64,000 nucleotides of DNA from contig NZ_JBBUKT010000002.1 of the NCBI RefSeq assembly GCF_038066715.1, positions 186,001 to 250,000 of the forward strand, read 5' to 3'. Origin of the DNA: Luteolibacter sp. Y139. Its GTDB lineage: Bacteria > Verrucomicrobiota > Verrucomicrobiia > Verrucomicrobiales > Akkermansiaceae. A program made the translations under genes and the position numbers. The notes under the pieces were generated by a model that ran no database searches, was not told the DNA's origin, and saw only the letters and a list, made by a program, of their open reading frames with translations. Of the stretch, positions 1 to 64,000 are shown piece after piece (positions within the stretch are counted from its first letter, which is position 1; every line of letters begins with the position of its first letter).

Positions 1-485
1 GTTTCAACTTCTATGCGCTGGCCGCTGGTTGCGAAGTGGTACCAGTAGAGCAGCATGGATGGAAAGCAGGCGAGCAGCCGGTCGGCGAGCGCGCGAGCAG
101 CCGGTGCGGAGGCTGCGTTTGCGCCGGATGAGGGGAGTTGCTCGGTTTCGAGATTGCCGAGCATGGAGCAGCCGGTGCGGAGGACATCCATGGGGTGGGA
201 GTCCGGCGGGATCTGCTCTAGGACCGAGCGCAGGCCGGGAGGCAGACCGCGGAGAGATCTGAGCTTTGCGGTGTAGGCTGTTAGTTCGGTGGCAGTCGGG
301 AGGCGCTCGTGGATCAGCAGGTGGGCGATCTCCTCGAAGGTTGTTTGGTTGGCCAAGGCACCGATTTCGTAGCCGCGGTAGTGGAGGTCATTGCCGGTGT
401 GGCCTACGGTGCAGATGGCGGTATTGCCCGCGACGACGCCGGAGAGGGCGACGGATTTTTTCGGGGGATGGAGTGGATCGGACAT
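1..485 (-). CDS. prpC: 2-methylcitrate synthase, partial (C-terminal part beyond the left edge)
   Basis: The minus strand from an ATG at 485 reads without a stop to the window edge, giving about 161 codons. The N terminus contains KKSVALSGVVAGNTAICTVG followed by GNDLHYRGYEI, the conserved opening of the citrate/2-methylcitrate synthase family, and then the helical segment FEEIAHLLIHERLPT. The enzyme condenses propionyl-CoA with oxaloacetate in the cytoplasm as the first step of the methylcitrate cycle. The start lies 7 bases after the prpB stop, so the two genes form an operon, and that pairing is why I prefer methylcitrate synthase to ordinary citrate synthase. The catalytic His and Asp residues lie beyond the edge and cannot be checked. 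Confidence 0.88.
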   Translation of the reverse strand, partial: MSDPLHPPKKSVALSGVVAGNTAICTVGHTGNDLHYRGYEIGALANQTTFEEIAHLLIHERLPTATELTAYTAKLRSLRGLPPGLRSVLEQIPPDSHPMDVLRTGCSMLGNLETEQLPSSGANAASAPAARALADRLLACFPSMLLYWYHFATSGQRIEVE

Positions 486-492
486 GGGTTTG

Positions 493-1335
493 TCAGGTGG
501 GAGGTTGGTAGCCCAGGATGTCGTAGAGTTCGGCGCGGGTTTGCATGCGGTCGATCACGGCTTGCTGGGTTCCGTCGCGGCGGATGGCGGAGAATACTTC
601 GAGCGACGCGGCTGCAGCAGCCCGAGATGAGGAGAGGGGATAGAGGACCATGGCGACGCCGGCGTCCTTGAGTTCCCCTAGGGTGAAATAGGGTGTCTGG
701 CCGAACTCTGTTAGGTTGATCAGGACGGGTGCGTCGACAGCGCTTGTGAAGGCGCGGATGTCATCGAGTGAGCGGAGGGCTTCGGCGAAGATCATGTCGG
801 CACCGGCGGCGAGGTAGGCTTTGGCGCGTTCGATGGCGGCGAGGAGGCCTTCGACGGCGGCGGCGTCGGTTCGTGCGATCACGACGAAGCTGTCGTGAGG
901 TTTCCCCGAAACGGCGGCTTCGATGCGGCTGAGCATCTCTTCCGTGGCGACCAGGTGTTTTCCGGGGAGATGGCCGCAGATTTTAGCGGGCACTTGGTCC
1001 TCGATGTGGACGGCTGCTGCACCGGCGGCGGCTATTTCGCGGACGGTCATGGCGGGGTCATCCCAGCCGGTGTCGATGTCGACCAGCAGGGGAAGAGCGA
1101 CACGGCTGGTGATGCGGCGGACGTCGATGAGGACGTCTTCCAACGTTGTCAGCCCGGTGTCGGGGAGGCCGTAGGAGTGATTCGCGACGCCGGCTCCGGA
1201 AAGGTAGAGGGCGCTGAAACCCGCGCGCTGTGCCAGCAGGGCGGCGTAGGCATTCAGGGTGCCGGCAATTTGGAGGGGTGACTCGGCCCGCAGGGCGTCA
1301 CGAAAGCTCGGGCGGGAAACGGGGGCGGGAGTCAC
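493..1335 (-). CDS. prpB: methylisocitrate lyase
   Basis: This 280-residue enzyme cleaves 2-methylisocitrate to pyruvate and succinate, the last step of the methylcitrate cycle for propionate. The ICL/PEPM-type barrel shows FRDALRAESPLQIAGTLNAY near the N terminus, the metal-site stretch PLLVDIDTGW, and the catalytic signature KICGHLPGKHLV with its active-site Cys. I place the start at the GTG at 1335. A longer reading from 1437 would run into the end of the upstream gene at 1409 and adds an unrelated basic extension. prpC follows after 7 bases. No other methylcitrate-cycle gene or PrpR-type regulator is visible in the window. Confidence 0.9.
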   Translation of the reverse strand: MTPAPVSRPSFRDALRAESPLQIAGTLNAYAALLAQRAGFSALYLSGAGVANHSYGLPDTGLTTLEDVLIDVRRITSRVALPLLVDIDTGWDDPAMTVREIAAAGAAAVHIEDQVPAKICGHLPGKHLVATEEMLSRIEAAVSGKPHDSFVVIARTDAAAVEGLLAAIERAKAYLAAGADMIFAEALRSLDDIRAFTSAVDAPVLINLTEFGQTPYFTLGELKDAGVAMVLYPLSSSRAAAAASLEVFSAIRRDGTQQAVIDRMQTRAELYDILGYQPPT

Positions 1336-1408
1336 CCTAGCAGGAAACCGGAAGCATGGTGCGGGAGGCAACCGGAAACTCGTCCGGCTTTGCGGAGCGG
1401 CAGGAGCG

Positions 1409-3220
1409 CTAGTCGTCGTCGAGCACCGTGACGGCAACCGAACGGGTGGTGAGGCCGGAGGCGGTCAGAGAGACCGTCGGGGATTCGTTGAGGAGGTCCG
1501 GGTCATTCACGCCATTGACGGTGACGGTCTGGGAGATGGCGTAGTTCGCGGGCGTGAAGGTGAGGGACGTGGGCGACACGGTGGCAGCGCCGGTGTCAGA
1601 GCTGCCGACATTCACGGTCACGTTGGCGGCGGGTTGGAAAGCCAGACGCACGGTGAAGGTTCCGCTGCCGGCCTCGCCGATAGTGAGGCTGGGGGAGGAG
1701 GTCAGGATGTCTTGCACGTCGTCATCGGTGACGGTCACGCCGACGGTGCCGCTGGTGGCACCGGGCGCCGAGGCGGTGATGGTGACTGACTCGTTGAGGA
1801 GGTCGATGTCCGCGACGCCGCTGACCGTGATGGTCTGGGGTGTGGCGTAGTTTACGGGGGTGAAGGTGAGGGTGGGCGGAGACACCGTGGCGGCGCCGGT
1901 ATCGGAGCTGCCCAGGCTGACGGTGACATTGCTGGAGGGTTGGAAGGCTAGGCGCACGCCGGAGGTTCCAGAGCCTGCCTCGCTGATGGTGATCGAGGTG
2001 GGAGAGATGATCACGGACTGGGTGTCGTCGTCGGTGACGGTCACGTTCACCGTGCCGCTGGTGGCTCCGGGTGCCGAGGCGGTGATGGTGACTGACTCAT
2101 TGAGGAGGTCGATGTCCGCGACGCCGTTGACGGTGATGGTCTGCGGCGTGGCGTAGTTCGCGGGGGTGAAGGTTAGGATGGACGGCGAGACGGTGGCGGC
2201 GGTGGTGTCGGAGCTGCCCAGACTGACGGTGACGTTGCTGGAGGGTTGGAAGGCGAGGCGCACGCCGGAGGTTCCGGAGCCTGCTTCGCTGATCGTGATC
2301 GAGGTGGGGGAAGTGATTAAGGCCTGGGTGTCGTCATCGGTGACGGTGGCGGTAACCGTTTGGCTCCCGAGTCCGGCGGATGAGAGGGTGATGGTGACGG
2401 ACTCGTTGAGCAGGTCCTCATCGGCCACGCCGTTGACGGTCACGGTTTGGAGAGTGGCCCAATTGGTGGTGGTGAAGGTGAGCGATGATGGCGATGCGGT
2501 GGCGGCTGAGGTGTCGGAACTTCCGACCGTGACGGTGGTAGTAGCCGGTGGCTGCGCGGTAAGTCGCACGCCGAAGGTGGTGCTGCCGGCTTCGCCGAGG
2601 GTCACGGAAGCGGTGGAGGTCTCGATGCCGAGGACATCGTCATCGGTGACCGTCACGTCGACGGTGCGGCTGGTGAGTCCGGTCGAGGAGACGGTGACGG
2701 TTACGCTTTCATTGGTGGCGTCGGCATCGGCGACGCCGTTAATGGTGACCGTTTGGAGGATGTTCCAGTTGGCGGTGGTGAACGTTAGGGACGATGGCGA
2801 TGCCGTAGCGGAGGAGGTGTCCGAGCTGCCGAGGGTGACGGTGGTGGTTGCTGCGGGCTGATAGCCGAGGCGGACGCCGAAGGTTCCGCTGCCTGCTTCG
2901 TTGATGCCGAGGCTGGTGACGGTGACCACAATCGAGGGCATGGGCGTTCCGCGGACCCGGAAGAAGCCTCGCACGCCGGAGACTGGCACGGTGGCTTGGA
3001 TGACTCCGTCTGGATCCACGGGGAGCGATGTCCAGTCGGTCCAGCTGGCAGGGGCGAGAGACGATGACCGCTCGATGGTTGCGGTGCTGCCCGGCTCGAG
3101 CTGGATGCAGGTCAGCTCGCCGGTTTTGAGGAACGAGGTGATTTTGGGGCCTTGTTGGGCGGATGCGGGCGCGGCCAAGAGAAGGAGAAGCAAGAGGAGG
3201 AATGCGGGAGGCACCTTCAT
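1409..3220 (-). CDS. secreted Calx-beta-like repeat protein
   Basis: This 603-residue protein starts at the ATG at 3220, which is followed directly by a Leu-rich signal peptide (MKVPPAFLLLLLLLLAAPAS). A module of about 70 residues comes next (ATIERSS, then SWTDW, then GFFRVRG) and resembles the C-terminal module of other secreted proteins in this window. After it come five tandem repeats of about 102 residues. Each has the pattern EAGSGT..VRL..QP, SSDT.AAT.SP..LTFT, TVNGV.D.DLLNES and VTVTDDD. The pattern resembles Calx-beta/cadherin-like extracellular domains with an acidic, probably calcium-binding turn. The protein ends exactly at the last VLDDD, with no anchor. Repeats 3 and 4 are nearly identical, which implies recent internal duplication. 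The function is unknown; a surface or matrix adhesin is likely. Confidence 0.75.
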   Translation of the reverse strand: MKVPPAFLLLLLLLLAAPASAQQGPKITSFLKTGELTCIQLEPGSTATIERSSSLAPASWTDWTSLPVDPDGVIQATVPVSGVRGFFRVRGTPMPSIVVTVTSLGINEAGSGTFGVRLGYQPAATTTVTLGSSDTSSATASPSSLTFTTANWNILQTVTINGVADADATNESVTVTVSSTGLTSRTVDVTVTDDDVLGIETSTASVTLGEAGSTTFGVRLTAQPPATTTVTVGSSDTSAATASPSSLTFTTTNWATLQTVTVNGVADEDLLNESVTITLSSAGLGSQTVTATVTDDDTQALITSPTSITISEAGSGTSGVRLAFQPSSNVTVSLGSSDTTAATVSPSILTFTPANYATPQTITVNGVADIDLLNESVTITASAPGATSGTVNVTVTDDDTQSVIISPTSITISEAGSGTSGVRLAFQPSSNVTVSLGSSDTGAATVSPPTLTFTPVNYATPQTITVSGVADIDLLNESVTITASAPGATSGTVGVTVTDDDVQDILTSSPSLTIGEAGSGTFTVRLAFQPAANVTVNVGSSDTGAATVSPTSLTFTPANYAISQTVTVNGVNDPDLLNESPTVSLTASGLTTRSVAVTVLDDD

Positions 3221-3311
3221 GAAGCCCGGTTCTATCTGAAAATGGGCTGCTTGGCTGTTTGTTTTTGGGGTCAATGACGCGTCGACGGGACGTCGACACC
3301 CCTTAAAAATG

Positions 3312-3343
3312 AAACGGCCCGGGACTTGCGCCCCGGGCCGTTT
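3312..3343 (-). terminator. intrinsic terminator of xylA
   Basis: A perfect 12-bp inverted repeat, AAACGGCCCGGG and CCCGGGCCGTTT, is separated by 8 bases. In the xylA direction the stem is followed by CATTTTTAAG, a U-rich tract. It lies 46 bases past the xylA stop and before the next minus-strand gene, so it probably separates the two transcripts. Confidence 0.85.
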
Positions 3344-3389
3344 GGCACCCGTTGGAAGGTGACGTTTCAGCGGGCAAGCCCGCCTCCGG

Positions 3390-4697
3390 TCACAGAAGGT
3401 CGTTGAGAATGTTTTCCAGCAGTTCCTGGCGGCCGGAGGCGATGACTGGCTCGGGCTGGCTCTTCACCCACTCGGTGAGCTCTTCGAAGCTGGACTTGCC
3501 GGCTTCAATCTTGGCACCGATGTCGGTATCCCAGCTCGAGTAGCGCTTCTTCAGCATGTCGCCGATGCGGCCGTCAGCGCGGACTGCGGCGGCGACCTTG
3601 AGGCCGCGGGCGAAGGCATCCATGCCGCCGATGTGGGCGTGGAAGAGATCGATGGGCTCGTGCGACTCGCGGCGGCGCTTGGCGTCGAAGTTGAGGCCGC
3701 CGGTGGTGAATCCGCCCATTTCGAGGACCTTCAGCATCACCTTGGAGGTGCCGTAGAGGTCGGTCGGGAATTGGTCGGTGTCCCAGCCGAGGAGGGTGTC
3801 GCCTTGGTTTGCGTCGATCGAGCCAAGTGCGTTGGCGGCGAGGGCGACGGTGAGCTCGTGCTCCATCGTGTGACCGGCCAGCGTGGCGTGATTGGTCTCG
3901 ATGTTGAGCTTGAAGTGGTCGAGCAGGCCGTATTCGCGGAGGAAGTTCAAGCACGCGGCCGAGTCGGAGTCGTATTGGTGCGTGGAGGGTTCGCGGGGCT
4001 TGGGCTCGATGTAGAACTGGCCGGTGAAGCCGATCTTCTTGGCGTAATCGACGGCCATGTGCATGAGCGCGGCGAGGTGATCTAGCTCGCGCTTCATGTC
4101 GGTATTCAGCAGAGTGGCGTAGCCTTCGCGGCCACCCCAGAAGGTGTAGCCTTCGCCGCCGAGCTTGTGGGTGGCGTCCATGGCAGCCTTCACCTGCGCG
4201 CAGCCGTAGGCGAACACGCGGGCATCCGGCGAGGTGCCGGCACCCTGCGAGTAGCGCGGGTGGGAGAAGAGGCAGGCGGTGCCCCAGAGGAGCTTCTTGC
4301 CGGTGGCCTTTTGCAGGCCGCCGAGGTGATCGACGACGGCGTTCAGGGCTTCGGTCGACTTGATAAAGTCATTGAGTTCCGGCGCGATGTCGCGGTCGTG
4401 GAAGCAGTAGTAGTCGATATCGATCTTATCAAGGAACTCGAAGAAGACGTCGGCGCGCTTCTTGGCGTTGTCGACCGAGTCGGAGTAGTCATCCCAGGGC
4501 ATCACCGCGGTGCCGCCGCCGAAGGGGTCGGACAGGCTATTGCGCATCACGTGCCAGTAGGCGGCACCGAAGCGCATGTGATCGCGCATGGATTTCCCTT
4601 CGATGAGCTCGTCGGGATTGTAGTGTTTGAAAGCAAGCGGGTTCTTCGACTTGGGACCTTCGTAGGCGATCTTGGGAATCTCAGGGAAATGAGCCAT
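3390..4697 (-). CDS. xylA: xylose isomerase
   Basis: This 435-residue cytoplasmic enzyme interconverts D-xylose and D-xylulose. The length and full-length similarity fit the family. Visible signatures are [10 protein letters not shown] with the catalytic His, [23 protein letters not shown], the metal-site stretch [30 protein letters not shown], and [20 protein letters not shown]. The start is the ATG at 4697 ([14 protein letters not shown]). Upstream in-frame codons are basic, unlike the family, and run into the divergent promoter region. No xylulokinase or xylose transporter is adjacent, so xylA stands alone here. It is transcribed divergently from the CotH-type gene and ends at a strong intrinsic terminator. 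Confidence 0.96.
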
Positions 4698-4885
4698 GGG
4701 TGAGTTCGCCAATACGCGCTCGGCGGGGGCTCGTCCACCTCGGAATTGTGTATGTTTGCGATTGGGGTGTCGCCCCAATCACCCCGCGGGGAGGATTTCG
4801 GCCATGCAGAGGCGCTAAACCGGCCTTGCTCCTGCGACGTGGAAATCAAAGCCTCCCTAAAGATCCAAAGATAGAGTCCCCATTA
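4698..4885. promoter_or_regulatory. divergent intergenic region of xylA and the CotH-type gene, with a hairpin
   Basis: This 188-base gap must hold both divergent promoters. It contains an 8-bp inverted repeat with a 5-base loop (GATTGGGG at 4760-4767, CCCCAATC at 4773-4780). The repeat could be an operator or a leader hairpin of either gene. I see no convincing -35/-10 pair. Confidence 0.4.
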
Positions 4886-7800
4886 ATGCCCCTCATTCGA
4901 CTGTATTTCAGCCTCTTTTTGGTGACATTTCTGCCATTGAAGGCGGATCCGGTGATCAGCGAGTTTTGCGCCAGCAACCAGAGCGGGCTGCGGGACGAGA
5001 ACGGCGATCGTCCGGATTGGGTGGAAATTTACAATCCTGACGCGACGTCGGCGGACCTCACAAACTGGTATCTGACCGACAATGCGACGGAGAAGACCAA
5101 GTGGCGTTTCCCGGCGGTGACGATCGCTCCGGGCGGGCGGTTGGTGGTGTTTGCGTCGGGGAAGGACCGCCGGGTGGCGGGGCAGCCCTTGCACACGAAT
5201 TTCTCGCTGTCTGCCGACGGGGAATACCTGGGGCTGATCAAGGCGAACGGGATCGGGGTGGTATCCCACTACTCGCCGACCTATCCGCCGCAGTTCGCGG
5301 ATATCTCCTATGGGCTGCCGTCCAATACCACGCAAACGACGCTGGTTGCGGAAAACGCCACGAGCCAGTGGATCGTGCCCACTTCGGCGAGCAGTCCAGC
5401 CGCGACCTGGAAAGATCCGGCTTACATTCCGACCGGGTGGACCTCGTCTGCGATGGGCCTCGGCTATGACCGGGACGTCAATGGGGTGAACTACACCACG
5501 CAGATCGGAGGGAACACGGATTCGGCGATGACGGCGGCGAATAACTCGTCGTGCTATGTGCGGGTTCCCTTCACAAAGGCGGCGGGCAGCACGGTGGCGA
5601 GCCTGATGCTGCGGGTGAAGTATGACGATGGCTTTGCGGTGTGGTTGAACGGCCAGCCCTTGCTTTCGGGCGGGACGCAAGTCCGGCGCAATGCTCCCAA
5701 TCCGCTGGCATGGAATAGCAACGCGACCGCGGCGCATGCGGATGCGGCGGCGGAGGTCTTCGAGGATTTCAATGTGACCGAAAGCGCCAACCTGCTGGTG
5801 GATGGCAACAACGTGCTGGCATTCCATTTCTTCAATCGTCAGGCGAACACGACGGATGCCTTCCTGCGGGCGGCGCTGGTGGCGGATGTGAACTTGCCAG
5901 GCAATGCGCCGGCTCCCGGGTATTTCTCTACGCCCACGCCTGGCGCGGCAAATTCCGGGGTGTCGGGGCTGGTGATTCCGCAGCTGGTCACCTTCTCAAA
6001 GGATGCGGGCACCTATACCACGAACTTCAACCTTACGCTGTCCGGCTCGATTTCCGGGCAGCAGATCCGCTACACGACCGACGGGAGCATGCCGACCGCG
6101 GCATCGACGCATTACAGCGGCGGCTTCCAGATCAACAACAGCACGGTGGTGCGGGCCCGCATCTATGATCCGGTGACCGGTGCACTCGGCTTTGTGTCCG
6201 CGGCGAGCTACGAGAAGCTGGACACCACCCTGTCCAACTACAAGTCGGCCGGTGCTGCCTTCAAATCATCCTTGCCAGTGGTGGTGCTCAACAACCGGGG
6301 CATCGGCGAGATTCCCAATGACAATGTCGCCCGCAGCGCGCGGCTGCAGGTCTATGACCGGGATGCGACGGGGTATTCCTCGCTGGCGGCCGGCTCGGTT
6401 CCGTCGCTGACCCGGAACGTGAACGTGAAGCTCCGGGGCAGCAGTTCCTCGAGCTTTCCCAAGAAGTCGTATGGCATCGAGTTCCTCGACGAGAGCGACG
6501 CGGAGTCGGATGCGGGGATGCTCGGCATGCCGGAGGGTTCCGACTGGGCGCTGATCAGCTGCTATGATTTCGACCGGGCCTTCATGCGCAACGCATGGAT
6601 CTACGAGATGAGCCGGCGGGCGGGGCGCTGGTCGCCGCGTACGCGGTTGGTGGAGGTTTATTTCAATCAGGATGGCGACACGCTGGAATATGGGGACTAC
6701 CGCGGTGTCTACATCCTCTGCGAGACGATCCGCCGCGGCAGCGATCGCGTCGATATCGCCGGTCTGGAGCCGGGGGACGTGACCAGCCCGAATGTGACGG
6801 GCGGCTACATCTTCAAGGTGGATCGCAAGGACACCGATGAGTTCTCGTGGAGGACGACTAGGGCCCTGCCTCTTTCCGGCACCGGTGGCGATGGCCTGGT
6901 GATTTATCGTCCGAAGCTTCCCGATCTGCCGACGCAGCAGTCGTCGTATCTGGTAAACTACTTCCAGACCTTCGAGAACACCTTGTTCAATGAAGCGGCG
7001 GCCAGCTTCAGCAGCCGGAATTACCGCTCATACATCGACTCCGCTTCCTGGGCGGATCACAATATCTTCTGCTCGATGACGAAGAACGTCGATGCCCTTC
7101 GACTGAGCGCTTACATGTACAAGGATCGCGGCGGGGTGATGGTGGCGGGTCCACTGTGGGACTTCGACCGCTCGGCGAACTCCACGGATGCTCGTGACGA
7201 CGTTACCACGACGTGGGTGGGCACCAGCGACGCAACGAACTACTTCACGTATGGGTGGTGGGAGAAGCTGTTTGCGGATGTCGAGTTCCGGCAGCTCTAC
7301 GTGGACCGCTGGCAAGCGATGCGCCGTGGCTCGCTTTCCACCGCAAGTTTCCAAGCACTGCTCGATGGCTACCTTGCCGAGTTCAAGACGGCGGATGCGG
7401 AGAACCCGGCGATGCGGGATTACGCCAAGTGGTATGGTTCGGCGACCTCGAACAATATCACGACCGAGACCAACAACCTGAAGTCCTGGCTGGCGAGCCG
7501 TGCCGCGTGGATCGACTCGCTGTTCGCTGTGCCGCCGGTGATTGTGCGTCCGCCGAGCGTGGTGACGGCAGGCGATACGACGACGATCACAGTGCCTCCG
7601 GGTACGACGGTTTACTACACCGTCGATGGCAGCGATCCACGCGCGACCGGTGGCGGAACGTCTCCGACCGCCACTGCCTACAATGGCACGGCGATCCCGA
7701 TTCCCGCGACGCGTTTGATCAAGGCACGCACTCTTCGCACGGGCAGCTTTGCCACGCCGGCGACCAACTGGAGCGGTCCGGTGGAGGCGCTTTATCTGGT

Positions 7801-9712
7801 GGATGAAGCTTACGCTGCCGCGTCCAACCTGCGGATCAGCGCGGTAAACTATCATCCGCTGGAGCCGACGGCGGCCGAGTCGGCGGCGCGTCCGGGGATT
7901 ACCGGTAGTGACTTCGAATGGATCGAGCTCAAGAACGTCTCGGGCACACCGGTGAATCTGGACGGTGTGTCCTTGGCAGAGGGAGAACCGGTCGCAGCGG
8001 TGACGCTGGGGCCCTTCACGCTCGCACCCGGCGAACGGGCGCTGGTGGTGAAGGATCCGGCGGCCTTTGCCCTGCGCTATGGCAGTACGGCAGCGGCAAG
8101 GATTGCCGGACGATGGACGGGCGACGGGAGCATGAGCAATAGCGGTGAAGGAATCACCCTGCTCGACCGGGCTGGCCTAGCCATCGCGGTCTTCGAGTAC
8201 GGTGATGGTGGCAGTTGGCCGGGTCGCGCCGACGGGTCGGGGAGTGCCTTGGAATACGTGGGTGCCGGATGGACCACGGTGGACTACGAGAACCCTGCAA
8301 ACTGGAATTCCAGCAAGGCGGTTCATGGAAGTCCTGGCATCAATGTGGCCGGCGCGGCTTCGACGGTCGTGATCAACGAGATCCTCGCCAACCCCTCGTC
8401 GCCGCAGCTTGATCAGATCGAGCTCTTCAATGCCGGTGCGAGTCCGGTCAACATCGGGGGCTGGTATCTTAGCAATGCCGATGCCCTGACGGAGACGGAC
8501 TACCGGCAGTACCGCATTCCGAATGGCACGATCATTCCTGCGGGTGGGTATCTCGTTTTCAGCGAGACGCAGTTCAATCCGAATGGCTCGTGGAATCCAT
8601 CGCCCGGCACGCCCGGGGTCGGGGAGTTTTCGCTGGATGGCTATCGAGGTGGTTCGTTGTGGCTGATCTCGGCCGATCCGGTGAGCGGGAAGCTTTATAA
8701 CTTCGAGCAGAAGGAGGACTTGACGCCGGTGTCGGCTGGGATTGCCTACGGTCGTTCGCCGAATGGCAGCGGTAGCTTGAAGCTGCTGGCGGTGTTCACG
8801 CCGGGGGCGGCGAACAGCGCGGCGCGAGTGGGGCCGGTGCAGGCGACTGAAATCCACTACTATCCATCCGGCACGACGCCGGAATTTGTTGAGCTTTCGA
8901 ATACCGGCGCTGCCACCGAATCGCTGGATGGCTGGACGCTGCGTGGGGATGTGGATTTCGACTTTCCGGCGGGATTCACGATCGCCCCGGCTGAAGCGAT
9001 TGTGATGGTGGCTTTCGATCCTGCGCTCCAGCCGAGCCTGGCCACGTCTTTCCGCAGCCAGTATGGGGTGGCTGCGGGTGTCCGGCTGATTGGTCCATGG
9101 TCGGCGGCCGATAGTCTCGGTGATACGGGTGGGACGGTGCGCCTGCGACGCAAGGTGGCAGCGCCGCCGGATGAGCCGGGCTTTATCGGTCTGATGATCG
9201 AGGATGAGGTGAACTACCTCGCGCAAGCGCCGTGGCCAACGACGGCGTCGGGCACCGGCTCATCGATCCGTCGGGTGAGTGTCCGCAAGGAAGGCAGTGA
9301 TCCCACTGCATGGACGGCTGCGACGCCGGCTCCGGGTAGTGGTGTGCTCGGCTACTATGCGTGGCGTTTGGCGAATCTCGGTGCAGGACCTACCGGTGAA
9401 CCAACAGCGGATCCGGATCGGGACGGACTCGCGAATTTCGTGGAGTATCTGATGGGCAGCAACCCTTCCTCACGGAACTCGCTGGCTTCCGGTATCGATG
9501 GCAGTGGCTTGAAGTTCGAGCTGAACTACACGCTGCGACGAGATCGTGATGACGGTGTGCTTTCAGCGACCCAATCGACGGACTTGAACGTGTGGGTGCC
9601 TGCGGCCAATGACGAGATGATCTCGACGGATGGCGTCACGGAACAACGTCGTGCATGGTTGCCGCTCGGAGGAAAGGGCTACCTCCGGCTTGAAGCGTCC
9701 GAAGTTCCCTAA
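4886..9712 (+). CDS. giant secreted CotH-kinase / lamin-tail-domain protein
   Basis: This 1608-residue protein starts with a signal peptide (MPLIRLYFSLFLVTFLPLKA) at the ATG at 4886. A first lamin-tail domain covers about residues 22-150 (ISEFCASNQSG, then PDWVEIYNP). A chitobiase-C-like module lies near 370-420 (IRYTTDGSMPTAAS). The CotH-type kinase domain spans about 460-830, with NVKLRGSSSSSFPKKSYGIE, WALISCYDFDRAFMRNAW, RGVYILCE and GPLWDFDRS. Three more lamin-tail domains lie near 975-1120, 1160-1310 and 1313-1450. The C terminus has a DPDRDGLANFVEYLMGSNP calcium-type loop and ends in YLRLEASEVP. Spore-coat CotH proteins are atypical kinases; an extracellular version here could modify secreted proteins, which is inference. 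The gene is convergent with the ABC permease, with 10 bases between stops. Confidence 0.85.
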   Translation: MPLIRLYFSLFLVTFLPLKADPVISEFCASNQSGLRDENGDRPDWVEIYNPDATSADLTNWYLTDNATEKTKWRFPAVTIAPGGRLVVFASGKDRRVAGQPLHTNFSLSADGEYLGLIKANGIGVVSHYSPTYPPQFADISYGLPSNTTQTTLVAENATSQWIVPTSASSPAATWKDPAYIPTGWTSSAMGLGYDRDVNGVNYTTQIGGNTDSAMTAANNSSCYVRVPFTKAAGSTVASLMLRVKYDDGFAVWLNGQPLLSGGTQVRRNAPNPLAWNSNATAAHADAAAEVFEDFNVTESANLLVDGNNVLAFHFFNRQANTTDAFLRAALVADVNLPGNAPAPGYFSTPTPGAANSGVSGLVIPQLVTFSKDAGTYTTNFNLTLSGSISGQQIRYTTDGSMPTAASTHYSGGFQINNSTVVRARIYDPVTGALGFVSAASYEKLDTTLSNYKSAGAAFKSSLPVVVLNNRGIGEIPNDNVARSARLQVYDRDATGYSSLAAGSVPSLTRNVNVKLRGSSSSSFPKKSYGIEFLDESDAESDAGMLGMPEGSDWALISCYDFDRAFMRNAWIYEMSRRAGRWSPRTRLVEVYFNQDGDTLEYGDYRGVYILCETIRRGSDRVDIAGLEPGDVTSPNVTGGYIFKVDRKDTDEFSWRTTRALPLSGTGGDGLVIYRPKLPDLPTQQSSYLVNYFQTFENTLFNEAAASFSSRNYRSYIDSASWADHNIFCSMTKNVDALRLSAYMYKDRGGVMVAGPLWDFDRSANSTDARDDVTTTWVGTSDATNYFTYGWWEKLFADVEFRQLYVDRWQAMRRGSLSTASFQALLDGYLAEFKTADAENPAMRDYAKWYGSATSNNITTETNNLKSWLASRAAWIDSLFAVPPVIVRPPSVVTAGDTTTITVPPGTTVYYTVDGSDPRATGGGTSPTATAYNGTAIPIPATRLIKARTLRTGSFATPATNWSGPVEALYLVDEAYAAASNLRISAVNYHPLEPTAAESAARPGITGSDFEWIELKNVSGTPVNLDGVSLAEGEPVAAVTLGPFTLAPGERALVVKDPAAFALRYGSTAAARIAGRWTGDGSMSNSGEGITLLDRAGLAIAVFEYGDGGSWPGRADGSGSALEYVGAGWTTVDYENPANWNSSKAVHGSPGINVAGAASTVVINEILANPSSPQLDQIELFNAGASPVNIGGWYLSNADALTETDYRQYRIPNGTIIPAGGYLVFSETQFNPNGSWNPSPGTPGVGEFSLDGYRGGSLWLISADPVSGKLYNFEQKEDLTPVSAGIAYGRSPNGSGSLKLLAVFTPGAANSAARVGPVQATEIHYYPSGTTPEFVELSNTGAATESLDGWTLRGDVDFDFPAGFTIAPAEAIVMVAFDPALQPSLATSFRSQYGVAAGVRLIGPWSAADSLGDTGGTVRLRRKVAAPPDEPGFIGLMIEDEVNYLAQAPWPTTASGTGSSIRRVSVRKEGSDPTAWTAATPAPGSGVLGYYAWRLANLGAGPTGEPTADPDRDGLANFVEYLMGSNPSSRNSLASGIDGSGLKFELNYTLRRDRDDGVLSATQSTDLNVWVPAANDEMISTDGVTEQRRAWLPLGGKGYLRLEASEVP

Positions 9713-9722
9713 CCGGATTCAC

Positions 9723-10553
9723 TCACCGCCGCGCTGCGATCACTCCGTAGCGCGGGCTGAAGACCCAGGCTAACAGGAACAGCACGCCGAGCAGCATCAC
9801 GATGACCGGGCCGGGTGCCATGCCGAGCGGGCCGGAGAGTAGCACGCCGGCTGCGGCACCAATGGCACCGAGTGCGCCACCGCCCCAGAACAGGGCCGAG
9901 GTGCGGTCGGTGAGCAGGGAGACTGTGGCTGCCGGTGCGACGAGCATGCCGACGGAGAGGACGCAACCGACGGCTTGAAGCGAGGCGACGAGTGACAGGA
10001 CCAGCAGGGCGAACATCAAGTACTGGATGAATCGTACGGGGACGCCTTGGGCTGCTGCCACGTTCGGCTCGAACATGGTCAGGAGCAGCGGACGCATGAG
10101 CAGATTCGCGACGATGAGGGTGAAGGCGCCGATGCCGAAGGCGACCCAGAGGTCGGCATTGCCCACGGCCATGATGTCGCCGAAGAGCCAGTGTTCGAGT
10201 TCCTGCCGGGTATCGAGCCGTGGTAGCAGCGCGACGCCGGCGGCGAAGGCGCTGGTGTAGATGACGGCCAATGCGGTTCCTTGCGCGACGCGATTGCCAC
10301 GAGCCACCGCGACGGAGCCGAGGCCGACCATTAGCGATGCAAACAAGGCGCCGACGAAGGCGCTCAGCTGGGTCAGCGCGCCGGTGATCAGGATGCCGAC
10401 GGTGATGCCGGGCAGCATGGTGTGCGAGAGGGCACTCACCGAGAGCGCATTCCGCCGCAGGATCACGATGCCGCTGAAGAAGCCATTCGTGAAGCCGATC
10501 AGCACGGCGGCGGCGAGGGCGCGCTGGTAAAAGGGATTGGAGAGAAGGTCCAA
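9723..10553 (-). CDS. metal-type ABC transporter permease (ZnuB/MntB family)
   Basis: This 276-residue integral membrane protein is of the ABC-3 permease family for zinc, manganese or iron. About eight hydrophobic helices are visible. The family stretch ALSHTMLPGITVGILITG lies near residue 40, with SAFAAGVALLP and LQAVGCVLSVGMLVAPAATV further on. It would form a homodimer in the inner membrane with the ATPase encoded 44 bases upstream. The metal cannot be read from the sequence. No solute-binding protein gene is adjacent. Confidence 0.9.
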   Translation of the reverse strand: MDLLSNPFYQRALAAAVLIGFTNGFFSGIVILRRNALSVSALSHTMLPGITVGILITGALTQLSAFVGALFASLMVGLGSVAVARGNRVAQGTALAVIYTSAFAAGVALLPRLDTRQELEHWLFGDIMAVGNADLWVAFGIGAFTLIVANLLMRPLLLTMFEPNVAAAQGVPVRFIQYLMFALLVLSLVASLQAVGCVLSVGMLVAPAATVSLLTDRTSALFWGGGALGAIGAAAGVLLSGPLGMAPGPVIVMLLGVLFLLAWVFSPRYGVIAARR

Positions 10554-10597
10554 GGTGGGAAGAGATGGCAGATCGCGGATGCTAGATCGTAGATATT

Positions 10598-11398
10598 CTA
10601 GAGCGCGGAAGCGACGGCCGGTTGTTGGGTGGCGCGGTCTTCGTGGTCGCTGATGTGGCCGAAAGCGCGGTCGATGTTGGCTTCGCTCAAGGCTTCGGTG
10701 GCGGCGCCGAAGGCGAGCGGGCGGGTCTTTAGCAGCAGGGCTTCGTCGAAAAGCTTGGGTGCGGTGGCGAGGTCGTGGTGGGAAGCGATGACGAGGCGGC
10801 CTTCGTGCGAGAGCTTGGCCAACAGGTCACCGAGTTGGCGCGAGGCATTGCGGTCGAGACCGGTGAAGGGTTCGTCTAACAGGAGGACGTGGGCTTCCTG
10901 GGCGAGGGCCCGGGCCAGGAAGGTGCGTTGTTGTTGGCCGCCGGAGAGTTCGCGGATCTGGCGTTTCTGGAGATCGAGCAGATCGAGTGCGGCGAGTGCG
11001 GCATCGACGGCGGCATCGTCCTCGTCGCGGAAGCGCCGGAACATGCCGGTCTGCGGATAGCGGCCCATTTCGACAAGGCCGCGGACGGTGATAGGGAAGG
11101 ACCAGTCGACCTCCTCGCGCTGGGGAAGGTAGGCGAATTCTCGGGACCAGCGTTTCACGGCGGAGCCGCGCCAGCGGATGCTGCCGCCGGTGCGTGGGAC
11201 GAGGCCGGCGATGGCCTTGAGCAGCGTGCTCTTGCCGGCACCGTTCGGGCCGACGAGGGCGACGCGATTGCCACATGAGGTGGCGAATGAAACGCCATCG
11301 AGCGCGAGCGTGTCGCGGTAGTGGACGCGCAGCGAGTCGATCACCAGCTCGTGGTGATGCGCGTGGTGGGCGCAGCAGTCGTGGTGTTCGTGGCTCAT
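10598..11398 (-). CDS. metal-type ABC transporter ATPase with a His-rich N terminus
   Basis: This 266-residue nucleotide-binding subunit shows Walker A GPNGAGKST, signature LSGGQQQR, Walker B VLLLDEP and the H-loop IASHHD. The stretch YLPQREEVDWSFPITV is typical of the Zn/Mn transporter branch. The start is the ATG at 11398, which gives an unusual leader, MSHEHHDCCAHHAHHHE, with eight His and two Cys in 17 residues. This is likely a metal-binding tail. The start overlaps the stop of the upstream 139-residue gene by 4 bases, and the permease follows, so three genes form one operon. Confidence 0.92.
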   Translation of the reverse strand: MSHEHHDCCAHHAHHHELVIDSLRVHYRDTLALDGVSFATSCGNRVALVGPNGAGKSTLLKAIAGLVPRTGGSIRWRGSAVKRWSREFAYLPQREEVDWSFPITVRGLVEMGRYPQTGMFRRFRDEDDAAVDAALAALDLLDLQKRQIRELSGGQQQRTFLARALAQEAHVLLLDEPFTGLDRNASRQLGDLLAKLSHEGRLVIASHHDLATAPKLFDEALLLKTRPLAFGAATEALSEANIDRAFGHISDHEDRATQQPAVASAL

Positions 11399-11814
11399 GG
11401 TTCCCAGATATCGTCGATGTCGGCAGGTGCGCTGAAGACGTGCTCGCGGGTTGCCTGGCCGGGGATTTCCAGACGGAGCTGGGCGAAGCGGTGGCCGGCG
11501 GTGGTATCGGCCCACTCGACTTTGAGGAAGATGGTGGGCTGGTCCGAAGAGAGAGAGAGCTTGCCGGTCAGGGGACCGGCGGTGTTTTCGAAGGCGAGCG
11601 GTTCGCCACCTGCCTCAAGGCTCACCCGTTTGGCGGTGCCGGAAAGCAGCAGTTCGAAGGTGGCGAGGTTCGCTTTGAATGGCTCGGACTTCTCGACGGG
11701 CGGCGGAGCGGTCACCTGCGGCGTCGCGGGCGCGGTGAGGCGGGCCAGCCCGATGCCTGCCAGCAGCAGGACGGCTAGAACTACCAGAGTTCGCATCAGG
11801 GGTGAGCCACGCAT
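11395..11814 (-). CDS. small membrane-anchored or exported protein in the metal ABC operon
   Basis: This protein has 139 residues from the ATG at 11814, or 133 from an internal Met (MRTLVVLAVLLLAGIGLARL). A single N-terminal hydrophobic segment is followed by a Pro-rich linker and a beta-rich domain. The domain has FELLLSGTAKRVSLE, TIFLKVEWADTTAG and FAQLRLEIPGQ. I do not recognise the family. Its stop overlaps the ATPase start (ATGA), so translation is probably coupled. A periplasmic partner of the transporter is possible, but the protein is far shorter than a normal metal-binding receptor. Confidence 0.7.
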   Translation of the reverse strand: MRGSPLMRTLVVLAVLLLAGIGLARLTAPATPQVTAPPPVEKSEPFKANLATFELLLSGTAKRVSLEAGGEPLAFENTAGPLTGKLSLSSDQPTIFLKVEWADTTAGHRFAQLRLEIPGQATREHVFSAPADIDDIWEP

Positions 11815-11871
11815 CGTCGCGGGAATCCTTCACGCGGAAAGGTCGCAGATGCAAGCGATTTGCGGTATGCG

Positions 11872-12525
11872 CTATTCTCCACAGGCGGCCAGCAGCGCTT
11901 CCACCTTCGCGAAATCCTTGATGCCGGGGCTTTCCTCGGCTCCGGAGGCGACGTCGAGGGCGGCGGGGCGGACGGCGGCGATGGCTGCGGCGACGTTGTC
12001 CGGGGTGATGCCGCCGGCGAGGATGACCGGGAGCCCCGGGTTTTCCTCCACGAAGCGGCGGGCCAAGGTCCAGTCGATGGTCTCGCCGGTGCCGCCGTAG
12101 ACGCCGGGTGCGTGGGCATCGAGGAGGATGCTGTCGGCTTGGAATTCATGGGCGCGCTGGAGGTCCGCCAGGGCGCGGACGCCGAGGGCCTTGATCACGG
12201 GGATGCCGGCTTCCTTGAGGCGGACGACGTCATCGGGCGTCTCGTCGCCGTGGAGCTGGACCACGTCGATGAGGCCTTCGCGGACGAGCTTGGCGGGCAG
12301 CTTGAGATCAGCATTCACGAAGACGCCGACGCGGAGGATGCGGCCTTCGAACTCCTTGAGGAATCCGGCGCGTTCCGGGGCGAGGTAGCGCTTCGAGTGT
12401 GGCCAGAAGTTGGCACCGAGGGCGTCCACGCCGAGCTCCACCAACCGCAGGGCGTCGTCGGCGAGGGTCACGCCGCAGATTTTCAGCGAAGTCGGGGATG
12501 GGGAGAGGAAGCGGTCCGGGCTCAC
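11872..12525 (-). CDS. trpF: phosphoribosylanthranilate isomerase
   Basis: This 217-residue barrel enzyme converts N-(5'-phosphoribosyl)anthranilate to the 1-deoxyribulose form, the third step of the tryptophan branch. The sequence shows LKICGVT with the catalytic Cys near the N terminus, VGVFVN, VVQLHGDETPDDV, LLDAHAPGVYGGTGETIDW with the catalytic Asp, and VILAGGITPDNV, ending in LDVASGAEESPGIKDF. I place the start at the GTG at 12525; the residues encoded upstream are unrelated and reach into the preceding gene. No other trp gene is adjacent. Confidence 0.9.
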   Translation of the reverse strand: MSPDRFLSPSPTSLKICGVTLADDALRLVELGVDALGANFWPHSKRYLAPERAGFLKEFEGRILRVGVFVNADLKLPAKLVREGLIDVVQLHGDETPDDVVRLKEAGIPVIKALGVRALADLQRAHEFQADSILLDAHAPGVYGGTGETIDWTLARRFVEENPGLPVILAGGITPDNVAAAIAAVRPAALDVASGAEESPGIKDFAKVEALLAACGE

Positions 12526-12560
12526 GCCGGGAGTGTGGCGCGGGATGGCGCGCTGCCAAG

Positions 12561-13298
12561 CTAGTCCTTCGGGTAGATCTCGGCATTCGAGGCTTGGAAC
12601 TCGGCTTTCAGGCGGACGTTGAGTGTGGAGAGGTCGACGAGCTTGAAGCCGGTGAATTTCCAAGCGCCGTCGTGGCCATCGTGGCCGATGCCGGCGAGGA
12701 GGTGGACGGCATTGTCGGTGATCTTCAGGGTTTCGACCTTCGGCTCGAAGTAGAAGGTCCGCAGTGTGCTGTCCCAGGCGTTGTCCTCAATGAGCTTGGG
12801 ATCGAGGTAGAAGACGTCGCCGGTGGGCTCGTGGACGATGCGGAGGTCAGGATAGCCGCTGCGCTGGGCCTTGCCTAGGCGGTTCGGCGGGACGCCGCAG
12901 GAGAGGTCGGGCTCGGCATCGAGGCTAGCGTGGAGGGCGTCCTCGAAGAAGCGGGAGGCTTCGTTGATGCGGCGGAGCGAGCGGAGAGGAGAGTTTTCGG
13001 CGTTGAGGGATTCGATGGCCTTGGCGAGGGCGGCTTCGATGGCTGCCTTGGCGCGGCGATGGCTGTCGCGTTCGCCGAGCGGGATGACTTTCTTTCCGGA
13101 GGTGGCTTCGGCGACGGTGGCGAAGGAGAAGATGCGGTGGTCGAGGTTTTCGTGGAGGAGTTGTTGGATAAGTCCGGCGTCGGTGGCGGATGCGGATGGA
13201 GGTGTGGTTTGGGTAGCGGAGTTCCGTCCCATTTTCCAAAAGCTGCCTGCGACGAGCACGAGCAGGATTGCTTCTGTTCCCAACCACTTCCACTTCAT
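12561..13298 (-). CDS. unknown membrane-anchored or exported protein
   Basis: This protein has 245 residues from the ATG at 13298. An N-terminal hydrophobic segment (WLGTEAILLVLVAGSFW) is followed by a polar, Ser/Thr-rich stretch and a helical region rich in Ala and Glu (AAIEAALAKAIESLN). The C-terminal half is beta-rich (TGDVFYLDPKLIEDNAWDST, then YFEPKVETLKITDNAVHLLAG). I do not recognise the family. Further upstream the frame stays open to 14345, but that part is a shadow of the sulfatase gene on the other strand. trpF follows after 35 bases, so co-transcription is possible without a clear functional link. Confidence 0.6.
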   Translation of the reverse strand: MKWKWLGTEAILLVLVAGSFWKMGRNSATQTTPPSASATDAGLIQQLLHENLDHRIFSFATVAEATSGKKVIPLGERDSHRRAKAAIEAALAKAIESLNAENSPLRSLRRINEASRFFEDALHASLDAEPDLSCGVPPNRLGKAQRSGYPDLRIVHEPTGDVFYLDPKLIEDNAWDSTLRTFYFEPKVETLKITDNAVHLLAGIGHDGHDGAWKFTGFKLVDLSTLNVRLKAEFQASNAEIYPKD

Positions 13299-13356
13299 GA
13301 GTGGGTTTATTTGGAGAGGGTGGCTTTTTGGCAAGTCCGCCCTGTGCGCGGGCAGG

Positions 13357-13399
13357 ACTCCAGTAATCCAGTATGTATAGATACTGGAATTACTGGAGT
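13357..13399. repeat. long imperfect hairpin in the divergent gap
   Basis: The left arm ACTCCAGTAATCCAGTAT (13357-13374) pairs with ATACTGGAATTACTGGAGT (13381-13399), with a 6-base loop and a single-base bulge. It is AT-richer than its surroundings. It lies between two genes that point away from each other (starts at 13298 and 13551), so it is not a terminator for either. An operator or a repetitive extragenic element is possible. Confidence 0.6.
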
Positions 13400-13550
13400 T
13401 CACCGGGTGACAGGATGTCGGGCGGAATTTGATTAAAGCGGGGAACACCGTAGGGTCCTGCGAGACATCTAGGTGGGCTTTCGTCCACAACCCAGAAACC
13501 CGAAACACGCCTCTCATCCGCCCTTGGCGCGGGTGAGGAAATCTCCGGCC

Positions 13551-16500
13551 ATGCGATCTCTCCGCTTTCTTGTTCGTTCTCTCCTGCTCGTTTCGTTGGC
13601 GGTCTTGCTGCCGTCCGCGGGCCGGGCTTTCACGTTGGATTTCCAGCTCTCGCAGAATGCGGATTTGGAGCAGGGCGCTGCGCCGGGTGGGAATGATCTG
13701 GGGACGACGACCAAGACCCGCACGGGGATTGCGACGCCGGATGGTGCGACGATCGATTTCACGGTGGTTTCGGCACCGGGCAATTTGAACTCGGCGGATG
13801 TGGGGATCGGGGTGATGGGTGGGACTTCGGACCGGATGGGGACCGGGGAGTCGGTGACTTTTACCTTCAGCCGGAAGGTGGTCCTGAATGGCTACACATT
13901 GAACATGTTCAACGGCACGGACAACTCGACATGGCAGACGACCACGTCGGGGGCCGCGCAGACTTCCACTTCGGCGAGCGTCACGGGGCTCAATGCGGTG
14001 ATCGAGCCGGGGGAAGCGCTGACGTTTTCCTCGACTGCGGGTGATGGCATCCGGCTGGGCACGCTGGTGCTGACGGTGCCGGTGCTGCTGGACTTCCAGC
14101 TGGCGAAGAATGCGGATCTTGAATCCGGCTCGGGTCCGGGGGCGACCGATCTGGGCGTGACGACGCGGACCCGCAGCGGGATACCGGCGGGTGATGGAAG
14201 CTTTATCAGCTATACCGCGGTCTCGGCTCCGGGGACTCTCAACTCGGCGGACAACGGGATTGGTGTGACCGGTGGCACCGGGGTTGCCCGCTTGGGCATC
14301 GGAGAGTCGGTGACCTTTAGTTTCAACCGGCCGGTGACGGTCCATGGGTATACGCTGAATGAACTTGGTGGCACGGATAACTCGACTTGGCTTTCGCCTA
14401 CTTCCGGTGGGACTCAGACGGCTACGACGGCGGTGGTGAAGGGGCTATCGCTGCCGCTGCAGACGGGCGAGACTCTAACCATTTCCAGCACGGCGGGGGA
14501 TGGGGTTCGGATTGCGACGCTCACGCTCACCGTGCCGCCGCTGCCGGTGACACCGGATGACCGGTATCAGGTGCTTCATGACAGCACCGCCAATTCGCTG
14601 GATCTGCTGCGTAATGATGGTTCGGGTGTTGCGTTGGTTTCGCTCACGCAGCCTTCCCATGGCACTGCATCGATCAGCGGGAGCAATGTGCTCTACACAC
14701 CTGCGCCGGGCTACACGGGGCAAGACACGTTTACCTATACGACGAATGCCGCCAGCGGCGGGAACACTTGGACCGTGACCGTCAGCGTGCGGGCTTATCC
14801 GAATTTCGTGATGGTGCTCGCGGATGACCAGGGGTGGACGGGGACCTCGGTGCCGATGGATCGCAATCGCTCGGATACGAAGAGCGACTACTACAAGACG
14901 CCGAATATCGAGACATTCGCGGCGCAGGGGATGCGCTTTCCGCGTGGCTACTCGGCGCATCCGAATTGCTCGCCGTCCCGCTATGCGCTTCTAACAGGCA
15001 AGACGCTGGCGCGTTTGAAGATGACGGATATCGTCGGCCGCAGCAACGCGCAGGTCTCCGGGCAATACAAGCTGATCACGCCGGGGAAGGCGACGGATGC
15101 GATCCAGGCGACGATGACGACGACGCCGGAGCTTTTGAAATCCATCGCGGGGGCCGGCTACTCGGCGGCGCACTTTGGCAAGTGGCATCTCAATGGCGGT
15201 GGTCCGGCTTCGCATGGATTTGACGCGGATGCGAACGACGGGGCGACGGGTAACGGAGAAGGGGATACCGGGACCGAGCCGATCAACAGTGATGCGAAGC
15301 GCAGCTACTCGATCACGGATCGCGCGCTGGCTTATCTGGATAGCCGTGTGGGTGGTGGCACGCCTTTCTACCTGCAGGTTTCGCACTATGCGGTGCATGA
15401 GGCGATCCAGTGCACGCAGGCTTCGTATGATGCCTTCGCGGGTGTGACGCCGGGCGTGCGCCACAACAATCGCTACTATGCGGCGATGACGCGCGACCTG
15501 GATCTCAATGTTGGTCGTGTCCTTGCGCGGCTGGATGAACTGGGAATTCGCAATAGCACCTACATCATCTATCAGGCGGACAACGGCGCGCCGCAGAACA
15601 TGTCGGACAATACGCCCTTGCGTGGCTACAAGCCGGAGCTTTGGGAGGGTGGGATCCGGGTGCCGACGTTCGTTCGTGGTCCGGGGGTGAAGGCGGATTC
15701 GCAGTGTGATCAGCCGGTGAGCGGGATCGATTGGCTGCCGACGATTTGGGAATGGGCGACGGGTTCGCAGGTGGGATTGCCGGCGCAGGTGGATGGGGGA
15801 AGCGTGGTGGCCACGATTCGTGATGCTTCGCTGGCGACGCCGGTGAGCACGCCGATTCACCGGGATGGCGCGATGATCGTCCATTCACCGCATTACATCG
15901 GTCCGATGCCGTGGCCGAATGATTGGCAGGATACGCCAAAGGACATGCGGCCACGATCGGCGATCATTGCGGGGGGCTACAAGCTGGTGGCCAACTACGA
16001 GAAGGGGTCGCTGGAGCTGTATGACCTGGCGAATGAGGCCGGCGAGATTACGAATCTCAGTGAGAGCCAGCGTGCGGTCCGTTGGCAATTGTGGGTGCGC
16101 TTGCGGGACTATTTGAAGCAGGTGAGTGCGCAGATGCCGACGCTGGATCCGAGCTATCCCGGGACTTCGCAGGGGGATTTTGTCCTACCCGCTGCGACGG
16201 GTCCGCTAGGGGATGCGGATTCGGATGGGCTGGATGATGCGTGGGAGTTCCGCGAGCTGCTGACCTACACCTTCGATGGGAATGACGATGAGGATCAGGA
16301 TGGGGTCAGCAATGCTGCGGAGCTTGCGCAGGGGACAGATCCGCTGATTCCGAATGCGCTGGCGATCACGTCATTGAGCCAGCCTTCGGCGAACCAGTTG
16401 AAGCTGGTTTGGAATGCGACCCCGGGTGCGAGCTTCGTGGTGGAGTCTTCGACGAATCTGGTCGATTGGAGCCCGGTTCAGAACGTCACGGCGGGGGAAG

Positions 16501-16568
16501 GGCATAGCGCCGAGTATATCGCGACCGTGGGGCCGGATCATGAGTTCTTCCGGGTTCGTCGTCTCTGA
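13551..16568 (+). CDS. secreted S1-type sulfatase with an adhesin-like N-terminal half
   Basis: This 1005-residue protein has a signal peptide at residues 1-26. Two homologous modules of about 150 residues follow (DFQLSQNADLEQG and DFQLAKNADLESG, each closing in STAGDG), then an Ig/cadherin-like module (SLTQPSHGTASISG to GYTGQDTFTYTT). The sulfatase domain begins near 420 with NFVMVLADDQGW. The formylglycine site CSPSR has its Cys at residue 473, with HFGKWHLNG and QADNGAPQNMSDN further on. A C-terminal module with DADSDGLDDAWE and FFRVRRL follows. Family enzymes hydrolyse sulfate esters, often of algal or mucin glycans; the substrate is unknown. Having the catalytic domain after long binding modules is unusual. 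The gene is convergent with deoA, with 2 bases between stops. Confidence 0.88.
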   Translation: MRSLRFLVRSLLLVSLAVLLPSAGRAFTLDFQLSQNADLEQGAAPGGNDLGTTTKTRTGIATPDGATIDFTVVSAPGNLNSADVGIGVMGGTSDRMGTGESVTFTFSRKVVLNGYTLNMFNGTDNSTWQTTTSGAAQTSTSASVTGLNAVIEPGEALTFSSTAGDGIRLGTLVLTVPVLLDFQLAKNADLESGSGPGATDLGVTTRTRSGIPAGDGSFISYTAVSAPGTLNSADNGIGVTGGTGVARLGIGESVTFSFNRPVTVHGYTLNELGGTDNSTWLSPTSGGTQTATTAVVKGLSLPLQTGETLTISSTAGDGVRIATLTLTVPPLPVTPDDRYQVLHDSTANSLDLLRNDGSGVALVSLTQPSHGTASISGSNVLYTPAPGYTGQDTFTYTTNAASGGNTWTVTVSVRAYPNFVMVLADDQGWTGTSVPMDRNRSDTKSDYYKTPNIETFAAQGMRFPRGYSAHPNCSPSRYALLTGKTLARLKMTDIVGRSNAQVSGQYKLITPGKATDAIQATMTTTPELLKSIAGAGYSAAHFGKWHLNGGGPASHGFDADANDGATGNGEGDTGTEPINSDAKRSYSITDRALAYLDSRVGGGTPFYLQVSHYAVHEAIQCTQASYDAFAGVTPGVRHNNRYYAAMTRDLDLNVGRVLARLDELGIRNSTYIIYQADNGAPQNMSDNTPLRGYKPELWEGGIRVPTFVRGPGVKADSQCDQPVSGIDWLPTIWEWATGSQVGLPAQVDGGSVVATIRDASLATPVSTPIHRDGAMIVHSPHYIGPMPWPNDWQDTPKDMRPRSAIIAGGYKLVANYEKGSLELYDLANEAGEITNLSESQRAVRWQLWVRLRDYLKQVSAQMPTLDPSYPGTSQGDFVLPAATGPLGDADSDGLDDAWEFRELLTYTFDGNDDEDQDGVSNAAELAQGTDPLIPNALAITSLSQPSANQLKLVWNATPGASFVVESSTNLVDWSPVQNVTAGEGHSAEYIATVGPDHEFFRVRRL

Positions 16569-16570
16569 GG

Positions 16571-17809
16571 CTAACCGATGCGAATGGCTTTCTCTAACAT
16601 GGCCTCGGCGATCTCGAAATCGACGGCGGTGCGGGCGTGGATGCGGCAGAGGGGATGGCCCTGGTGGATGTGCTCGCCGCATTTGACGAAGTGATCGAAG
16701 CCGACGGCGTGATCGACGCCATCGGTGGCGCGGGCTCGGCCGGCGCCGAGTTGGAGGGCGGCTTGGCCGACGAGGCCGGCATCGACGGAGAGGACGGTGC
16801 CAGTGTCCGGAGCGGGGAAGTCACGGATGAGCGGGGCGTGATGGATTTTCGCGAGATTCGGCAGGTCGGCGGGATTGCCGCCGTGAGCGGCGACGATTTC
16901 GTCGAACTTCTTGCGGGCAGTGCCGTCGTCTAACAGGCCCTCCAGTTCCTTGCGGGAGACGGGGGAGATTTTTTCGGATAGATCGAGGACGAGCTTGCGC
17001 AGGTCGGCAGGGCCGCGGCCTTCGAGGCATTCGATGGACTCGATGACTTCGAGTGAATTGCCTACGGCGCGGCCGAGGGGTTCGCTCATGGGATTGAGGA
17101 TGGCGTGGACTTCGACGCCCATTTCCTTGCCGACGGCGATCATGGAGTCGGCGAGCACGCGGGCATCGTGCTCGGTCTTCATGAAGGCACCGGTGCCGAA
17201 CTTCACATCGAGCACGAGCGAGTCGAGCGACTCGGCGAGCTTCTTCGACATGATAGAGGCAGTGATGAGCGGGATGGAGGGGACGGTGCCGGTGACGTCG
17301 CGGAGGGAGTAGAGCTTCTTATCGGCCGGGCAGAAGCGGTCGGTCTGGCCCATCATGACGACGCCGATTTTTTCTAACAGATCCTGCGCTTCCGGGATGG
17401 AGATGCCGACCTTGAAGCCGGGGATGGCTTCCAGTTTATCCAGGGTGCCGCCGGTGATGCCGAGGCCTCGGCCAGAGACCATGGGGACCCAGACGCCGGT
17501 GCAGGCGACGAGGGGCGCGAGGATGAGCGAGACCTTGTCGCCGATGCCGCCGGTGGAGTGCTTGTCGACGACCCGTGGATGGGCATCGCGGTGGTGAAAG
17601 ACGTCGCCGCTCTCCAGCATGGCCCGGGTGAGGGCGGCGGTCTCCACGGCGTCCATGCCGCGGAAGAAGACGGCCATGGCGAAGGCGGACATCTGGTAGT
17701 CCGGGATCTCGCCGCTGGTGTAGCCTTCGATCAGCTTGCGGATTTCCGCGGGATCGAGCGTCTCGCCTTCGCGCTTGCGGGCGATGAGGGTGGGGACGTG
17801 GAGTTTCAT
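16571..17809 (-). CDS. deoA: thymidine / pyrimidine-nucleoside phosphorylase
   Basis: This 412-residue cytoplasmic enzyme splits thymidine or uridine with phosphate into base and pentose-1-phosphate. The sequence shows the helical N-terminal part (LIARKREGETLDPAEIRKLI), the phosphate-binding signature KHSTGGIGDKVSL, MVSGRGLGITGGTLDKLEAI and DVKFGTGAFMK. The C-terminal alpha/beta domain ends with RIHARTAVDFEIAEAML. The family uses either thymidine (DeoA) or any pyrimidine nucleoside (Pdp), and I cannot separate these by eye. The ATG at 17809 overlaps the stop of the Doc toxin gene by 4 bases, so it is translationally coupled to a toxin-antitoxin pair. Confidence 0.92.
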   Translation of the reverse strand: MKLHVPTLIARKREGETLDPAEIRKLIEGYTSGEIPDYQMSAFAMAVFFRGMDAVETAALTRAMLESGDVFHHRDAHPRVVDKHSTGGIGDKVSLILAPLVACTGVWVPMVSGRGLGITGGTLDKLEAIPGFKVGISIPEAQDLLEKIGVVMMGQTDRFCPADKKLYSLRDVTGTVPSIPLITASIMSKKLAESLDSLVLDVKFGTGAFMKTEHDARVLADSMIAVGKEMGVEVHAILNPMSEPLGRAVGNSLEVIESIECLEGRGPADLRKLVLDLSEKISPVSRKELEGLLDDGTARKKFDEIVAAHGGNPADLPNLAKIHHAPLIRDFPAPDTGTVLSVDAGLVGQAALQLGAGRARATDGVDHAVGFDHFVKCGEHIHQGHPLCRIHARTAVDFEIAEAMLEKAIRIG

Positions 17810-18207
17810 GGGATGGGGGCGGTGTTTTCGCGGAGCCAAGCGGCGAATTCCTCTTCGGTCACTTCTCCGGATGCGAGCGAGAGATAGTAGGGATACTTTT
17901 CTTCTTCGCTGGCGGTTGGGATGAGGCCGTTGCGGATGAGGAAGGTTTCACAGGCGACGGCTGCGGCGCGTTTATTGCCATCGAGGAAGGGATGATTTTT
18001 CGCGAGGCCGAAGGCGTAGGCGGCGGCAAGCTCACAAAGGTCGGGCTTGGGCTGGGCGTAGCTCCACTTGTCCAAGGGGCGATTGAGCGCGGACTCGAGC
18101 ATGCTTTCATCGCGCACGCCCGGCTTGCCGCCGTGCTCGGCGAGCTGGCGGGCATGCATCCGATGGACGAATTCCAGACGGAGCCAGACCGGTTCCTTCG
18201 AGGTCAT
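17806..18207 (-). CDS. doc: Doc/Fic family toxin
   Basis: This 133-residue protein carries the Fic-fold catalytic motif HPFLDGNKRAA near residue 72, with the preceding helix (ELAAAYAFGLAKN) that is typical of death-on-curing toxins. Doc of phage P1 phosphorylates elongation factor Tu; the target here is unknown. The start lies in an ATGA overlap with the antitoxin stop and the stop lies in an ATGA overlap with deoA, so the three genes are tightly coupled. All core motif residues are present, so the toxin looks intact. Confidence 0.9.
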   Translation of the reverse strand: MTSKEPVWLRLEFVHRMHARQLAEHGGKPGVRDESMLESALNRPLDKWSYAQPKPDLCELAAAYAFGLAKNHPFLDGNKRAAAVACETFLIRNGLIPTASEEEKYPYYLSLASGEVTEEEFAAWLRENTAPIP

Positions 18208-18431
18208 TGGGCCAGCTTCCGGAGAAGGTTGCGGTTCTCGCGCATGACCTTTTCCGCGATCTCCATCTGGCGCTCGACCTCGTCATCGTGCGGGGAGATT
18301 TCGAAGCCGTTCGGCGTCTCCGTGAGGAACAGGGTGTCGCCCTTTTCGACCCGTAGTTTTTCGAGGACTTCCTTTGGCAGGATGACTCCGGCCGAGTTGC
18401 CGATGCTGGTAATCTTCAATTTCGCGGTCAT
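18204..18431 (-). CDS. AbrB/MazE-type antitoxin
   Basis: This 75-residue protein has a SpoVT/AbrB swapped-hairpin domain: LKITSIGNSAGVILPKEVLE followed by LRVEKGDTLFLTET. An acidic, helical C-terminal tail (DDEVERQMEIAEKVMRENRN) would neutralise the toxin. Doc toxins are often paired with Phd-type antitoxins, but AbrB-type partners are also known. It is the first gene of the three-gene operon. The inverted repeat just upstream would allow the usual autoregulation. Confidence 0.9.
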   Translation of the reverse strand: MTAKLKITSIGNSAGVILPKEVLEKLRVEKGDTLFLTETPNGFEISPHDDEVERQMEIAEKVMRENRNLLRKLAQ

Positions 18432-18437
18432 GGCGGC

Positions 18438-18460
18438 ACGTTATAACAAATGTTCTACGT
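18438..18460 (-). promoter_or_regulatory. candidate operator/promoter of the toxin-antitoxin operon
   Basis: An AT-rich imperfect inverted repeat has outer ACGT arms and inner AAC/GTT arms around AAAT. It sits 7 bases before the antitoxin start. The minus strand reads TATAAC within it, a possible -10 element that would give a very short leader. Antitoxin binding here would repress the operon, as is usual for such systems; this is inference. Confidence 0.5.
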
Positions 18461-18478
18461 GTCCAGCCGCTTGTAGGG

Positions 18479-19306
18479 TCAGTAGCGGGTGAGGCCTGCC
18501 GGGAAGATCATGTTCAGGAGCAAGGTCAGGAAGAAATTAACGATCAGGATTGCCAAGGCCGAGTAGACCATGGCGCGGGTGGTCGAGCGGCCGACGCCGA
18601 CGGCTCCGCCGCTGGCTCGGAGGCCCTGATGGCAGGAAATGGCGACGATCAGCAGGCCGAAGACGAGGCCCTTGATGAGGGAGATCGAGACGTCGGTGAG
18701 GTCCGTGTGCTTGGTCATCTGGCTCATCCAGTAGGCTGGATTCACATTGAACGGACCGGTGCCGACGATGACGGATGCGCCGATCCCGAGTGCCGCCGAT
18801 TCGCCGATCAGCAGGGGGATGGCGAGCACCATGGCGATGACGCGTGGGGTGACGAGATAGTCCACGGGATGCACGCCCATGGAGCGGAGGGCATCGACTT
18901 GCTCGGTGACCTGCATGGTGCCGATTTCCGCGGCCATGGCGGCACCGACCCGGCCGGCGAGCATGAGGGCGGTGACGGAGGGGCCGAGCTCGCGGAGCAT
19001 GGCCACGCTGACCAGGGCGCCGGCCCCGGTTTCCATGTTCAGGACGCTGAATTGGAAGAGCGATTGCGCCGCCAGCACGGCTCCGGTGAAGGCCCCGGTG
19101 ACCATGACGACCGGCTGGGAGCGATAGCCAATCTCGACGATCTGCTGCATCACGATGCGCCAGCGGATCTTCCCCTTCACGAAGGACTCCGAGATTCCGC
19201 TGACGAGGATCGAGACTTCCCCGAGATAGCGGAGAAAGCCCGTCACCAAGCCGCCGAGGAACTGCAGGAACGCCACGACGGTGAGGCTAACGGGGCGAAC
19301 TGCCAC
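18479..19306 (-). CDS. mlaE: MlaE-family ABC permease (lipid/organic solvent transport)
   Basis: A protein of about 275 residues from the GTG at 19306. The start is uncertain because the frame stays open to 19426. It shows the MlaE/YrbE features: SILVSGISESFVKGKIRW, GAFTGAVLAAQSLFQF, LRELGPSVTALMLAGRVGAAMAAEIGTM, and TEQVDALRSMGVHPVDYLV, with five or so membrane helices. The family moves phospholipids between outer and inner membranes together with an ATPase (MlaF) and an MCE protein (MlaD). Neither partner is visible here, although they may follow another promoter elsewhere. It is divergent from the moxR gene. Confidence 0.9.
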   Translation of the reverse strand: MAVRPVSLTVVAFLQFLGGLVTGFLRYLGEVSILVSGISESFVKGKIRWRIVMQQIVEIGYRSQPVVMVTGAFTGAVLAAQSLFQFSVLNMETGAGALVSVAMLRELGPSVTALMLAGRVGAAMAAEIGTMQVTEQVDALRSMGVHPVDYLVTPRVIAMVLAIPLLIGESAALGIGASVIVGTGPFNVNPAYWMSQMTKHTDLTDVSISLIKGLVFGLLIVAISCHQGLRASGGAVGVGRSTTRAMVYSALAILIVNFFLTLLLNMIFPAGLTRY

Positions 19307-19406
19307 TTGGCCAGCGCGACGGTGAAATCCGTGGCTTTGGGAAAAATGACAGATCCGGATTTTTAGACTGCAATTTGCTGAAACCACCCGGCGTAGTGGC
19401 CGGATC

Positions 19407-20417
19407 ATGAGCAACGGCGACGACAAGGCGGCGGTGGAAAAACTCCACGCGACCTACCGGCAGATGAAAAGCGAGCTGGGACGCGTGATCGTTGGCCAAG
19501 AGCAGGTTGTGGAGCAGGCGCTGATGGCGATCTTCTGCCGGGGGCATGCGCTGCTGGTGGGGGTGCCCGGCTTGGCCAAGACCCTGCTGGTCTCGACGCT
19601 GTCGCGGGCGCTCGATCTCGGCTTCAAGCGGATCCAATTCACGCCCGACCTGATGCCGGCGGACATCACCGGCACGGATGTGCTGGAGGTGGATCCGGAG
19701 ACCGGTCGCCGGGGCTTCCGCTTCGTCCACGGGCCGATCTTCACGAATCTGGTGCTGGCAGACGAAATCAACCGGACTCCGCCGAAGACGCAGGCGGCCT
19801 TGTTAGAAGCGATGCAGGAGCATCATGTGACGGTGGGCGAGCACACGCTGAACCTGCCGAAGCCTTTCTTCGTCCTCGCGACGCAGAATCCGATCGAGCA
19901 GGAGGGAACCTATCCCTTGCCCGAGGCGCAGCTCGATCGCTTCCTTTTCAACATTCTCGTCGACTATCCCAGTGAGGAAGAGGAGCGGGAGATTATCCGG
20001 CGCGTGACGAGTCCGAGCGACAACGAGATCACGCCGCTGATGAACGCGGAGGAGATCATCCACCTCCAGCAAGTGGTGAAGCGGGTGCCGGTGGGAGATC
20101 ATGTGATCGACTTCGCTGCCAAGCTCGCGCGGGCGACGCGACCGAAGGATGCTTCGGCGCCGGACTTCGTGAAGGAGATGGTGGGCTGGGGAGCGGGTCC
20201 TCGCGCGGGGATCAGCTTGATTTCCGCGGCGAAGGCCCATGCTGTGCTGCGGGGGCGCTTCCACGCCACGACCGGGGATGTGGCTGCGATTGCCACGCCG
20301 GTGCTGAGGCATCGGGTGCTGACCACCTTCAATGCGGAGGCGGCGGGGGTGACCAGCGATGATGTGATCCAGCGGCTGGTGAAGCACCTGGCTCCGCGTG
20401 AGGAATTGGTGGTGTAA
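19407..20417 (+). CDS. MoxR-type AAA+ ATPase
   Basis: This 336-residue ATPase has the MoxR variants of Walker A (GVPGLAKTLLVSTL near residue 49) and Walker B (LVLADEINRTPPKTQAALLEAMQE), then ATQNPIEQEGTYPLPEAQLDRF and a C-terminal lid (GAGPRAGISLISAAKAHA). MoxR proteins act as chaperone-like ATPases for VWA-domain partners. The next two genes encode exactly such partners, DUF58 and a BatA-like protein, and the spacings (20 and 3 bases) indicate one operon. The start ATG gives MSNGDDKAAVEKLHATYRQM, typical for the family. Confidence 0.95.
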   Translation: MSNGDDKAAVEKLHATYRQMKSELGRVIVGQEQVVEQALMAIFCRGHALLVGVPGLAKTLLVSTLSRALDLGFKRIQFTPDLMPADITGTDVLEVDPETGRRGFRFVHGPIFTNLVLADEINRTPPKTQAALLEAMQEHHVTVGEHTLNLPKPFFVLATQNPIEQEGTYPLPEAQLDRFLFNILVDYPSEEEEREIIRRVTSPSDNEITPLMNAEEIIHLQQVVKRVPVGDHVIDFAAKLARATRPKDASAPDFVKEMVGWGAGPRAGISLISAAKAHAVLRGRFHATTGDVAAIATPVLRHRVLTTFNAEAAGVTSDDVIQRLVKHLAPREELVV

Positions 20418-20437
20418 GGTCTGCTGGCCGATTCTTC

Positions 20438-21367
20438 ATGAGTGACTCGCTGAAGCTTCCCGACTGCATGCGCCTGCTCCCTGCGGAGACGATGGGCGTG
20501 ATGAAGCGCCTGGAGTGGTATGCCCGCCGACGGATGCAGGGGACTCTAACAGGCCGTCACAGCTCGCCGGACAAGGGGTTCTCGGTTGAGTTCGCCGAGC
20601 ACCGCGAGTATGTGCCGGGGGATGATCCGAAGGATCTCGACTGGCGGGTGATGGCGAAGAGCGACCGGAATGTGATCCGGCAGTACATCGAGGAGACCAA
20701 CCTCCGTGCGACGCTGGCGGTCGATGTCTCCGGATCGATGAAATACACGGGCGATCATGCCGCGAAGGTGGGGGAGACGGCGCTGTCCAAACTGGAATAT
20801 GCCAAGCATCTGGCGGCTGCACTGGCCTATCTGTTCGTGAAACAAGGTGATGCCGCGGGGCTGGTTACTTTCGACAAGGAGGTCCGCAGTTTCATGCGGG
20901 CTGGCAGCCGACCGAGCCAGGTGCGGCGCATCCTGGAGGATCTCCATGCCGCCGAGGCGGGTGCCGACACGGATGTGGGCGGGGTGCTTCACGGCGTGGC
21001 CGAACGTATTCCGAGGCGTGGGCTGGTGATCGTGATCAGCGACCTTTTCGACGATCCGGCGAAGATCATCGAGGCGCTCCATCACTTCGATTTCCGGCAG
21101 CATGAGCTGGTGATTTTCCACCTGATGGCGGAGGAGGAGTTGACGTTTCCCTTCAAGAACTTCCAGAGGTTCCGGGATCTGGAAGGGGTGGAGGCGATGC
21201 TGCGGATCGACCCGCAGGCGGTGAGGGCGGCTTATTTGGAGAAGATCCGCGACTTTGTGAAACGGATCGATGCCGCGTGTGGAAAGCTAAGGGCTGACTA
21301 CGTGGCGGTGAACACGAATACTCCGCTGCGGGATACCCTGCTGCGCTATCTGGGAGGGCGGAAATAG
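20438..21367 (+). CDS. DUF58-family protein, MoxR partner
   Basis: This 309-residue protein has the DUF58 core VEFAEHREYVPGDDPKDLDW, RQYIEETNLRATLAVDVSGSM with a MIDAS-type DxSxS motif, and VIVISDLFDDPAKIIEAL, giving a VWA-like fold. It is cytoplasmic by sequence, with no clear membrane helix. It is the second gene of the moxR operon. In related clusters these proteins are thought to work with MoxR in envelope stress or complex assembly; the specific role here is unknown. Confidence 0.93.
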   Translation: MSDSLKLPDCMRLLPAETMGVMKRLEWYARRRMQGTLTGRHSSPDKGFSVEFAEHREYVPGDDPKDLDWRVMAKSDRNVIRQYIEETNLRATLAVDVSGSMKYTGDHAAKVGETALSKLEYAKHLAAALAYLFVKQGDAAGLVTFDKEVRSFMRAGSRPSQVRRILEDLHAAEAGADTDVGGVLHGVAERIPRRGLVIVISDLFDDPAKIIEALHHFDFRQHELVIFHLMAEEELTFPFKNFQRFRDLEGVEAMLRIDPQAVRAAYLEKIRDFVKRIDAACGKLRADYVAVNTNTPLRDTLLRYLGGRK

Positions 21368-21370
21368 GAG

Positions 21371-24196
21371 ATGCTGTTCCTGAATCCATGGCTCTTGGCT
21401 GGTCTGGTGGCGGTGGCGATTCCCATCATCATCCATCTGGTCCGGCGTCAGGCGGCGAAGCCGATTGAGTGGGGGGCGATGCGGTTCCTTTTTGACACGG
21501 TGGCGATGCGGCGCCGCAAGATGGAGTGGGAAGATCTGCTGCTGATGGCGGCGCGGTGCCTTTTGTTAGGGTTGGTGGCGCTTGCGATTGCGCGGCCCTT
21601 CGTGCCGCCGGATTCGAGTGTGCCGTGGTTGTTCGTGCTGCCGGCGGTGCTGGTCGGGATTGCCTTGTTAGGGGCGTCGTTCGTTCTCAGCGGAAAGGCG
21701 AAGTGGATCCTCCGCATCTCCTCGCTGGTTTTGATTTTCGCCGCCGCGGGACTTGTCCTGCTTGAGCGCACGTTGAATTTGAAGCGCTTCGAGGCGAGTG
21801 GGCGCCGCGATGTCGCGCTGATCATCGACGCCTCGTCATCGATGGACCTGTCGATGGATGGGAAGACCGTCTTCACCAGGGCGGTGGAGGAGGCGAAGCA
21901 GCTGGTGAAGGAAGCACCGCGCGGGACGGCATTTCTGGTAGTGCTGGGTGGTCCGGCTCCCGAGGCGAAGACGGCGGCTCCGCTGACGCATCGGGCGGAT
22001 GTGCTTGGGGTGCTGGATTCGCTCAAGCCGATCGGCGGGACCTTCCGTGCGCATGAGGCTCTCGGTGTCGCAACGCTGGGGCTGGCGCAGGGGACGAATG
22101 CCTCGAAGGAGATCGTGGTTTTCACCGATGCGCAGCGGGCCGGGTGGCGCTTTGACAATCCAAATGCGTGGGATGGCCTGGGCGAGGCGTGGAAGGCGAT
22201 GCCGGCGAAGCCGAAGCTGGTGCTGCGGGATTTCGGCGTTCCTAACAGCCTGCGCAACGTTTCCATCGCGAGCATCGAGCCTTCGCGCCGGATCGTCGGC
22301 ACGGATCGCGAGGTGATCCTGCGGGTGACGGTGGAGAATACCGGCACCGAAGCGGTCACTCCGGGACCGGTGAGCATGGAGATCGGCGGGGCGAAGACGG
22401 GGGAGAAGCCGGTGGGGCTATTAGTCGCCGGGCAGAAGGAAACCGTGGAGTTCCGGCATCGCTTCGCGAAGGCCGGGCCGCAGGCTGTGGTCGCTCGCAT
22501 TGATGGCCGCGATGATCTGGCTTCCGATGACAAGGCGGAGCGGGTCGTTTTGGTCAGGGGGAACTTGCCGGTGCTGCTTGTGGATGGAAATCCGGCGGGG
22601 TCGTTTTTCGAGCGTGCGGCTGGCTACTCGGCCCTTGCCCTGGCGCCGTCGCCTGACCTACGGCGTGGCAAGACGGCGGGTGACGCTTATCTGATGGATC
22701 CGGAGGTGGTTCCTGCGCCGGAGCTGAAGGAAGAGGATCTGGAGGGGCGGGCGGTGATCGTGCTTGCCGATGTGCCGCGCTTGCCGGAGCGGCTGGCTTC
22801 GAAGATTTCCGCGAAGGTTGCCGATGGCGCGGGCTTGTTCGTGATCGCCGGTCCCCGTGCCGAGGCCGCATTCTACAATCAATGGACTGCCGGGGATGGG
22901 CCGCTGCTGGCGATGGCGCTCGGGGATGTGGCCGTGGATCCGGAAGGCACGTCGCCTGCGCCTGCCACCTTCCTTCACGAAGCGGTCGCGCTTTTCAAAG
23001 ACGAGAAGAACTCCGATCTGGCCACCGCCAAGGTGAAGCAGTGGCGCAAGACGGGCGAGCCGACCGGCGGGGTGCAGGCCGCGGCCTTCCTCAATGGGGA
23101 TCCTTTCCTCGCGGCGAAGAACTACGGGAATGGTCGTACTTTGCTCGCCACGTGTGCTTTCGATGCGCGGTCGGGGAATCTGCCGGCGCTGCGCGGGTTC
23201 GTGCCATTGCTGCACGAGCTGGTCGCCTGGACTGCGGGGAGCGGGACCGAATTGAACGTGGAGGCGGCGTGGAGCCCATCGGTCGCGCTGCATGGTTCAA
23301 GCGGGGGGCTGACGGCCAGCTATTGGCCGAATCGCGAATGGAAGGGGAAGCCGAAGTTCGTCCGCACCGATCCTGCCATCGACTTCCGCTGGGGTGACAA
23401 GCAGCCCGACAAGCGGCTGCCGGCGGACCGCTTCTCGATCGAATGGCGGGGCCAGTTGGTCCCACCGGTGAGCGGGGAATATGAACTGACCGCCGAGGCG
23501 GATGATGTGATCCAAGTCCGGATCGGTGACGGCAAGACCTTTGAGACGGGCTGGGGTCGGAAGGAACTTGGCAAGATCACGCTGGAGCAGGGGAAGGCCA
23601 TTCCTTTCCTGGCGACGTACTATGAGGAAGGGGGCGATGCCTATGCCCGGCTCTACTGGACGCCGCCGGGCGGGATGCGCCAGATCATTCCCACGCACGC
23701 CTTCCGGCCGGAAAAGGTCCGTGAAACCGGTGCGCCGTTGCGGGTGATGGATCCGACCGGTTTGCCGCGTCAGGCGGTGTTGCGTCCTGCGCGGGTGGGG
23801 CGTGAGCTGGCGATCGACGGGGCGGCGGTGCCGGGGATCTATCAGGTCACGCCGGACGAAGAGCTGCAGGCGCTGCTGAATCTTCCTGCCGGGGCTGCGA
23901 TGCCGGTGGCTGTGATCCGCGATGCGGGGGAGAGCCAATTCGAGCCGCGCACGCTTGATGATCTCGCGATGATCCGCAAGCACTCCGATCTGCTGCTGCC
24001 GACCTCGGTCGGTGACATCGTGGGGGTGCTGCAGGGGAAGGGCTTCGGCCGGGAGATCTGGAAGGTGCTGGCGGTAGCGGGTTTCGTGCTGTTCCTGTTG
24101 GAAAGCGTGCTGGCCCGGTGGGTTTCCCGGAACCGGCGCACGGCTGAGGATGTCCGCGTGGATTTCGGGCAGGATGCGGTGTGGGGTCGGCGTTGA
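21371..24196 (+). CDS. BatA-like VWA membrane protein carrying a PA14 domain
   Basis: This 941-residue protein opens with the BatA N-terminal pattern (FLNPWLLAGLVAVAIPIIIHL, then PIEWGAMRFL, then WEDLLLMAARCLLLGLVALA) and a third helix near 85-130. A VWA domain starts near 145 with DVALIIDASSSMDLS and its MIDAS residues. A glutamine-amidotransferase-like region lies near 390-540. A PA14 domain lies near 640-780 (LTASYWPN, SGEYELTAEADDVIQVRIG, then ATYYEEGGDAYARLYWTPPGG). A last hydrophobic helix near 895-915 is followed by a basic tail. PA14 domains usually bind glycans, so this protein could couple MoxR-VWA machinery to the cell wall. Its start is 3 bases after the DUF58 stop. Confidence 0.9.
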   Translation: MLFLNPWLLAGLVAVAIPIIIHLVRRQAAKPIEWGAMRFLFDTVAMRRRKMEWEDLLLMAARCLLLGLVALAIARPFVPPDSSVPWLFVLPAVLVGIALLGASFVLSGKAKWILRISSLVLIFAAAGLVLLERTLNLKRFEASGRRDVALIIDASSSMDLSMDGKTVFTRAVEEAKQLVKEAPRGTAFLVVLGGPAPEAKTAAPLTHRADVLGVLDSLKPIGGTFRAHEALGVATLGLAQGTNASKEIVVFTDAQRAGWRFDNPNAWDGLGEAWKAMPAKPKLVLRDFGVPNSLRNVSIASIEPSRRIVGTDREVILRVTVENTGTEAVTPGPVSMEIGGAKTGEKPVGLLVAGQKETVEFRHRFAKAGPQAVVARIDGRDDLASDDKAERVVLVRGNLPVLLVDGNPAGSFFERAAGYSALALAPSPDLRRGKTAGDAYLMDPEVVPAPELKEEDLEGRAVIVLADVPRLPERLASKISAKVADGAGLFVIAGPRAEAAFYNQWTAGDGPLLAMALGDVAVDPEGTSPAPATFLHEAVALFKDEKNSDLATAKVKQWRKTGEPTGGVQAAAFLNGDPFLAAKNYGNGRTLLATCAFDARSGNLPALRGFVPLLHELVAWTAGSGTELNVEAAWSPSVALHGSSGGLTASYWPNREWKGKPKFVRTDPAIDFRWGDKQPDKRLPADRFSIEWRGQLVPPVSGEYELTAEADDVIQVRIGDGKTFETGWGRKELGKITLEQGKAIPFLATYYEEGGDAYARLYWTPPGGMRQIIPTHAFRPEKVRETGAPLRVMDPTGLPRQAVLRPARVGRELAIDGAAVPGIYQVTPDEELQALLNLPAGAAMPVAVIRDAGESQFEPRTLDDLAMIRKHSDLLLPTSVGDIVGVLQGKGFGREIWKVLAVAGFVLFLLESVLARWVSRNRRTAEDVRVDFGQDAVWGRR

Positions 24197-24266
24197 AGCG
24201 TTCTTCCCGGTAGGGGGCCAGTGAAGGCACTTGGCACCTTTGGCCGGGATCTCCATCCTTCCTCGC

Positions 24267-26654
24267 ATGCGGAAATGGTGGCTTCACCTCATGCTCCTCG
24301 CGGCGGTCGCCGTCGCGGCGCTGGGGATCACGCGGTTGAGATTCGACACGGATATCCTTTCGATGCTTCCCGGCGAACTGCCGGAGGTGAAGGGGCTGAA
24401 GGCGCACCATCAGGCCTTTGCGCGGCAGGATGAAGCGATCCTGCTGCTAGAGAAGGAGGATGGAGTTGAGGATGACGAAGGGCACACGCCGGCCAAGCTG
24501 GCGGAGTCGCTCGCGGCCCAGTTGGAGAAGGACGGGGTGGTGAAGCGCGCGCGCTGGCAGCCGCAGTGGACGGCGGATCCGCAGGGGTTATCGGAGCTGC
24601 TCGGCTACCTTTGGCTGAATGCCGATCCGGCTGAGGTGCGTGCGCTGGCCGACCGGCTCTCGCCGGGCAAATCGCAGGCGACGCTTGATGCGGCGCTGGA
24701 GGAGCTCGCGACGTCGCTTTCCGGGCAGGATCTGGCGATGCTGGCGCATGATCCGTTTGGCTTTCTCGCGCATCCTGCGGTGGCGGATGTGCTGGGTTCA
24801 TCTGGCGGAGGAGGTGGTGGTGCGACTTTCTCAAGTGGGGATGGCACGGCGCATCTGATGTTCCTGGACGCGCCGAAGGATGTGCCCGGCTATCGTGAGG
24901 CGGGGGCTTGGCTGGACTCGGTCCGCGCCTCGATTGCGAAGTGGCACGCTTCGTCTCAAACGAAGACGCGGATTTCGATCACCGGTGAGCCGGCGTTCTC
25001 CTCGGAGATTGGGATGGCGATGGAGAAGGATATGAGTGGGTCGATCGGGCTGACGCTGACGCTGATCGCGCTCTTGTTCTGGTGGATGCAGCGGCGGTTG
25101 ATGTTGCTGCACGGATTGGTCATCACTCTGTGCCTGGTGTTTGCGGTCGCGCTGGGAGTTGCCGGGTGGGTTTATGGCGAGCTTTCGATCATGGCGCTGG
25201 CTTCGGCGGAAATCCTGATTGGTCTCGCCACTGACTACGGGCTCGTCATTTGCCAAGAGGCGAAGGTGGCCGGGCATGATGAGAAGAAGCTTCTTCATGC
25301 GAGCGGAAAGCCGGTGCTGTGCGGGGCGCTTACGACTGCGATCGTTTTCTCTGCGCTCAATCTCGGTGGCTTGCCGGGGATGGCGCAGCTTGGCTCGATC
25401 GTTGGTTGGGGGTTGCTGGCTGCGGGTGTGCTGATGATCGTTTTCTATCTGCCGTGGGTCGCGAAATACGGGGTCGATCGCGCGCCGGCGGAGGATGAGG
25501 CCAAGTGGATTCCCCGCCGCCGGAAGTCCTGGATGCTGACTGTGGCCATCAGCGCTCTGGCCCTGGGTGTCCTCGCATGGAAGGGGATGCCGGGCGTGGA
25601 GTTCGACTCCAAGATCATGCGCCCGCGGAATAGTACGGCGATGGAGGGCTTCGAGCGGATGCGGGAGAAATTCCCGGACAAGGATCCGCGGTTACTCCGG
25701 GTCGTGGTTCAAGCACCCGACGATGCGACGATGCTTGCTCGTCTTGGTGAGGCGCAAGCGCGGTTCGCTGCCGCTGGCAAGGATGGGGTGCTGCTGGAAT
25801 CCAGCCTGCCGGCCGCGTGGTGGCCGGATCCGGTGAAGCAGAAGGAGAATCGTCCTGTGCTGCTGGCGATCGCCCGTGATGCGCCGCGGCTGCTGGCGGC
25901 TGCCGATGCCACCGGCTTCAGCGAGGAAGGGACTGCGCTGGGACGACAGATCCTCGGTGTCCTGGAGAAGGCGGAGCCGGGTTTCTATCCGACATCGCCT
26001 GCGGCGCGGGAGATCATGCGGCTTTTCCTGCAGCGCGATGAGAAGCAGGGCGGGGGGCTGGTGCTTGGATCGGTCTTGCCGGATCCATCGGTCGATCCGC
26101 TGACGCCTGGCTACCCGCGGCTGCGTGCGCTGAACTCGGAGGGCATCTGGCTGAGTGGCTGGAGTCTTTTCAAGCCTGCGATCGCAGGGCTGGTGAAGGA
26201 TGACATGACCCGGATGCTGCTGCCGATGGGAGTGCTGCTGTTGGCCATGATGTTTATCATCTTCCGGAGGATCCGCGACGTCGCCTACGCGCTCTTCACG
26301 ATGGTGGTGACCATTTTGGTGATGCTTGCCGCCATGACGGTGTTCGGGCTGAAGTGGAACTTTGTGAACCTGATGGCCACGCCGCTGCTGTTAGGCACCG
26401 GGATCGACTACGCGATCCACGTGACCCTGACGCTCAAGCGGACTGGGATGTGCTACAAGGAACTGTGGAATGGCACGGGCAAGGCCTTGCTCTTCTGCGG
26501 TGTGTCCAACGTCATCGGCTTCGGCTCGCTGATCTTTTCCGCGAGCGATGCGCTGGTGAGTCTGGGGCAAGTTGCGGTGATTGGCATCGTGCTCTCGATG
26601 GCCTTTTCGCTGTTCCTGTTGCCGGGGTGGCATTCCCGGGGTGCGCGGCTATAG
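24267..26654 (+). CDS. MMPL/RND-superfamily exporter
   Basis: This 795-residue inner-membrane protein is built from two homologous halves. Each has one helix, a large periplasmic loop and a five-helix bundle. The first helix is WLHLMLLAAVAVAALGI. Conserved stretches are ILIGLATDYGLVICQE in the first half and LLLGTGIDYAIHVTLTLKR in the second, each with the proton-path Asp. Relatives move lipids or other hydrophobic molecules; the substrate is unknown. The start is the ATG at 24267, which places a short basic MRK before the first helix. It follows the BatA-like gene by 70 bases and may share its transcript. Confidence 0.9.
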   Translation: MRKWWLHLMLLAAVAVAALGITRLRFDTDILSMLPGELPEVKGLKAHHQAFARQDEAILLLEKEDGVEDDEGHTPAKLAESLAAQLEKDGVVKRARWQPQWTADPQGLSELLGYLWLNADPAEVRALADRLSPGKSQATLDAALEELATSLSGQDLAMLAHDPFGFLAHPAVADVLGSSGGGGGGATFSSGDGTAHLMFLDAPKDVPGYREAGAWLDSVRASIAKWHASSQTKTRISITGEPAFSSEIGMAMEKDMSGSIGLTLTLIALLFWWMQRRLMLLHGLVITLCLVFAVALGVAGWVYGELSIMALASAEILIGLATDYGLVICQEAKVAGHDEKKLLHASGKPVLCGALTTAIVFSALNLGGLPGMAQLGSIVGWGLLAAGVLMIVFYLPWVAKYGVDRAPAEDEAKWIPRRRKSWMLTVAISALALGVLAWKGMPGVEFDSKIMRPRNSTAMEGFERMREKFPDKDPRLLRVVVQAPDDATMLARLGEAQARFAAAGKDGVLLESSLPAAWWPDPVKQKENRPVLLAIARDAPRLLAAADATGFSEEGTALGRQILGVLEKAEPGFYPTSPAAREIMRLFLQRDEKQGGGLVLGSVLPDPSVDPLTPGYPRLRALNSEGIWLSGWSLFKPAIAGLVKDDMTRMLLPMGVLLLAMMFIIFRRIRDVAYALFTMVVTILVMLAAMTVFGLKWNFVNLMATPLLLGTGIDYAIHVTLTLKRTGMCYKELWNGTGKALLFCGVSNVIGFGSLIFSASDALVSLGQVAVIGIVLSMAFSLFLLPGWHSRGARL

Positions 26655-26682
26655 AATGTTAGAGATCGACTACTCAGGAAAT

Positions 26683-26711
26683 GATTGACTGTTTTATCGG
26701 GAACATAGAAA
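26683..26711 (+). promoter_or_regulatory. candidate sigma-70-type promoter
   Basis: TTGACT (26683-26688), 17 bases, then TAGAAA (26706-26711) match the housekeeping consensus at 5 and 4 of 6 positions. The element lies in a locally AT-rich gap, 22 bases before the ATG of the tail-fibre-like gene. It would give a short leader. Confidence 0.45.
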
Positions 26712-26733
26712 TGATCTTCAGTTGAACAATTGT

Positions 26734-27963
26734 ATGAATCATAAGTTTTCCCTCCCCGTTGTTGCCTTGGCGGGAATTGCGATGCCGGTGCTTTCCGCCA
26801 TGACGCTTCCGGTTTCGGAAGATACCTCCACCTCCTCAAACAAGAAGCAGGCTGAAATGAAGCTGCTCACTCCGGCCGCGGGAGTTGGATCTTCGCTTGG
26901 AGTCACCAGCACCCGGACAGCGTTCCTGCGCTTCGATGCGGGGTCTCTCGCGGACACTCTTCCTTCCTCCGAGGTGTCCAGTGCCGTGCTGATGGTGTAT
27001 TTACCCACGGTAACTGAAGCGGGTGATCTCTCCCTTCACGCAGTTACGCAGGATTGGACTGAATCGGTGACAGGAAATGTGGCTCAGCCTGCTTTTGCTG
27101 ATACGTCCCTTGCCACGATCCCGTCCTCCTCGGTAGTCGCCAAACAATTCATCCTGATCGATGTGACGCAGCAGGTGAAAGCATGGCTTGGAACACCGGC
27201 CAGCGATTTCGGTTTCGCCCTGACCGCGACCGGCACCACGAGAGTCCAATTCGCCTCAAAGGAAGGGGCCTCCCTGGGTTATCCGGCGTTCCTGCAAATC
27301 GAGAGGAGCCGCGTGATCGGCAACGAGCAGCTCGGCTCGGAACTCGACGCGGCCAAGATCGGTGATGGAAGCGTGGACAATGACGAACTGGCCGCTCTCG
27401 ACGGTGTCACTTCGACGCTCCAGCCGCAGATCAACGGTCTGGGAGCGAGCATCACGGGGCTTCAGAACAATCTGGCAGGTAAAGTCAGTAAGGCGGGCGA
27501 TACCATGACCGGAGCGCTTGTACTGCCCGCAAATGGTCTGACGGTGGGCGGGAACCAGCTTGCAGTGGCGGATGGAAAGGTGGGAATCGGAACGAATTCG
27601 CCATCTGCTCCGCTAGAGGTGCGGGGCAGCATCAGGCTGGGAACCACTGGCAACCTTCTTGCCCCCGGCGGAGAAGAAAACCTTCGCATCGTCCGGGGCT
27701 CTTACACCTTCCTGAATGGAGTTTTGAGCTTGTCGGGCGGGAGCGGATTTTCGGTCGTGAAGTCGGGCAGTGATGTTGCCCTTACTTTCACGACGGCATT
27801 CTCGGCTCCGCCGACCATCACCTGTTCGCAGGAAGTACTGCCCCCTAACAACACCATCGTGTCCAGCGCACTTCTAAACGTCACAGGGTCCGGAGTGACT
27901 TTCGGAAGCGCGGCCTCTTGGTCCGGAATCACGTGGCATTTCGTCGCGATTGGTCCTCGCTAA
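26734..27963 (+). CDS. secreted tail-fibre-like protein with a DNRLRE-type domain
   Basis: This 409-residue protein has a signal peptide (FSLPVVALAGIAMPVLSA). Residues of about 30-190 look like a DNRLRE-type beta domain (TAFLRFDAGSLADTLPSSEV, then LSLHAVTQDWTE, then DVTQQVKAWLG). From about 200 it switches to tail-fibre-like sequence: VDNDELAALDGVTSTLQPQI, KAGDTMTGALVLPANGLTVG, VADGKVGIGTNSPSAPLEV, and a Ser/Thr-rich end. Such segments form trimeric fibres in phage and surface adhesins. I chose the ATG at 26734 rather than the TTG at 26722. The region before it is AT-richer than its neighbours. No other phage gene is nearby, so I read it as a surface fibre or adhesin. Confidence 0.7.
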   Translation: MNHKFSLPVVALAGIAMPVLSAMTLPVSEDTSTSSNKKQAEMKLLTPAAGVGSSLGVTSTRTAFLRFDAGSLADTLPSSEVSSAVLMVYLPTVTEAGDLSLHAVTQDWTESVTGNVAQPAFADTSLATIPSSSVVAKQFILIDVTQQVKAWLGTPASDFGFALTATGTTRVQFASKEGASLGYPAFLQIERSRVIGNEQLGSELDAAKIGDGSVDNDELAALDGVTSTLQPQINGLGASITGLQNNLAGKVSKAGDTMTGALVLPANGLTVGGNQLAVADGKVGIGTNSPSAPLEVRGSIRLGTTGNLLAPGGEENLRIVRGSYTFLNGVLSLSGGSGFSVVKSGSDVALTFTTAFSAPPTITCSQEVLPPNNTIVSSALLNVTGSGVTFGSAASWSGITWHFVAIGPR

Positions 27964-28037
27964 GGCAGTTGGCCGTTTGGATGCCCGAGACGGGAATGCC
28001 TTGTGATGGCCATGGAGAGGCATTACTCCCATTGCCT

Positions 28038-29075
28038 ATGAGTTCCTTCCTCAATCAATTCCCGACGACGGACCCTGGTGGCATTCTGGAGCTTCGGGAC
28101 CGCCAGTTTGCGGCGGAGCTGATGGCCACGGCCTTGCTGCATTTCGATCTGTTCACGTGGCTGGAGGCGAATCCGGGTGCGTCCACGAGCGAGATTTCGG
28201 AGAAGCTCGGGATCAAGGAGCGGCCTGCGGATGTGATGCTGACGCTGTGTCAGGCGTATGGGCTGGTGGCTGGTCATCCGGAGGCGGTGCGTCTTACCGC
28301 GATGGGACGTGAGCATTTGGTGAAGGAGTCGCCGTGGTTTCTGGGGCCTTACTTCGTGCCAGTGCGGGACACGCCGGTGGTGCGGGGATTTCTCGATGTG
28401 CTGAAGACCGGCAAGCCGGGGAATTGGCAGGCGAAGAGCGATGGGAAGGATTGGCACCAGTCGATGCTGGATCCGGAGTTTGCCCGTGAGTTTACCGCGC
28501 TGATGAACTCCCGCGGGTTGGTCTTCGGGCAGGGGCTGGCGAGGGGGCTGGCTCCGCTGTTAGGCGAGCGGCGGACGTTGCTGGATGTGGCGGGTGGTTC
28601 CGGGATTTATTCATCGACACTCGTGGCGTATCATCCGCAATTGCAGGCGACGGTGTTGGAGCAAGCGCCGGTGGATGCGATCACGAGAGCAGAGATTGCA
28701 CGTCACGGGCTTGAGGGCAGGGTGGAGGTGGTCACGGCGGACATGTTTGCGGACGCATGGCCGGAGGTGGACATTATCCTGCTCTCGAATGTGCTGCATG
28801 ATTGGGATTTTCCCGAGGTGCGCCGGTTGTTGGAGAAGGCGGCGGAAGCGCTGCCGTCCGGCGGCCTGTTAGTGATTCACGATGCCTTCATTCGCGACGA
28901 TAAATCCGGGCCGGTGGCGGTGGCGGAGTATTCGGCCTTGCTGATGAACATCACCCAAGGGAAGTGCTACTCACCGGCCGAGTTCGGTGGCTTGTTAGAG
29001 GACTTGGGATTCGCGGTGGGAGCCTATCAGGACACGGTCGCCAACCGGGGATTCATGACCGGGGTGAAATTGTGA
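28038..29075 (+). CDS. SAM-dependent O-methyltransferase, family 2 type
   Basis: A 345-residue protein. An N-terminal winged-helix dimerisation domain covers about residues 15-95 (ELMATALLHFDLFTWLEANP, then SEISEKLGI). The SAM-binding domain has LLDVAGGSGIYSSTLVAYHP, ADMFADAWPEVDIILLSNVL and HDWDFPEVRRLLEKAAEAL, which contains the family His. The layout is that of COMT/hydroxyneurosporene-type methyltransferases. The substrate is unknown. I chose the ATG at 28038 (MSSFLNQFPTTDPGG) because the in-frame upstream part overlaps the preceding gene. A second member of the family lies at 34230, but the two share only the fold-level motifs. Confidence 0.87.
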   Translation: MSSFLNQFPTTDPGGILELRDRQFAAELMATALLHFDLFTWLEANPGASTSEISEKLGIKERPADVMLTLCQAYGLVAGHPEAVRLTAMGREHLVKESPWFLGPYFVPVRDTPVVRGFLDVLKTGKPGNWQAKSDGKDWHQSMLDPEFAREFTALMNSRGLVFGQGLARGLAPLLGERRTLLDVAGGSGIYSSTLVAYHPQLQATVLEQAPVDAITRAEIARHGLEGRVEVVTADMFADAWPEVDIILLSNVLHDWDFPEVRRLLEKAAEALPSGGLLVIHDAFIRDDKSGPVAVAEYSALLMNITQGKCYSPAEFGGLLEDLGFAVGAYQDTVANRGFMTGVKL

Positions 29076-29266
29076 TCGTTGCCCGGACGATCCGATCAAA
29101 GTCCTAGAGGCCTCGGGTAAGTTCTCCTCATGCTCTGGCGCCGGAAAGGGACGGGCATCATCCCGGTGTATCGGATGCTCAGGTATTTGTATCTTTCCGC
29201 CAAGTTGACACGAAAGTTTTCGATTTTTGGCCAAGATTCCGGTGGAGGCTGCGTTGGGCCGCGGTG
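29076..29266. other. intergenic gap, no clear feature
   Basis: These 191 bases include a TTGACA at 29205-29210 without a good -10 at the right distance, and a weak 6-bp hairpin just after the methyltransferase stop (29074-29092). I see nothing else that can be supported. Confidence 0.4.
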
Positions 29267-30571
29267 ATGAGAACCCCATCGAATCCAATTTCTCCTTCAG
29301 CCCCTGCTTCTGACCCTTCCGCGAAGCGACCTTCATTCTTCCGCCGGTTCGGTGCGGGTGCCTTCTTCATTTCCCTGGCGGTGCATGCAGTGTTCATCCT
29401 GCTTGCGATCTTTGTCTTCTTCCGATGGATCGATCCACCCAAGGAGGATTTGAAATTCCTTCCAGGCGGAGGTGGGGGTGGGGGTAATGAGGGGGCCAAA
29501 GCCCATCAGATCGAGACCCGGAAGCGACAGCTGAGCAATTCGGTCCAGTCCAAGAAGCTAGTGGCCTCGGCATCGGCCAGCTTCACGCTGCCGGATGCGC
29601 CGGAGATGTCCGACCCGGGCCTGCCGATGATGGCGGGGCTGGAAAGCAGTGCAGGGTCCGGCGGCGGAGCGGGTGGTGGAAGCGGGGGTGGCATTGGTAC
29701 CGGCAATGGCACGGGGACCGGACCGGGCAGTGGTCCGGGTGTGGGGAAGGGCTTTGTCTCGACGACGCCATTCGGCTCGAAGGAGGCTAGGTCGAATGCG
29801 CTAAAAGGGTATCTTTACGACTTCAAGCAATCTCCGGATGGCAAGCCGACGCCGGGCTATCAGGTCGACATGCAGCATACGGAGGAGTATACGAAGCGGG
29901 TTGCGGAGGCGATCCAGCGGGACTTCCGGGAGAGTGCGTTCAAGGGCTACTTCAAGGCTCCGGACGCACTTTATCTGACCCAACTTGCGGTTCCGATCAC
30001 GGCGGCATCCGAGGGGCCGAAGCTCTTCGGAGGCGAAGGGAAGATGCAGCCTTCCGGATGGCTGGCGCACTACCATGGAAAGCTGAAGGCTCCCAAGGCG
30101 ATGAACTTCCGGTTCGTGGCCTTTGGCGACGATTGTGTCATCGTCAAGATCAAGGGGCAGACCCGCATGATCGCGGCCTGGCCACCGCTGCGGTCGGCGC
30201 TCTTCGGCCGATGGCAACCGTCCGATCCGGACAAGGAGTATGCGAGTCCGTGGGGTGAGGGATGGAAGATGACGATCGGCGACTGGATCAACCCGCGGGC
30301 TGGCGAGATTTTCGACATCGATATCGCGGTGGGTGAGTGTCCGGGCGGGCACGTGTCCTTCCTGCTGTTGGTCGAGGAGAAGAAGGAGACCTATGCGCAC
30401 GGTGCCGATGGCCGTCCGATCCTGCCGATTTTCACGACGGAGGAGGTGACCCAAGAGAACCGTGCTCGCATTGACCGGGACTTTGCGAAGTGGGGGACGT
30501 TCGATTGGGACAAGGTGGTGGTGTTTGGCAGCGGGGGTGAGGGGGATCGATTTGGGGATCCGCTGCGTTAG
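29267..30571 (+). CDS. TonB-like membrane-anchored Gly-rich protein
   Basis: A 434-residue protein. A cytoplasmic Pro/Ser-rich head is followed by one TM helix at about 33-55 (FFISLAVHAVFILLAIFVFF), whose SLAVHAVFI pattern resembles the TonB anchor. A Gly tract (GGGGGGG) and a long GSGGGAGGGSGGGIGTG-type linker near 130-160 follow. A C-terminal domain of about 250 residues (AIQRDFRESAFKGYF, WLAHYHGKLKAPKAMNFRF, FGDDCVIVKIKGQTRMIAAW) does not look like the canonical TonB C-terminal domain. Function unknown. Its start is the ATG at 29267, just after a GTG. A clear intrinsic terminator follows the gene. Confidence 0.7.
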   Translation: MRTPSNPISPSAPASDPSAKRPSFFRRFGAGAFFISLAVHAVFILLAIFVFFRWIDPPKEDLKFLPGGGGGGGNEGAKAHQIETRKRQLSNSVQSKKLVASASASFTLPDAPEMSDPGLPMMAGLESSAGSGGGAGGGSGGGIGTGNGTGTGPGSGPGVGKGFVSTTPFGSKEARSNALKGYLYDFKQSPDGKPTPGYQVDMQHTEEYTKRVAEAIQRDFRESAFKGYFKAPDALYLTQLAVPITAASEGPKLFGGEGKMQPSGWLAHYHGKLKAPKAMNFRFVAFGDDCVIVKIKGQTRMIAAWPPLRSALFGRWQPSDPDKEYASPWGEGWKMTIGDWINPRAGEIFDIDIAVGECPGGHVSFLLLVEEKKETYAHGADGRPILPIFTTEEVTQENRARIDRDFAKWGTFDWDKVVVFGSGGEGDRFGDPLR

Positions 30572-30675
30572 GTGAAGGCGATGCAGGCTTGGGGAGTGGT
30601 GGCGGAGTGCCTTGAAGATCTGGCCGAGAGACGCATGAGGTTTCCTTTCAGGACACGATGCCCGCGCTGATGTTA

Positions 30676-30699
30676 CCCGGCACTTCGTGCCGGGCTTTT
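30676..30699 (+). terminator. intrinsic terminator
   Basis: An 8-bp stem (CCCGGCAC and GTGCCGGG) with a 3-base loop is followed by CTTTTAT. It lies 105 bases after the TonB-like gene on the plus strand. A second small hairpin (CGTGCC, TTT, GGCACG at 30706-30720) follows. Confidence 0.7.
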
Positions 30700-30766
30700 A
30701 TGACCCGTGCCTTTGGCACGAAGAGGCTGGGATCGTTGGCAGCGGTTCCTTGTTCGCAACCGGTCG

Positions 30767-31027
30767 TCAGCTTGCGGCGATGAGGACTGCATTGCCGGCG
30801 ATGGTTCGCGAGAAGCCGAGATGGACGACGATGTCGCCGTCCAAGGCTTCGATGACGAGTCGGCCGGGGCCTGCGAGTTCCACGGGACTGGACGAGGTCA
30901 GGATGAAGTCCTCGGCGGTGCCTGACAGGGTGACCCAGGCGGAGCCATTGCGGGTGGTGAGCCGGAGACGATCGTCCGACGAGAGATCGAGCGACTCCAC
31001 CTCACGGCGTGTGAGGGAGATTTTCAT
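30767..31027 (-). CDS. DUF2917 family protein
   Basis: This 86-residue protein is made of short beta strands: LRLTTRNGSAWVTLSGTAED, FILTSSSPVELAGPGRLVIE and ALDGDIVVHLGFS. This matches the small DUF2917 family, which has a cupin-like pattern and no known function. It lies 26 bases after the LysR-type regulator on the same strand, so it is the second gene of that operon. Confidence 0.75.
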   Translation of the reverse strand: MKISLTRREVESLDLSSDDRLRLTTRNGSAWVTLSGTAEDFILTSSSPVELAGPGRLVIEALDGDIVVHLGFSRTIAGNAVLIAAS

Positions 31028-31053
31028 GAGAAAGAAGGTGAGCTGTTAGGCGG

Positions 31054-32007
31054 TCAGCGGTGGCTGCGGCCTTTGGGGCGAGCGGAGCGGATGTCGCGAG
31101 ACAGGGGCGGAAGTGCCTGTGGTTCCTCCGGTTTGTCCCAGAGACCGAGGATGACTTCGCGAGCGGCGGCGATGGCGGGGCGGTCGGCGTTTTCGCGGAG
31201 GTAGCCGACGCAGAGGTTCACCGTGGTGCGGAAATGGGGCAGGGCGACGATGCGGCCGCGATACTCCGGGGAGTCTATGTGATTCACCGCGGCGAGGGTG
31301 AGGCCGAGGCCTTCTGCGACGAGGTTGAGAACGGTGAGGCATTCATCCACGCGGAAGCGCTGTTGGAGCTTCAGTCCCTGGTCGGTGCAGATGGATTCGA
31401 TGGCGCGGAAGTAGGAGCATGCCTGGGAGACGAAGATCCATGGCTTGGTCTCTAACAGCTTCCAATCGGGCGAGGCCAATTCGCGAGCCCATGCGGCGGG
31501 GGCAGCGATGCAGAGTTCGATGGGCTCCAGGGCGTGCCACTCGATGCGGGGGAATTCGCAGACGCCTTCGAAGAAGCCGATGGCGATGGCTCCTTCGTCG
31601 ATGCCTTCGAGAATGGTGCCGCTGCTGCCGTTGACCAATTCGTAGCTGAGTTCGGGATGGGCGAAGGTGAGCGCGCCGAGGACATCGACGATCTTGAGGA
31701 CCTCGGGCCGGTTGTTGAGGCCGATCACGAGTTCGCCGGAGACGTTGTCGCGCAAGTGCTCGGCGCTGTGCTTGAAGTCGCGCGCCGCGTCGACGATGCG
31801 GCGGGCTTTTTCTTGGAGCAGTAGACCCTCGCGGGTGAGCGACATCCCGCGGGCACTGCGTTCGAAGAGTTTCACACCGAGTTCTTCCTCGAGTTGCTTC
31901 ACCTGTGCGCTGACCGCGGGCTGGCTGGTGAAGAGTTTCTCCGCGGCGCGAGTGAGGTTGCCTTCTTCGGCAATCGTGAGAAAGGTGCGGAGTTGGTAGA
32001 GTTCCAT
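31054..32007 (-). CDS. LysR-family transcriptional regulator
   Basis: This 317-residue regulator starts at the ATG at 32007 with MELYQLRTFLTIAEEGNLTR, followed by the winged-helix stretch AAEKLFTSQPAVSAQVKQLE and LGVKLFERSARGMSLTREG. A periplasmic-binding-like effector domain follows from about residue 90 (ELVIGLNNRPEVLKIVD). The basic C terminus (PLSRDIRSARPKGRSHR) is longer than usual. The effector and targets are unknown; DUF2917 is co-transcribed, and the secreted protein gene upstream ends 117 bases away. Confidence 0.93.
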   Translation of the reverse strand: MELYQLRTFLTIAEEGNLTRAAEKLFTSQPAVSAQVKQLEEELGVKLFERSARGMSLTREGLLLQEKARRIVDAARDFKHSAEHLRDNVSGELVIGLNNRPEVLKIVDVLGALTFAHPELSYELVNGSSGTILEGIDEGAIAIGFFEGVCEFPRIEWHALEPIELCIAAPAAWARELASPDWKLLETKPWIFVSQACSYFRAIESICTDQGLKLQQRFRVDECLTVLNLVAEGLGLTLAAVNHIDSPEYRGRIVALPHFRTTVNLCVGYLRENADRPAIAAAREVILGLWDKPEEPQALPPLSRDIRSARPKGRSHR

Positions 32008-32124
32008 GGCGGCGGTCGGGCTGCGGTCGACGTCGGCAATCTTCACGATATCGGGCCGTTCGCCCAATCGCCTTTTTGGAACGGGGGCATCGGGATCGGT
32101 GATGGCTCGTTTCCGGGCTGACAA

Positions 32125-34050
32125 TCAGCGTCTTTTGACGCGCAGGAAGCCTTTGGGCTGAAGGGGATTGAAGAAACCGCTGTAGCGGAGCAGCCGCCCG
32201 TCCGCTTTGAAAATGCCGGGGACGGGCGAGAAGGTGGCGAGGTCGTCGCTGGTTTCGACTTCGAATTCCATGCCCGGCGGAGGACTCCATGTGACGTGAA
32301 GCGAGCGTGGTGGTCCGGAGTCGCTGGAGAGCACCTTGAGGGACGGCTGGCTTTCTGCCGGGGTGTTTGGCGCGGTGATGAAGTGAGTGGTCACGACTTC
32401 GTCATAGTCGCGGGTGCGGGTGACGGGGTGATAGATGTCGATGTAGACATCGGCGGGGCCTGCGGCTTGCCATGAATTCACATCGCCGGGAGTGCCGGTG
32501 AAATCGGTGCCGAGGGTCCAGCCATTGGTATCGATGATGTCCGGGAGTGGAGTGCTCTGGGTGGAGCGGAGCGTGCGGACGCGGGTCTGGGCGGCGATCA
32601 CCGTCTCGCCGGGATTGGCCCAGGTGAGAGCCTGACGGATGGTGCCGGTGGTGACGCCATCGGGAAGGGGCTGCTGAAGATCGAGCTGGTGATTCAGATA
32701 GCGGCGGGTCACGCGGACGATGTCGTGACCTACCACGGAGTTTTCCACGCGATGCAACTGGCCGGTTTGTCCGGGATCGCCCGATGCCTCGCGATAGAGG
32801 ACGTGAACCAGGTGTGCGGCTTCGGTTTCGGTGGTGAGTGAAACTTTCTCGACGCGGTCGGCTATGACATCGTTCGAAGTCAATGCCGTCCATGTGGCGG
32901 GATTGGAGGGAGTGCCGGAGTAGTCGACGCCAGCCACGGCTCCGTGGGAGTCTATGCTTTGGGTGACGGTGACTTCGGTTTCATCGGGCGTGTCCGTGGT
33001 CGTATGGAGAGCCATGCCGGCATTGCCTGGGGTGACCTTGGCGGCCAGCACGGTGGCGTCTGCAGGATCGACTCCGGAGGGGACGTGGTCCGGTGCGAAG
33101 TAGACCTTGTCCCAAGTCGCCAGGGTATCGGTCACCTCGGTGACGATGGTAAACTTGGGATTCTGGATGACTTGTCCGGTGCCGTCCGGAGCGATGAGGT
33201 GATATTGAATGGATTGGTCGAGGTAACGTTGTCCTTCCTCGGTCTCCTGATGAGAGGTGACCTGGATGCTGCTATCGCCGATGGCAATCCATGTGAAGTA
33301 GTCATCGGGGTCGCCGATGTAGTCGATGCCGAACTGCGCGCCGTAAGAGTAGATGGTCTCGGTAGTTTCTCCGTAGCCGTGACCCAGCGACAAGACGCCG
33401 TAGCCGGTAGCCAGAGGGACTTCCTGGCCGGGCGAGGCTCCGGCGAGCGCCTGCTGGACGAATTCCGCGGGGATGAAGGCGGGGACGGTAGTGGGGCTGT
33501 ATTTCAGGGTCGGCGAGGCTGCTTCGACGAGGTCGGTGGGCTTGCTGAAACTCCAGGTGTCGACGTCCACGGTGGAGCCGATGCCGCCGGAGGAGGGCCG
33601 GGGTTTTCTCACGAACTCCTGCACGGTGAAATTCCGGCTAGTGCTGAGGCGGGTGGCCTGAAGGCGGACATCGATGGTGAGGTCCTCTGCGCCGGGGACG
33701 ACCCAGCTTTCGTAGTCGAACGGATCACCGGAGAAGTCGATGCCATAGAGTGCGCCATTCGGATCCACGATGGTGGTCGTGGAGGCCAGAGTGTCGCCGA
33801 CAAAGCGATGCTGGGTGGTGGAGGAAAGGATGCCCTTTTGCAATGGGGTCAGGCCGTTCAAGGCGGCATTGATCTGCTGCTGGGTGTAGACTCCCGGCGG
33901 AGCGTGGGCGGGGTAGAATCCCTTGGCGATGACTTCGTCGCCGAGGATCTGATGCTCCAAGAGGTCCGGGAGCACCTCCGATTCGACGTGAAGTGTGCCG
34001 CTGAAGCAGGGGGACGAGAAGGCAAGCAAGAGGAGGGGGCGGGCATTCAT
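32125..34050 (-). CDS. large secreted protein of unknown family
   Basis: This 641-residue protein starts at the ATG at 34050 with a signal peptide (MNARPLLLLAFSSPCFSG). The middle holds several repeats of about 110 residues, each with a GxDF/YxGxPxDxxxW pattern (IDFSGDPFDYESWV, IDYIGDPDDYFTWIA, VDYSGTPSNPATWTA, TDFTGTPGDVNSWQA) followed by strands such as VYIDIYHP. These four units look homologous. The C terminus carries the module shared with other secreted proteins (LHVTWSPPPGMEFEVETSDD, ending GFLRVKRR). Function unknown; an extracellular structural or binding role is likely. Confidence 0.65.
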   Translation of the reverse strand: MNARPLLLLAFSSPCFSGTLHVESEVLPDLLEHQILGDEVIAKGFYPAHAPPGVYTQQQINAALNGLTPLQKGILSSTTQHRFVGDTLASTTTIVDPNGALYGIDFSGDPFDYESWVVPGAEDLTIDVRLQATRLSTSRNFTVQEFVRKPRPSSGGIGSTVDVDTWSFSKPTDLVEAASPTLKYSPTTVPAFIPAEFVQQALAGASPGQEVPLATGYGVLSLGHGYGETTETIYSYGAQFGIDYIGDPDDYFTWIAIGDSSIQVTSHQETEEGQRYLDQSIQYHLIAPDGTGQVIQNPKFTIVTEVTDTLATWDKVYFAPDHVPSGVDPADATVLAAKVTPGNAGMALHTTTDTPDETEVTVTQSIDSHGAVAGVDYSGTPSNPATWTALTSNDVIADRVEKVSLTTETEAAHLVHVLYREASGDPGQTGQLHRVENSVVGHDIVRVTRRYLNHQLDLQQPLPDGVTTGTIRQALTWANPGETVIAAQTRVRTLRSTQSTPLPDIIDTNGWTLGTDFTGTPGDVNSWQAAGPADVYIDIYHPVTRTRDYDEVVTTHFITAPNTPAESQPSLKVLSSDSGPPRSLHVTWSPPPGMEFEVETSDDLATFSPVPGIFKADGRLLRYSGFFNPLQPKGFLRVKRR

Positions 34051-34229
34051 GGCGGGAGGGGACTTGAGGGGGAGGGCGGTCCGCAGGTGCCTCTCTGGAG
34101 CGGAACCGTGATCTGCCATTAAGAAATGCAGGGGTGGGGATGTCAAATTCTCAGGGCTATCCCGGTGACGCGTCCGCACCATCTGAAGGCTCGCCAGCGC
34201 TGGCCGCCGTATTTCAGGATGTAGCTGTC

Positions 34230-35258
34230 ATGAACGCCCCTCAGGAAAACGACGCTCCGCCGGTTCACGCGCAATTGATTCAGATGGCAATGGCGCATTG
34301 GGTCTCGCACGTGGTGCATGCCGCCGCGAAGCTGGGACTGGCCGATCATCTGGCGGATGGGCCGCAGGATGCGGCGGCATTGGCGGGGCTGACCCAGACT
34401 CATGCGCCCTCGCTTTATCGGCTGATGCGGACGCTCGCGAGCCTCGGCATTCTGGCTGAAGATGAGTCGCATCGTTTCGCGCTGACGCCGATGGGTGAAG
34501 CGATGAAGACGGGTGCTCCGGGATCGGCGCGGGCGACGATCCTGACGGTGGCGAGCGAGCCGTGGGTAAACGGGTTCGCGCAGTTGCCGTATTCGCTGCA
34601 GACGGGGCAAAGCGGCTACGAGAAGATGTTTGGCATGCCGATCTTCGACTGGCTGGCGCAGCGGCCGGAGGAGGCGTCGCTATTCAGCGAGACGATGGTG
34701 GGCATTCACGGTGGCGAGCCACCGGCGGTGCTGGCGGCTTATGATTTCAGCGGATTGGGGACGATCGTGGATGTGGGTGGGGCGACGGGGGATCTGCTGA
34801 CGACGATCGTGGGGCACTACCCGGAGATGCGCGGCATTCTCTATGATCTGCCGCACGTGGTTAGTGATGCGCCGCCGCTGATCGAGGCGCGCGGGCTCAC
34901 GGATCGGGTGCGGATTGAATCGGGAAGCTTCTTCGAGCAGGTGCCGGCGGGCGCGGATGCTTATCTGATGTCGCATGTGATTCACGATTGGTCGGAGGAG
35001 CAGTGTCTCACGATCCTGCGAAATTGCCGGCGTGCGATGCATGCGGAGAGCCGGTTGCTGATCATCGAGATGGTATTGCCCTCGGGCAACGTGCCGCATC
35101 CCGGCAAGATGCTGGACATGATGATGCTGGTGGGCCCCGGTGGGCAGGAGCGCACGGAGCAGGAATACGCCGGGCTGCTGGCAAAGGCGGGGCTGAAGCT
35201 GAGCCGGGTGGTTCCGACGGCCTCGCCGGTGAGCGTGGTGGAGGCGCGGATCGCTTGA
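34230..35258 (+). CDS. SAM-dependent O-methyltransferase, family 2 type
   Basis: A 342-residue protein. The winged-helix dimerisation domain (HVVHAAAKLGLADHLADGPQ, then LYRLMRTLASLGIL) is followed by a SAM domain with TIVDVGGATGDLLTTIVGHY, and HVIHDWSEEQCLTILRNCRR with the family His and Asp, then LLIIEMVLPSGN. It resembles hydroxyneurosporene/acetylserotonin-type methyltransferases; the substrate is unknown. I chose the ATG at 34230, which has AGGA about 10 bases upstream. An earlier in-frame start at 34134 would add a low-complexity N terminus. The neighbouring ROK kinase gene starts 120 bases downstream. Confidence 0.87.
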   Translation: MNAPQENDAPPVHAQLIQMAMAHWVSHVVHAAAKLGLADHLADGPQDAAALAGLTQTHAPSLYRLMRTLASLGILAEDESHRFALTPMGEAMKTGAPGSARATILTVASEPWVNGFAQLPYSLQTGQSGYEKMFGMPIFDWLAQRPEEASLFSETMVGIHGGEPPAVLAAYDFSGLGTIVDVGGATGDLLTTIVGHYPEMRGILYDLPHVVSDAPPLIEARGLTDRVRIESGSFFEQVPAGADAYLMSHVIHDWSEEQCLTILRNCRRAMHAESRLLIIEMVLPSGNVPHPGKMLDMMMLVGPGGQERTEQEYAGLLAKAGLKLSRVVPTASPVSVVEARIA

Positions 35259-35378
35259 GAGCGGGAAAAACACCCGTGATTTGAGGGAAAAGGGACCTCC
35301 GGCGATGCCAAGATTTCACTTGCGGCGGGCTTGTTTGCCGGCGGGTGGCTCCCTAGCTTCGCGGCGACCTACCTACTC

Positions 35379-36416
35379 ATGAGCGAACCCATTTACATCG
35401 GCATCGATAGCGGAGCCACCACGTCGAAGATTGCGGCGGTGCGAAGCGACGGCTCGATCTTCCCGAGCGAGCTACTGCAACGCCCCACCAGTTCCGAAGG
35501 CGGCACGGCCGCGGTGATCGGCGCGTGGATCGGCGCGATCAACGAATTCCTGGCGCAGCATGGCTTGGCCTGGGCGCAGGTGGAAGGCGTCGGTCTGGCC
35601 GTGCCCGGCCCGCGCCGCAGCTATGGCGTGCTGGATACCTCGCCGAACCTGCCCGCGGAATTCGATGGCTGGAATGTGGAGCACGACCTGCGGGTGGCGC
35701 TCGAGCGCGAGTCCGGCCGGATCCTGCCGCTGGCGCTCGGCAACGATGGCAATCTGGGCGGCGTGGCTGAAGCTCATCGCGCCCGTGGGACCGAGGCGTG
35801 CAGCGTGGTTATGCTGGCTCCCGGCTCGGGTCTCGGTGGTGCCTATGTGGATGCCTCCGGGATGCCACTCGACGGCGATACGCTGGCGGGGATGGAGACG
35901 GGGCACTTGGCGGCGCCTTTGCAGCTTCTGGGCACGGACGCGCTGACTTGCGGTTGTGGCCGCGACTGGGGGTGCTATGAGATGTACACCAGCCTCGCCG
36001 GCCTGCCGGGACTGCTGGAGCGCGCCTTGCCGCGTTACCCCGGTCACGTCTTGGCGGATCCTTCGCTTGGGAAAAAGGAGCGCGTGCTGAAGCTGCGCGG
36101 TCTGGCTCAGGATGGCGATGCGCTGGCGCTGGAATTGTTCGATTTGCAGGCGAAAGCGATGGGCTTGCTGGTGGCCGAGCTTTCAATGGCGGTGGACCCA
36201 AGTTGCTTCGTTATTGGCGGAGGTCTGATCGATCCCGATGCGACCACGGTGGAATTCCGCGAGCGCTACCTCGGCGGGATCCGCGATACGGCGCTGAAGT
36301 ATCTGTGGCCGACGCAGCGGGAGATGCTGCGGATCGTGCCGGCGACGCTTGGCGAGCTTTCGCAGGCAGTGGGTGCGGCGCTGGTGGCGCGGCACATCGC
36401 CAGGGAGGCGTCCTGA
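35379..36416 (+). CDS. ROK-family sugar kinase
   Basis: This 345-residue kinase opens with YIGIDSGATTSKIAAV, the ATP-phosphate loop of the actin-like fold. VGLAVPGPRR and LALGNDGNLGGVAEAH, with the catalytic Asp, follow. A GSGLGGAYVDASG loop and the ROK zinc-binding CGCGRDWGCYEMY near residue 190 follow, and later FVIGGGLIDPDATTV. The family phosphorylates glucose, mannose, N-acetylglucosamine or similar sugars; the specificity cannot be read here. The start is the ATG at 35379. The gene is followed by two hairpins and then an AlgE-type outer-membrane channel, so a sugar-uptake context is plausible. Confidence 0.9.
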   Translation: MSEPIYIGIDSGATTSKIAAVRSDGSIFPSELLQRPTSSEGGTAAVIGAWIGAINEFLAQHGLAWAQVEGVGLAVPGPRRSYGVLDTSPNLPAEFDGWNVEHDLRVALERESGRILPLALGNDGNLGGVAEAHRARGTEACSVVMLAPGSGLGGAYVDASGMPLDGDTLAGMETGHLAAPLQLLGTDALTCGCGRDWGCYEMYTSLAGLPGLLERALPRYPGHVLADPSLGKKERVLKLRGLAQDGDALALELFDLQAKAMGLLVAELSMAVDPSCFVIGGGLIDPDATTVEFRERYLGGIRDTALKYLWPTQREMLRIVPATLGELSQAVGAALVARHIAREAS

Positions 36417-36460
36417 GGGGTGCGCCTGGCACCGGAATGCCAGAGGTGATTTAATAAGAT

Positions 36461-36518
36461 GATGCCACAGCGGTCCTGAGAGGCCGCTGTGGCATCTTCA
36501 TGCCGGCGTGGCATGAAG
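36461..36518 (+). terminator. two back-to-back hairpins after the ROK kinase gene
   Basis: A 13-bp perfect stem (GATGCCACAGCGG with CCGCTGTGGCATC, 36461-36496, 10-base loop) is followed at once by a 9-bp stem (CTTCATGCC with GGCATGAAG, 36496-36518, 5-base loop). There is no long U tract, so the first may be a weak terminator or an RNA-processing site. The pair lies in the leader of the next gene. Confidence 0.55.
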
Positions 36519-36584
36519 AGGATTCAATCAACTGACGCGCGTTCTACTTCACAGGAGAGATCGTGCCGTTAGGCTTCGCGGACC

Positions 36585-37964
36585 ATGCAACGGGCCATCC
36601 TTCCCTGTGTCCTTCTTCCGTGCCTCGGTAGCGCCTTTGCGGCTCCTGAGAAAACCGAGCCGACTTTGCTGAATGCCCAGCTGATCGAGTGGTCGCCGGC
36701 GTTCACGCCATGGGACATCGGGGGGGAGTTCCGGGCACGGTATGAGATGAAGGACGATGCGGGGGTGGTGGCGAATACCGATTTCGTCGATGGCATCGCG
36801 AAAGGACGTGATGCGAACTACCTGCGTGAGAAGCTTCACCTCGGTTACAAGGATGACTGGTTCTCGTTCTTCATCGAGGGACGCGATGCCTCCGGTCATG
36901 AGGATGTGAAGGCCGATGATGTCTTCGACATTCACCAGGCGTATGTGGTGCTGGGCAATGCGAAGGAATTCCCGCTCACGGCGAAGATCGGCCGACAGGA
37001 GCTGGTGTATGGCGACGAACGCTTCCTCGGCAAGGGCGACTGGAACAACACGGGCCGGTCCTTTGACGCGATCAAGCTGCGGCTCGAGAATTCCTTCGGC
37101 TGGCTCGATGCCTTCACCGGGCGGGTGGTGATTCCCGATGATGGCAATTTCAATGTCAGCAATGACTACGACTACCTTTCGGGTCTCTATGGCGGCACCA
37201 AGAAGCTGATCCCTTGTCAGGAGACGCAGTTCTATTTCCTGGCCCGCAACTATGGGGTGAAGGGGCCGAACTCGAATTCGGCGGGCAATCCGGGGTCGCC
37301 CTCGACGCAGCGCGATATCTACACGATCGGCACCTTGTGGAAGTCCGATCCGGAAGCTTGGGGTGCATGGGACTACACCTTCGAGACGGCGTATCAGTTT
37401 GGCAGTGTCTACAATCGCGCGCAGAACCGCCGGCTGGATCAAAGCTCCTATGCGGTTTTCCTGCAGGGCGGCTACACGTGGAAGGATGTGTGGGGCAAGC
37501 CGCGCCTCGGCTTCGGCTATGACTATGGCTCGGGCGACAGCAACTCCAAGGATGGCAAGGTGGAGACGCTGGAGAACCTCTTCGGCACGCAGCACCGGCC
37601 CTATGGCCTGATGGATCTCATGAGTGCACGGAACATGCACATCCCCAAGCTGACCTTCTCGGTGAAGCCGGTCAATGGGTTGAGCCTGAATGCCGATCTG
37701 ATGGCCTTCGTGCTCGCGGACACGAGCGACCTTTTCTATCCGGAATCGGGTCCCGGTCGTACGGGGAACGGCTACGGCATCAATCCGAATGCCGGCTCCT
37801 ATGCGGGCACCGAGCTCGACCTCTACGCCAACTACAAGGTGAACTCGTGGGCGAACCTGCAGCTCGGCTACGGCCACTATTTCGTGGGTGACTACGTGAA
37901 GGACTCGGTGGCGGCCACGACGGATGCCGACTGGCTCTACACGCAGGTCATGCTGACGTTCTAA
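36585..37964 (+). CDS. alginate-export-type outer-membrane channel
   Basis: A 459-residue protein. A signal peptide (MQRAILPCVLLPCLGSAFAA) is followed by a beta-barrel of the AlgE/alginate export family. The family stretch IGRQELVYGDERFLGKGDWN followed by NTGRSFDAIKL lies near residue 135. Many amphipathic strands follow, ending in DWLYTQVMLTF with the C-terminal aromatic of outer-membrane barrels. AlgE passes polyanionic alginate across the outer membrane; relatives may pass other oligosaccharides in either direction. No alginate synthesis genes are nearby, so uptake or export of another glycan is equally likely. Confidence 0.85.
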   Translation: MQRAILPCVLLPCLGSAFAAPEKTEPTLLNAQLIEWSPAFTPWDIGGEFRARYEMKDDAGVVANTDFVDGIAKGRDANYLREKLHLGYKDDWFSFFIEGRDASGHEDVKADDVFDIHQAYVVLGNAKEFPLTAKIGRQELVYGDERFLGKGDWNNTGRSFDAIKLRLENSFGWLDAFTGRVVIPDDGNFNVSNDYDYLSGLYGGTKKLIPCQETQFYFLARNYGVKGPNSNSAGNPGSPSTQRDIYTIGTLWKSDPEAWGAWDYTFETAYQFGSVYNRAQNRRLDQSSYAVFLQGGYTWKDVWGKPRLGFGYDYGSGDSNSKDGKVETLENLFGTQHRPYGLMDLMSARNMHIPKLTFSVKPVNGLSLNADLMAFVLADTSDLFYPESGPGRTGNGYGINPNAGSYAGTELDLYANYKVNSWANLQLGYGHYFVGDYVKDSVAATTDADWLYTQVMLTF

Positions 37965-37974
37965 GCGACTCGCA

Positions 37975-38562
37975 GTGGGATTGACCGCGAAGGTCGGAGC
38001 GGTTCCAGTGAGAGCCGTGAAGTCCGATGGAAATGCTGCGCGCATCTTTGCCCTGGAACGTCCCGATCCGGCGCTGTGGAAGCTGTATGTAATCCGCGCA
38101 ATCCTGAGCGGGCCGGGGATGCTGATCGCATTCCCGTATCTGTATTTCCGCTACCACACGTTGCGGTATCGTTTCGATGACGAAGGGATTCACATGAAGG
38201 TGGGGATCCTGTTCCGGCGGGAGGTGAATCTGACTTACGCGCGGATACAGGACATTCACCTGCGCTCGGGATTCATTCAGCGCTGGCTGGGCCTGGCCGA
38301 TGTGCAGGTGCAGACGGCTTCGGGGAATGCGGGGGCGGAGCTGGTCATCGAAGGGTTCCGTGAATTCGAGCAGATCCGGGATTTCCTGTACATGCGGATG
38401 CGTGGGGCGCGTGGTGGCGAGCAGGCTGCGGGTACGCATTCAGGAGTGCCTGCTATCGCGGGCGAAGCGCCGACGGGAATGGTGGAGGTGCTTTCGCAAA
38501 TCCGCGATGAGCTACGCCGGACGCGCGAGGCGCTCGAACGGAAAGGAGGGGGCGATGTATAG
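37975..38562 (+). CDS. bacterial PH-domain membrane protein (bPH_2 type)
   Basis: This protein has 195 residues from a GTG at 37975; the start is uncertain and a later GTG is possible. A hydrophobic segment (IRAILSGPGMLIAFPYLYF) is followed by a bPH_2 domain: LRYRFDDEGIHMKVGILFRR, NLTYARIQDIHLRSGFIQRW, and LGLADVQVQTAS. A charged helical tail follows. The family includes YdbS/YdbT, membrane proteins of unclear function. Its end overlaps the next gene, which encodes a second protein of the same type. Confidence 0.82.
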   Translation: MGLTAKVGAVPVRAVKSDGNAARIFALERPDPALWKLYVIRAILSGPGMLIAFPYLYFRYHTLRYRFDDEGIHMKVGILFRREVNLTYARIQDIHLRSGFIQRWLGLADVQVQTASGNAGAELVIEGFREFEQIRDFLYMRMRGARGGEQAAGTHSGVPAIAGEAPTGMVEVLSQIRDELRRTREALERKGGGDV

Positions 38563-39301
38563 CTTCTTCCGTGAGCTTTGTGAGAAGTGGCTGCGCATTC
38601 CGGCGGAGCCGGAGGCACCGCCGGGCGATGAGAGCTCGGCACGCGTCTTCCGTGCGGCTCCGAAGTATCTGAAATACCTGCGCGTGATGTGGGGCATCCG
38701 GAATGGCTTGGCGATGATAGGCGCGCTGACTCCGCTCACCGTGATTTCGATCGCGCTGGCGGTAAATCATGAGGGGAGTGCCTCGGCGGTGATAGCGGGC
38801 GTGGAGGTCGTGGTGTTAGGCCTCCTGATTTGTCAGGCCTTGTTCTCGCTGGCGCTGGTACAGCTCGATTATGAGAAGCGCTGGTATCTGGTCACGGATC
38901 GAAGCCTGCGAATTCGCGAGGGGGTGGCCACGGTGCGCGAGATCACCTTCACCTTCGCGAATATCCAGAACCTCTCGGTGACGCAGGGGCCGATCCAGCG
39001 TTGGCTGGGCATTGCCGACTTGAAGGTGGAGACGGCAGGTGGAGGAAGTGTCGTGGGTCAGCAGCAGCAACCCGGACTGAATCTTCATACCGCGTATTTC
39101 CGTGGCATCCACAACGCGGAGGAAGTGAAGCAGCTGATTTCAGAGCGCATGCGGGTTCACCGGGATGCGGGTCTGGGCGATCACGAGGACCGGCATGTGG
39201 TGCCCTCTGTTCATGAGGGAAGCAGCACGGTACAAGAGGTGCTGGAGGCGATGCTAACAGAAGCGGTGGGATTGCGCCGGGCGGCCGAGGGGAATCCTTG
39301 A
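38555..39301 (+). CDS. second bacterial PH-domain membrane protein
   Basis: This 248-residue protein starts at the ATG at 38555, which overlaps the preceding gene by 8 bases and has a very strong ribosome-binding site (AAGGAGGGGG, 5 bases before the start region). Two TM helices lie near 45-105 (GLAMIGALTPLTVISIALAV and VVVLGLLICQALFSLAL). The bPH_2 core is YLVTDRSLRIREGVATVREI, then FANIQNLSVTQGPIQRWLGI. It is paralogous to the upstream gene. It is convergent with the next gene, with 5 bases between stops. Confidence 0.85.
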   Translation: MYSFFRELCEKWLRIPAEPEAPPGDESSARVFRAAPKYLKYLRVMWGIRNGLAMIGALTPLTVISIALAVNHEGSASAVIAGVEVVVLGLLICQALFSLALVQLDYEKRWYLVTDRSLRIREGVATVREITFTFANIQNLSVTQGPIQRWLGIADLKVETAGGGSVVGQQQQPGLNLHTAYFRGIHNAEEVKQLISERMRVHRDAGLGDHEDRHVVPSVHEGSSTVQEVLEAMLTEAVGLRRAAEGNP

Positions 39302-39306
39302 GCGCT

Positions 39307-40335
39307 TCATGGGTCGGTGACTTTCAGGCGCAGGAAACCCTTGCTCGCGATCGGGATGCTGAAGACGTGCTGGCCGCTGGTGCCGGTGTCGGTGACGGGT
39401 GTCCAGCTTGCGGCCTGCAAGGTGGTGGAAGACTCGGCGCCGTAGGTGATGCCGGAGACGCCGGCGGGTTGAGGAAAGCTGAGGGTGAACTTTCCTGCGG
39501 CGATCTGTCCGTGAGGGAACAGGTGAGCGCTGTTCTGTTTGGGATCGAGGCCAAGGGCGAACTCGATGAGGTTGACCAGGCCGTCCTTGTCGAAATCGAA
39601 ATCGTCCGCGGCATTGCCGCTGTTGGCGGTGGTGCCGAAATTCGTTTGCCGCCAGGTTTCGATGGCGGTCACCAGTGGCAGGACGAAGCTGTCGCCATTG
39701 TTGCGGACCACGGTTGCTGGATTGGTGCCCAGCGCGTAGTCGGCAAGGTTGGTCGTGCTGAGAGCGCTCGAAGCGCCGGTGAAGCGAATGGCTTGGGCTC
39801 CGGAAGTGGGAAGGCTTGATGCAAAGGGTGGGCCGAAGTTTCCGTTCGAATCGTTGGTAGTCGCACCGGTGTTGGAACCGGTGTAGGCAGCGCCTCCCCA
39901 AGCCAGGGACCAGAGAATACTGCCGGGAGTTGCTACCGTTCCGGCATCGTCTTCAAACGTGATCCGGCCGGCGGAGAGGTAGGAGGCGGGGATCGGCGTC
40001 GCCAAAGTGAAGTCGGGTGAAAAGGTCGGTGTCACCGTTTGCACGGCGGTGGTGAAGGCGGCCGTCGCCAAAAGGACCCGTGAGCCTGCGGATGACACGC
40101 TGACGTCCGCGGCAATGTCGAGGAGGAGGATCCGATTGCTGCCAGTGGCGTCGGCTGCCCACACCTTTGTGTTGCTGACCAGATTCTGTCCGGGGGAGCG
40201 CATGCGCAGTTGGACGGCTTGGGCGGCAGAGTTGCCATTGAGGCTGCCGATAACCTGCTCGACCTGCATGAGGTGAAAGCTGGCAGATGCCTGCGTTACG
40301 AAGGCGGCGCAGGCGAGGAGTAGGAGCGCTTTCAT
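39307..40335 (-). CDS. secreted protein with the shared C-terminal module
   Basis: This 342-residue protein has a signal peptide (MKALLLLACAAFVTQASA). The body is a Ser/Thr/Ala-rich beta domain (VEQVIGSLNGNSAAQAVQLR, NRILLLDIAADVSVSSAG, FTLATPIPASYLSAGRITFE). The C terminus has WRQTNFG, a DFDKDGLVNLIEFALGLDP calcium-type loop, and a strand module that ends GFLRLKVTDP. The last 110 residues resemble the ends of the CotH-type and S8 proteins in this window. Function unknown. The gene is convergent with the second PH-domain gene. Confidence 0.65.
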   Translation of the reverse strand: MKALLLLACAAFVTQASASFHLMQVEQVIGSLNGNSAAQAVQLRMRSPGQNLVSNTKVWAADATGSNRILLLDIAADVSVSSAGSRVLLATAAFTTAVQTVTPTFSPDFTLATPIPASYLSAGRITFEDDAGTVATPGSILWSLAWGGAAYTGSNTGATTNDSNGNFGPPFASSLPTSGAQAIRFTGASSALSTTNLADYALGTNPATVVRNNGDSFVLPLVTAIETWRQTNFGTTANSGNAADDFDFDKDGLVNLIEFALGLDPKQNSAHLFPHGQIAAGKFTLSFPQPAGVSGITYGAESSTTLQAASWTPVTDTGTSGQHVFSIPIASKGFLRLKVTDP

Positions 40336-40376
40336 GAGGCAATGAGAAGAAGGATCCGGTAGAACCTGACATCGCG

Positions 40377-40480
40377 GCGCCGGAATGCCAGTCGAGAGAG
40401 CAATGTGAGGAATTCGTCAGAGCCGTGAGTACCGACTGGCAAGAGGTCCATCCGTGCAGAAAGCGACGGCATTCCGGCGC
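40377..40480. repeat. nested inverted repeats in the divergent gap before the second sulfatase
   Basis: GCGCCGGAATGCC (40377-40389) is matched perfectly in inverse by GGCATTCCGGCGC (40468-40480). Inside, TGCCAGTCG (40386-40394) is matched by CGACTGGCA (40433-40441). The two stems share four bases, so they either compete or form one long stem with a 30-base bulge. The structure sits in the 238-base gap between two divergent genes and could be in the leader of the sulfatase. Confidence 0.55.
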
Positions 40481-40573
40481 TCCTCTGCCGGTGGGCGCTT
40501 CAAGTCTTTCCGGATTGCCGGAACAGGAGGAGGATTGGAGAAACAAAGAAGGACACGTTGTTCGACCCAAGCC

Positions 40574-41992
40574 ATGATCCTGCGCTCTCTCGTTGCCGTC
40601 GCCCTGCTCTCGTCGCTCGCCGCCGCCAAGGCTCCGCCGAATATCGTGCTGGTGCTGGTGGATGACATGGGGTGGGGGGATTTCTCGTGCTTCGGGAACA
40701 AGGAGGCGTCGACGCCGAACATCGACCGGATGGCGAAGGAAGGGATTCGTTTCCGGCAGTTTTACGTGAACTCGCCGATCTGCTCGCCGTCGCGTTGCGC
40801 GCTGACCACGGGGCAATATCCGCAGCGCTGGAAGATCACGTCATTCCTGGAAAACCGGGCATCGAACGAGCGCCGTGGGATGGCGCAGTGGCTGGACCCG
40901 CAGGCTCCGACACTGGCCCGCTTCCTCCAGAAGAAGGGGTATGCGACGGGGCACTTCGGCAAGTGGCATCTGGGTGGCCAGCGGGACGTGGACAATGCGC
41001 CGGCGATCACCTCCTACGGCTACGACCAGAGCCTGACGAACTTCGAGGGGATGGGGCCGAAGCTGCTGCCACTCACGATGAAGCCCGGCGACAAGGAGCC
41101 GGGGAAGATCTGGCAGGAGGCGACGCGGCTGGGCAAGCCGGTGACGTGGATGCTGCGCTCGAAGATCACCACCGGTTATGTGGATGCGGCGATCCCATTC
41201 ATCGACGAGGCGGTGAAGGCAAAGAAGCCGTTTTATGTGAACCTGTGGCCGGATGATGTTCACTCGCCGTTCTGGCCACCGGTGGAGTCGTGGAAGCAGG
41301 GCAAGCGCGAGCAGTACCTGTCGGTGCTAGAAAACATGGACCGGCAGTTCGGGAAATTCTTCGACCACATCCGGGACACGCCCGAGCTGCGCGACAATAC
41401 AGTGGTGATGATCTGCTCCGACAATGGGCCGGAGCCGGGTGCGGGATCGGCCGGGGAATTCCGCGGGGTGAAGGGGACGCTGTGGGAAGGTGGTGTGCGT
41501 TCGCCGCTCATCGTGTGGGCTCCGGGATTGATCGCTAAGGAGAAGGAAGGCTCGGTGAATGACGTTTCTGTTTTCGCGGCGTTCGACCTTGCGCCGTCGA
41601 TGCTGAAGCTGGCGGATGCGCCTGTTCCGGAGGGGGTGAAGTTTGACGGGGAAGATCTTTCGGAGACGATGTTAGGGAAGTCCGAGGCGTCGCGGAAGGC
41701 GCCAGTGTTCTGGCGTCGTCCACCGGACCGGAAAGTGGTGGGACAGCCGGGGCGGCGTCAGCCGGACCTGGCGGTGCGGGAAGGGAATTGGAAGCTGGTG
41801 TGTGAATATGATGGGTCGGAGAGCAAGCTTTTCGATCTGGCGACGGATCCGGGGGAGGCTAAGGATCTGGCTCAGGACAAGGCGGACGTCGCCGCGCGTT
41901 TGTCGAAGGCAGCGGTGGAGTGGAGCCAGTCGATGCCTGCGGACAAGGGGCCGGAACTCGGGGCAAAGAAGAAGGACGGAGACGAAGAATGA
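40574..41992 (+). CDS. secreted S1-type sulfatase
   Basis: This 472-residue sulfatase has a signal peptide (MILRSLVAVALLSSLAAA). The metal site NIVLVLVDDMGWGDFSCFG is followed by the formylglycine site CSPSR with its Cys at residue 70. HFGKWHLGG, PFYVNLWPDDVHSPFW, VVMICSDNGPEPG and RGVKGTLWEGGVRSPLIVW follow. The formylglycine would be made by FGE or anSME, neither of which is in the window. It removes sulfate from glycans or other sulfate esters outside the cytoplasm. The start is the ATG at 40574. It lies just before the six-gene lectin array on the same strand, 97 bases away, so the two may serve the same glycan. Confidence 0.93.
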   Translation: MILRSLVAVALLSSLAAAKAPPNIVLVLVDDMGWGDFSCFGNKEASTPNIDRMAKEGIRFRQFYVNSPICSPSRCALTTGQYPQRWKITSFLENRASNERRGMAQWLDPQAPTLARFLQKKGYATGHFGKWHLGGQRDVDNAPAITSYGYDQSLTNFEGMGPKLLPLTMKPGDKEPGKIWQEATRLGKPVTWMLRSKITTGYVDAAIPFIDEAVKAKKPFYVNLWPDDVHSPFWPPVESWKQGKREQYLSVLENMDRQFGKFFDHIRDTPELRDNTVVMICSDNGPEPGAGSAGEFRGVKGTLWEGGVRSPLIVWAPGLIAKEKEGSVNDVSVFAAFDLAPSMLKLADAPVPEGVKFDGEDLSETMLGKSEASRKAPVFWRRPPDRKVVGQPGRRQPDLAVREGNWKLVCEYDGSESKLFDLATDPGEAKDLAQDKADVAARLSKAAVEWSQSMPADKGPELGAKKKDGDEE

Positions 41993-41995
41993 GCG

Positions 41996-42028
41996 TGGCA
42001 GGCCGGGGTCTGCCATCGTAGATGATTG
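41996..42028 (+). promoter_or_regulatory. shared array promoter block, copy before lectin gene 1
   Basis: TGGCA at 41996 and CGTAGATGATTG at 42017-42028 are 21 bases apart start to start. The same arrangement precedes genes 2 and 4 of the array. It also overlaps a small hairpin (TGGCAG / CTGCCA, 41996-42015), and a second hairpin (TCGGGA / TCCCGA, 42044-42061) lies in the leader. Confidence 0.5.
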
Positions 42029-42089
42029 AATAAGTGAGGCTGATCGGGAGTCCATTCCCGACCCGTGGCACTTATCTCTTAGCGAACCC

Positions 42090-43904
42090 ATGAATCGACT
42101 TTCCCTTCTGTTGACCGCGCTGGTGGCGGTTCCCGCTTCCCTCCAAGCTGCCTGGCCGGATGGGACGCTTTTCACGGCGCCCTTTGGTCCGGGCGGGACG
42201 TGGAACCTGTATCAAGCGGTGAGCAAGCCGATGACGTGGACGGAGGCGCAGTCAGCGGCTGAACGGCTCGTGGATCCGCTCGGCAAGACTGGCAAACCGG
42301 GACACCTGGTGTGCATCAGCAGCGCGGCGGAGAACATGTTCGTCTATCAGAGGGTGCAGGGCTTCTACATCTGGACCGGACTGACCGACAATGAGAAGCG
42401 CGGAGGCAAGGAGGCCCGCGACGACCGCAATGGCGGCTGGCATTGGATAACGGGCGAGCCTTACACCTTCCAATCGTGGCGGAGCTACGAGCCGAATGAA
42501 ATGGAAGCGACCGGAGAGGATGCGGTGTCGATCGGGGCGTCCGGCCGATGGCTTGACATGCCGAATGGCGCCGACGGTCAAACGGAGAACAAGCAGGCCT
42601 CGATGATCGAATGGGAAACGCGCTCGCCGGAGCCGGTGGCGGGGGCTGTGAAGCTCGAGCGAGTCTTGCCGGAGAAGTGGTCCGTGGATCTTTCCGCGTG
42701 GAAAGGAGAGGTGATCGGTGAAGGGCCGTGGACGGTGATGAGTTCGGTCGGGCTGGACACCTTCAGCATCCAGACGGTGGCCCAAGGCTTGGACGAACAG
42801 ATTCATGCGATGCAGACGGCCTTCCGGATGCCGCGGTTGAACTACCACGTGGAGCACATCACGCTCTTTGCCGGTGGTTGGGTGGAGATCAAAGATTTCC
42901 CCGCGTTTCCGATGAGGGCAGGTCCTTGCGGGGCACTTCATGTGGCCAAGGTGAAACTGGACAAGCCAGGGACGTGGAGCATCAACGTCCATGGTGATGA
43001 CTACTTCGCGGTGCGCTTTCCCGGGCACAAGTGGAAGTCGGTCAGGGGGCTCGCCGGGATCGATCCGCTGGATGCGGAAACGATGTATTATGAGTGCGAG
43101 TCGGCAGATGGTTGCGGGATCGGTGTGATCGATCTGCCAGCGGGAGAGAGTACCATCGAGGTGATGCTGGGCAATCGCGTCAACGACAGCATGATCCAAG
43201 TGCTGGCGGCACCCGGTGAGCAGACCATGGACGGCTCGACCGATCAGTGGCGCTTGCCCGGGCACAAGGCGGCGGGCGATCTGGCGTGGCCGGGTGTTAG
43301 CAGCAAGGGCTGGACCGTCATTCGCAAGAAGCCACCGGTGGGTGCGAAGCCGATGGAGAAGCTGATGGATGGGATGGCATTGCCCGAGAATGCGCCGGCA
43401 GTGACGGCGGAGGGAGTGGAGAAGATCAACTACATCGACTCGGACGGGGCGAGTGACATCGAGTTTCCGAATCCGGTGGAGCTGCCGGGCGATGAGCCGG
43501 GGCCGCAGGACCAGTTCGTGGTGATGGCCCAGGCCGAACTGGTGATCCCGCGCGATGGGCTCTATCACATCGGCATTCAGTCGGACAGCCGCTGTGCGCT
43601 GCGGATCGCCGACCAGCAGTGGCTGCGAATCATTCGCGATACGTCTTACCACGTGAAGGTCGAGGGTGACACGATTCATACCGAGAACCCGGATCGCAAG
43701 AGCACGAACGGGCAGCTCTTCGCGGAGATCGAGCTGAAGAAGGGCAGCTATACGATCGAGGCGTTCTATGTGAATGTGAAGGGGCCGACCTCTCTGGCGG
43801 TCTTCGGCGCGCCGGCGGGATACGCTCCGCGGCTGCTGGCGAAGGATGGCGCCAAGATCGAACCGGACATCGATGGCTTGCCGCTGGTGATGCCTGCAAA
43901 GTGA
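42090..43904 (+). CDS. tandem lectin paralogue 1: secreted C-type-lectin-like / PA14-like protein
   Basis: A 604-residue protein. The signal peptide is residues 1-20. The C-type-lectin-like domain is about 30-178: TWTEAQSAAE, GHLVCISSAAENMFV, FYIWTGLTDNEKRGG, then EPN at 134-136, GEDAVSIG, GRWLDMP and MIEWE at 172-176. EPN is the tripeptide that gives mannose-type specificity in animal lectins. The two positions where the family normally has Cys here hold other residues, so there is no disulfide pair. Residues 190-280 are of unknown fold and the most variable part. PA14-like strands follow at about 282-375 (GTWSINVHGDDYFAVRFPG) and 475-575 (DGLYHIGIQSDSRCALRIA). There is no anchor, so it is periplasmic or released. 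I infer glycan binding; no catalytic motif is visible. Confidence 0.8.
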   Translation: MNRLSLLLTALVAVPASLQAAWPDGTLFTAPFGPGGTWNLYQAVSKPMTWTEAQSAAERLVDPLGKTGKPGHLVCISSAAENMFVYQRVQGFYIWTGLTDNEKRGGKEARDDRNGGWHWITGEPYTFQSWRSYEPNEMEATGEDAVSIGASGRWLDMPNGADGQTENKQASMIEWETRSPEPVAGAVKLERVLPEKWSVDLSAWKGEVIGEGPWTVMSSVGLDTFSIQTVAQGLDEQIHAMQTAFRMPRLNYHVEHITLFAGGWVEIKDFPAFPMRAGPCGALHVAKVKLDKPGTWSINVHGDDYFAVRFPGHKWKSVRGLAGIDPLDAETMYYECESADGCGIGVIDLPAGESTIEVMLGNRVNDSMIQVLAAPGEQTMDGSTDQWRLPGHKAAGDLAWPGVSSKGWTVIRKKPPVGAKPMEKLMDGMALPENAPAVTAEGVEKINYIDSDGASDIEFPNPVELPGDEPGPQDQFVVMAQAELVIPRDGLYHIGIQSDSRCALRIADQQWLRIIRDTSYHVKVEGDTIHTENPDRKSTNGQLFAEIELKKGSYTIEAFYVNVKGPTSLAVFGAPAGYAPRLLAKDGAKIEPDIDGLPLVMPAK

Positions 43905-43974
43905 CAAGGTCGCCGCGGAAGGTGCAAGTTGAGCGATCCCGGGGGACGGGAGTGAAAGCTGGCCAAGAGCGTTC

Positions 43975-44007
43975 TTGGCAAGGTGAGGCGGGTTCCGTAG
44001 TTGATTT
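43975..44007 (+). promoter_or_regulatory. shared array promoter block, copy before lectin gene 2
   Basis: TTGGCA (43975-43980) and CGTAGTTGATTT (43996-44007) match the blocks before genes 1 and 4 in sequence and spacing. Similarity to the gene 4 copy extends upstream to about 43945 (GAAAGCT and CTTGGCAAG). A hairpin (GGAACT / AGTTCC, 44027-44042) lies between the block and the start codon. Confidence 0.6.
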
Positions 44008-44071
44008 CGATAGGTAGACCCGGTTTGGAACTTATCAGTTCCGCCGCCCCAAGCCACCCAACCGTCAACCC

Positions 44072-45901
44072 ATGAATCGTCTTTCTCTCTTGCTGGTCGC
44101 CCTTGTCGCGGCTCCCGCGTCCCTACTGGCCGCCGTGTGGCCGGATGGCACGCTTTTCACCGCTCCCTTCGGTCCCGGGGGGACGTGGAATCTCTACAAG
44201 TCGGTGGCCACGCCGATGTCGTGGACGGAGGCCCAGTCGGCGGCGGAACGCAGCGTGGATCCGCTGGGTAAGACCGGGAAGCCGGGTCACCTGATCTGCA
44301 TCAGCAGCGCGGCGGAGAACATGTTCGTCTATCAGAAGGTGACGGGCCACTACATCTGGCTCGGGCTCACCGATAGTGAGAAGCGCGGGGGCAAGGAGGC
44401 GGGAAGCAATCGCAATGGCGGCTGGCATTGGTTGACGGGCGAGCCTTACACGTATCAATCGTGGCGGAGCATCGAACCGAACGAGGGCGAATCGACCGGC
44501 GAGGATGCGGTGGCGATCGAGTCGTCCGGCCGCTGGGCGGACTGGCCAATGGGTGCGGACGGGCAGACCGAGCCCAGGCATGCCTCGATGATCGAGTGGG
44601 AGACGCGGTCACCGGAACCGGTGGCCGGAGCTGTGAAGATCGAGCGGGTGCTGCCGGAAAAGTGGGCGGTGGATCTTGCCGACTGGAAAGGCAGGGTGCG
44701 CGGCGAGGGACCATGGACGGTCATGAGCGTGCTGGGTCTGGATACGTCCAGCATCTGGAGCGTGGTTCAGGGTTTGCAGCAGCAAATGCCGACTTCGACG
44801 GTGGCCTACCGGATGTCGAATATGAACTACCACGTGGAGCACAACAATTTCTTCGCCGGTGGCTGGGTGGAGATTAAGGACAACCCGGCCTTTCCGATGT
44901 TCATGGGGTCCTGCGCGGCATTGCACGTGGCCAAGGTGAAGCTTGAGAAGCCCGGGACGTGGAGCTTCAACGTCCATTGTGACGACTACGCTGCGGTGCG
45001 CTTTCCGGGGCACAAGTGGAAGTCGGTGACGGGGCTGGGAGGCATCGATCCGCTGGATGCGGAGACGATGTACTATGAGTGCGAGTCGGGTGACGGCTGC
45101 ATGGTGGGTGTGATTGATTTGCCGGCGGGAGAGAGCACGGTGGAGGTGCTGTTAGGAAACCGTGTCTTCGATGGGATGATCCAGATGCTGGCCGCTCCCG
45201 GGGAGCACACGATGGACGGGTCCACCGATCAATGGCGGGTGCCGGGCCACAAGGCGGCAGGCGATCTCGCGTGGCCGGGCGTGAGCAGCAAGGGGTGGTC
45301 GGTGATTCGCAAGAACTTGCCGACGGGTGCCAAGCCGATGGAGAAGCTGATGGATGGCATGGCGCTGGCCGAGGACGCGCCGGCGGTGACGGCGGAAGGG
45401 GTGGAGAAGATCAATTACATCGACTCGGATGCGGCGAGCGACATCAAGTTTCCGAACCCCGCGAATTTGCCTGGAGATGAGCCCGGTGGGCAGAATCAGT
45501 TCGTGGTGATGGCGCAGGCGGAGCTCGTGATTCCGCGCGACGGTATGTATCACATTGGCATTCATGCGGACAATCGCTGCGCGCTGCGGATCGCCGATCA
45601 GCAGTGGCTTCGTTTCGTGCGCGACACCAGCTACAACGGCAAGATCGAGGGTGACACGATGCACGAGGAGGACCCGGACCGGATGGGCACGGCAGGCCAG
45701 CTCTTCGGCGAGATCGAGCTGAAGAAGGGCACTTACACGATCGAGGCGTTTTACGTGAATCTCAAGAGCCCGACAACGCTGTCGGTCTTCGGTGCGCCGG
45801 CGGGATATGCGCCGCGGCTGTTGACGAAGGATGGTGGGAAGATCGAGCCGGACATCGATGGTTTGCCGCTGGTGATGCCGGTGGCTGCGGCTGAGAAGTG
45901 A
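44072..45901 (+). CDS. tandem lectin paralogue 2
   Basis: A 609-residue member of the array, collinear with the other five. The signal peptide ends near LLAAVWPDG. The lectin-like domain keeps EPN (SIEPNEGES), GEDAVAIE, GRWADWP and MIEWE. The segment after GPWTVMSVLGLDTSSIWSVV is variable relative to the others (QQQMPTSTVAYRMSN). PA14-like cores are GTWSFNVHCDDYAAVRFPG and DGMYHIGIHADNRCALRIA. It has an extra Cys at the first PA14 core compared with gene 1. It is closest to gene 3, 16 bases downstream with no promoter block between, so the two are probably one transcript. Confidence 0.8.
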   Translation: MNRLSLLLVALVAAPASLLAAVWPDGTLFTAPFGPGGTWNLYKSVATPMSWTEAQSAAERSVDPLGKTGKPGHLICISSAAENMFVYQKVTGHYIWLGLTDSEKRGGKEAGSNRNGGWHWLTGEPYTYQSWRSIEPNEGESTGEDAVAIESSGRWADWPMGADGQTEPRHASMIEWETRSPEPVAGAVKIERVLPEKWAVDLADWKGRVRGEGPWTVMSVLGLDTSSIWSVVQGLQQQMPTSTVAYRMSNMNYHVEHNNFFAGGWVEIKDNPAFPMFMGSCAALHVAKVKLEKPGTWSFNVHCDDYAAVRFPGHKWKSVTGLGGIDPLDAETMYYECESGDGCMVGVIDLPAGESTVEVLLGNRVFDGMIQMLAAPGEHTMDGSTDQWRVPGHKAAGDLAWPGVSSKGWSVIRKNLPTGAKPMEKLMDGMALAEDAPAVTAEGVEKINYIDSDAASDIKFPNPANLPGDEPGGQNQFVVMAQAELVIPRDGMYHIGIHADNRCALRIADQQWLRFVRDTSYNGKIEGDTMHEEDPDRMGTAGQLFGEIELKKGTYTIEAFYVNLKSPTTLSVFGAPAGYAPRLLTKDGGKIEPDIDGLPLVMPVAAAEK

Positions 45902-45917
45902 CTCGTCCGATGACCTC

Positions 45918-47744
45918 ATGAAACGACTCTCCCTTTTGCTTGCCGCACTTGCTGTGGCTCCAATGTCCGCCCAAGCGGGGTGGCCGAACGGCACGCTTTT
46001 CACGGCGCCTTACGGTTCTGGCGGGACTTGGAATCTCTACAAGGTGGTCAGCACCCCGATGACGTGGACGGAGGCCCAGTCGGCGGCGGAGCGCAGCGTG
46101 GATCCACTCGGGAAGACCGGGAAGCCGGGTCATTTGGTGTGCGTCAGCAGCGCGGCGGAGAACATGTTCGTCTATCAGAAGGTGACGGGCGACTACATCT
46201 GGATTGGTCTGACCGACAATGAGAAGCGCGGAGGGAAGGAGGCTGGTAGCAATCGCGCGGGAGGCTGGCACTGGCTCAGCGGTGAGCCGTATACCTTCCA
46301 ATCATGGCGGACCAGCGAGCCGAATGTGCATGAAGCCACCGGCGAAGACGCCGTGGCGATCGGGCACTCCGGGCGTTGGGGGGATTGGCCGTATGGAGCG
46401 GACGGCGAGATGGAGTTTCGTCATCCTTCGATGGTCGAGTGGGAAACCCGGTCGCCGGAACCGGTGGCCGGAGCTCTCAAGATCGAGCGGGTATTGCCGG
46501 AGAAGTGGTCAGTCGACCTTGCCGCATGGAAAGGCAGGGTGCGCGGTGAGGGACCGTGGACGGTGATGAGTTTGATGGGGCTCAACACCTCCAACATCTG
46601 GGCTGCGGTCCAAGGCTTGCAACAGCAAATGCCGGTATCGCCAGCGGCCTACCGCATGTCGAAGATGAACTATCACATCGAGCACGGCAGCTTCTTCGCC
46701 GGCGGCTGGGTGGAGATTAAGGACAATCCGATGTTTCCCATGTTCATGGGGCCCTGTGCGGCGCTGCATGTGGCCAAGGTGAAACTCGACAAGCCTGGGA
46801 CGTGGAGCTTCAACGTTCATTGTGACGTTTACTCCGCGGTGCGCTTTCCCGGGCACAAGTGGAAGTCGGTGACCGGATTTGGCGGGGTGGATCCACTTGA
46901 TCCGGAAACGATGTACTACGAATGCGAGTCGGGTGACGGCAGCATGATGGGCGTGATCGATCTGCCGGCGGGAGAAAGCACGGTGGAGGTACTGTTAGGA
47001 AACCGCAGCTTCGATGGCATGATCCAGATGCTGGCGGCTCCGGGCGAGCACACGATGGACGGCTCGACCGACCAATGGCGGGTGCCCGGGCACAAGGCGG
47101 CGGGTGATCTCGCATGGCCCGGTGTAAGCAGCAAGGGGTGGTCGGTGATTCGCAAGAATCTGCCGGCAGGCGCCAAGCCGATGGAGAAGCTGATGGATGG
47201 CATGGCCCTGCCGGAGAGCGCGCCGACCGTGGCCGTCGAGGGGGTGGAGAAGATCAACTACATCGACTCCGGGTCGGTCAGTGACATCAAGTTTCCGAAT
47301 CCGGTGGAGCTGCCCGGTGATGAGCCTGGCGGGCAAGACCAGTTCGTGGTGATGGCGCAGGCGGAGCTGGTGATCCCGCGCGATGGAATTTATCACATCG
47401 GCATCCACACGGATGATCGCGGGGCCCTGCGCATCGCCGATCAACAGTGGCGGCGCTTCGTGCGCGACAGCACGTATCAAGGCGCGATCGAGGGGGACAC
47501 GATCCACTCGGACGAGGCGAAGCCCATTGGAAATGGCTGCCAGCTCTTTGGCGAGATCGAGTTGAAGAAGGGGACCTATACGATGGAGGCCTTTTATATG
47601 AACCGGGATGGCCCGACGACGCTGTCGGTCTTCGGTGCGCCTGCGGGATACGCTCCACGGCTGCTGGCGAAGGATGGCGCGAAGGTCGAGCCGGACATCG
47701 ATGGCCTGCCGCTGGTGATGCCGGTGGCAGAGCCGGAGAAGTGA
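45918..47744 (+). CDS. tandem lectin paralogue 3
   Basis: A 608-residue member of the array with a signal peptide (RLSLLLAALAVAPMSAQA). The lectin-like domain has TSEPNVHEATGEDAVAIG, GRWGDWP and MVEWE. It differs from the others in having Val after EPN. The variable segment is QQQMPVSPAAYRMSK followed by MNYHIEHGSFF. PA14-like cores are GTWSFNVHCDVYSAVRFPG, in which one Asp of the usual DD pair is Val, and DGIYHIGIHTDDRGALRIA. The start lies 16 bases after the stop of gene 2. Its second half is very similar to gene 2, suggesting recent duplication or exchange. Confidence 0.8.
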   Translation: MKRLSLLLAALAVAPMSAQAGWPNGTLFTAPYGSGGTWNLYKVVSTPMTWTEAQSAAERSVDPLGKTGKPGHLVCVSSAAENMFVYQKVTGDYIWIGLTDNEKRGGKEAGSNRAGGWHWLSGEPYTFQSWRTSEPNVHEATGEDAVAIGHSGRWGDWPYGADGEMEFRHPSMVEWETRSPEPVAGALKIERVLPEKWSVDLAAWKGRVRGEGPWTVMSLMGLNTSNIWAAVQGLQQQMPVSPAAYRMSKMNYHIEHGSFFAGGWVEIKDNPMFPMFMGPCAALHVAKVKLDKPGTWSFNVHCDVYSAVRFPGHKWKSVTGFGGVDPLDPETMYYECESGDGSMMGVIDLPAGESTVEVLLGNRSFDGMIQMLAAPGEHTMDGSTDQWRVPGHKAAGDLAWPGVSSKGWSVIRKNLPAGAKPMEKLMDGMALPESAPTVAVEGVEKINYIDSGSVSDIKFPNPVELPGDEPGGQDQFVVMAQAELVIPRDGIYHIGIHTDDRGALRIADQQWRRFVRDSTYQGAIEGDTIHSDEAKPIGNGCQLFGEIELKKGTYTMEAFYMNRDGPTTLSVFGAPAGYAPRLLAKDGAKVEPDIDGLPLVMPVAEPEK

Positions 47745-47782
47745 CCGGCGTGAGACGGGTGGAAAGCTAATTGAGAGACTCC

Positions 47783-47816
47783 TTGGCAAGTTGTGAGGAG
47801 TTATCGTAGTTGAATT
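47783..47816 (+). promoter_or_regulatory. shared array promoter block, copy before lectin gene 4
   Basis: TTGGCA (47783-47788) and CGTAGTTGAATT (47805-47816) repeat the blocks before genes 1 and 2. About 60 bases (from 47758) align with the gene 2 upstream region. The block lies 34 bases before the gene 4 start. Confidence 0.6.
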
Positions 47817-47849
47817 CTTTATCTGCGGCATCCGTCCGCTCCTGAACCG

Positions 47850-49694
47850 ATGAATCGACTTTCCCCCTTGCTGGCTGCTCTCGCCCTCGCCCCTGTGACA
47901 TTGCAAGCAAGTGACATCGGGTGGCCGGACGGAACGCTTTTCACCGCTCCTTTCGGTCCCGGCGGGACATGGAATCTCTACAAGGTGGTCAGCACGCCGA
48001 TGACGTGGACGGAGGCCCAGTCAGCGGCGGAGCGAAGTGTGGATCCGCTGGGCAAGACCGGGAAGCCGGGGCATCTGGTGTGCATCAGCGGCGCGGCCGA
48101 GAACATGTTCGTCTATCAGAAAGTGGAGGGGCGCTGGATCTGGGCGGGGCTGACCGACAGCGAGAAGCGCGGTGGAAAGGAAGCGGGCAGTGATCGCAAC
48201 GGCGGCTGGCATTGGGTGACCGGGGAGCCCTACACCTTTCAATTGTGGCGGAGCAGTGAGCCGAATGAATATCACGCGACGGGGGAGGATGGCGTGGCGG
48301 TCGGGCATGCCGGCCGCTGGCTGGACATGTCGATTGGCGCGGATGGCCAGATGGAGACCAAGAATCCCTCGATGATCGAATGGGAAACCCGGTCGCCGGG
48401 GCCGGTGCCGGGAGCCCTCAAGATCGAGCCGGTGCTGCCGAAGAAGTGGGCGGTCGATCTTTCCGCGTGGAAGGGAGAGTCGATCGGTGAAGGGGCATGG
48501 ACGGTGATGAGCACATTGGACCTCGATGCCTCGAGCATTTGGACGGTGGTCCAAGGCTTGCAGGAAGCGATGCCTGCCGAGACGACGGCTTACCACATCG
48601 CGTGGATGAATTATCGAGTGGAACCGCCGAGCAAAAAGACCGCGGGCGGCTGGATGGAGATTCCCAACAACCCGCGGTTTCCGATGCAGATGGGGCCTTG
48701 CGCGGCGCTGCACGTGGCGAAGGTGAAACTGGACAAGCCGGAGACGTGGAGCGTCAACGTTCACTGCGATGATTACGTCGCGATCCGCTTTCCCGGCCAC
48801 AAGTGGAAGTCGGCGAGCGGGCTCGGGGGCATCGATCCATTGGATGCCGAGACGATCTACCAAGAGTGTGGGACGGGCGATGGCAACGTGATCGGCGTGA
48901 TCGACTTGCCTGCGGGAGAAAGCACGGTGGAGGTGCTGTTAGGTAGTTCACAGTATGATGCGATGATCCAGATGCTCACCGCTCCGGGCGAGCATGCGAT
49001 GGATGGCTCCACCGATCAGTGGCGCAAGCCGGGCCATACGGCCAAGGGGACGGTCGCGTGGCCGGGCGTGAGCAGCAAGGGGTGGTCGGTCATTCGCAAG
49101 AACCTGCCCGCGGGTGGCAAGCTGATGGAGAAGCTCATGGACGGTATGGCCTTGCCCGAGAGCGCGCCCACGGTGACGGCGGAAGGGGTGGAGAAGATCA
49201 ACTACATCGACTCCGGGGCACCGAGCGACATCAAGTTTCCGAATCCGGTGGAGTTGCCCGGCGACGAGCCCGGCGGGCAGGACCAGTTCGTGGTGATGGC
49301 GCAGGCGGAGCTGGTGATTCCGCGCGATGGCACCTATCAGATTGGCATTAACTCGGACAACCGCTGCGCCCTGCGGATCGCGGATCAGAAGTGGAAGCGC
49401 ACGATGCGTGACCAGACGTATCACGTGAAGATCGAGGGGGACACGATGCATTCCGAGGAGCCGGAGACTATGGGTATGGCCGGCCAATTCGTCGGGGAGA
49501 TCGAGTTGAAGAAGGGCAGCTACACGATCGAGGCGTTTTACGTGAACGTGAAGGGGCCGACCGTGCTGTCGGTCTTTGGCGCGCTGGCTGGCTTTCCACC
49601 GCGGCTACTGGCGAAGGATGGCGGCAGGATCGAGCCTGATGTTTCCGGATTGCCGCTGGTGAAGCCGGTGATCGTGCCTGCGCCGGAGAGGTGA
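47850..49694 (+). CDS. tandem lectin paralogue 4
   Basis: A 614-residue protein, the longest and most divergent of the six. The lectin-like domain has SSEPNEYHATGEDGVAVG, GRWLDMS and MIEWE. The variable region is QEAMPAETTAYHIAWMNYRV, then EPPSKKTAGGWMEIPNNP. That last part replaces the EHxxxFAGGWVEIKDNP found in most copies and is two residues longer. PA14-like cores are ETWSVNVHCDDYVAIRFPG and DGTYQIGINSDNRCALRIA. The C terminus (PLVKPVIVPAPER) also differs. It has its own copy of the promoter block and probably heads a unit with genes 5 and 6. Confidence 0.8.
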   Translation: MNRLSPLLAALALAPVTLQASDIGWPDGTLFTAPFGPGGTWNLYKVVSTPMTWTEAQSAAERSVDPLGKTGKPGHLVCISGAAENMFVYQKVEGRWIWAGLTDSEKRGGKEAGSDRNGGWHWVTGEPYTFQLWRSSEPNEYHATGEDGVAVGHAGRWLDMSIGADGQMETKNPSMIEWETRSPGPVPGALKIEPVLPKKWAVDLSAWKGESIGEGAWTVMSTLDLDASSIWTVVQGLQEAMPAETTAYHIAWMNYRVEPPSKKTAGGWMEIPNNPRFPMQMGPCAALHVAKVKLDKPETWSVNVHCDDYVAIRFPGHKWKSASGLGGIDPLDAETIYQECGTGDGNVIGVIDLPAGESTVEVLLGSSQYDAMIQMLTAPGEHAMDGSTDQWRKPGHTAKGTVAWPGVSSKGWSVIRKNLPAGGKLMEKLMDGMALPESAPTVTAEGVEKINYIDSGAPSDIKFPNPVELPGDEPGGQDQFVVMAQAELVIPRDGTYQIGINSDNRCALRIADQKWKRTMRDQTYHVKIEGDTMHSEEPETMGMAGQFVGEIELKKGSYTIEAFYVNVKGPTVLSVFGALAGFPPRLLAKDGGRIEPDVSGLPLVKPVIVPAPER

Positions 49695-49745
49695 CCTCGA
49701 TATCGGAGCCTATTTGTCTAACATTTCCCCCTTCAGCCTGAATTT

Positions 49746-51560
49746 ATGAAACGACTTTTTGTGTTATTGGCGGGGCTGATCATGGCTCCATTGTCCGCCC
49801 ACGCCGCTTGGCCGGATGGGACACTGTTCACCGCACCTTTCGGGCCCGGCGGGACTTGGAATCTCTACAAGACGGTGAGCACACCGATGACGTGGGTAGA
49901 TGCCGAGGCGGCGGCGGAGCGGAGCGTGGATCCGCTCGGGAAGACTGGAAAGCCGGGGCATCTGGTGTGCATCGGGAGTGCGGCGGAGAACATGTTCGTT
50001 CGCCAGAAGGTGGATGGTGGCTGTATCTGGATGGGGTTGACTGATAGCGAGAAGCGCGGAGGAAAGGAGGCTCACGATAATCCAAAGGGTGGCTGGCGTT
50101 GGCTGACGGGAGAGCCGATCACCTACGCGGCATGGCGCAGCATGGAGCCGAATGACGCCGGGACCGGCGAGGATGCGGTGGCGATGGAATCGGCCGGGCG
50201 GTGGGGCGACTGGCCGGACGGGTCCAATGGATTCGCTGAATGGCGGCATTCCTCGATGATCGAGTGGGAGACTCGTTCGGCCGAGCCGGTTGCGGGGGCG
50301 ATCAAGATCGAGCGGGTGTTGCCGGAGAAGTGGGCGGTGGATTTCTCGAAGAGGGAGCCTATCGGCGGCGAGGGTCCGTGGTCGGTGGTTAGCGTCTTGG
50401 AGCTGAATACCATGTCCATCTGGAACGTGGTGAAGGATCTTCAGCAGCGGATGGAGATCCACGGCAACTTCATGCGGATGGAGCGGATGAACTATCACAT
50501 CGAGCACGGCAGTTTTTTTGCGGGGGGCTGGGTGGAGATTAAGGACAATCCGCAGTTTCCCATGAGGACGAACCTTTGTGCGGCACTGCATGTGGCGAAG
50601 GTGAAGCTCGAAAAACCGGGGACGTGGAGCATCAACGTTCACGCTGACGATTACTTCGCGGTGCGGTTTCCCGGTCACAAGTGGAAGTCGGTGAGCGGTC
50701 TCGGCGGGATCGATCCGTTAGACCCGGAAACGATGTATTTCGAATGCGAGTCCGGCGATGGGAATGCGATCGGGGTGATCGACTTGCCGGCTGGCGAGAG
50801 CACGGTGGAGGTGATGTTGGCCAATCGCCTGCACGATGGGATGATCCAGGTGCTGGCCGCGCCCGGCGACCACACGATGGACGGCTCGACGGACCAATGG
50901 CGTGTGATGGGTCACAAGGCGGCGGGTGACTTGGCCTGGCCCGGCGTGAGCAGCAAAGGGTGGACAGTGATCCGGAAAGACCTGCCGGCAGGAGCCAAGC
51001 CGATGGACCTGCTGAAGGATGGGATGACGCTTCCCGAGAGCGCGCCAGCGGTGACGGCGGAAGGGGTGGAGAAGATCAACTACACCGACTCCGATGGTGC
51101 GAGTGAGCCCAAGTTCCCGAATCCATCGGAGCTTCCCGGTGACAAGCCGGGGTCGCAGAACCAATTCGTGGTGATGGCCCAGGCGGAGCTGGTGATCCCG
51201 CGCGATGGCCTTTATCACATCGGCATTTGTTCGGACAACCGCGCGGCCCTCCGCATTGCGGACCAGCAGTGGTTGCGCTTCGTGCGCGATAACAGCTACA
51301 AGGGGAAGATCGAAGGGGACACGATCCATACCGAGGATGCCGATACGATCGGGAACTACGGGATGCTGTTCAGCGAGGTCGAGCTGAAGAAGGGGGCCTA
51401 CACGATCGAGGTCTTCTACATGAACCGGGACGTGCCGTGCACGCTGTCGGTGTTCGGAGCGCCGGCGGGATATGCGCCGCGGTTGCTGGCGAAGGATGGC
51501 GGCAAGATCGAGCCGGACATCGATGGGATGCCGCTGGTGATGCCTGTTGCTTCGAAGTGA
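49746..51560 (+). CDS. tandem lectin paralogue 5
   Basis: A 604-residue member of the array with a signal peptide (RLFVLLAGLIMAPLSAHA). The lectin-like domain has SMEPNDAGTGEDAVAME, one residue shorter after EPN, then GRWGDWP and MIEWE. The variable region is QQRMEIHGNFMRMERMNYHI. PA14-like cores are GTWSINVHADDYFAVRFPG and DGLYHIGICSDNRAALRIA. It follows gene 4 by 51 bases and precedes gene 6 by 23 bases, with no promoter block in either gap. The N-terminal region has Val-Asp-Ala-Glu where other copies have Thr-Glu-Ala-Gln. Confidence 0.8.
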   Translation: MKRLFVLLAGLIMAPLSAHAAWPDGTLFTAPFGPGGTWNLYKTVSTPMTWVDAEAAAERSVDPLGKTGKPGHLVCIGSAAENMFVRQKVDGGCIWMGLTDSEKRGGKEAHDNPKGGWRWLTGEPITYAAWRSMEPNDAGTGEDAVAMESAGRWGDWPDGSNGFAEWRHSSMIEWETRSAEPVAGAIKIERVLPEKWAVDFSKREPIGGEGPWSVVSVLELNTMSIWNVVKDLQQRMEIHGNFMRMERMNYHIEHGSFFAGGWVEIKDNPQFPMRTNLCAALHVAKVKLEKPGTWSINVHADDYFAVRFPGHKWKSVSGLGGIDPLDPETMYFECESGDGNAIGVIDLPAGESTVEVMLANRLHDGMIQVLAAPGDHTMDGSTDQWRVMGHKAAGDLAWPGVSSKGWTVIRKDLPAGAKPMDLLKDGMTLPESAPAVTAEGVEKINYTDSDGASEPKFPNPSELPGDKPGSQNQFVVMAQAELVIPRDGLYHIGICSDNRAALRIADQQWLRFVRDNSYKGKIEGDTIHTEDADTIGNYGMLFSEVELKKGAYTIEVFYMNRDVPCTLSVFGAPAGYAPRLLAKDGGKIEPDIDGMPLVMPVASK

Positions 51561-51583
51561 AATTCTTATTCGCCTGTTAGCCC

Positions 51584-53410
51584 ATGAATCGACTTCTCCC
51601 CCTCATCGCGACTCTCGTCGCGGCTCCCGCTTCCTTGCATGCGGCGTGGCCGAACGGCACGTTTTTCACCGCACCGTACGGTCCCGGCGGGACGTGGAAC
51701 CTCTACAAGACGGTAGACACGACGATGACGTGGACGGAGGCGCAGTCGATGGCGGAGCGTAGCGTGGATCCGTTGGGGAAGACGGGGAAGCCGGGGCATC
51801 TCGTGTGCATCGGCAGCGCGGCGGAGAACATGTTCGTCTATCAGAAGGTGCTGGGGCACTACATTTGGCTCGGGATGAGCGACAATGAGAAGTACGGTGG
51901 AAAGGAAGCGGGCAGTGATCGAACGAAGGGTTGGCATTGGGTGACGGGCGAACCGGTCACTTTTCAGGCGTGGCGAAGCATGGAGCCGAACGAGTATTTG
52001 CCGACGGGAGAGGATGCCGTGGCGATCGAAAGTTCGGGCCGCTGGGGAGACTGGGCAATCGGATCGGACGGGCAGCAGATGGATTTCCGGAATGCCTCGA
52101 TGATCGAGTGGGAAACCCGCTCTCCCGGGCCGGTCCCGGGAGCGGAGAGGATCCGGCGAGTATTGCCAGCGAAGTGGCGGGTCGATTTATCGAACAACGA
52201 GAGGAATGGTCCGGGGGATGGCCCATGGACCGTGATGAGCGTCCTCGGAATCCAGTCATTCAGTATCTGGACCGCGGTGATGGATCTACAGGTCAGGATG
52301 TCGTTGCTCAAGGATTCCACCCGTCGCTGCCAGCGGGTCAACTATCACGTCGAGTATGGCATCTCCCTTGCCGGCGGTTGGACGGAGGTCAAGGATCACC
52401 CGGATTTTCCCATGGTGAAGGATACCTGTGCGGCGCTGCACGTGGCCAAGGTGAAACTCGACAAGCCGGGGACATGGAGCATCAATGTCCACGGCGATGA
52501 CTACTACGCGGTCCGCTTTCCGGGCCACAAGTGGAAGTCGGTGAGTGGTCTCGGAGGAATCGATCCGCTCGACCCGGAAACGATGTATTTCGAGAGCGAG
52601 TCGGGCGATGGCAATTCGATCGGGGTGATCGATTTGCCGGCCGGCGAAAGCACGATTGAAGTGTTGCTGGTGAACCGCACTGCAGATGGGATGATTCAAG
52701 TGCTCGCGGCGCCGGGGGAGCACGTGCTCGATGGCTCGACCGACCAGTGGCGCGATCCCGGCCACAAGGCGGCGGGAGATCTTGCGTGGCCCGGCATCGG
52801 CAGCAAGGGATGGACGGTCATTCGCAAGGATCTGCCAGCCGGTGCCAAGCCGATGGAGAGCCTGCAGGATGCGATGGGGCTTCCCGCCAGTGCTCCATCG
52901 GTGACTGCCGAGAATGTGGAGAAGCTCAACTACATCGACTCGGATGGTGCGAGCGACATCAAGTTTTCCAACCCGGTGGAAGTACCCGGCGACAGGCCGG
53001 GGGCACAGGACCAGTTCATGGTGATGGCGCAGGCGGAACTCGTGATCCCACGAGACGGGCTCTATCAGATTGGCATTTACTCGGACAGCAAGGCTGCCCT
53101 ACGGATCGCGGATCAGAAGTGGCTGCGCTTCGTCCGCGACAACACCTACAAGGGGAAGCTCGAAGGAGACACGATACACGTCGAGGACGAGGATCGAAAC
53201 GGCAACTACGGGATGCTGTTCGGCGAGGTGGAGCTCAAGAAGGGCAGCTATACGATCGAGGCACTTTACGTGAATCTCAAAAGCCCGTGTGCGCTGTCGG
53301 TATTCGGTGCTCCGGCGGGGTATGCGCCGAGGCTGCTGGCGAAGGATGGCGGCAAGATCGAGCCGGACATCGATGGCATGCCGCTGGTGATGCCAGCGGC
53401 TGCGAAGTGA
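51584..53410 (+). CDS. tandem lectin paralogue 6
   Basis: A 608-residue protein, the last member of the array. Signal peptide RLLPLIATLVAAPASLHA. The lectin-like domain has SMEPNEYLPTGEDAVAIE, GRWGDWA and MIEWE. The region after it is the most altered: RVDLSNNERNGPGDGPWTVM, then MDLQVRMSLLKDSTRRCQRV and VEYGISLAGGWTEVKDHP. PA14-like cores are GTWSINVHGDDYYAVRFPG and DGLYQIGIYSDSKAALRIA. It is convergent with the GH3 gene, only 6 bases between stops, so the transcripts must overlap or end inside a neighbour. Confidence 0.8.
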   Translation: MNRLLPLIATLVAAPASLHAAWPNGTFFTAPYGPGGTWNLYKTVDTTMTWTEAQSMAERSVDPLGKTGKPGHLVCIGSAAENMFVYQKVLGHYIWLGMSDNEKYGGKEAGSDRTKGWHWVTGEPVTFQAWRSMEPNEYLPTGEDAVAIESSGRWGDWAIGSDGQQMDFRNASMIEWETRSPGPVPGAERIRRVLPAKWRVDLSNNERNGPGDGPWTVMSVLGIQSFSIWTAVMDLQVRMSLLKDSTRRCQRVNYHVEYGISLAGGWTEVKDHPDFPMVKDTCAALHVAKVKLDKPGTWSINVHGDDYYAVRFPGHKWKSVSGLGGIDPLDPETMYFESESGDGNSIGVIDLPAGESTIEVLLVNRTADGMIQVLAAPGEHVLDGSTDQWRDPGHKAAGDLAWPGIGSKGWTVIRKDLPAGAKPMESLQDAMGLPASAPSVTAENVEKLNYIDSDGASDIKFSNPVEVPGDRPGAQDQFMVMAQAELVIPRDGLYQIGIYSDSKAALRIADQKWLRFVRDNTYKGKLEGDTIHVEDEDRNGNYGMLFGEVELKKGSYTIEALYVNLKSPCALSVFGAPAGYAPRLLAKDGGKIEPDIDGMPLVMPAAAK

Positions 53411-53416
53411 TGGGAT

Positions 53417-55600
53417 CTACTGAAGACTGAAGCTCGAGGATCTCACTTGGGCGGAGCTGCTGCCGGTCATGAGGGTGAAGGTTCCCGGGTCCAGGCGGTA
53501 GGTTCCATTTGGCATCCAGTAGCCTAGGTCCTTTGAGGGGATCTCGAAGTCGACGGTGACGGTTTTGCCGGCGGGAACAGAGACGCGCTTGAAAGCTTTC
53601 AGTTCCTTGATGGGGCGGGTGACGAAGGCGACGTCATCCTGGATGTAGGCTTGAACGACTTCGTCGCCGTCGCGTTCGCCCTGGTTGGTGACCGAGACCT
53701 TGAAGCGAACGGTTCCATCATGAGGGATGGTACGCTTGTCTAACAGCGGGGGAGAGATTTGGAAACTCGTGTAGCTGAGGCCGTGGCCGAAGGGCCAGAG
53801 CGGGCTATTCTTGATGTCGGTGTATTTGGACGTCCACTTGTCGCCCTCGACGAGGGGACGGGAGGTCGGGGTGGAATTGTAGGTTAGCGGGATTTGTCCG
53901 ACGCTGCGGGGGAAGGTGACGGGGAGCTTGCCAGCCGGGTTCACGTCGCCAAAGAGGACATCGGCGATGCCGGGGCCGGCCATGGTGCCGCCGTGCCAGG
54001 CGAGCAGGATGGCGGGGCAGGTCTCTGCCAGCCAGCCGACGGTGAGCGGGCGGCCGGTCATGAGAACCACGGCGTAGGGCTTGCCGAGGGCGCTGACCTT
54101 TTGCACGAGATCGAGCTGCTGTTGGGGAAGATCGATCGAACTCCGCGAAGTTGCTTCGCCGGTCATGTCGCCGTTTTCACCGACGACGACGATGATGTAG
54201 TCGGCGTCCTTCGCTTCATCGACCCCGTCGGATGGCTTGCGGAAGCTGAAGCCGGAAGATGAGCCTGCAGGAGTGTAGATCACAGTGCCGTTGTTGCCGA
54301 GGCGCTGGCGGACGGCTTCGACGAGTGTGACCGAGTCTTCAGCGTGGCCATCGCCGGTCCAGCTTCCCATTTGACTGAGCTTGTCATTCGCGAGCGCGCC
54401 GAGGATGGCGATTTTCTTGGCGGCCGGTGGGATGGGAAGGGTCTGGTTGTTGTTCTTCAGGAGGACGCAGGACTTCGCCGCGGCTTCGCGCGCGAGCTTG
54501 AGGTGATCGGGGTGAAGGATGGCTTCCTTTTCACGGGCAGGGTCGCCGTAGGGCTTGTCGAAGAGGCCGAGCGAGAACTTCATGCGGAGCACGCGGCGGA
54601 CGGCATTGTCGACCAGCTTGAGGTCGTCGGCGTTGTCGATCAGGCCTTGAGCCTGCATCATGCAGCTGCCCCAGATTTCCACGTCGAGGCCCGAGCGGAG
54701 CGCGATCTGCCCAGCCTCATCCCAACTCGGGGCGACGCGGTGATTCACGAGCTGACCGATGGCGTCGTAGTCCGAGACGACGATGCCTTCGAAGCCCCAC
54801 TCCTTGCGCAGCACGTCCTGAAGCAGCCAGGGATTCGAAGTGGCCGGGACGCCATCGATGGCGCTGAAGGAGGGCATGATGGAACCAGCACCGGCCTTGA
54901 GGCCGGCGAGGAAGGGCGGGAAATGGGTTTCGCGAAGGGCTCTCAGCGAGACGTCGGCGAAGTTGTAGTCGCGACCGCCTTCGGCTTCACCGGAGCCGGC
55001 GAAGTGCTTCAGGCAGGCCATCATGCGGTCGGGGGCGGAGATGTCCTTTCCCTGGAAGCCGTGGACTCGTGCGGCGGTGAAGGCGGAACTCAGGACCGGG
55101 TCCTCGCCGGAGCCTTCGACGATGCGGCCCCAGCGGGGATCGCGGGCGATGTCCGCCACGGGGGCGAAGGTCCAGGAGACATTTGCGGCGCGGGATTCCT
55201 TGGCGGCTACGGCGGCGCAGCGTTCGGCCAGGTCAGGATCCCAGCTCGCTGCTTCGCCCAGTGGCACGGGAAAGATGGTGCGGTAGCCGTGGACGACGTC
55301 GAATGCGAAGACGAGGGGGATCTTGTGGCGGGTGGAGAGGGCGGCCCTTTGCATCTCGCTGGTCGGGCCGGTACCGCGGACATTGAAGGTGCCGCCCAGG
55401 ACGCCAGCTTGGGCGAGCGCCATGTGCTGGGGCTTCCAGCCGCCGCCAGCGTGGCCGTCGACGAGGCGGAGCTGGCCGAGTTTTTCCTCAAGCGTGAGCT
55501 TCGAGAGGATGGCTTCGATGCGTTGCCCGGTCTCGTCCGCGCGCGCCGTGTGAAAGGCGGTTAGGAGCAGCGACAGCGTGAGACAGAACGGACGGGTCAT
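53417..55600 (-). CDS. GH3 family beta-glucosidase
   Basis: A 727-residue protein. A signal peptide (MTRPFCLTLSLLLTAFHTARA) is followed by the GH3 barrel with FAFDVVHGYRTIFPVPLGEA, FAPVADIARDPRWGRI, CLKHFAGSGEAEGGRDYN, and the nucleophile Asp277 in GIVVSDYDAIG. The second alpha/beta domain runs from about 370 (SCVLLKNNNQTLPI), with NPAGKLPVTFPRSVGQIPLT, and a C-terminal FnIII-like domain (KFKVSVTNQGERDGDEVVQA). The layout matches BglX-type periplasmic enzymes. It releases terminal glucose or a related sugar from glycans. The start is the ATG at 55600, inside a palindrome. It faces the lectin array. Confidence 0.94.
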   Translation of the reverse strand: MTRPFCLTLSLLLTAFHTARADETGQRIEAILSKLTLEEKLGQLRLVDGHAGGGWKPQHMALAQAGVLGGTFNVRGTGPTSEMQRAALSTRHKIPLVFAFDVVHGYRTIFPVPLGEAASWDPDLAERCAAVAAKESRAANVSWTFAPVADIARDPRWGRIVEGSGEDPVLSSAFTAARVHGFQGKDISAPDRMMACLKHFAGSGEAEGGRDYNFADVSLRALRETHFPPFLAGLKAGAGSIMPSFSAIDGVPATSNPWLLQDVLRKEWGFEGIVVSDYDAIGQLVNHRVAPSWDEAGQIALRSGLDVEIWGSCMMQAQGLIDNADDLKLVDNAVRRVLRMKFSLGLFDKPYGDPAREKEAILHPDHLKLAREAAAKSCVLLKNNNQTLPIPPAAKKIAILGALANDKLSQMGSWTGDGHAEDSVTLVEAVRQRLGNNGTVIYTPAGSSSGFSFRKPSDGVDEAKDADYIIVVVGENGDMTGEATSRSSIDLPQQQLDLVQKVSALGKPYAVVLMTGRPLTVGWLAETCPAILLAWHGGTMAGPGIADVLFGDVNPAGKLPVTFPRSVGQIPLTYNSTPTSRPLVEGDKWTSKYTDIKNSPLWPFGHGLSYTSFQISPPLLDKRTIPHDGTVRFKVSVTNQGERDGDEVVQAYIQDDVAFVTRPIKELKAFKRVSVPAGKTVTVDFEIPSKDLGYWMPNGTYRLDPGTFTLMTGSSSAQVRSSSFSLQ

Positions 55601-55614
55601 GTCATCATGACATG
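55598..55614. promoter_or_regulatory. palindrome over the GH3 start codon
   Basis: CATGTCAT, one base, ATGACATG: a perfect 8+8 palindrome that includes the GH3 start codon. A dimeric repressor bound here would block initiation, or the RNA hairpin would hide the start. It is the only strong palindrome in the 68-base gap to the protease gene. Confidence 0.5.
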
Positions 55615-55668
55615 TGAGCCCGCGGCGGGTGTCAATGTCCCTCGGGTTTACCCGTGTGTCACATTTTG

Positions 55669-58600
55669 TCAGTCGAAACGCAGCCGCAGGAACAGGCGGT
55701 CGCCCAAGGCTGGGCGGGCCACCCGGGCGCGGAGGGTTTCCTGCGTTTCCGTTTCGCCGATGACTTCAAGCGGGACATCGGTCCAAGGCCCGAACTGGTC
55801 GCCGGACTCGGCGTGATAGCTGACGTCATTGCGTCCCTTCGGGCGGGTGAAGGTGATGGTGAGGTGAGTGGCGTCCAGCGAGAAGGCGGGAGGGGCGGTG
55901 AAGCTGTTAGGATCGGTGCCGAGGGCGTATTCGGCGAGGTTGTCGAGGCCGTCGTGGTCGGCGTCGTCTTCTGGATCGGTCTCACCGGCGAGGATTTGGG
56001 CGGCGGTGAACTGCTGCGTTTTCCACAGCGAGTAGATCATGCCATTGATCGCGAGGGTGCCGTTGGCAGTGCCTTGATAGTTCGTGTCGTTCACGGTGGC
56101 CACGACGGCGTAGCTGCCGATGGCGGAGGGCGCGGTGGCAGATCCATCGTAGGTGAAGGTCGCCGTAAGGCCTGCGGGGCTGGTGGTGGCGGTCGCTGCT
56201 TTCGGGGTGCCATCGTAATCGTGGGACAGGTCGCCGAGGGTGACGGTGGCGGTGGCCTTGCCAATGATGAGGGTGTCGCTCGCGTTGCCCTGATAGTTCG
56301 TGTCGCTGATGCTTGCGGCGACGGCGTAGCTGCCGGCGTTTGAAGGAGCACCCGGAGAGCCATCGTAGGTGAACGAGACCGAGAGGCCGAGTGGCGAGGT
56401 GGTGGCGGTGGCACTCTTTGGAGAGCCGTTGTAGGTGGGTGTAAGGCTGCCGAGTGTGACGGTGGCGGTCGCTTTGCCGATGACGAGGGTGCCATTCGCG
56501 GTGCCCTGGTAGTTCGTATCGTTGATGCTCGCGGCGACCGCGTAGCTACCGGCGTTCGATGGAACAATCGGAGAGCTATCGTAGGTGAACGAGACCGTGA
56601 GTCCGGCTGGCGTGGTGGTGGCGGAGGCACTCTTAGGAGAGCCGTTGTAGGTGGTCGTCAGGCTGCCGAGGGTGATGGTGGCGGTAGCCTTGGCGATGAT
56701 GAGGGTGCCGGTGGCGCTACCTTGGTAATTGGGATTGGTGATGGTGGCTTCGACGGCGTAGCTGCCGGCATTTGTCGGGACGGTGGAGGAGCCATTGTAG
56801 GTCACTGAGACGGCAAGGCCCGGTGGTGAGGTCGTGACGCTGGCTGCCTTTGGCGTGCCATCGTAGGTCGGTGTGAGATTGCCGAGGGTGACGGTGGCGG
56901 TGGTCGGATTGACCGTCACGCTGGCGGTATTCGAGATGCTGCCGGAGGTGGCGGTGACGACATAGGGGCCCCCGGCGGTGGTGGCGCTGAAGAGACCGGA
57001 GCCATTGATGGTGCCTCCGCCGCTGACGGACCACGTGAAAGATGGCGGCTGAGTCGCCATGGCGGTGCCGAATTGATCGAGCAAGGAGGCTCCGAAGGCC
57101 TGGGTGCCACCGACGGCCAGGCTTGCTGTGGCGGGAGAGACGGCGATAGACGATGCGGTCTGAACCACGCGGACGTGGACGGAACTGCTGGTGGTGAGGC
57201 CTTGGGCATCTTGAACGGCGACGGTCACGAGGTAGTCGCCGGTCGCATCGAAGTTCGCGAGGGTGGTCTTTGCCGCGTTGGTGCCGTTGGTTTGGAAGAA
57301 GACCGAGACTGGACCGGTGCTGCTCCAGGTGTAGTGGAGCGCGGGTTCGCCTCCATCGTCGCTGGCGGCCACGGTGAAGGTGGTGCCGGTGCCGCGAAGG
57401 ATCTGATAGACGGTGGTGTCAGGGTCGGTGACGGCTTCGATAGACGAGCTGCTGGCTGCGGTGGTGATGGCCGGTGCCTGGTTCGTGATATTGCCGCCGC
57501 CGATCAGCGAGATGGTATCGACATACCAGCCCGGGCTGGAGGTGCCGGTGTCGGTGGCGAGCCGCCAACGAAGGCGCAGGCTCTTGCCGGCGAACTTCGC
57601 GTTGTCGGTGAAATTGACGAGCGTGTTGACGAAGCTGCCGCTGTTGCCGGACCACGCGCTGGTTCCTTCGAACTCGCTGCGGTCGCTCGGTTTGCCAGTG
57701 CCGCCGATGGTGCTGTTGTAGCCATTGCTGGCGAAGCTGAGGCCGGAGCTGGCGGAGGTGACTTCAAACCAGGTGCCTCCGTTGATCGAGAATTCCAGTT
57801 TTCCGCCATCGCGTGCCGACTGGAGGTTGTAACTGTGCCAGAAGCCCAGCTGCATGTTGCTGGCATTGGCTGGGATGGAGATGGACGGGGAGGTGAGGGC
57901 GACGGTGGACTTCGTTGAAGGGGCGGGGGCAAAATACGAGGTTGTCGGGGAATGGCTGTTAGAGGTGACGAGCGACCATGCATTGCTGCCGGTGGTCGCT
58001 TGTGAGGTCCAGCCGGTGACGGTGCCGTCGAAGCTTTCGGCAAACAGGGCGCCGACGACGGCGAAGCCATTCGAGAGCGTGGCGGTTTCAAGATCGGGAT
58101 TGGTCGCCACTACATTCCATGTGCCCGGTGCGGCACCGGTGAGGTTTACCTGGCAGCGCAGTGATTCGCCGATCAGCTGCTCGCCGGTGGCCTGGATGTC
58201 GGTCTGGCCGGAGCGGGTCAGCTTGATCGCGGTGCCCGCTTCGAAGCCGGTGCCTGTTAGATCCATGGTGATGGTTCCGGGCAAGGCACTCGCCGGTGTG
58301 ACGGTGGCGATGGAAAGTGGCGGTGGTGGCGGGACCACTGCGGCCGCGCCATTCAGTAACAGCGAGTAGTTCTGGTTGCCATTGGTCAGCGTGCCGGAGA
58401 ACGAGACCACGGCTTGCCAAGTGCCGGCGGCGCCGGGCGAGGGGATGAGGACTTGCTCGACGTTGTCGGTGTTGTTGATGCCGGTGGTCGCGGCGGAATC
58501 CATCGACGCTTGAGTCCATGTGCCGACGAAGGGCATGACCCAGGGGAAGAACTCCGAACCGGTCGGCGAGACCAGCTTGAGGTTCAGGTTATTGACCAGC

Positions 58601-60141
58601 CGCGGGCTGCGGAGGTCGGAGGTGGTGGTCGCGGTGCCGGCGGGATCGGTCCAGCAGAGGGTGGCGCGGATGGGCGAGGTGCCGTCCCAGACGAAGGACT
58701 GGGTGCGGACGACGGTGCTGGTGGTGACCTGGTTTTCCGTGACGCGATGCTTTTCGGGGAAGCTGGAATGGTCAGTGAGAAGGTCCGCGGCGGCCTTCAC
58801 GTTCAGGAGGCCCCAGCCGTATTTGTAGTCGGGGCCGGGATTGCCTCGATCATCGGCGGTGTGGATCAAGAGGCCTTTCAGGGTGCTGGCGCGCATCGCT
58901 CCGCCGGGGAAGAGATTGCCGTAGAGTTGGATCAGCAAGGCGGCGGAACCGGTTGCGTTCGGGGTGGCCATGCTGGTGCCACTATAAGTGCCGTAGCTCG
59001 TGTTGCTGGCATTCAGGCATGAGTAGAGGGCTTCACCATTGGCGACCACGTCCGGCTTGATGCGGCCGTCGTCGGTGGGACCGAAGGAGCTGAACGAGCT
59101 TGGCGTCGCCTTCGAGACATCGCGGACGCCGCCGGTCACGGCATCAAGGGTCGATCCGACGGTGAGGATGTTCTTTGCCAGGGCATCGAAGGAAATGCAC
59201 TCGAAGCCGCCGCGATACTGGCCGTCACCGCTTGGGTGCAGGGCGGGATCGAACGAGACCACCGAGCCGCCGCCGGGAGAGAGGGTCACCCGATCTCCGG
59301 TGACGGGGTTGTCTTCGCGCTCATTGCCCGCGGCACGGAACTCCAGGTAGTAGGGGGCGTTGAACGACAGCGCATCCTGATCGCGCGCATAGGTATTGTA
59401 GCGGCCGAAGTCCTGCTCGAAGCCGGTGGCGGTGGTGCCATCACCCCACCACTCCCAATCCTGGTTGGCTGCGCCCACCCAATTCCAGCCGCTGATGTAG
59501 CCGTAGCTGTGGTTGGAGAGATAGATGCGGGTGGCCTGCTGGCCTGGGGCGGTGGCGCCGCGGGCGGTCATTTCGGTGACGTCGCTGTTCCAGTCGTAGC
59601 TGTCGATGGTCGCCTGCGGGGCCATGCCCTTGGCATTTGCCACGACGCCGGCGGCGGCCAGGGTGCCGCCGACGTGGGTCGCGTGGTCGATGGATCCCGC
59701 GCCGTCCTTCACGATCACCCGGCCGCCGAATTCCTGGTGGGTGCTGCGTGCCGAGCCGCCGTCCCAGAGGCCGATGGTGATGCCGCTTCCCTGGACCGCG
59801 TAGGTGTCCCGCACCAGATTCGCGCCGGTGGAGATCGCGGCGTTGACGTTCTGGGTGGTGAAATAGACCGGCTTTTCGCCATCGAAGTCGGCGAGCTCCT
59901 CGATGGTCCCGTTCCGGCGTGTGACGCGGAGGGGCAGGCCCCGCTGCTGGGCCTTTGCCTGGGCGGCTTGGCGGCGCTGGCCGTCCGCGACTTTCAGGCG
60001 GTCCACAATGCGCTGGCGGGAGGCCGGGTCATTGAGGCTGGCGCCGGGTTCAGCGAGGAGATCGGCCAGACGTTCTTGGGAAGCCGCGGGAAGGGTGGCA
60101 GCCAGAAGCACCGCCAAGGGGAGGATGCGGGTGAGGTTCAT
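55669..60141 (-). CDS. secreted S8 subtilisin-like protease with repeat tail
   Basis: This 1490-residue protein has a signal peptide (MNLTRILPLAVLLAATLPAA). A subtilisin domain covers about 110-470, with the triad Asp127 (GLWDGG), His153 (DHATHVGG) and Ser390 (GTSMATP), and oxyanion Asn273 (AAGN). A P-domain-like module follows (WVMPFVGTWTQASMDSA), then an immunoglobulin-like region. A MAM- or jelly-roll-like domain covers about 730-900. Four tandem repeats of 72 residues (TATVTLGSLTPTYNGSPKSA, then GSYAVAASI.DTNYQG) cover about 1080-1367. The C-terminal module has DADHDGLDNLAEYALGTDP and ends FLRLRFD. It is an extracellular protease of unknown target. The catalytic residues are all present. 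Confidence 0.9.
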   Translation of the reverse strand: MNLTRILPLAVLLAATLPAASQERLADLLAEPGASLNDPASRQRIVDRLKVADGQRRQAAQAKAQQRGLPLRVTRRNGTIEELADFDGEKPVYFTTQNVNAAISTGANLVRDTYAVQGSGITIGLWDGGSARSTHQEFGGRVIVKDGAGSIDHATHVGGTLAAAGVVANAKGMAPQATIDSYDWNSDVTEMTARGATAPGQQATRIYLSNHSYGYISGWNWVGAANQDWEWWGDGTTATGFEQDFGRYNTYARDQDALSFNAPYYLEFRAAGNEREDNPVTGDRVTLSPGGGSVVSFDPALHPSGDGQYRGGFECISFDALAKNILTVGSTLDAVTGGVRDVSKATPSSFSSFGPTDDGRIKPDVVANGEALYSCLNASNTSYGTYSGTSMATPNATGSAALLIQLYGNLFPGGAMRASTLKGLLIHTADDRGNPGPDYKYGWGLLNVKAAADLLTDHSSFPEKHRVTENQVTTSTVVRTQSFVWDGTSPIRATLCWTDPAGTATTTSDLRSPRLVNNLNLKLVSPTGSEFFPWVMPFVGTWTQASMDSAATTGINNTDNVEQVLIPSPGAAGTWQAVVSFSGTLTNGNQNYSLLLNGAAAVVPPPPPLSIATVTPASALPGTITMDLTGTGFEAGTAIKLTRSGQTDIQATGEQLIGESLRCQVNLTGAAPGTWNVVATNPDLETATLSNGFAVVGALFAESFDGTVTGWTSQATTGSNAWSLVTSNSHSPTTSYFAPAPSTKSTVALTSPSISIPANASNMQLGFWHSYNLQSARDGGKLEFSINGGTWFEVTSASSGLSFASNGYNSTIGGTGKPSDRSEFEGTSAWSGNSGSFVNTLVNFTDNAKFAGKSLRLRWRLATDTGTSSPGWYVDTISLIGGGNITNQAPAITTAASSSSIEAVTDPDTTVYQILRGTGTTFTVAASDDGGEPALHYTWSSTGPVSVFFQTNGTNAAKTTLANFDATGDYLVTVAVQDAQGLTTSSSVHVRVVQTASSIAVSPATASLAVGGTQAFGASLLDQFGTAMATQPPSFTWSVSGGGTINGSGLFSATTAGGPYVVTATSGSISNTASVTVNPTTATVTLGNLTPTYDGTPKAASVTTSPPGLAVSVTYNGSSTVPTNAGSYAVEATITNPNYQGSATGTLIIAKATATITLGSLTTTYNGSPKSASATTTPAGLTVSFTYDSSPIVPSNAGSYAVAASINDTNYQGTANGTLVIGKATATVTLGSLTPTYNGSPKSATATTSPLGLSVSFTYDGSPGAPSNAGSYAVAASISDTNYQGNASDTLIIGKATATVTLGDLSHDYDGTPKAATATTSPAGLTATFTYDGSATAPSAIGSYAVVATVNDTNYQGTANGTLAINGMIYSLWKTQQFTAAQILAGETDPEDDADHDGLDNLAEYALGTDPNSFTAPPAFSLDATHLTITFTRPKGRNDVSYHAESGDQFGPWTDVPLEVIGETETQETLRARVARPALGDRLFLRLRFD
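56040..56905 (-). repeat. four tandem 216-bp coding repeats in the protease gene
   Basis: Four units of 72 codons encode MBG-like beta domains inside the protease. Each unit starts ATVTLG and closes NYQG. They are similar at the DNA level and may allow changes in copy number. They are coding repeats and not a CRISPR. Confidence 0.8.
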
Positions 60142-60241
60142 CCGGAGGAGAGCATTGGAAATTTCATTTCAAAGGTCAATCCACCGCTAATGAGGCGACT
60201 CGGGACTTGGCAGCCCGGCAATCCCGCGTACCGATCAGCCC

Positions 60242-60931
60242 GTGGGTGCCGGAACCATTCAAGACCCGTCGTATGTCCGCGAGGCCTTCGCGCGCATCGC
60301 CGACCGCTATGTGACGACGAATCACGTGCTCAGCCTAGGCACGGATATCCTGTGGCGGCGGAAGGTGGCGCGGATCGTGCGTTCATGGCAGCCGCGGCGG
60401 GTGCTCGATGTGGCGACCGGCACCGGGGATCTGGCGCTTGAGATGCAGGATGCTTGTCCGGACGTGGAGGTGACCGGTAGTGACTTTTGCGCGGAGATGC
60501 TAGCGCATGCGAGCCGGCGGGGACTGGCGCGGACGCTGGTGGCGGATGCGCTGGCGCTGCCGTTTCGGGATGGGGAGTTTGATGTGGTGACGGTGGCCTT
60601 CGGGCTGCGGAACATGGCCGACTATGCTGCGGCGATTCGTGAGATGCGGCGGGTGCTGCGGCCGGGTGGGCATCTTGTGGTGCTCGATTTCTCTTTGCCG
60701 GAAGGTGTGATGAGGAAGCCCTATCGCTGGTATCTGCACAATGTCCTGCCGAAGATGGCGGGCTACCTGACGGGGCAGAAGGATGCGTATGAATACCTCG
60801 GTGGCTCGATTGAGGAGTTCCCGATGGGGAAGGAGATGTGCGGGCTGATTGATGCGCAGGGTTTCCGAGGGGCGGATGCGCGGCCGCTGTGCTGTGGGGT
60901 GGCCTCGATCTATACGGCGGAGGCGGTTTGA
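60242..60931 (+). CDS. ubiE: demethylmenaquinone / ubiquinone methyltransferase
   Basis: This 229-residue SAM-dependent enzyme performs the C-methylation in menaquinone (MenG) or ubiquinone (UbiE) synthesis. Family stretches are FARIADRYVTTNHVLSLGTD, WRRKVARIV, VLDVATGTGDLALEMQ, FDVVTVAFGLRNMADYAAAI, and VLDFSLPEGVMRKPYRWYLH. The start is a GTG at 60242, as expected for the MGAGTIQDPSYVREAFA N terminus. Verrucomicrobiota use menaquinone, so the menG role is more likely. It is divergent from the protease gene. Confidence 0.95.
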   Translation: MGAGTIQDPSYVREAFARIADRYVTTNHVLSLGTDILWRRKVARIVRSWQPRRVLDVATGTGDLALEMQDACPDVEVTGSDFCAEMLAHASRRGLARTLVADALALPFRDGEFDVVTVAFGLRNMADYAAAIREMRRVLRPGGHLVVLDFSLPEGVMRKPYRWYLHNVLPKMAGYLTGQKDAYEYLGGSIEEFPMGKEMCGLIDAQGFRGADARPLCCGVASIYTAEAV

Positions 60932-61006
60932 AGTGCGTTCGCATACCTATTCCCCATCCCGATAATACCGTGGCAAACCTGAACAAATTCGCTTAGCCTC
61001 TGAGGG

Positions 61007-61498
61007 ATGAAACCTGAAACCAAAGTTGTCGCCATCATCTTTGGATACTGCGCCATCCTGTGGGTGACAAACTGGTCGCTCAGCCATGAGTATGCGCGGG
61101 AGGTGGGACATACTGCGTCGTCCCTCGATCTGAGAGGACTGGGCGCTTTATTCGGGTTTGTTTCCTCGATTGTTCTCGCCCGTCGAATCTGGCAGGTTTG
61201 GCGTGTTATCCTCGATGCGCGGGTCAGGGTACCGAAGTCGGCGCGATTGTGGGGGGACTGGGGTTACCTGTGGCTGCTCCTTCCTCTCCTCATCCATACG
61301 GACTTTCATTCGAATGGATCGGCGGAGGACGGCGCGGACGTTCACACCGTCTTCGAGTATGGAAGTTCGGCGGCTTCGTTTCTTCTCTCCGGCCTCGCGA
61401 TCATGCTGTTCCAGCTTTTGGTCAGACTGGAGGCGTTCAATCCGGAGAACAGGAACGCAGAGCAAGCCGAGACAGGTCATCGCCTGCCGGTCACCTAA
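61007..61498 (+). CDS. small integral membrane protein, unknown
   Basis: This 163-residue protein has three or four hydrophobic helices: VVAIIFGYCAILWVTNW, LGALFGFVSSIVLARRIWQV, GYLWLLLPLLIH and AASFLLSGLAIMLFQLLV. A GAGGG stretch before the ATG at 61007 resembles a ribosome-binding site. I do not recognise the family. It is less GC-rich at its 5' side than its neighbours and is convergent with aroB, with 26 bases between stops. Confidence 0.6.
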   Translation: MKPETKVVAIIFGYCAILWVTNWSLSHEYAREVGHTASSLDLRGLGALFGFVSSIVLARRIWQVWRVILDARVRVPKSARLWGDWGYLWLLLPLLIHTDFHSNGSAEDGADVHTVFEYGSSAASFLLSGLAIMLFQLLVRLEAFNPENRNAEQAETGHRLPVT

Positions 61499-61524
61499 GG
61501 CCGATGCTGGCTCAAGCGGCCACG

Positions 61525-62607
61525 CTATGCTTGACGCAGATGCGCTACTGCTTCCGCGAGATCTGCGGGCGTGACTTGATCGCTGAGGTAGGCGTCGCCG
61601 GGGGCGCGGAGGAGGACGAAGCGGATCTTGCCGGCTTCGAACTTCTTGTCGCGGCTGAGTTTCTCTAACACTCGCTCGGTGGAGATGGCGTGATCGAGGA
61701 CGAGAGGGAGTTGGAACTTCTCTAACAGGGCGAGGATTTCCTGTGAGGCGGCGGGGGCAAGGCCGGCGTGTTTTTCGGAGAGGTGGAGGGCGGCGCGGAG
61801 GCCGAGGGAGATGGCTTCGCCATGGAGCATGTCGCCGTAGGGGACGGCGGCTTCGATGCCGTGGCCGATGGTGTGGCCGAGATTGAGCAAGGCGCGGAGG
61901 CCCTTGGTCTCGTGTTCGTCGGCTTCGACGATGCGGGCCTTGATGGCGATGTTCCGGGAGATGAGGTCGGCAGGGACTTCACGGGTGGCGGGATCGAGTG
62001 CGGCGATCTCGGCGAGCATGGCACCGTCGCGGATGGCGGCGTGCTTGATGACTTCGGCGAAGCCCTCGCGGTATTCGCGGCCGGGCAGGGTGGCGAGCAC
62101 GGCGGGATCGACGATGACGAGCCGCGGCTGGTGGAAGGCACCGAGGAGGTTCTTGCCCTCCGGCAGGTTCACACCGGTCTTGCCGCCGACGGAGGAGTCG
62201 ACCTGGGCGACGATGGTGGTGGGGATTTGGACGAAGGGAATGCCGCGGTAGAAGATGGCGGCAACGAAGCCGGCGAGGTCGCCGACGACTCCACCGCCGA
62301 GGGCGATGACGAAGGAACGGCGGTCGTGGCCGGCGGCGGCGAGGGAGGAGCAGAGGACCTCGGCCTGGGCCATCGACTTCGAGGCTTCGCCGGCGGGGAG
62401 AGTGTGGAGGGTGGGGGCGAAGCCTCCGGCGATGAGTGCCTCGGTGAGGGCGGCGGCGTGGAAGTGGCCGACCGTTTCATCGGTGATGATGGCGGCTTTT
62501 CCGGAGAGGCCGGCGGAGCGGAGGGCATCGCCCGCGCGGGCGAGCAGGCCATTTTCCACGCGGACTTCGTAAGACCGCTCTCCCAGATCGACATACACGC
62601 TCGGCAT
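61525..62607 (-). CDS. aroB: 3-dehydroquinate synthase
   Basis: This 360-residue enzyme makes 3-dehydroquinate from DAHP, the second step of the shikimate pathway. It binds NAD and a divalent metal. Family stretches are ALGGGVVGDLAGFVAAIFYR, VQIPTTIVAQVDSSVGGKTG, NLPEGKNLLGAFHQP, EVIKHAAIRDG, and NLGHTIGHGIEA with metal-ligand His residues. The ATG at 62607 gives MPSVYVDLGERSYEV; one more ATG lies four codons upstream. No other aro gene is adjacent, though trpF is elsewhere in the window. Confidence 0.96.
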   Translation of the reverse strand: MPSVYVDLGERSYEVRVENGLLARAGDALRSAGLSGKAAIITDETVGHFHAAALTEALIAGGFAPTLHTLPAGEASKSMAQAEVLCSSLAAAGHDRRSFVIALGGGVVGDLAGFVAAIFYRGIPFVQIPTTIVAQVDSSVGGKTGVNLPEGKNLLGAFHQPRLVIVDPAVLATLPGREYREGFAEVIKHAAIRDGAMLAEIAALDPATREVPADLISRNIAIKARIVEADEHETKGLRALLNLGHTIGHGIEAAVPYGDMLHGEAISLGLRAALHLSEKHAGLAPAASQEILALLEKFQLPLVLDHAISTERVLEKLSRDKKFEAGKIRFVLLRAPGDAYLSDQVTPADLAEAVAHLRQA

Positions 62608-62675
62608 GCGGCGGAGCATGGGAGGCGGGGGGAGAGGGAGGCAAGCCCGGTAGGTAGCGGATGTAGTCAGTATGA

Positions 62676-63323
62676 CTACCGGCGGAGGCGGTGCCAGCTG
62701 GCGGTGTCGGGGTGGAGGAGCGTATCAAGGGGGCGGCCGGCGAGGTCGTGGTGGGTGATGACGTGCTCTAGCAGGAGGAGGGAGGCGACGGCGTCGTAGA
62801 GGGCATCGTGCCAACGGCCGCCGGGGTGGTGGGTTTCGAGGACGTGGGCGAGGCCGCGGCTTTCGCAGAGGGCGGAGAGCGAGTGGTCCGGGAGGTCCGG
62901 CCAGGCGGCACGGGAGAGGAGGAGGGTATCGACCCACGGACCGAAACCGTGGCCGGGGAAGGCGCGGAGGAAGCGCTTTTCGGTGCCCTTGCCGTGGGCG
63001 ACGACGACGGCCCCGGCGAGGTGCTTTTTCATCTGCGGCCAGAGGGAGAGCAGGGCCGGGGCACCATGGAGGTCCTCATCCCGGATGCCGTGGACCTTGC
63101 GGGCGGACCAGGTGATGGGGGCGTCACTGGCGAGGTAGGACATGAAGCGCTCGCCGTGGCCATCGGCGGCGGACCAGGTGGCGAGGCCGACCTGCACCGG
63201 GACATCCGTGCGGCCGCGGGCGGCACCGGCCGACTCGAAGTCGATGGCGGCAAAACGGCAGTCCCCGATGGTCACGGGGGAAGGGCAGCACGGGGGCGGG
63301 CGGGTTGGCGATGGGAAAAGCAT
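62676..63323 (-). CDS. DEDD-type 3'-5' exonuclease domain protein
   Basis: This protein has about 215 residues from the ATG at 63323; a GTG at 63272 just before the domain is an alternative start. The exonuclease fold has FAAIDFESAG (DxE), HGIRDEDL, VVVAHGKGTEKRFL, WVDTLLLSRAAWPDLPDHSL, and HDALYDAVASLLLLE (HxxxxD), the DEDDh pattern of the DnaQ family. It could trim DNA or RNA ends; the substrate is unknown. It lacks polymerase-subunit features, so I do not call it dnaQ. It is divergent from the membrane protein at the right edge. Confidence 0.85.
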   Translation of the reverse strand: MLFPSPTRPPPCCPSPVTIGDCRFAAIDFESAGAARGRTDVPVQVGLATWSAADGHGERFMSYLASDAPITWSARKVHGIRDEDLHGAPALLSLWPQMKKHLAGAVVVAHGKGTEKRFLRAFPGHGFGPWVDTLLLSRAAWPDLPDHSLSALCESRGLAHVLETHHPGGRWHDALYDAVASLLLLEHVITHHDLAGRPLDTLLHPDTASWHRLRR

Positions 63324-63376
63324 CGGATGGGGGCTTGCCAAGGGGGGCCCGGTGGCGAAAGTTCCGGCGCTCCTGA

Positions 63377-64000
63377 ATGGCGGAACGCCGCACACCCCTT
63401 TGGCTCTGGCCGAATTTGCTCAGCTTGGACGCACCGATCGTCGCGGTGGTGTGGCTGGGGATGTTTGCCCGGGTGTGGCTTGGTTACCTGGAATGGCAAA
63501 GCTATCTCGCGCTGGGACTGGCGGTCTGGGTGATCTATGTGGTGGACCGCATTCTCGACGTGAAACTGCTGCACGCGGATGACCCGCGGCTGGGACCGCG
63601 GCACGCCTTCGTGAAGCGGAATCAGAAGAAGCTCGGCTGGCTGGCGGTGGCGGCGGGGCTGGGCTGCGTGTTCATGGCGTTCTTCGTGTTGCCGTCGCGC
63701 CTGATCGGTCTTCCCACGGAAATCGGTTACCTGCTGCCAGCCGGGATCCTGACCTTCGTGTTCTTTTCGATGAATCTGGCATCTGCCGGAAATCCGGAGA
63801 TCCCGCACCTGCGGAACCTGCTGGCCGGGGTGACCTTCTCCTTCGGCACGGCGATGCTGGCGCACATGCACATCGGCTCGGAGGGGGTCTTCCACCTGCT
63901 GCAGTCGCGGGAGATGCTGTGCTTCGCGCTGCTGTGCGCGGTGAACATTTCGGCGATTCACTTCTGGGAGCAATCGCGGCAATCGCGCGACGAGGACTTC
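63377..64000 (+). CDS. integral membrane protein, partial (cut by the right edge)
   Basis: Starting at the ATG at 63377, the frame is open to the window edge for 208 codons. It has several hydrophobic helices: IVAVVWLGMFARVWLGYL, YLALGLAVWVIYVVDRILDV, LGWLAVAAGLGCVFMAFFVL, IGYLLPAGILTFVFFSM and LLAGVTFSFGTAMLAHMH. Helix 2 ends in VDRILDVKLLHADD and is followed by RHAFVKRNQ, which faintly resembles the acidic motif of UbiA-type enzymes, but this is too weak to name. Unknown. Confidence 0.6.
   Translation, partial: MAERRTPLWLWPNLLSLDAPIVAVVWLGMFARVWLGYLEWQSYLALGLAVWVIYVVDRILDVKLLHADDPRLGPRHAFVKRNQKKLGWLAVAAGLGCVFMAFFVLPSRLIGLPTEIGYLLPAGILTFVFFSMNLASAGNPEIPHLRNLLAGVTFSFGTAMLAHMHIGSEGVFHLLQSREMLCFALLCAVNISAIHFWEQSRQSRDEDF

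Follow-up and report, generated by a model that had tools for sequence, protein, structure and literature searches.

What six adjacent genes for lectin-like proteins might do for a bacterium, and whether their products bind sugar at all, are the questions raised by positions 42090-53410 of the DNA analyzed here, a 64,000-nucleotide stretch of Luteolibacter sp. Y139 referred to as the window. C-type-lectin-like domains (CTLDs) are familiar above all from the recognition proteins of animals; here a bacterial family, apparently secreted, fuses a CTLD to a tandem pair of PA14 domains, and one genome carries six copies beside a GH3 gene. The array is a tractable system for asking what the ligands of bacterial CTLDs are, whether sugar binding survives in a lectin fold whose calcium sites are altered, and how secreted non-catalytic proteins aid polysaccharide degradation.

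ORF calling confirmed the layout given in a preliminary description of this locus, namely six intact head-to-tail paralogues on the + strand encoding proteins of 604-614 aa, with pairwise amino acid identities of 67-83%. The first copy, g1 (P0001; 42090..43904, 604 aa), was recognized by ORF, alignment and a Lectin_C score of 31 bits and has an apparent signal peptide, a CTLD and two PA14-type modules; g2 (P0002; 44072..45901, 609 aa) has the same architecture and was the copy used for structural modelling. These are followed by g3 (P0003; 45918..47744, 608 aa), assigned by ORF and alignment, and by g4 (P0004; 47850..49694, 614 aa), g5 (P0005; 49746..51560, 604 aa) and g6 (P0006; 51584..53410, 608 aa), assigned by ORF, alignment and the Lectin_C profile. 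Copies are spaced regularly at 1.84-1.99 kb with 64-86% DNA identity in register, which excludes a chance origin and marks the array as a product of tandem duplication. A Sec-type signal peptide was apparent by eye at the start of all six proteins, from which we infer secretion, as had been proposed. Also as described earlier, no catalytic family was matched in a profile search at E up to 1 and no lipobox or C-terminal anchor was visible by eye; PEP-CTERM (PF07589) was absent from all six in a Pfam search at E up to 1.

With respect to domain content, Lectin_C (PF00059) matched all six proteins, four exceeding the Pfam cut-off, g6 falling 0.1 bit short and g4, the weakest, far short. A genome-wide profile scan placed five of the six above the cut-off, and the array held the only Lectin_C matches found. 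PA14 (PF07691) also matched all six, each under the Pfam cut-off; of 14 related proteins scanned with the same profile, 10 exceeded it. An AlphaFold2 model of g2 built from a 32-row alignment reached a pLDDT of 84.6 and a pTM of 0.86, a result which depended on distant relatives (pLDDT 35 from the six paralogues alone). Structure prediction had been suggested as a check, and the model contained both expected folds: a CTLD (residues ~26-179, ~44147-44608; Z 18) and two PA14-type modules (residues ~190-405, ~44639-45286, and residues ~406-603, ~45287-45880). Mannose-binding proteins and further C-type domains lay close to the modelled CTLD, the first nine structural matches giving Z 17.7-18.3 and rmsd 1.3-1.5 A over 111-120 residues, and the CTLD sequence profile matched 2ox9 (E 3e-8). 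Since the structural-alignment (VIA-align) rows span mainly residues 26-179, the PA14 assignment rests on Foldseek, profiles and hhalign. Foldseek returned a probability of 1.00 against several PA14 structures; its first four rows came from Clostridium clariflavum and belong to an anti-sigma-factor protein with tandem PA14 domains (6qe7, 6qdi), and below them were CTLDs, Epa/Flo adhesins of yeast and PA14 of Marinomonas. With the module-1 profile, matches were obtained to 6m8m, the adhesin Lap (E 7e-5), and to PA14 of Marinomonas (E 0.009-0.011). Residues ~187-403 and ~404-604 (P0005 numbering) were homologous to one another (hhalign 99.8%, E 6.7e-30, covering 170 of about 210 columns). The middle piece, previously left as an unassigned segment, aligned by itself with its module-2 counterpart (96.8%, E 2e-10) and by this alignment makes up the N-terminal half of the first PA14 module and no separate unit. 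A CTLD followed by two PA14-type folds is thus a well supported prediction of model and profiles together. Formylglycine-generating enzyme, which has a CTLD-like fold and acts in sulfatase maturation, was rejected as an identity, as PF03781, the FGE-sulfatase profile, was absent from the matches listed for all six at E up to 1. In the Foldseek viral library, matches to PA14-annotated phage and virus proteins were seen.

The copies have diverged considerably while being retained under purifying selection. By the Nei-Gojobori method with Jukes-Cantor correction, which is rough near 1, dS among the six was 0.77-1.19 and dN/dS 0.13-0.27, so that the copies are old. Recent amplification was rejected, the paralogue dS being about equal to dS against the lectin gene of G008, a genome of the same genus. 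Divergence extends over the whole gene and is strongest in the N-terminal half of the first PA14 module, where mean identity falls to 0.575, against 0.77-0.81 for the other domains. The "diversified set" of the preliminary description, with its implied diversification of binding sites, was therefore not supported as worded. In CTLD proteins diversified by diversity-generating retroelements (DGRs), variation is restricted to the variable region of the CTLD; DGR-type diversification was rejected, as here all parts of the gene have diverged (dS near 1), most of all those outside the CTLD. Four-fold-site differences along the gene ran alike among the six (0.37-0.56) and against G008 (0.37-0.55) and thus gave no clear signal of gene conversion. 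The G008 lectin clustered with g5 and g6 (99/97 unrooted; 94/97 once outgroups were added, whose branches measured 5.9 and 10), a grouping which fits either order of duplication and speciation.

The flanking genes were as first reported, with a sulfatase (PF00884; 40574..41992, + strand) on one side and a GH3 glycosidase (PF00933, PF01915 and Fn3-like, with no PA14 match; 53417..55600, - strand) on the other. Of these two genes, between which the array had been placed in the preliminary description, linkage to the lectins was supported for the GH3 and not for the sulfatase. A full-length lectin is held by two of 18 genus genomes, and the same two hold this GH3, with the genes adjacent in both; no lectin match at E up to 1e-30 was found in the other 16, and partial matches at 1e-10 occurred in G003, G005 and G015. 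Since 14 of the 18 carry the sulfatase, the GH3 is the informative neighbour. In G008 a single full-length lectin gene lies at the equivalent position, in the order sulfatase-lectin-GH3-ubiE, while in G011, also of this genus, the sulfatase adjoins ubiE with neither lectin nor GH3 between; the ubiE-type methyltransferase (60242..60931, + strand) bounds, on its far side, the block in which G000, G008 and G011 differ. Being common in the genus and beside ubiE in the lectin-less G011, the sulfatase says little and is probably an incidental neighbour. Of nine other sulfatase neighbourhoods compared within the genus, that of G011 alone has ubiE adjacent; in the remaining eight none of the window's lectin, GH3 and ubiE genes was matched. 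A sulfatase tree of 11 of the 14 (without G005, G016 and G013) grouped G011 with G008 (85/89) and not outside both lectin-bearing genomes, a position which fits gain as well as loss in G011. The lectin-GH3 linkage in two related genomes may represent one event and not a repeated association, and a distant full-length relative (G307) had no obvious sulfatase or GH3 adjacent by eye.

The reading we favour, tentatively and at somewhat less than an even chance, is that the array products are non-catalytic accessory proteins, secreted and linked to the GH3, which bind polysaccharide through altered sites. The six genes would encode multidomain carbohydrate-binding proteins, each with one CTLD and a tandem PA14 pair; the lectin genes and the GH3 gene would form one block within which the lectin genes were amplified locally. 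At the sites of action of the GH3 and other enzymes, the proteins would attach to or retain surface glycan or polysaccharide outside the cell. The lectins might then serve in trans as a PA14 insert serves in cis in some GH3 enzymes; a title cited in PMC4444583 states that the PA14 domain of a GH3 beta-glucosidase determines substrate specificity. Sugar binding, cooperation with the GH3 and a division of labour among copies are inferred parts of this reading.

The array proteins are known lectin/CBM kinds with variations, and in the open PMC literature no description of such an array was found among the matches listed; the searches made likewise turned up no described family with another function, in agreement with the earlier statement that no named system was known. 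Their CTLD shares with C-type CRDs (mannose-binding protein, collectins, ASGR) the fold (Z about 18), EPN and a downstream ED, but is bacterial, reads W[LAG]D instead of WND, has one invariant cysteine and is fused to PA14 modules. Like the clostridial pair (6qe7, 6qdi), whose anti-sigma-factor protein goes by the name RsgI, the array has two successive PA14-type modules, although the clostridial pair is part of an anti-sigma factor and the array pair is CTLD-fused with no such part visible. Foldseek TM values of only 0.34-0.38 of target, with rmsd 17-19 A, indicate that the domains agree whereas the packing of the pair differs. The RsgI3 PA14 dyad is said, in a passage of PMC3990059, to target pectin. 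A profile scan of genome contigs with a diverse alignment found 13 loci, while the same scan with the six paralogues as sole query found none. Elsewhere, the scoring of candidates covered the best three of each genome. Three other Verrucomicrobiota proteins (L064, L065, L066) share the domain order, a GPGGTWN-type start motif and 26-33% identity, but keep EPN, WND and both Asp-Asp pairs.

These comparisons also bear on a different function, that of proteins of the surface or matrix, such as adhesins and components of a biofilm or sheath, whose CTLD and PA14 domains would mediate contacts between cells or with the cell surface and whose six copies would increase dose or broaden recognition. The matched structures include the Epa, Flo and Marinomonas PA14 adhesins, two relatives of CTLD-PA14 layout end in PEP-CTERM (L028 above and L029 just below the Pfam cut-off), and further relatives, 1000-1700 aa long, repeat PA14, CTLD or GLEYA domains, some of CTLD + PA14 type lying in proteins of 1127-1687 aa. 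The array proteins, in contrast, are short, carry neither the PEP-CTERM match nor a visible anchor, and are linked to a GH3. Compared with RTX-adhesin PA14 lectins (6m8m, 6x7x) and yeast Epa/Flo, they have the PA14 fold, a weak profile match and the first Asp-Asp in five of six, but belong to no giant adhesin. We regard an adhesive role as possible, if unlikely.

Whether lectin folds mean sugar binding was considered from the site residues. EPN and the downstream Glu-Asp are retained in all six CTLDs, while the WND position reads W[LAG]D in all six and in G008, the asparagine being gone; among 19 CTLD rows of relatives, 16 have ND, and the remaining three come from planctomycete records. Four of the five residues of the CTLD calcium site are retained. 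Asp-Asp of PA14 module 1, at the DcisD calcium-site position, is present in five (Asp-Val in g3), that of module 2 in only one, and the module-1 loop acid is replaced by N or S in all six; most relatives retain the WND asparagine, the module-2 Asp-Asp and the loop acid. C-type lectin domains usually hold disulfides, and the single invariant cysteine indicates that these are not conserved. The lectin-type folds of the earlier proposal are supported, while the glycan binding that it put forward is weakened by the altered calcium and sugar residues in all three domains, and any binding would not employ unchanged textbook calcium sites. CTLD folds frequently occur without sugar binding, according to a passage in PMC4444583.

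It is accordingly conceivable, though rather doubtful, that the CTLD and PA14 folds have taken on a structural or protein-protein role and do not bind sugar, for instance as a scaffold for secreted enzymes; purifying selection persisting alongside altered residues and the variable N-half of module 1 agree with this, while the retained EPN, calcium-site and module-1 residues and the sugar context suggested by the GH3 argue against it. It is more improbable again that all three domains lost standard calcium and sugar chemistry in this lineage, the rapidly diverging N-half of PA14 module 1 becoming a new recognition surface and the six proteins receptors or scaffolds with different ligands. Selfish or neutral amplification without selected need, which the single G008 copy and the 16 genomes lacking a match might suggest, is very unlikely, as neutral copies would have decayed and all six ORFs remain open at dS near 1 with low dN/dS.

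Against the favoured accessory-protein reading, the lectins and the GH3 share no operon, as the GH3 lies on the opposite strand. A scan for promoters and terminators was uninformative (0 promoter-like and 1 terminator-like site; shuffles gave more, 2.8 and 6.8). The gaps before g3, g5 and g6 are only 16, 51 and 23 nt. The leader of g2 (43905..44071, + strand) resembles that of the single G008 lectin gene (75% over 153 columns, E 7e-24) and is a possible candidate promoter region, and the leader of g4 (47745..47849, + strand) is 72% identical to the g2 leader over 65 columns.

Six complete open reading frames, g1 to g6, were located on the + strand at 42090-53410, spaced 1.84-1.99 kb apart with intergenic gaps of 167, 16, 105, 51 and 23 nt. 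Their products are 67-83% identical in pairwise comparison, and the genes are 72-82% identical over aligned codons. In each product an apparent signal peptide (assigned by eye) precedes a C-type-lectin-like domain (CTLD) that spans roughly residues 26-179; behind the CTLD come two PA14-type modules, each some 200 residues long. No catalytic family was matched in g1-g6 by profile search.

A structure model built from 32 rows, comprising the six window proteins and 26 stretches of relatives, had a mean pLDDT of 84.6 and a pTM of 0.86, with values under 50 at residues 1-21, 258-270 and 606-609; a model from the g1-g6 rows alone had a pLDDT of 35. The CTLD of the model matched mannose-binding proteins and other C-type domains with Z of about 18, in agreement with the sequence profile (2ox9, E 3e-8), while the remainder resembled PA14 structures. 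A tandem PA14 pair in a C. clariflavum anti-sigma-factor protein was also matched, with a low TM across the pair. The preliminary description had set apart an unassigned middle segment as a separate unit. Modules 1 and 2 are mutually homologous (170 of about 210 columns aligned) and the middle piece, taken alone, still matches its counterpart in the other module, so this segment makes up the N-terminal half of PA14 module 1.

The Asn of the WND motif is a usual Ca/sugar-site residue of C-type lectins. All six copies, and the homologue from another genus genome, G008, have L, A or G in place of this Asn, whereas ND is retained in 16/19 relative CTLD rows, several of which are near-copies and hence not independent. 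EPN is present in 6/6 array copies and 13/19 relative rows. In PA14 lectins an Asp-Asp pair holds Ca and sugar, according to excerpts of two sources (PMC6650083, PMC8092209). Module 1 has this pair in 5/6 array copies and 12/13 full-length relative rows, followed in the array by Tyr rather than Gly; in module 2 it is found in 1/6 array copies versus 10/11 relative rows. An acidic loop residue of module 1, present in 13/13 relative rows, is N or S in all six copies. The array clade has thus retained its folds and changed its sites.

A protein search of the own genome (7.1 Mb in 31 contigs, 97% complete) recovered g1-g6 at full length, plus two weak, partial hits at other places. Lectin_C matched only g1-g6 (E up to 0.01) and none of 14 control genomes. 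PA14 was common, with 33 matches (E up to 0.01), four within the array. Outside the array, one 2100-aa frame (G000:C15:15661-19530) had seven PA14 matches (E up to 0.01), and a 2017-aa protein (L043:6034-12087) combined RCC1 repeats and LamG with a weak array-CTLD-like stretch.

Among 17 other genus genomes only G008 carried a full-length homologue (E up to 1e-30; 73-81% identity to g1-g6), with additional partial matches in G003, G005 and G015 (E up to 1e-10). Counting the own genome and G008, and scoring the best three candidates per genome, distant homologues were found in 14/386 genomes of the order (E up to 1e-20) and, rarely, in 3/387 of a phylum sample. The 13 named loci comprise 11 verrucomicrobial and 2 planctomycete records, and some relatives are larger proteins with LamG (assigned by eye in the G307 relative), GLEYA, several CTLDs and PA14, or PEP-CTERM. 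The CTLD-PA14-PA14 unit thus extends beyond the own genome. The row of six was observed only in the own genome among the genomes searched; G036 had up to seven matches spread across several contigs, in a 57-genome search in which all candidates were scored in nearly all genomes. At L036, L037 and L040 (also L069, L070 and L072-L074), single proteins of about 1300-1400 aa carry two or three CTLD and several PA14 stretches, with the array's domains expanded inside one chain.

Values of dS were 0.77-1.19 among g1-g6, similar to those against the G008 copy (0.89-1.11) and for the flanking sulfatase (1.06), GH3 (1.00) and ROK-like gene (0.77), which suggests that the copies are roughly as old as the species split. 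dN/dS among g1-g6 was 0.13-0.27, with no 20-codon window above 0.58. Conservation was lowest in the N-terminal half of PA14 module 1, where mean identity was 0.575, compared with 0.606 in the signal peptide, 0.769 in the CTLD and 0.805 and 0.767 in the other PA14 parts.

In G008 a single lectin gene is flanked by the same sulfatase (40574-41992, + in the window) and GH3 (53417-55600, -), and ubiE directly follows GH3; in the window the block also includes an S8 subtilase of 1490 aa that carries four MBG_3 stretches (55669-60141, -) between GH3 and ubiE (60242-60931, +). Matches to the sulfatase occur in 14/18 genus genomes and to GH3 in 2/18; those two are also the ones with the full-length lectin, so lectin and GH3 behave as one presence/absence block. 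In G011 ubiE lies about 0.1 kb or less past the sulfatase; G011 may have lost the block, or the others may have gained it. Eight further genus neighbourhoods of the sulfatase gave no match to the window's ubiE, GH3 or lectin. Upstream of the array lie an Alginate-export-family outer-membrane protein gene (PF13372; 36585-37964, +) and, near it, a ROK-family gene (35331-36416).

Our tentative preference is for secreted accessory proteins that bind polysaccharide and are tied to GH3, a reading just short of an even chance. This reading is supported by the GH3 linkage, by the parallel of a PA14 dyad from a clostridial protein that reportedly targets pectin (excerpt of PMC3990059) and by the occurrence of PA14 domains in GH3 enzymes (excerpt of PMC4444583), and is weakened by the altered motifs; the same excerpt notes that the fold by itself is no proof of sugar binding. 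The PA14 part also matched structures of the yeast Epa and Flo adhesins and Marinomonas PA14, and the module-1 profile matched adhesin Lap (6m8m, E 7e-5). We take 6m8m to be MhPA14. Matrix or adhesin proteins, which these matches favour and the GH3 linkage does not, are a less likely reading. Scaffolds without sugar binding, weighed between the altered motifs and that same linkage, are less probable still. No description of the CTLD-PA14-PA14 combination or of the six-gene array turned up in the searches made of open-access papers; taken singly, the domains and the families of lectin genes belong to known kinds.

The g2 leader is similar to the one ahead of the G008 lectin gene, at 75% over 153 columns, and the g4 leader to that of g2, at 72% over 65 columns; the g1 leader gave short matches only. 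On these similarities g1, g2-g3 and g4-g6 may form separate transcription units.
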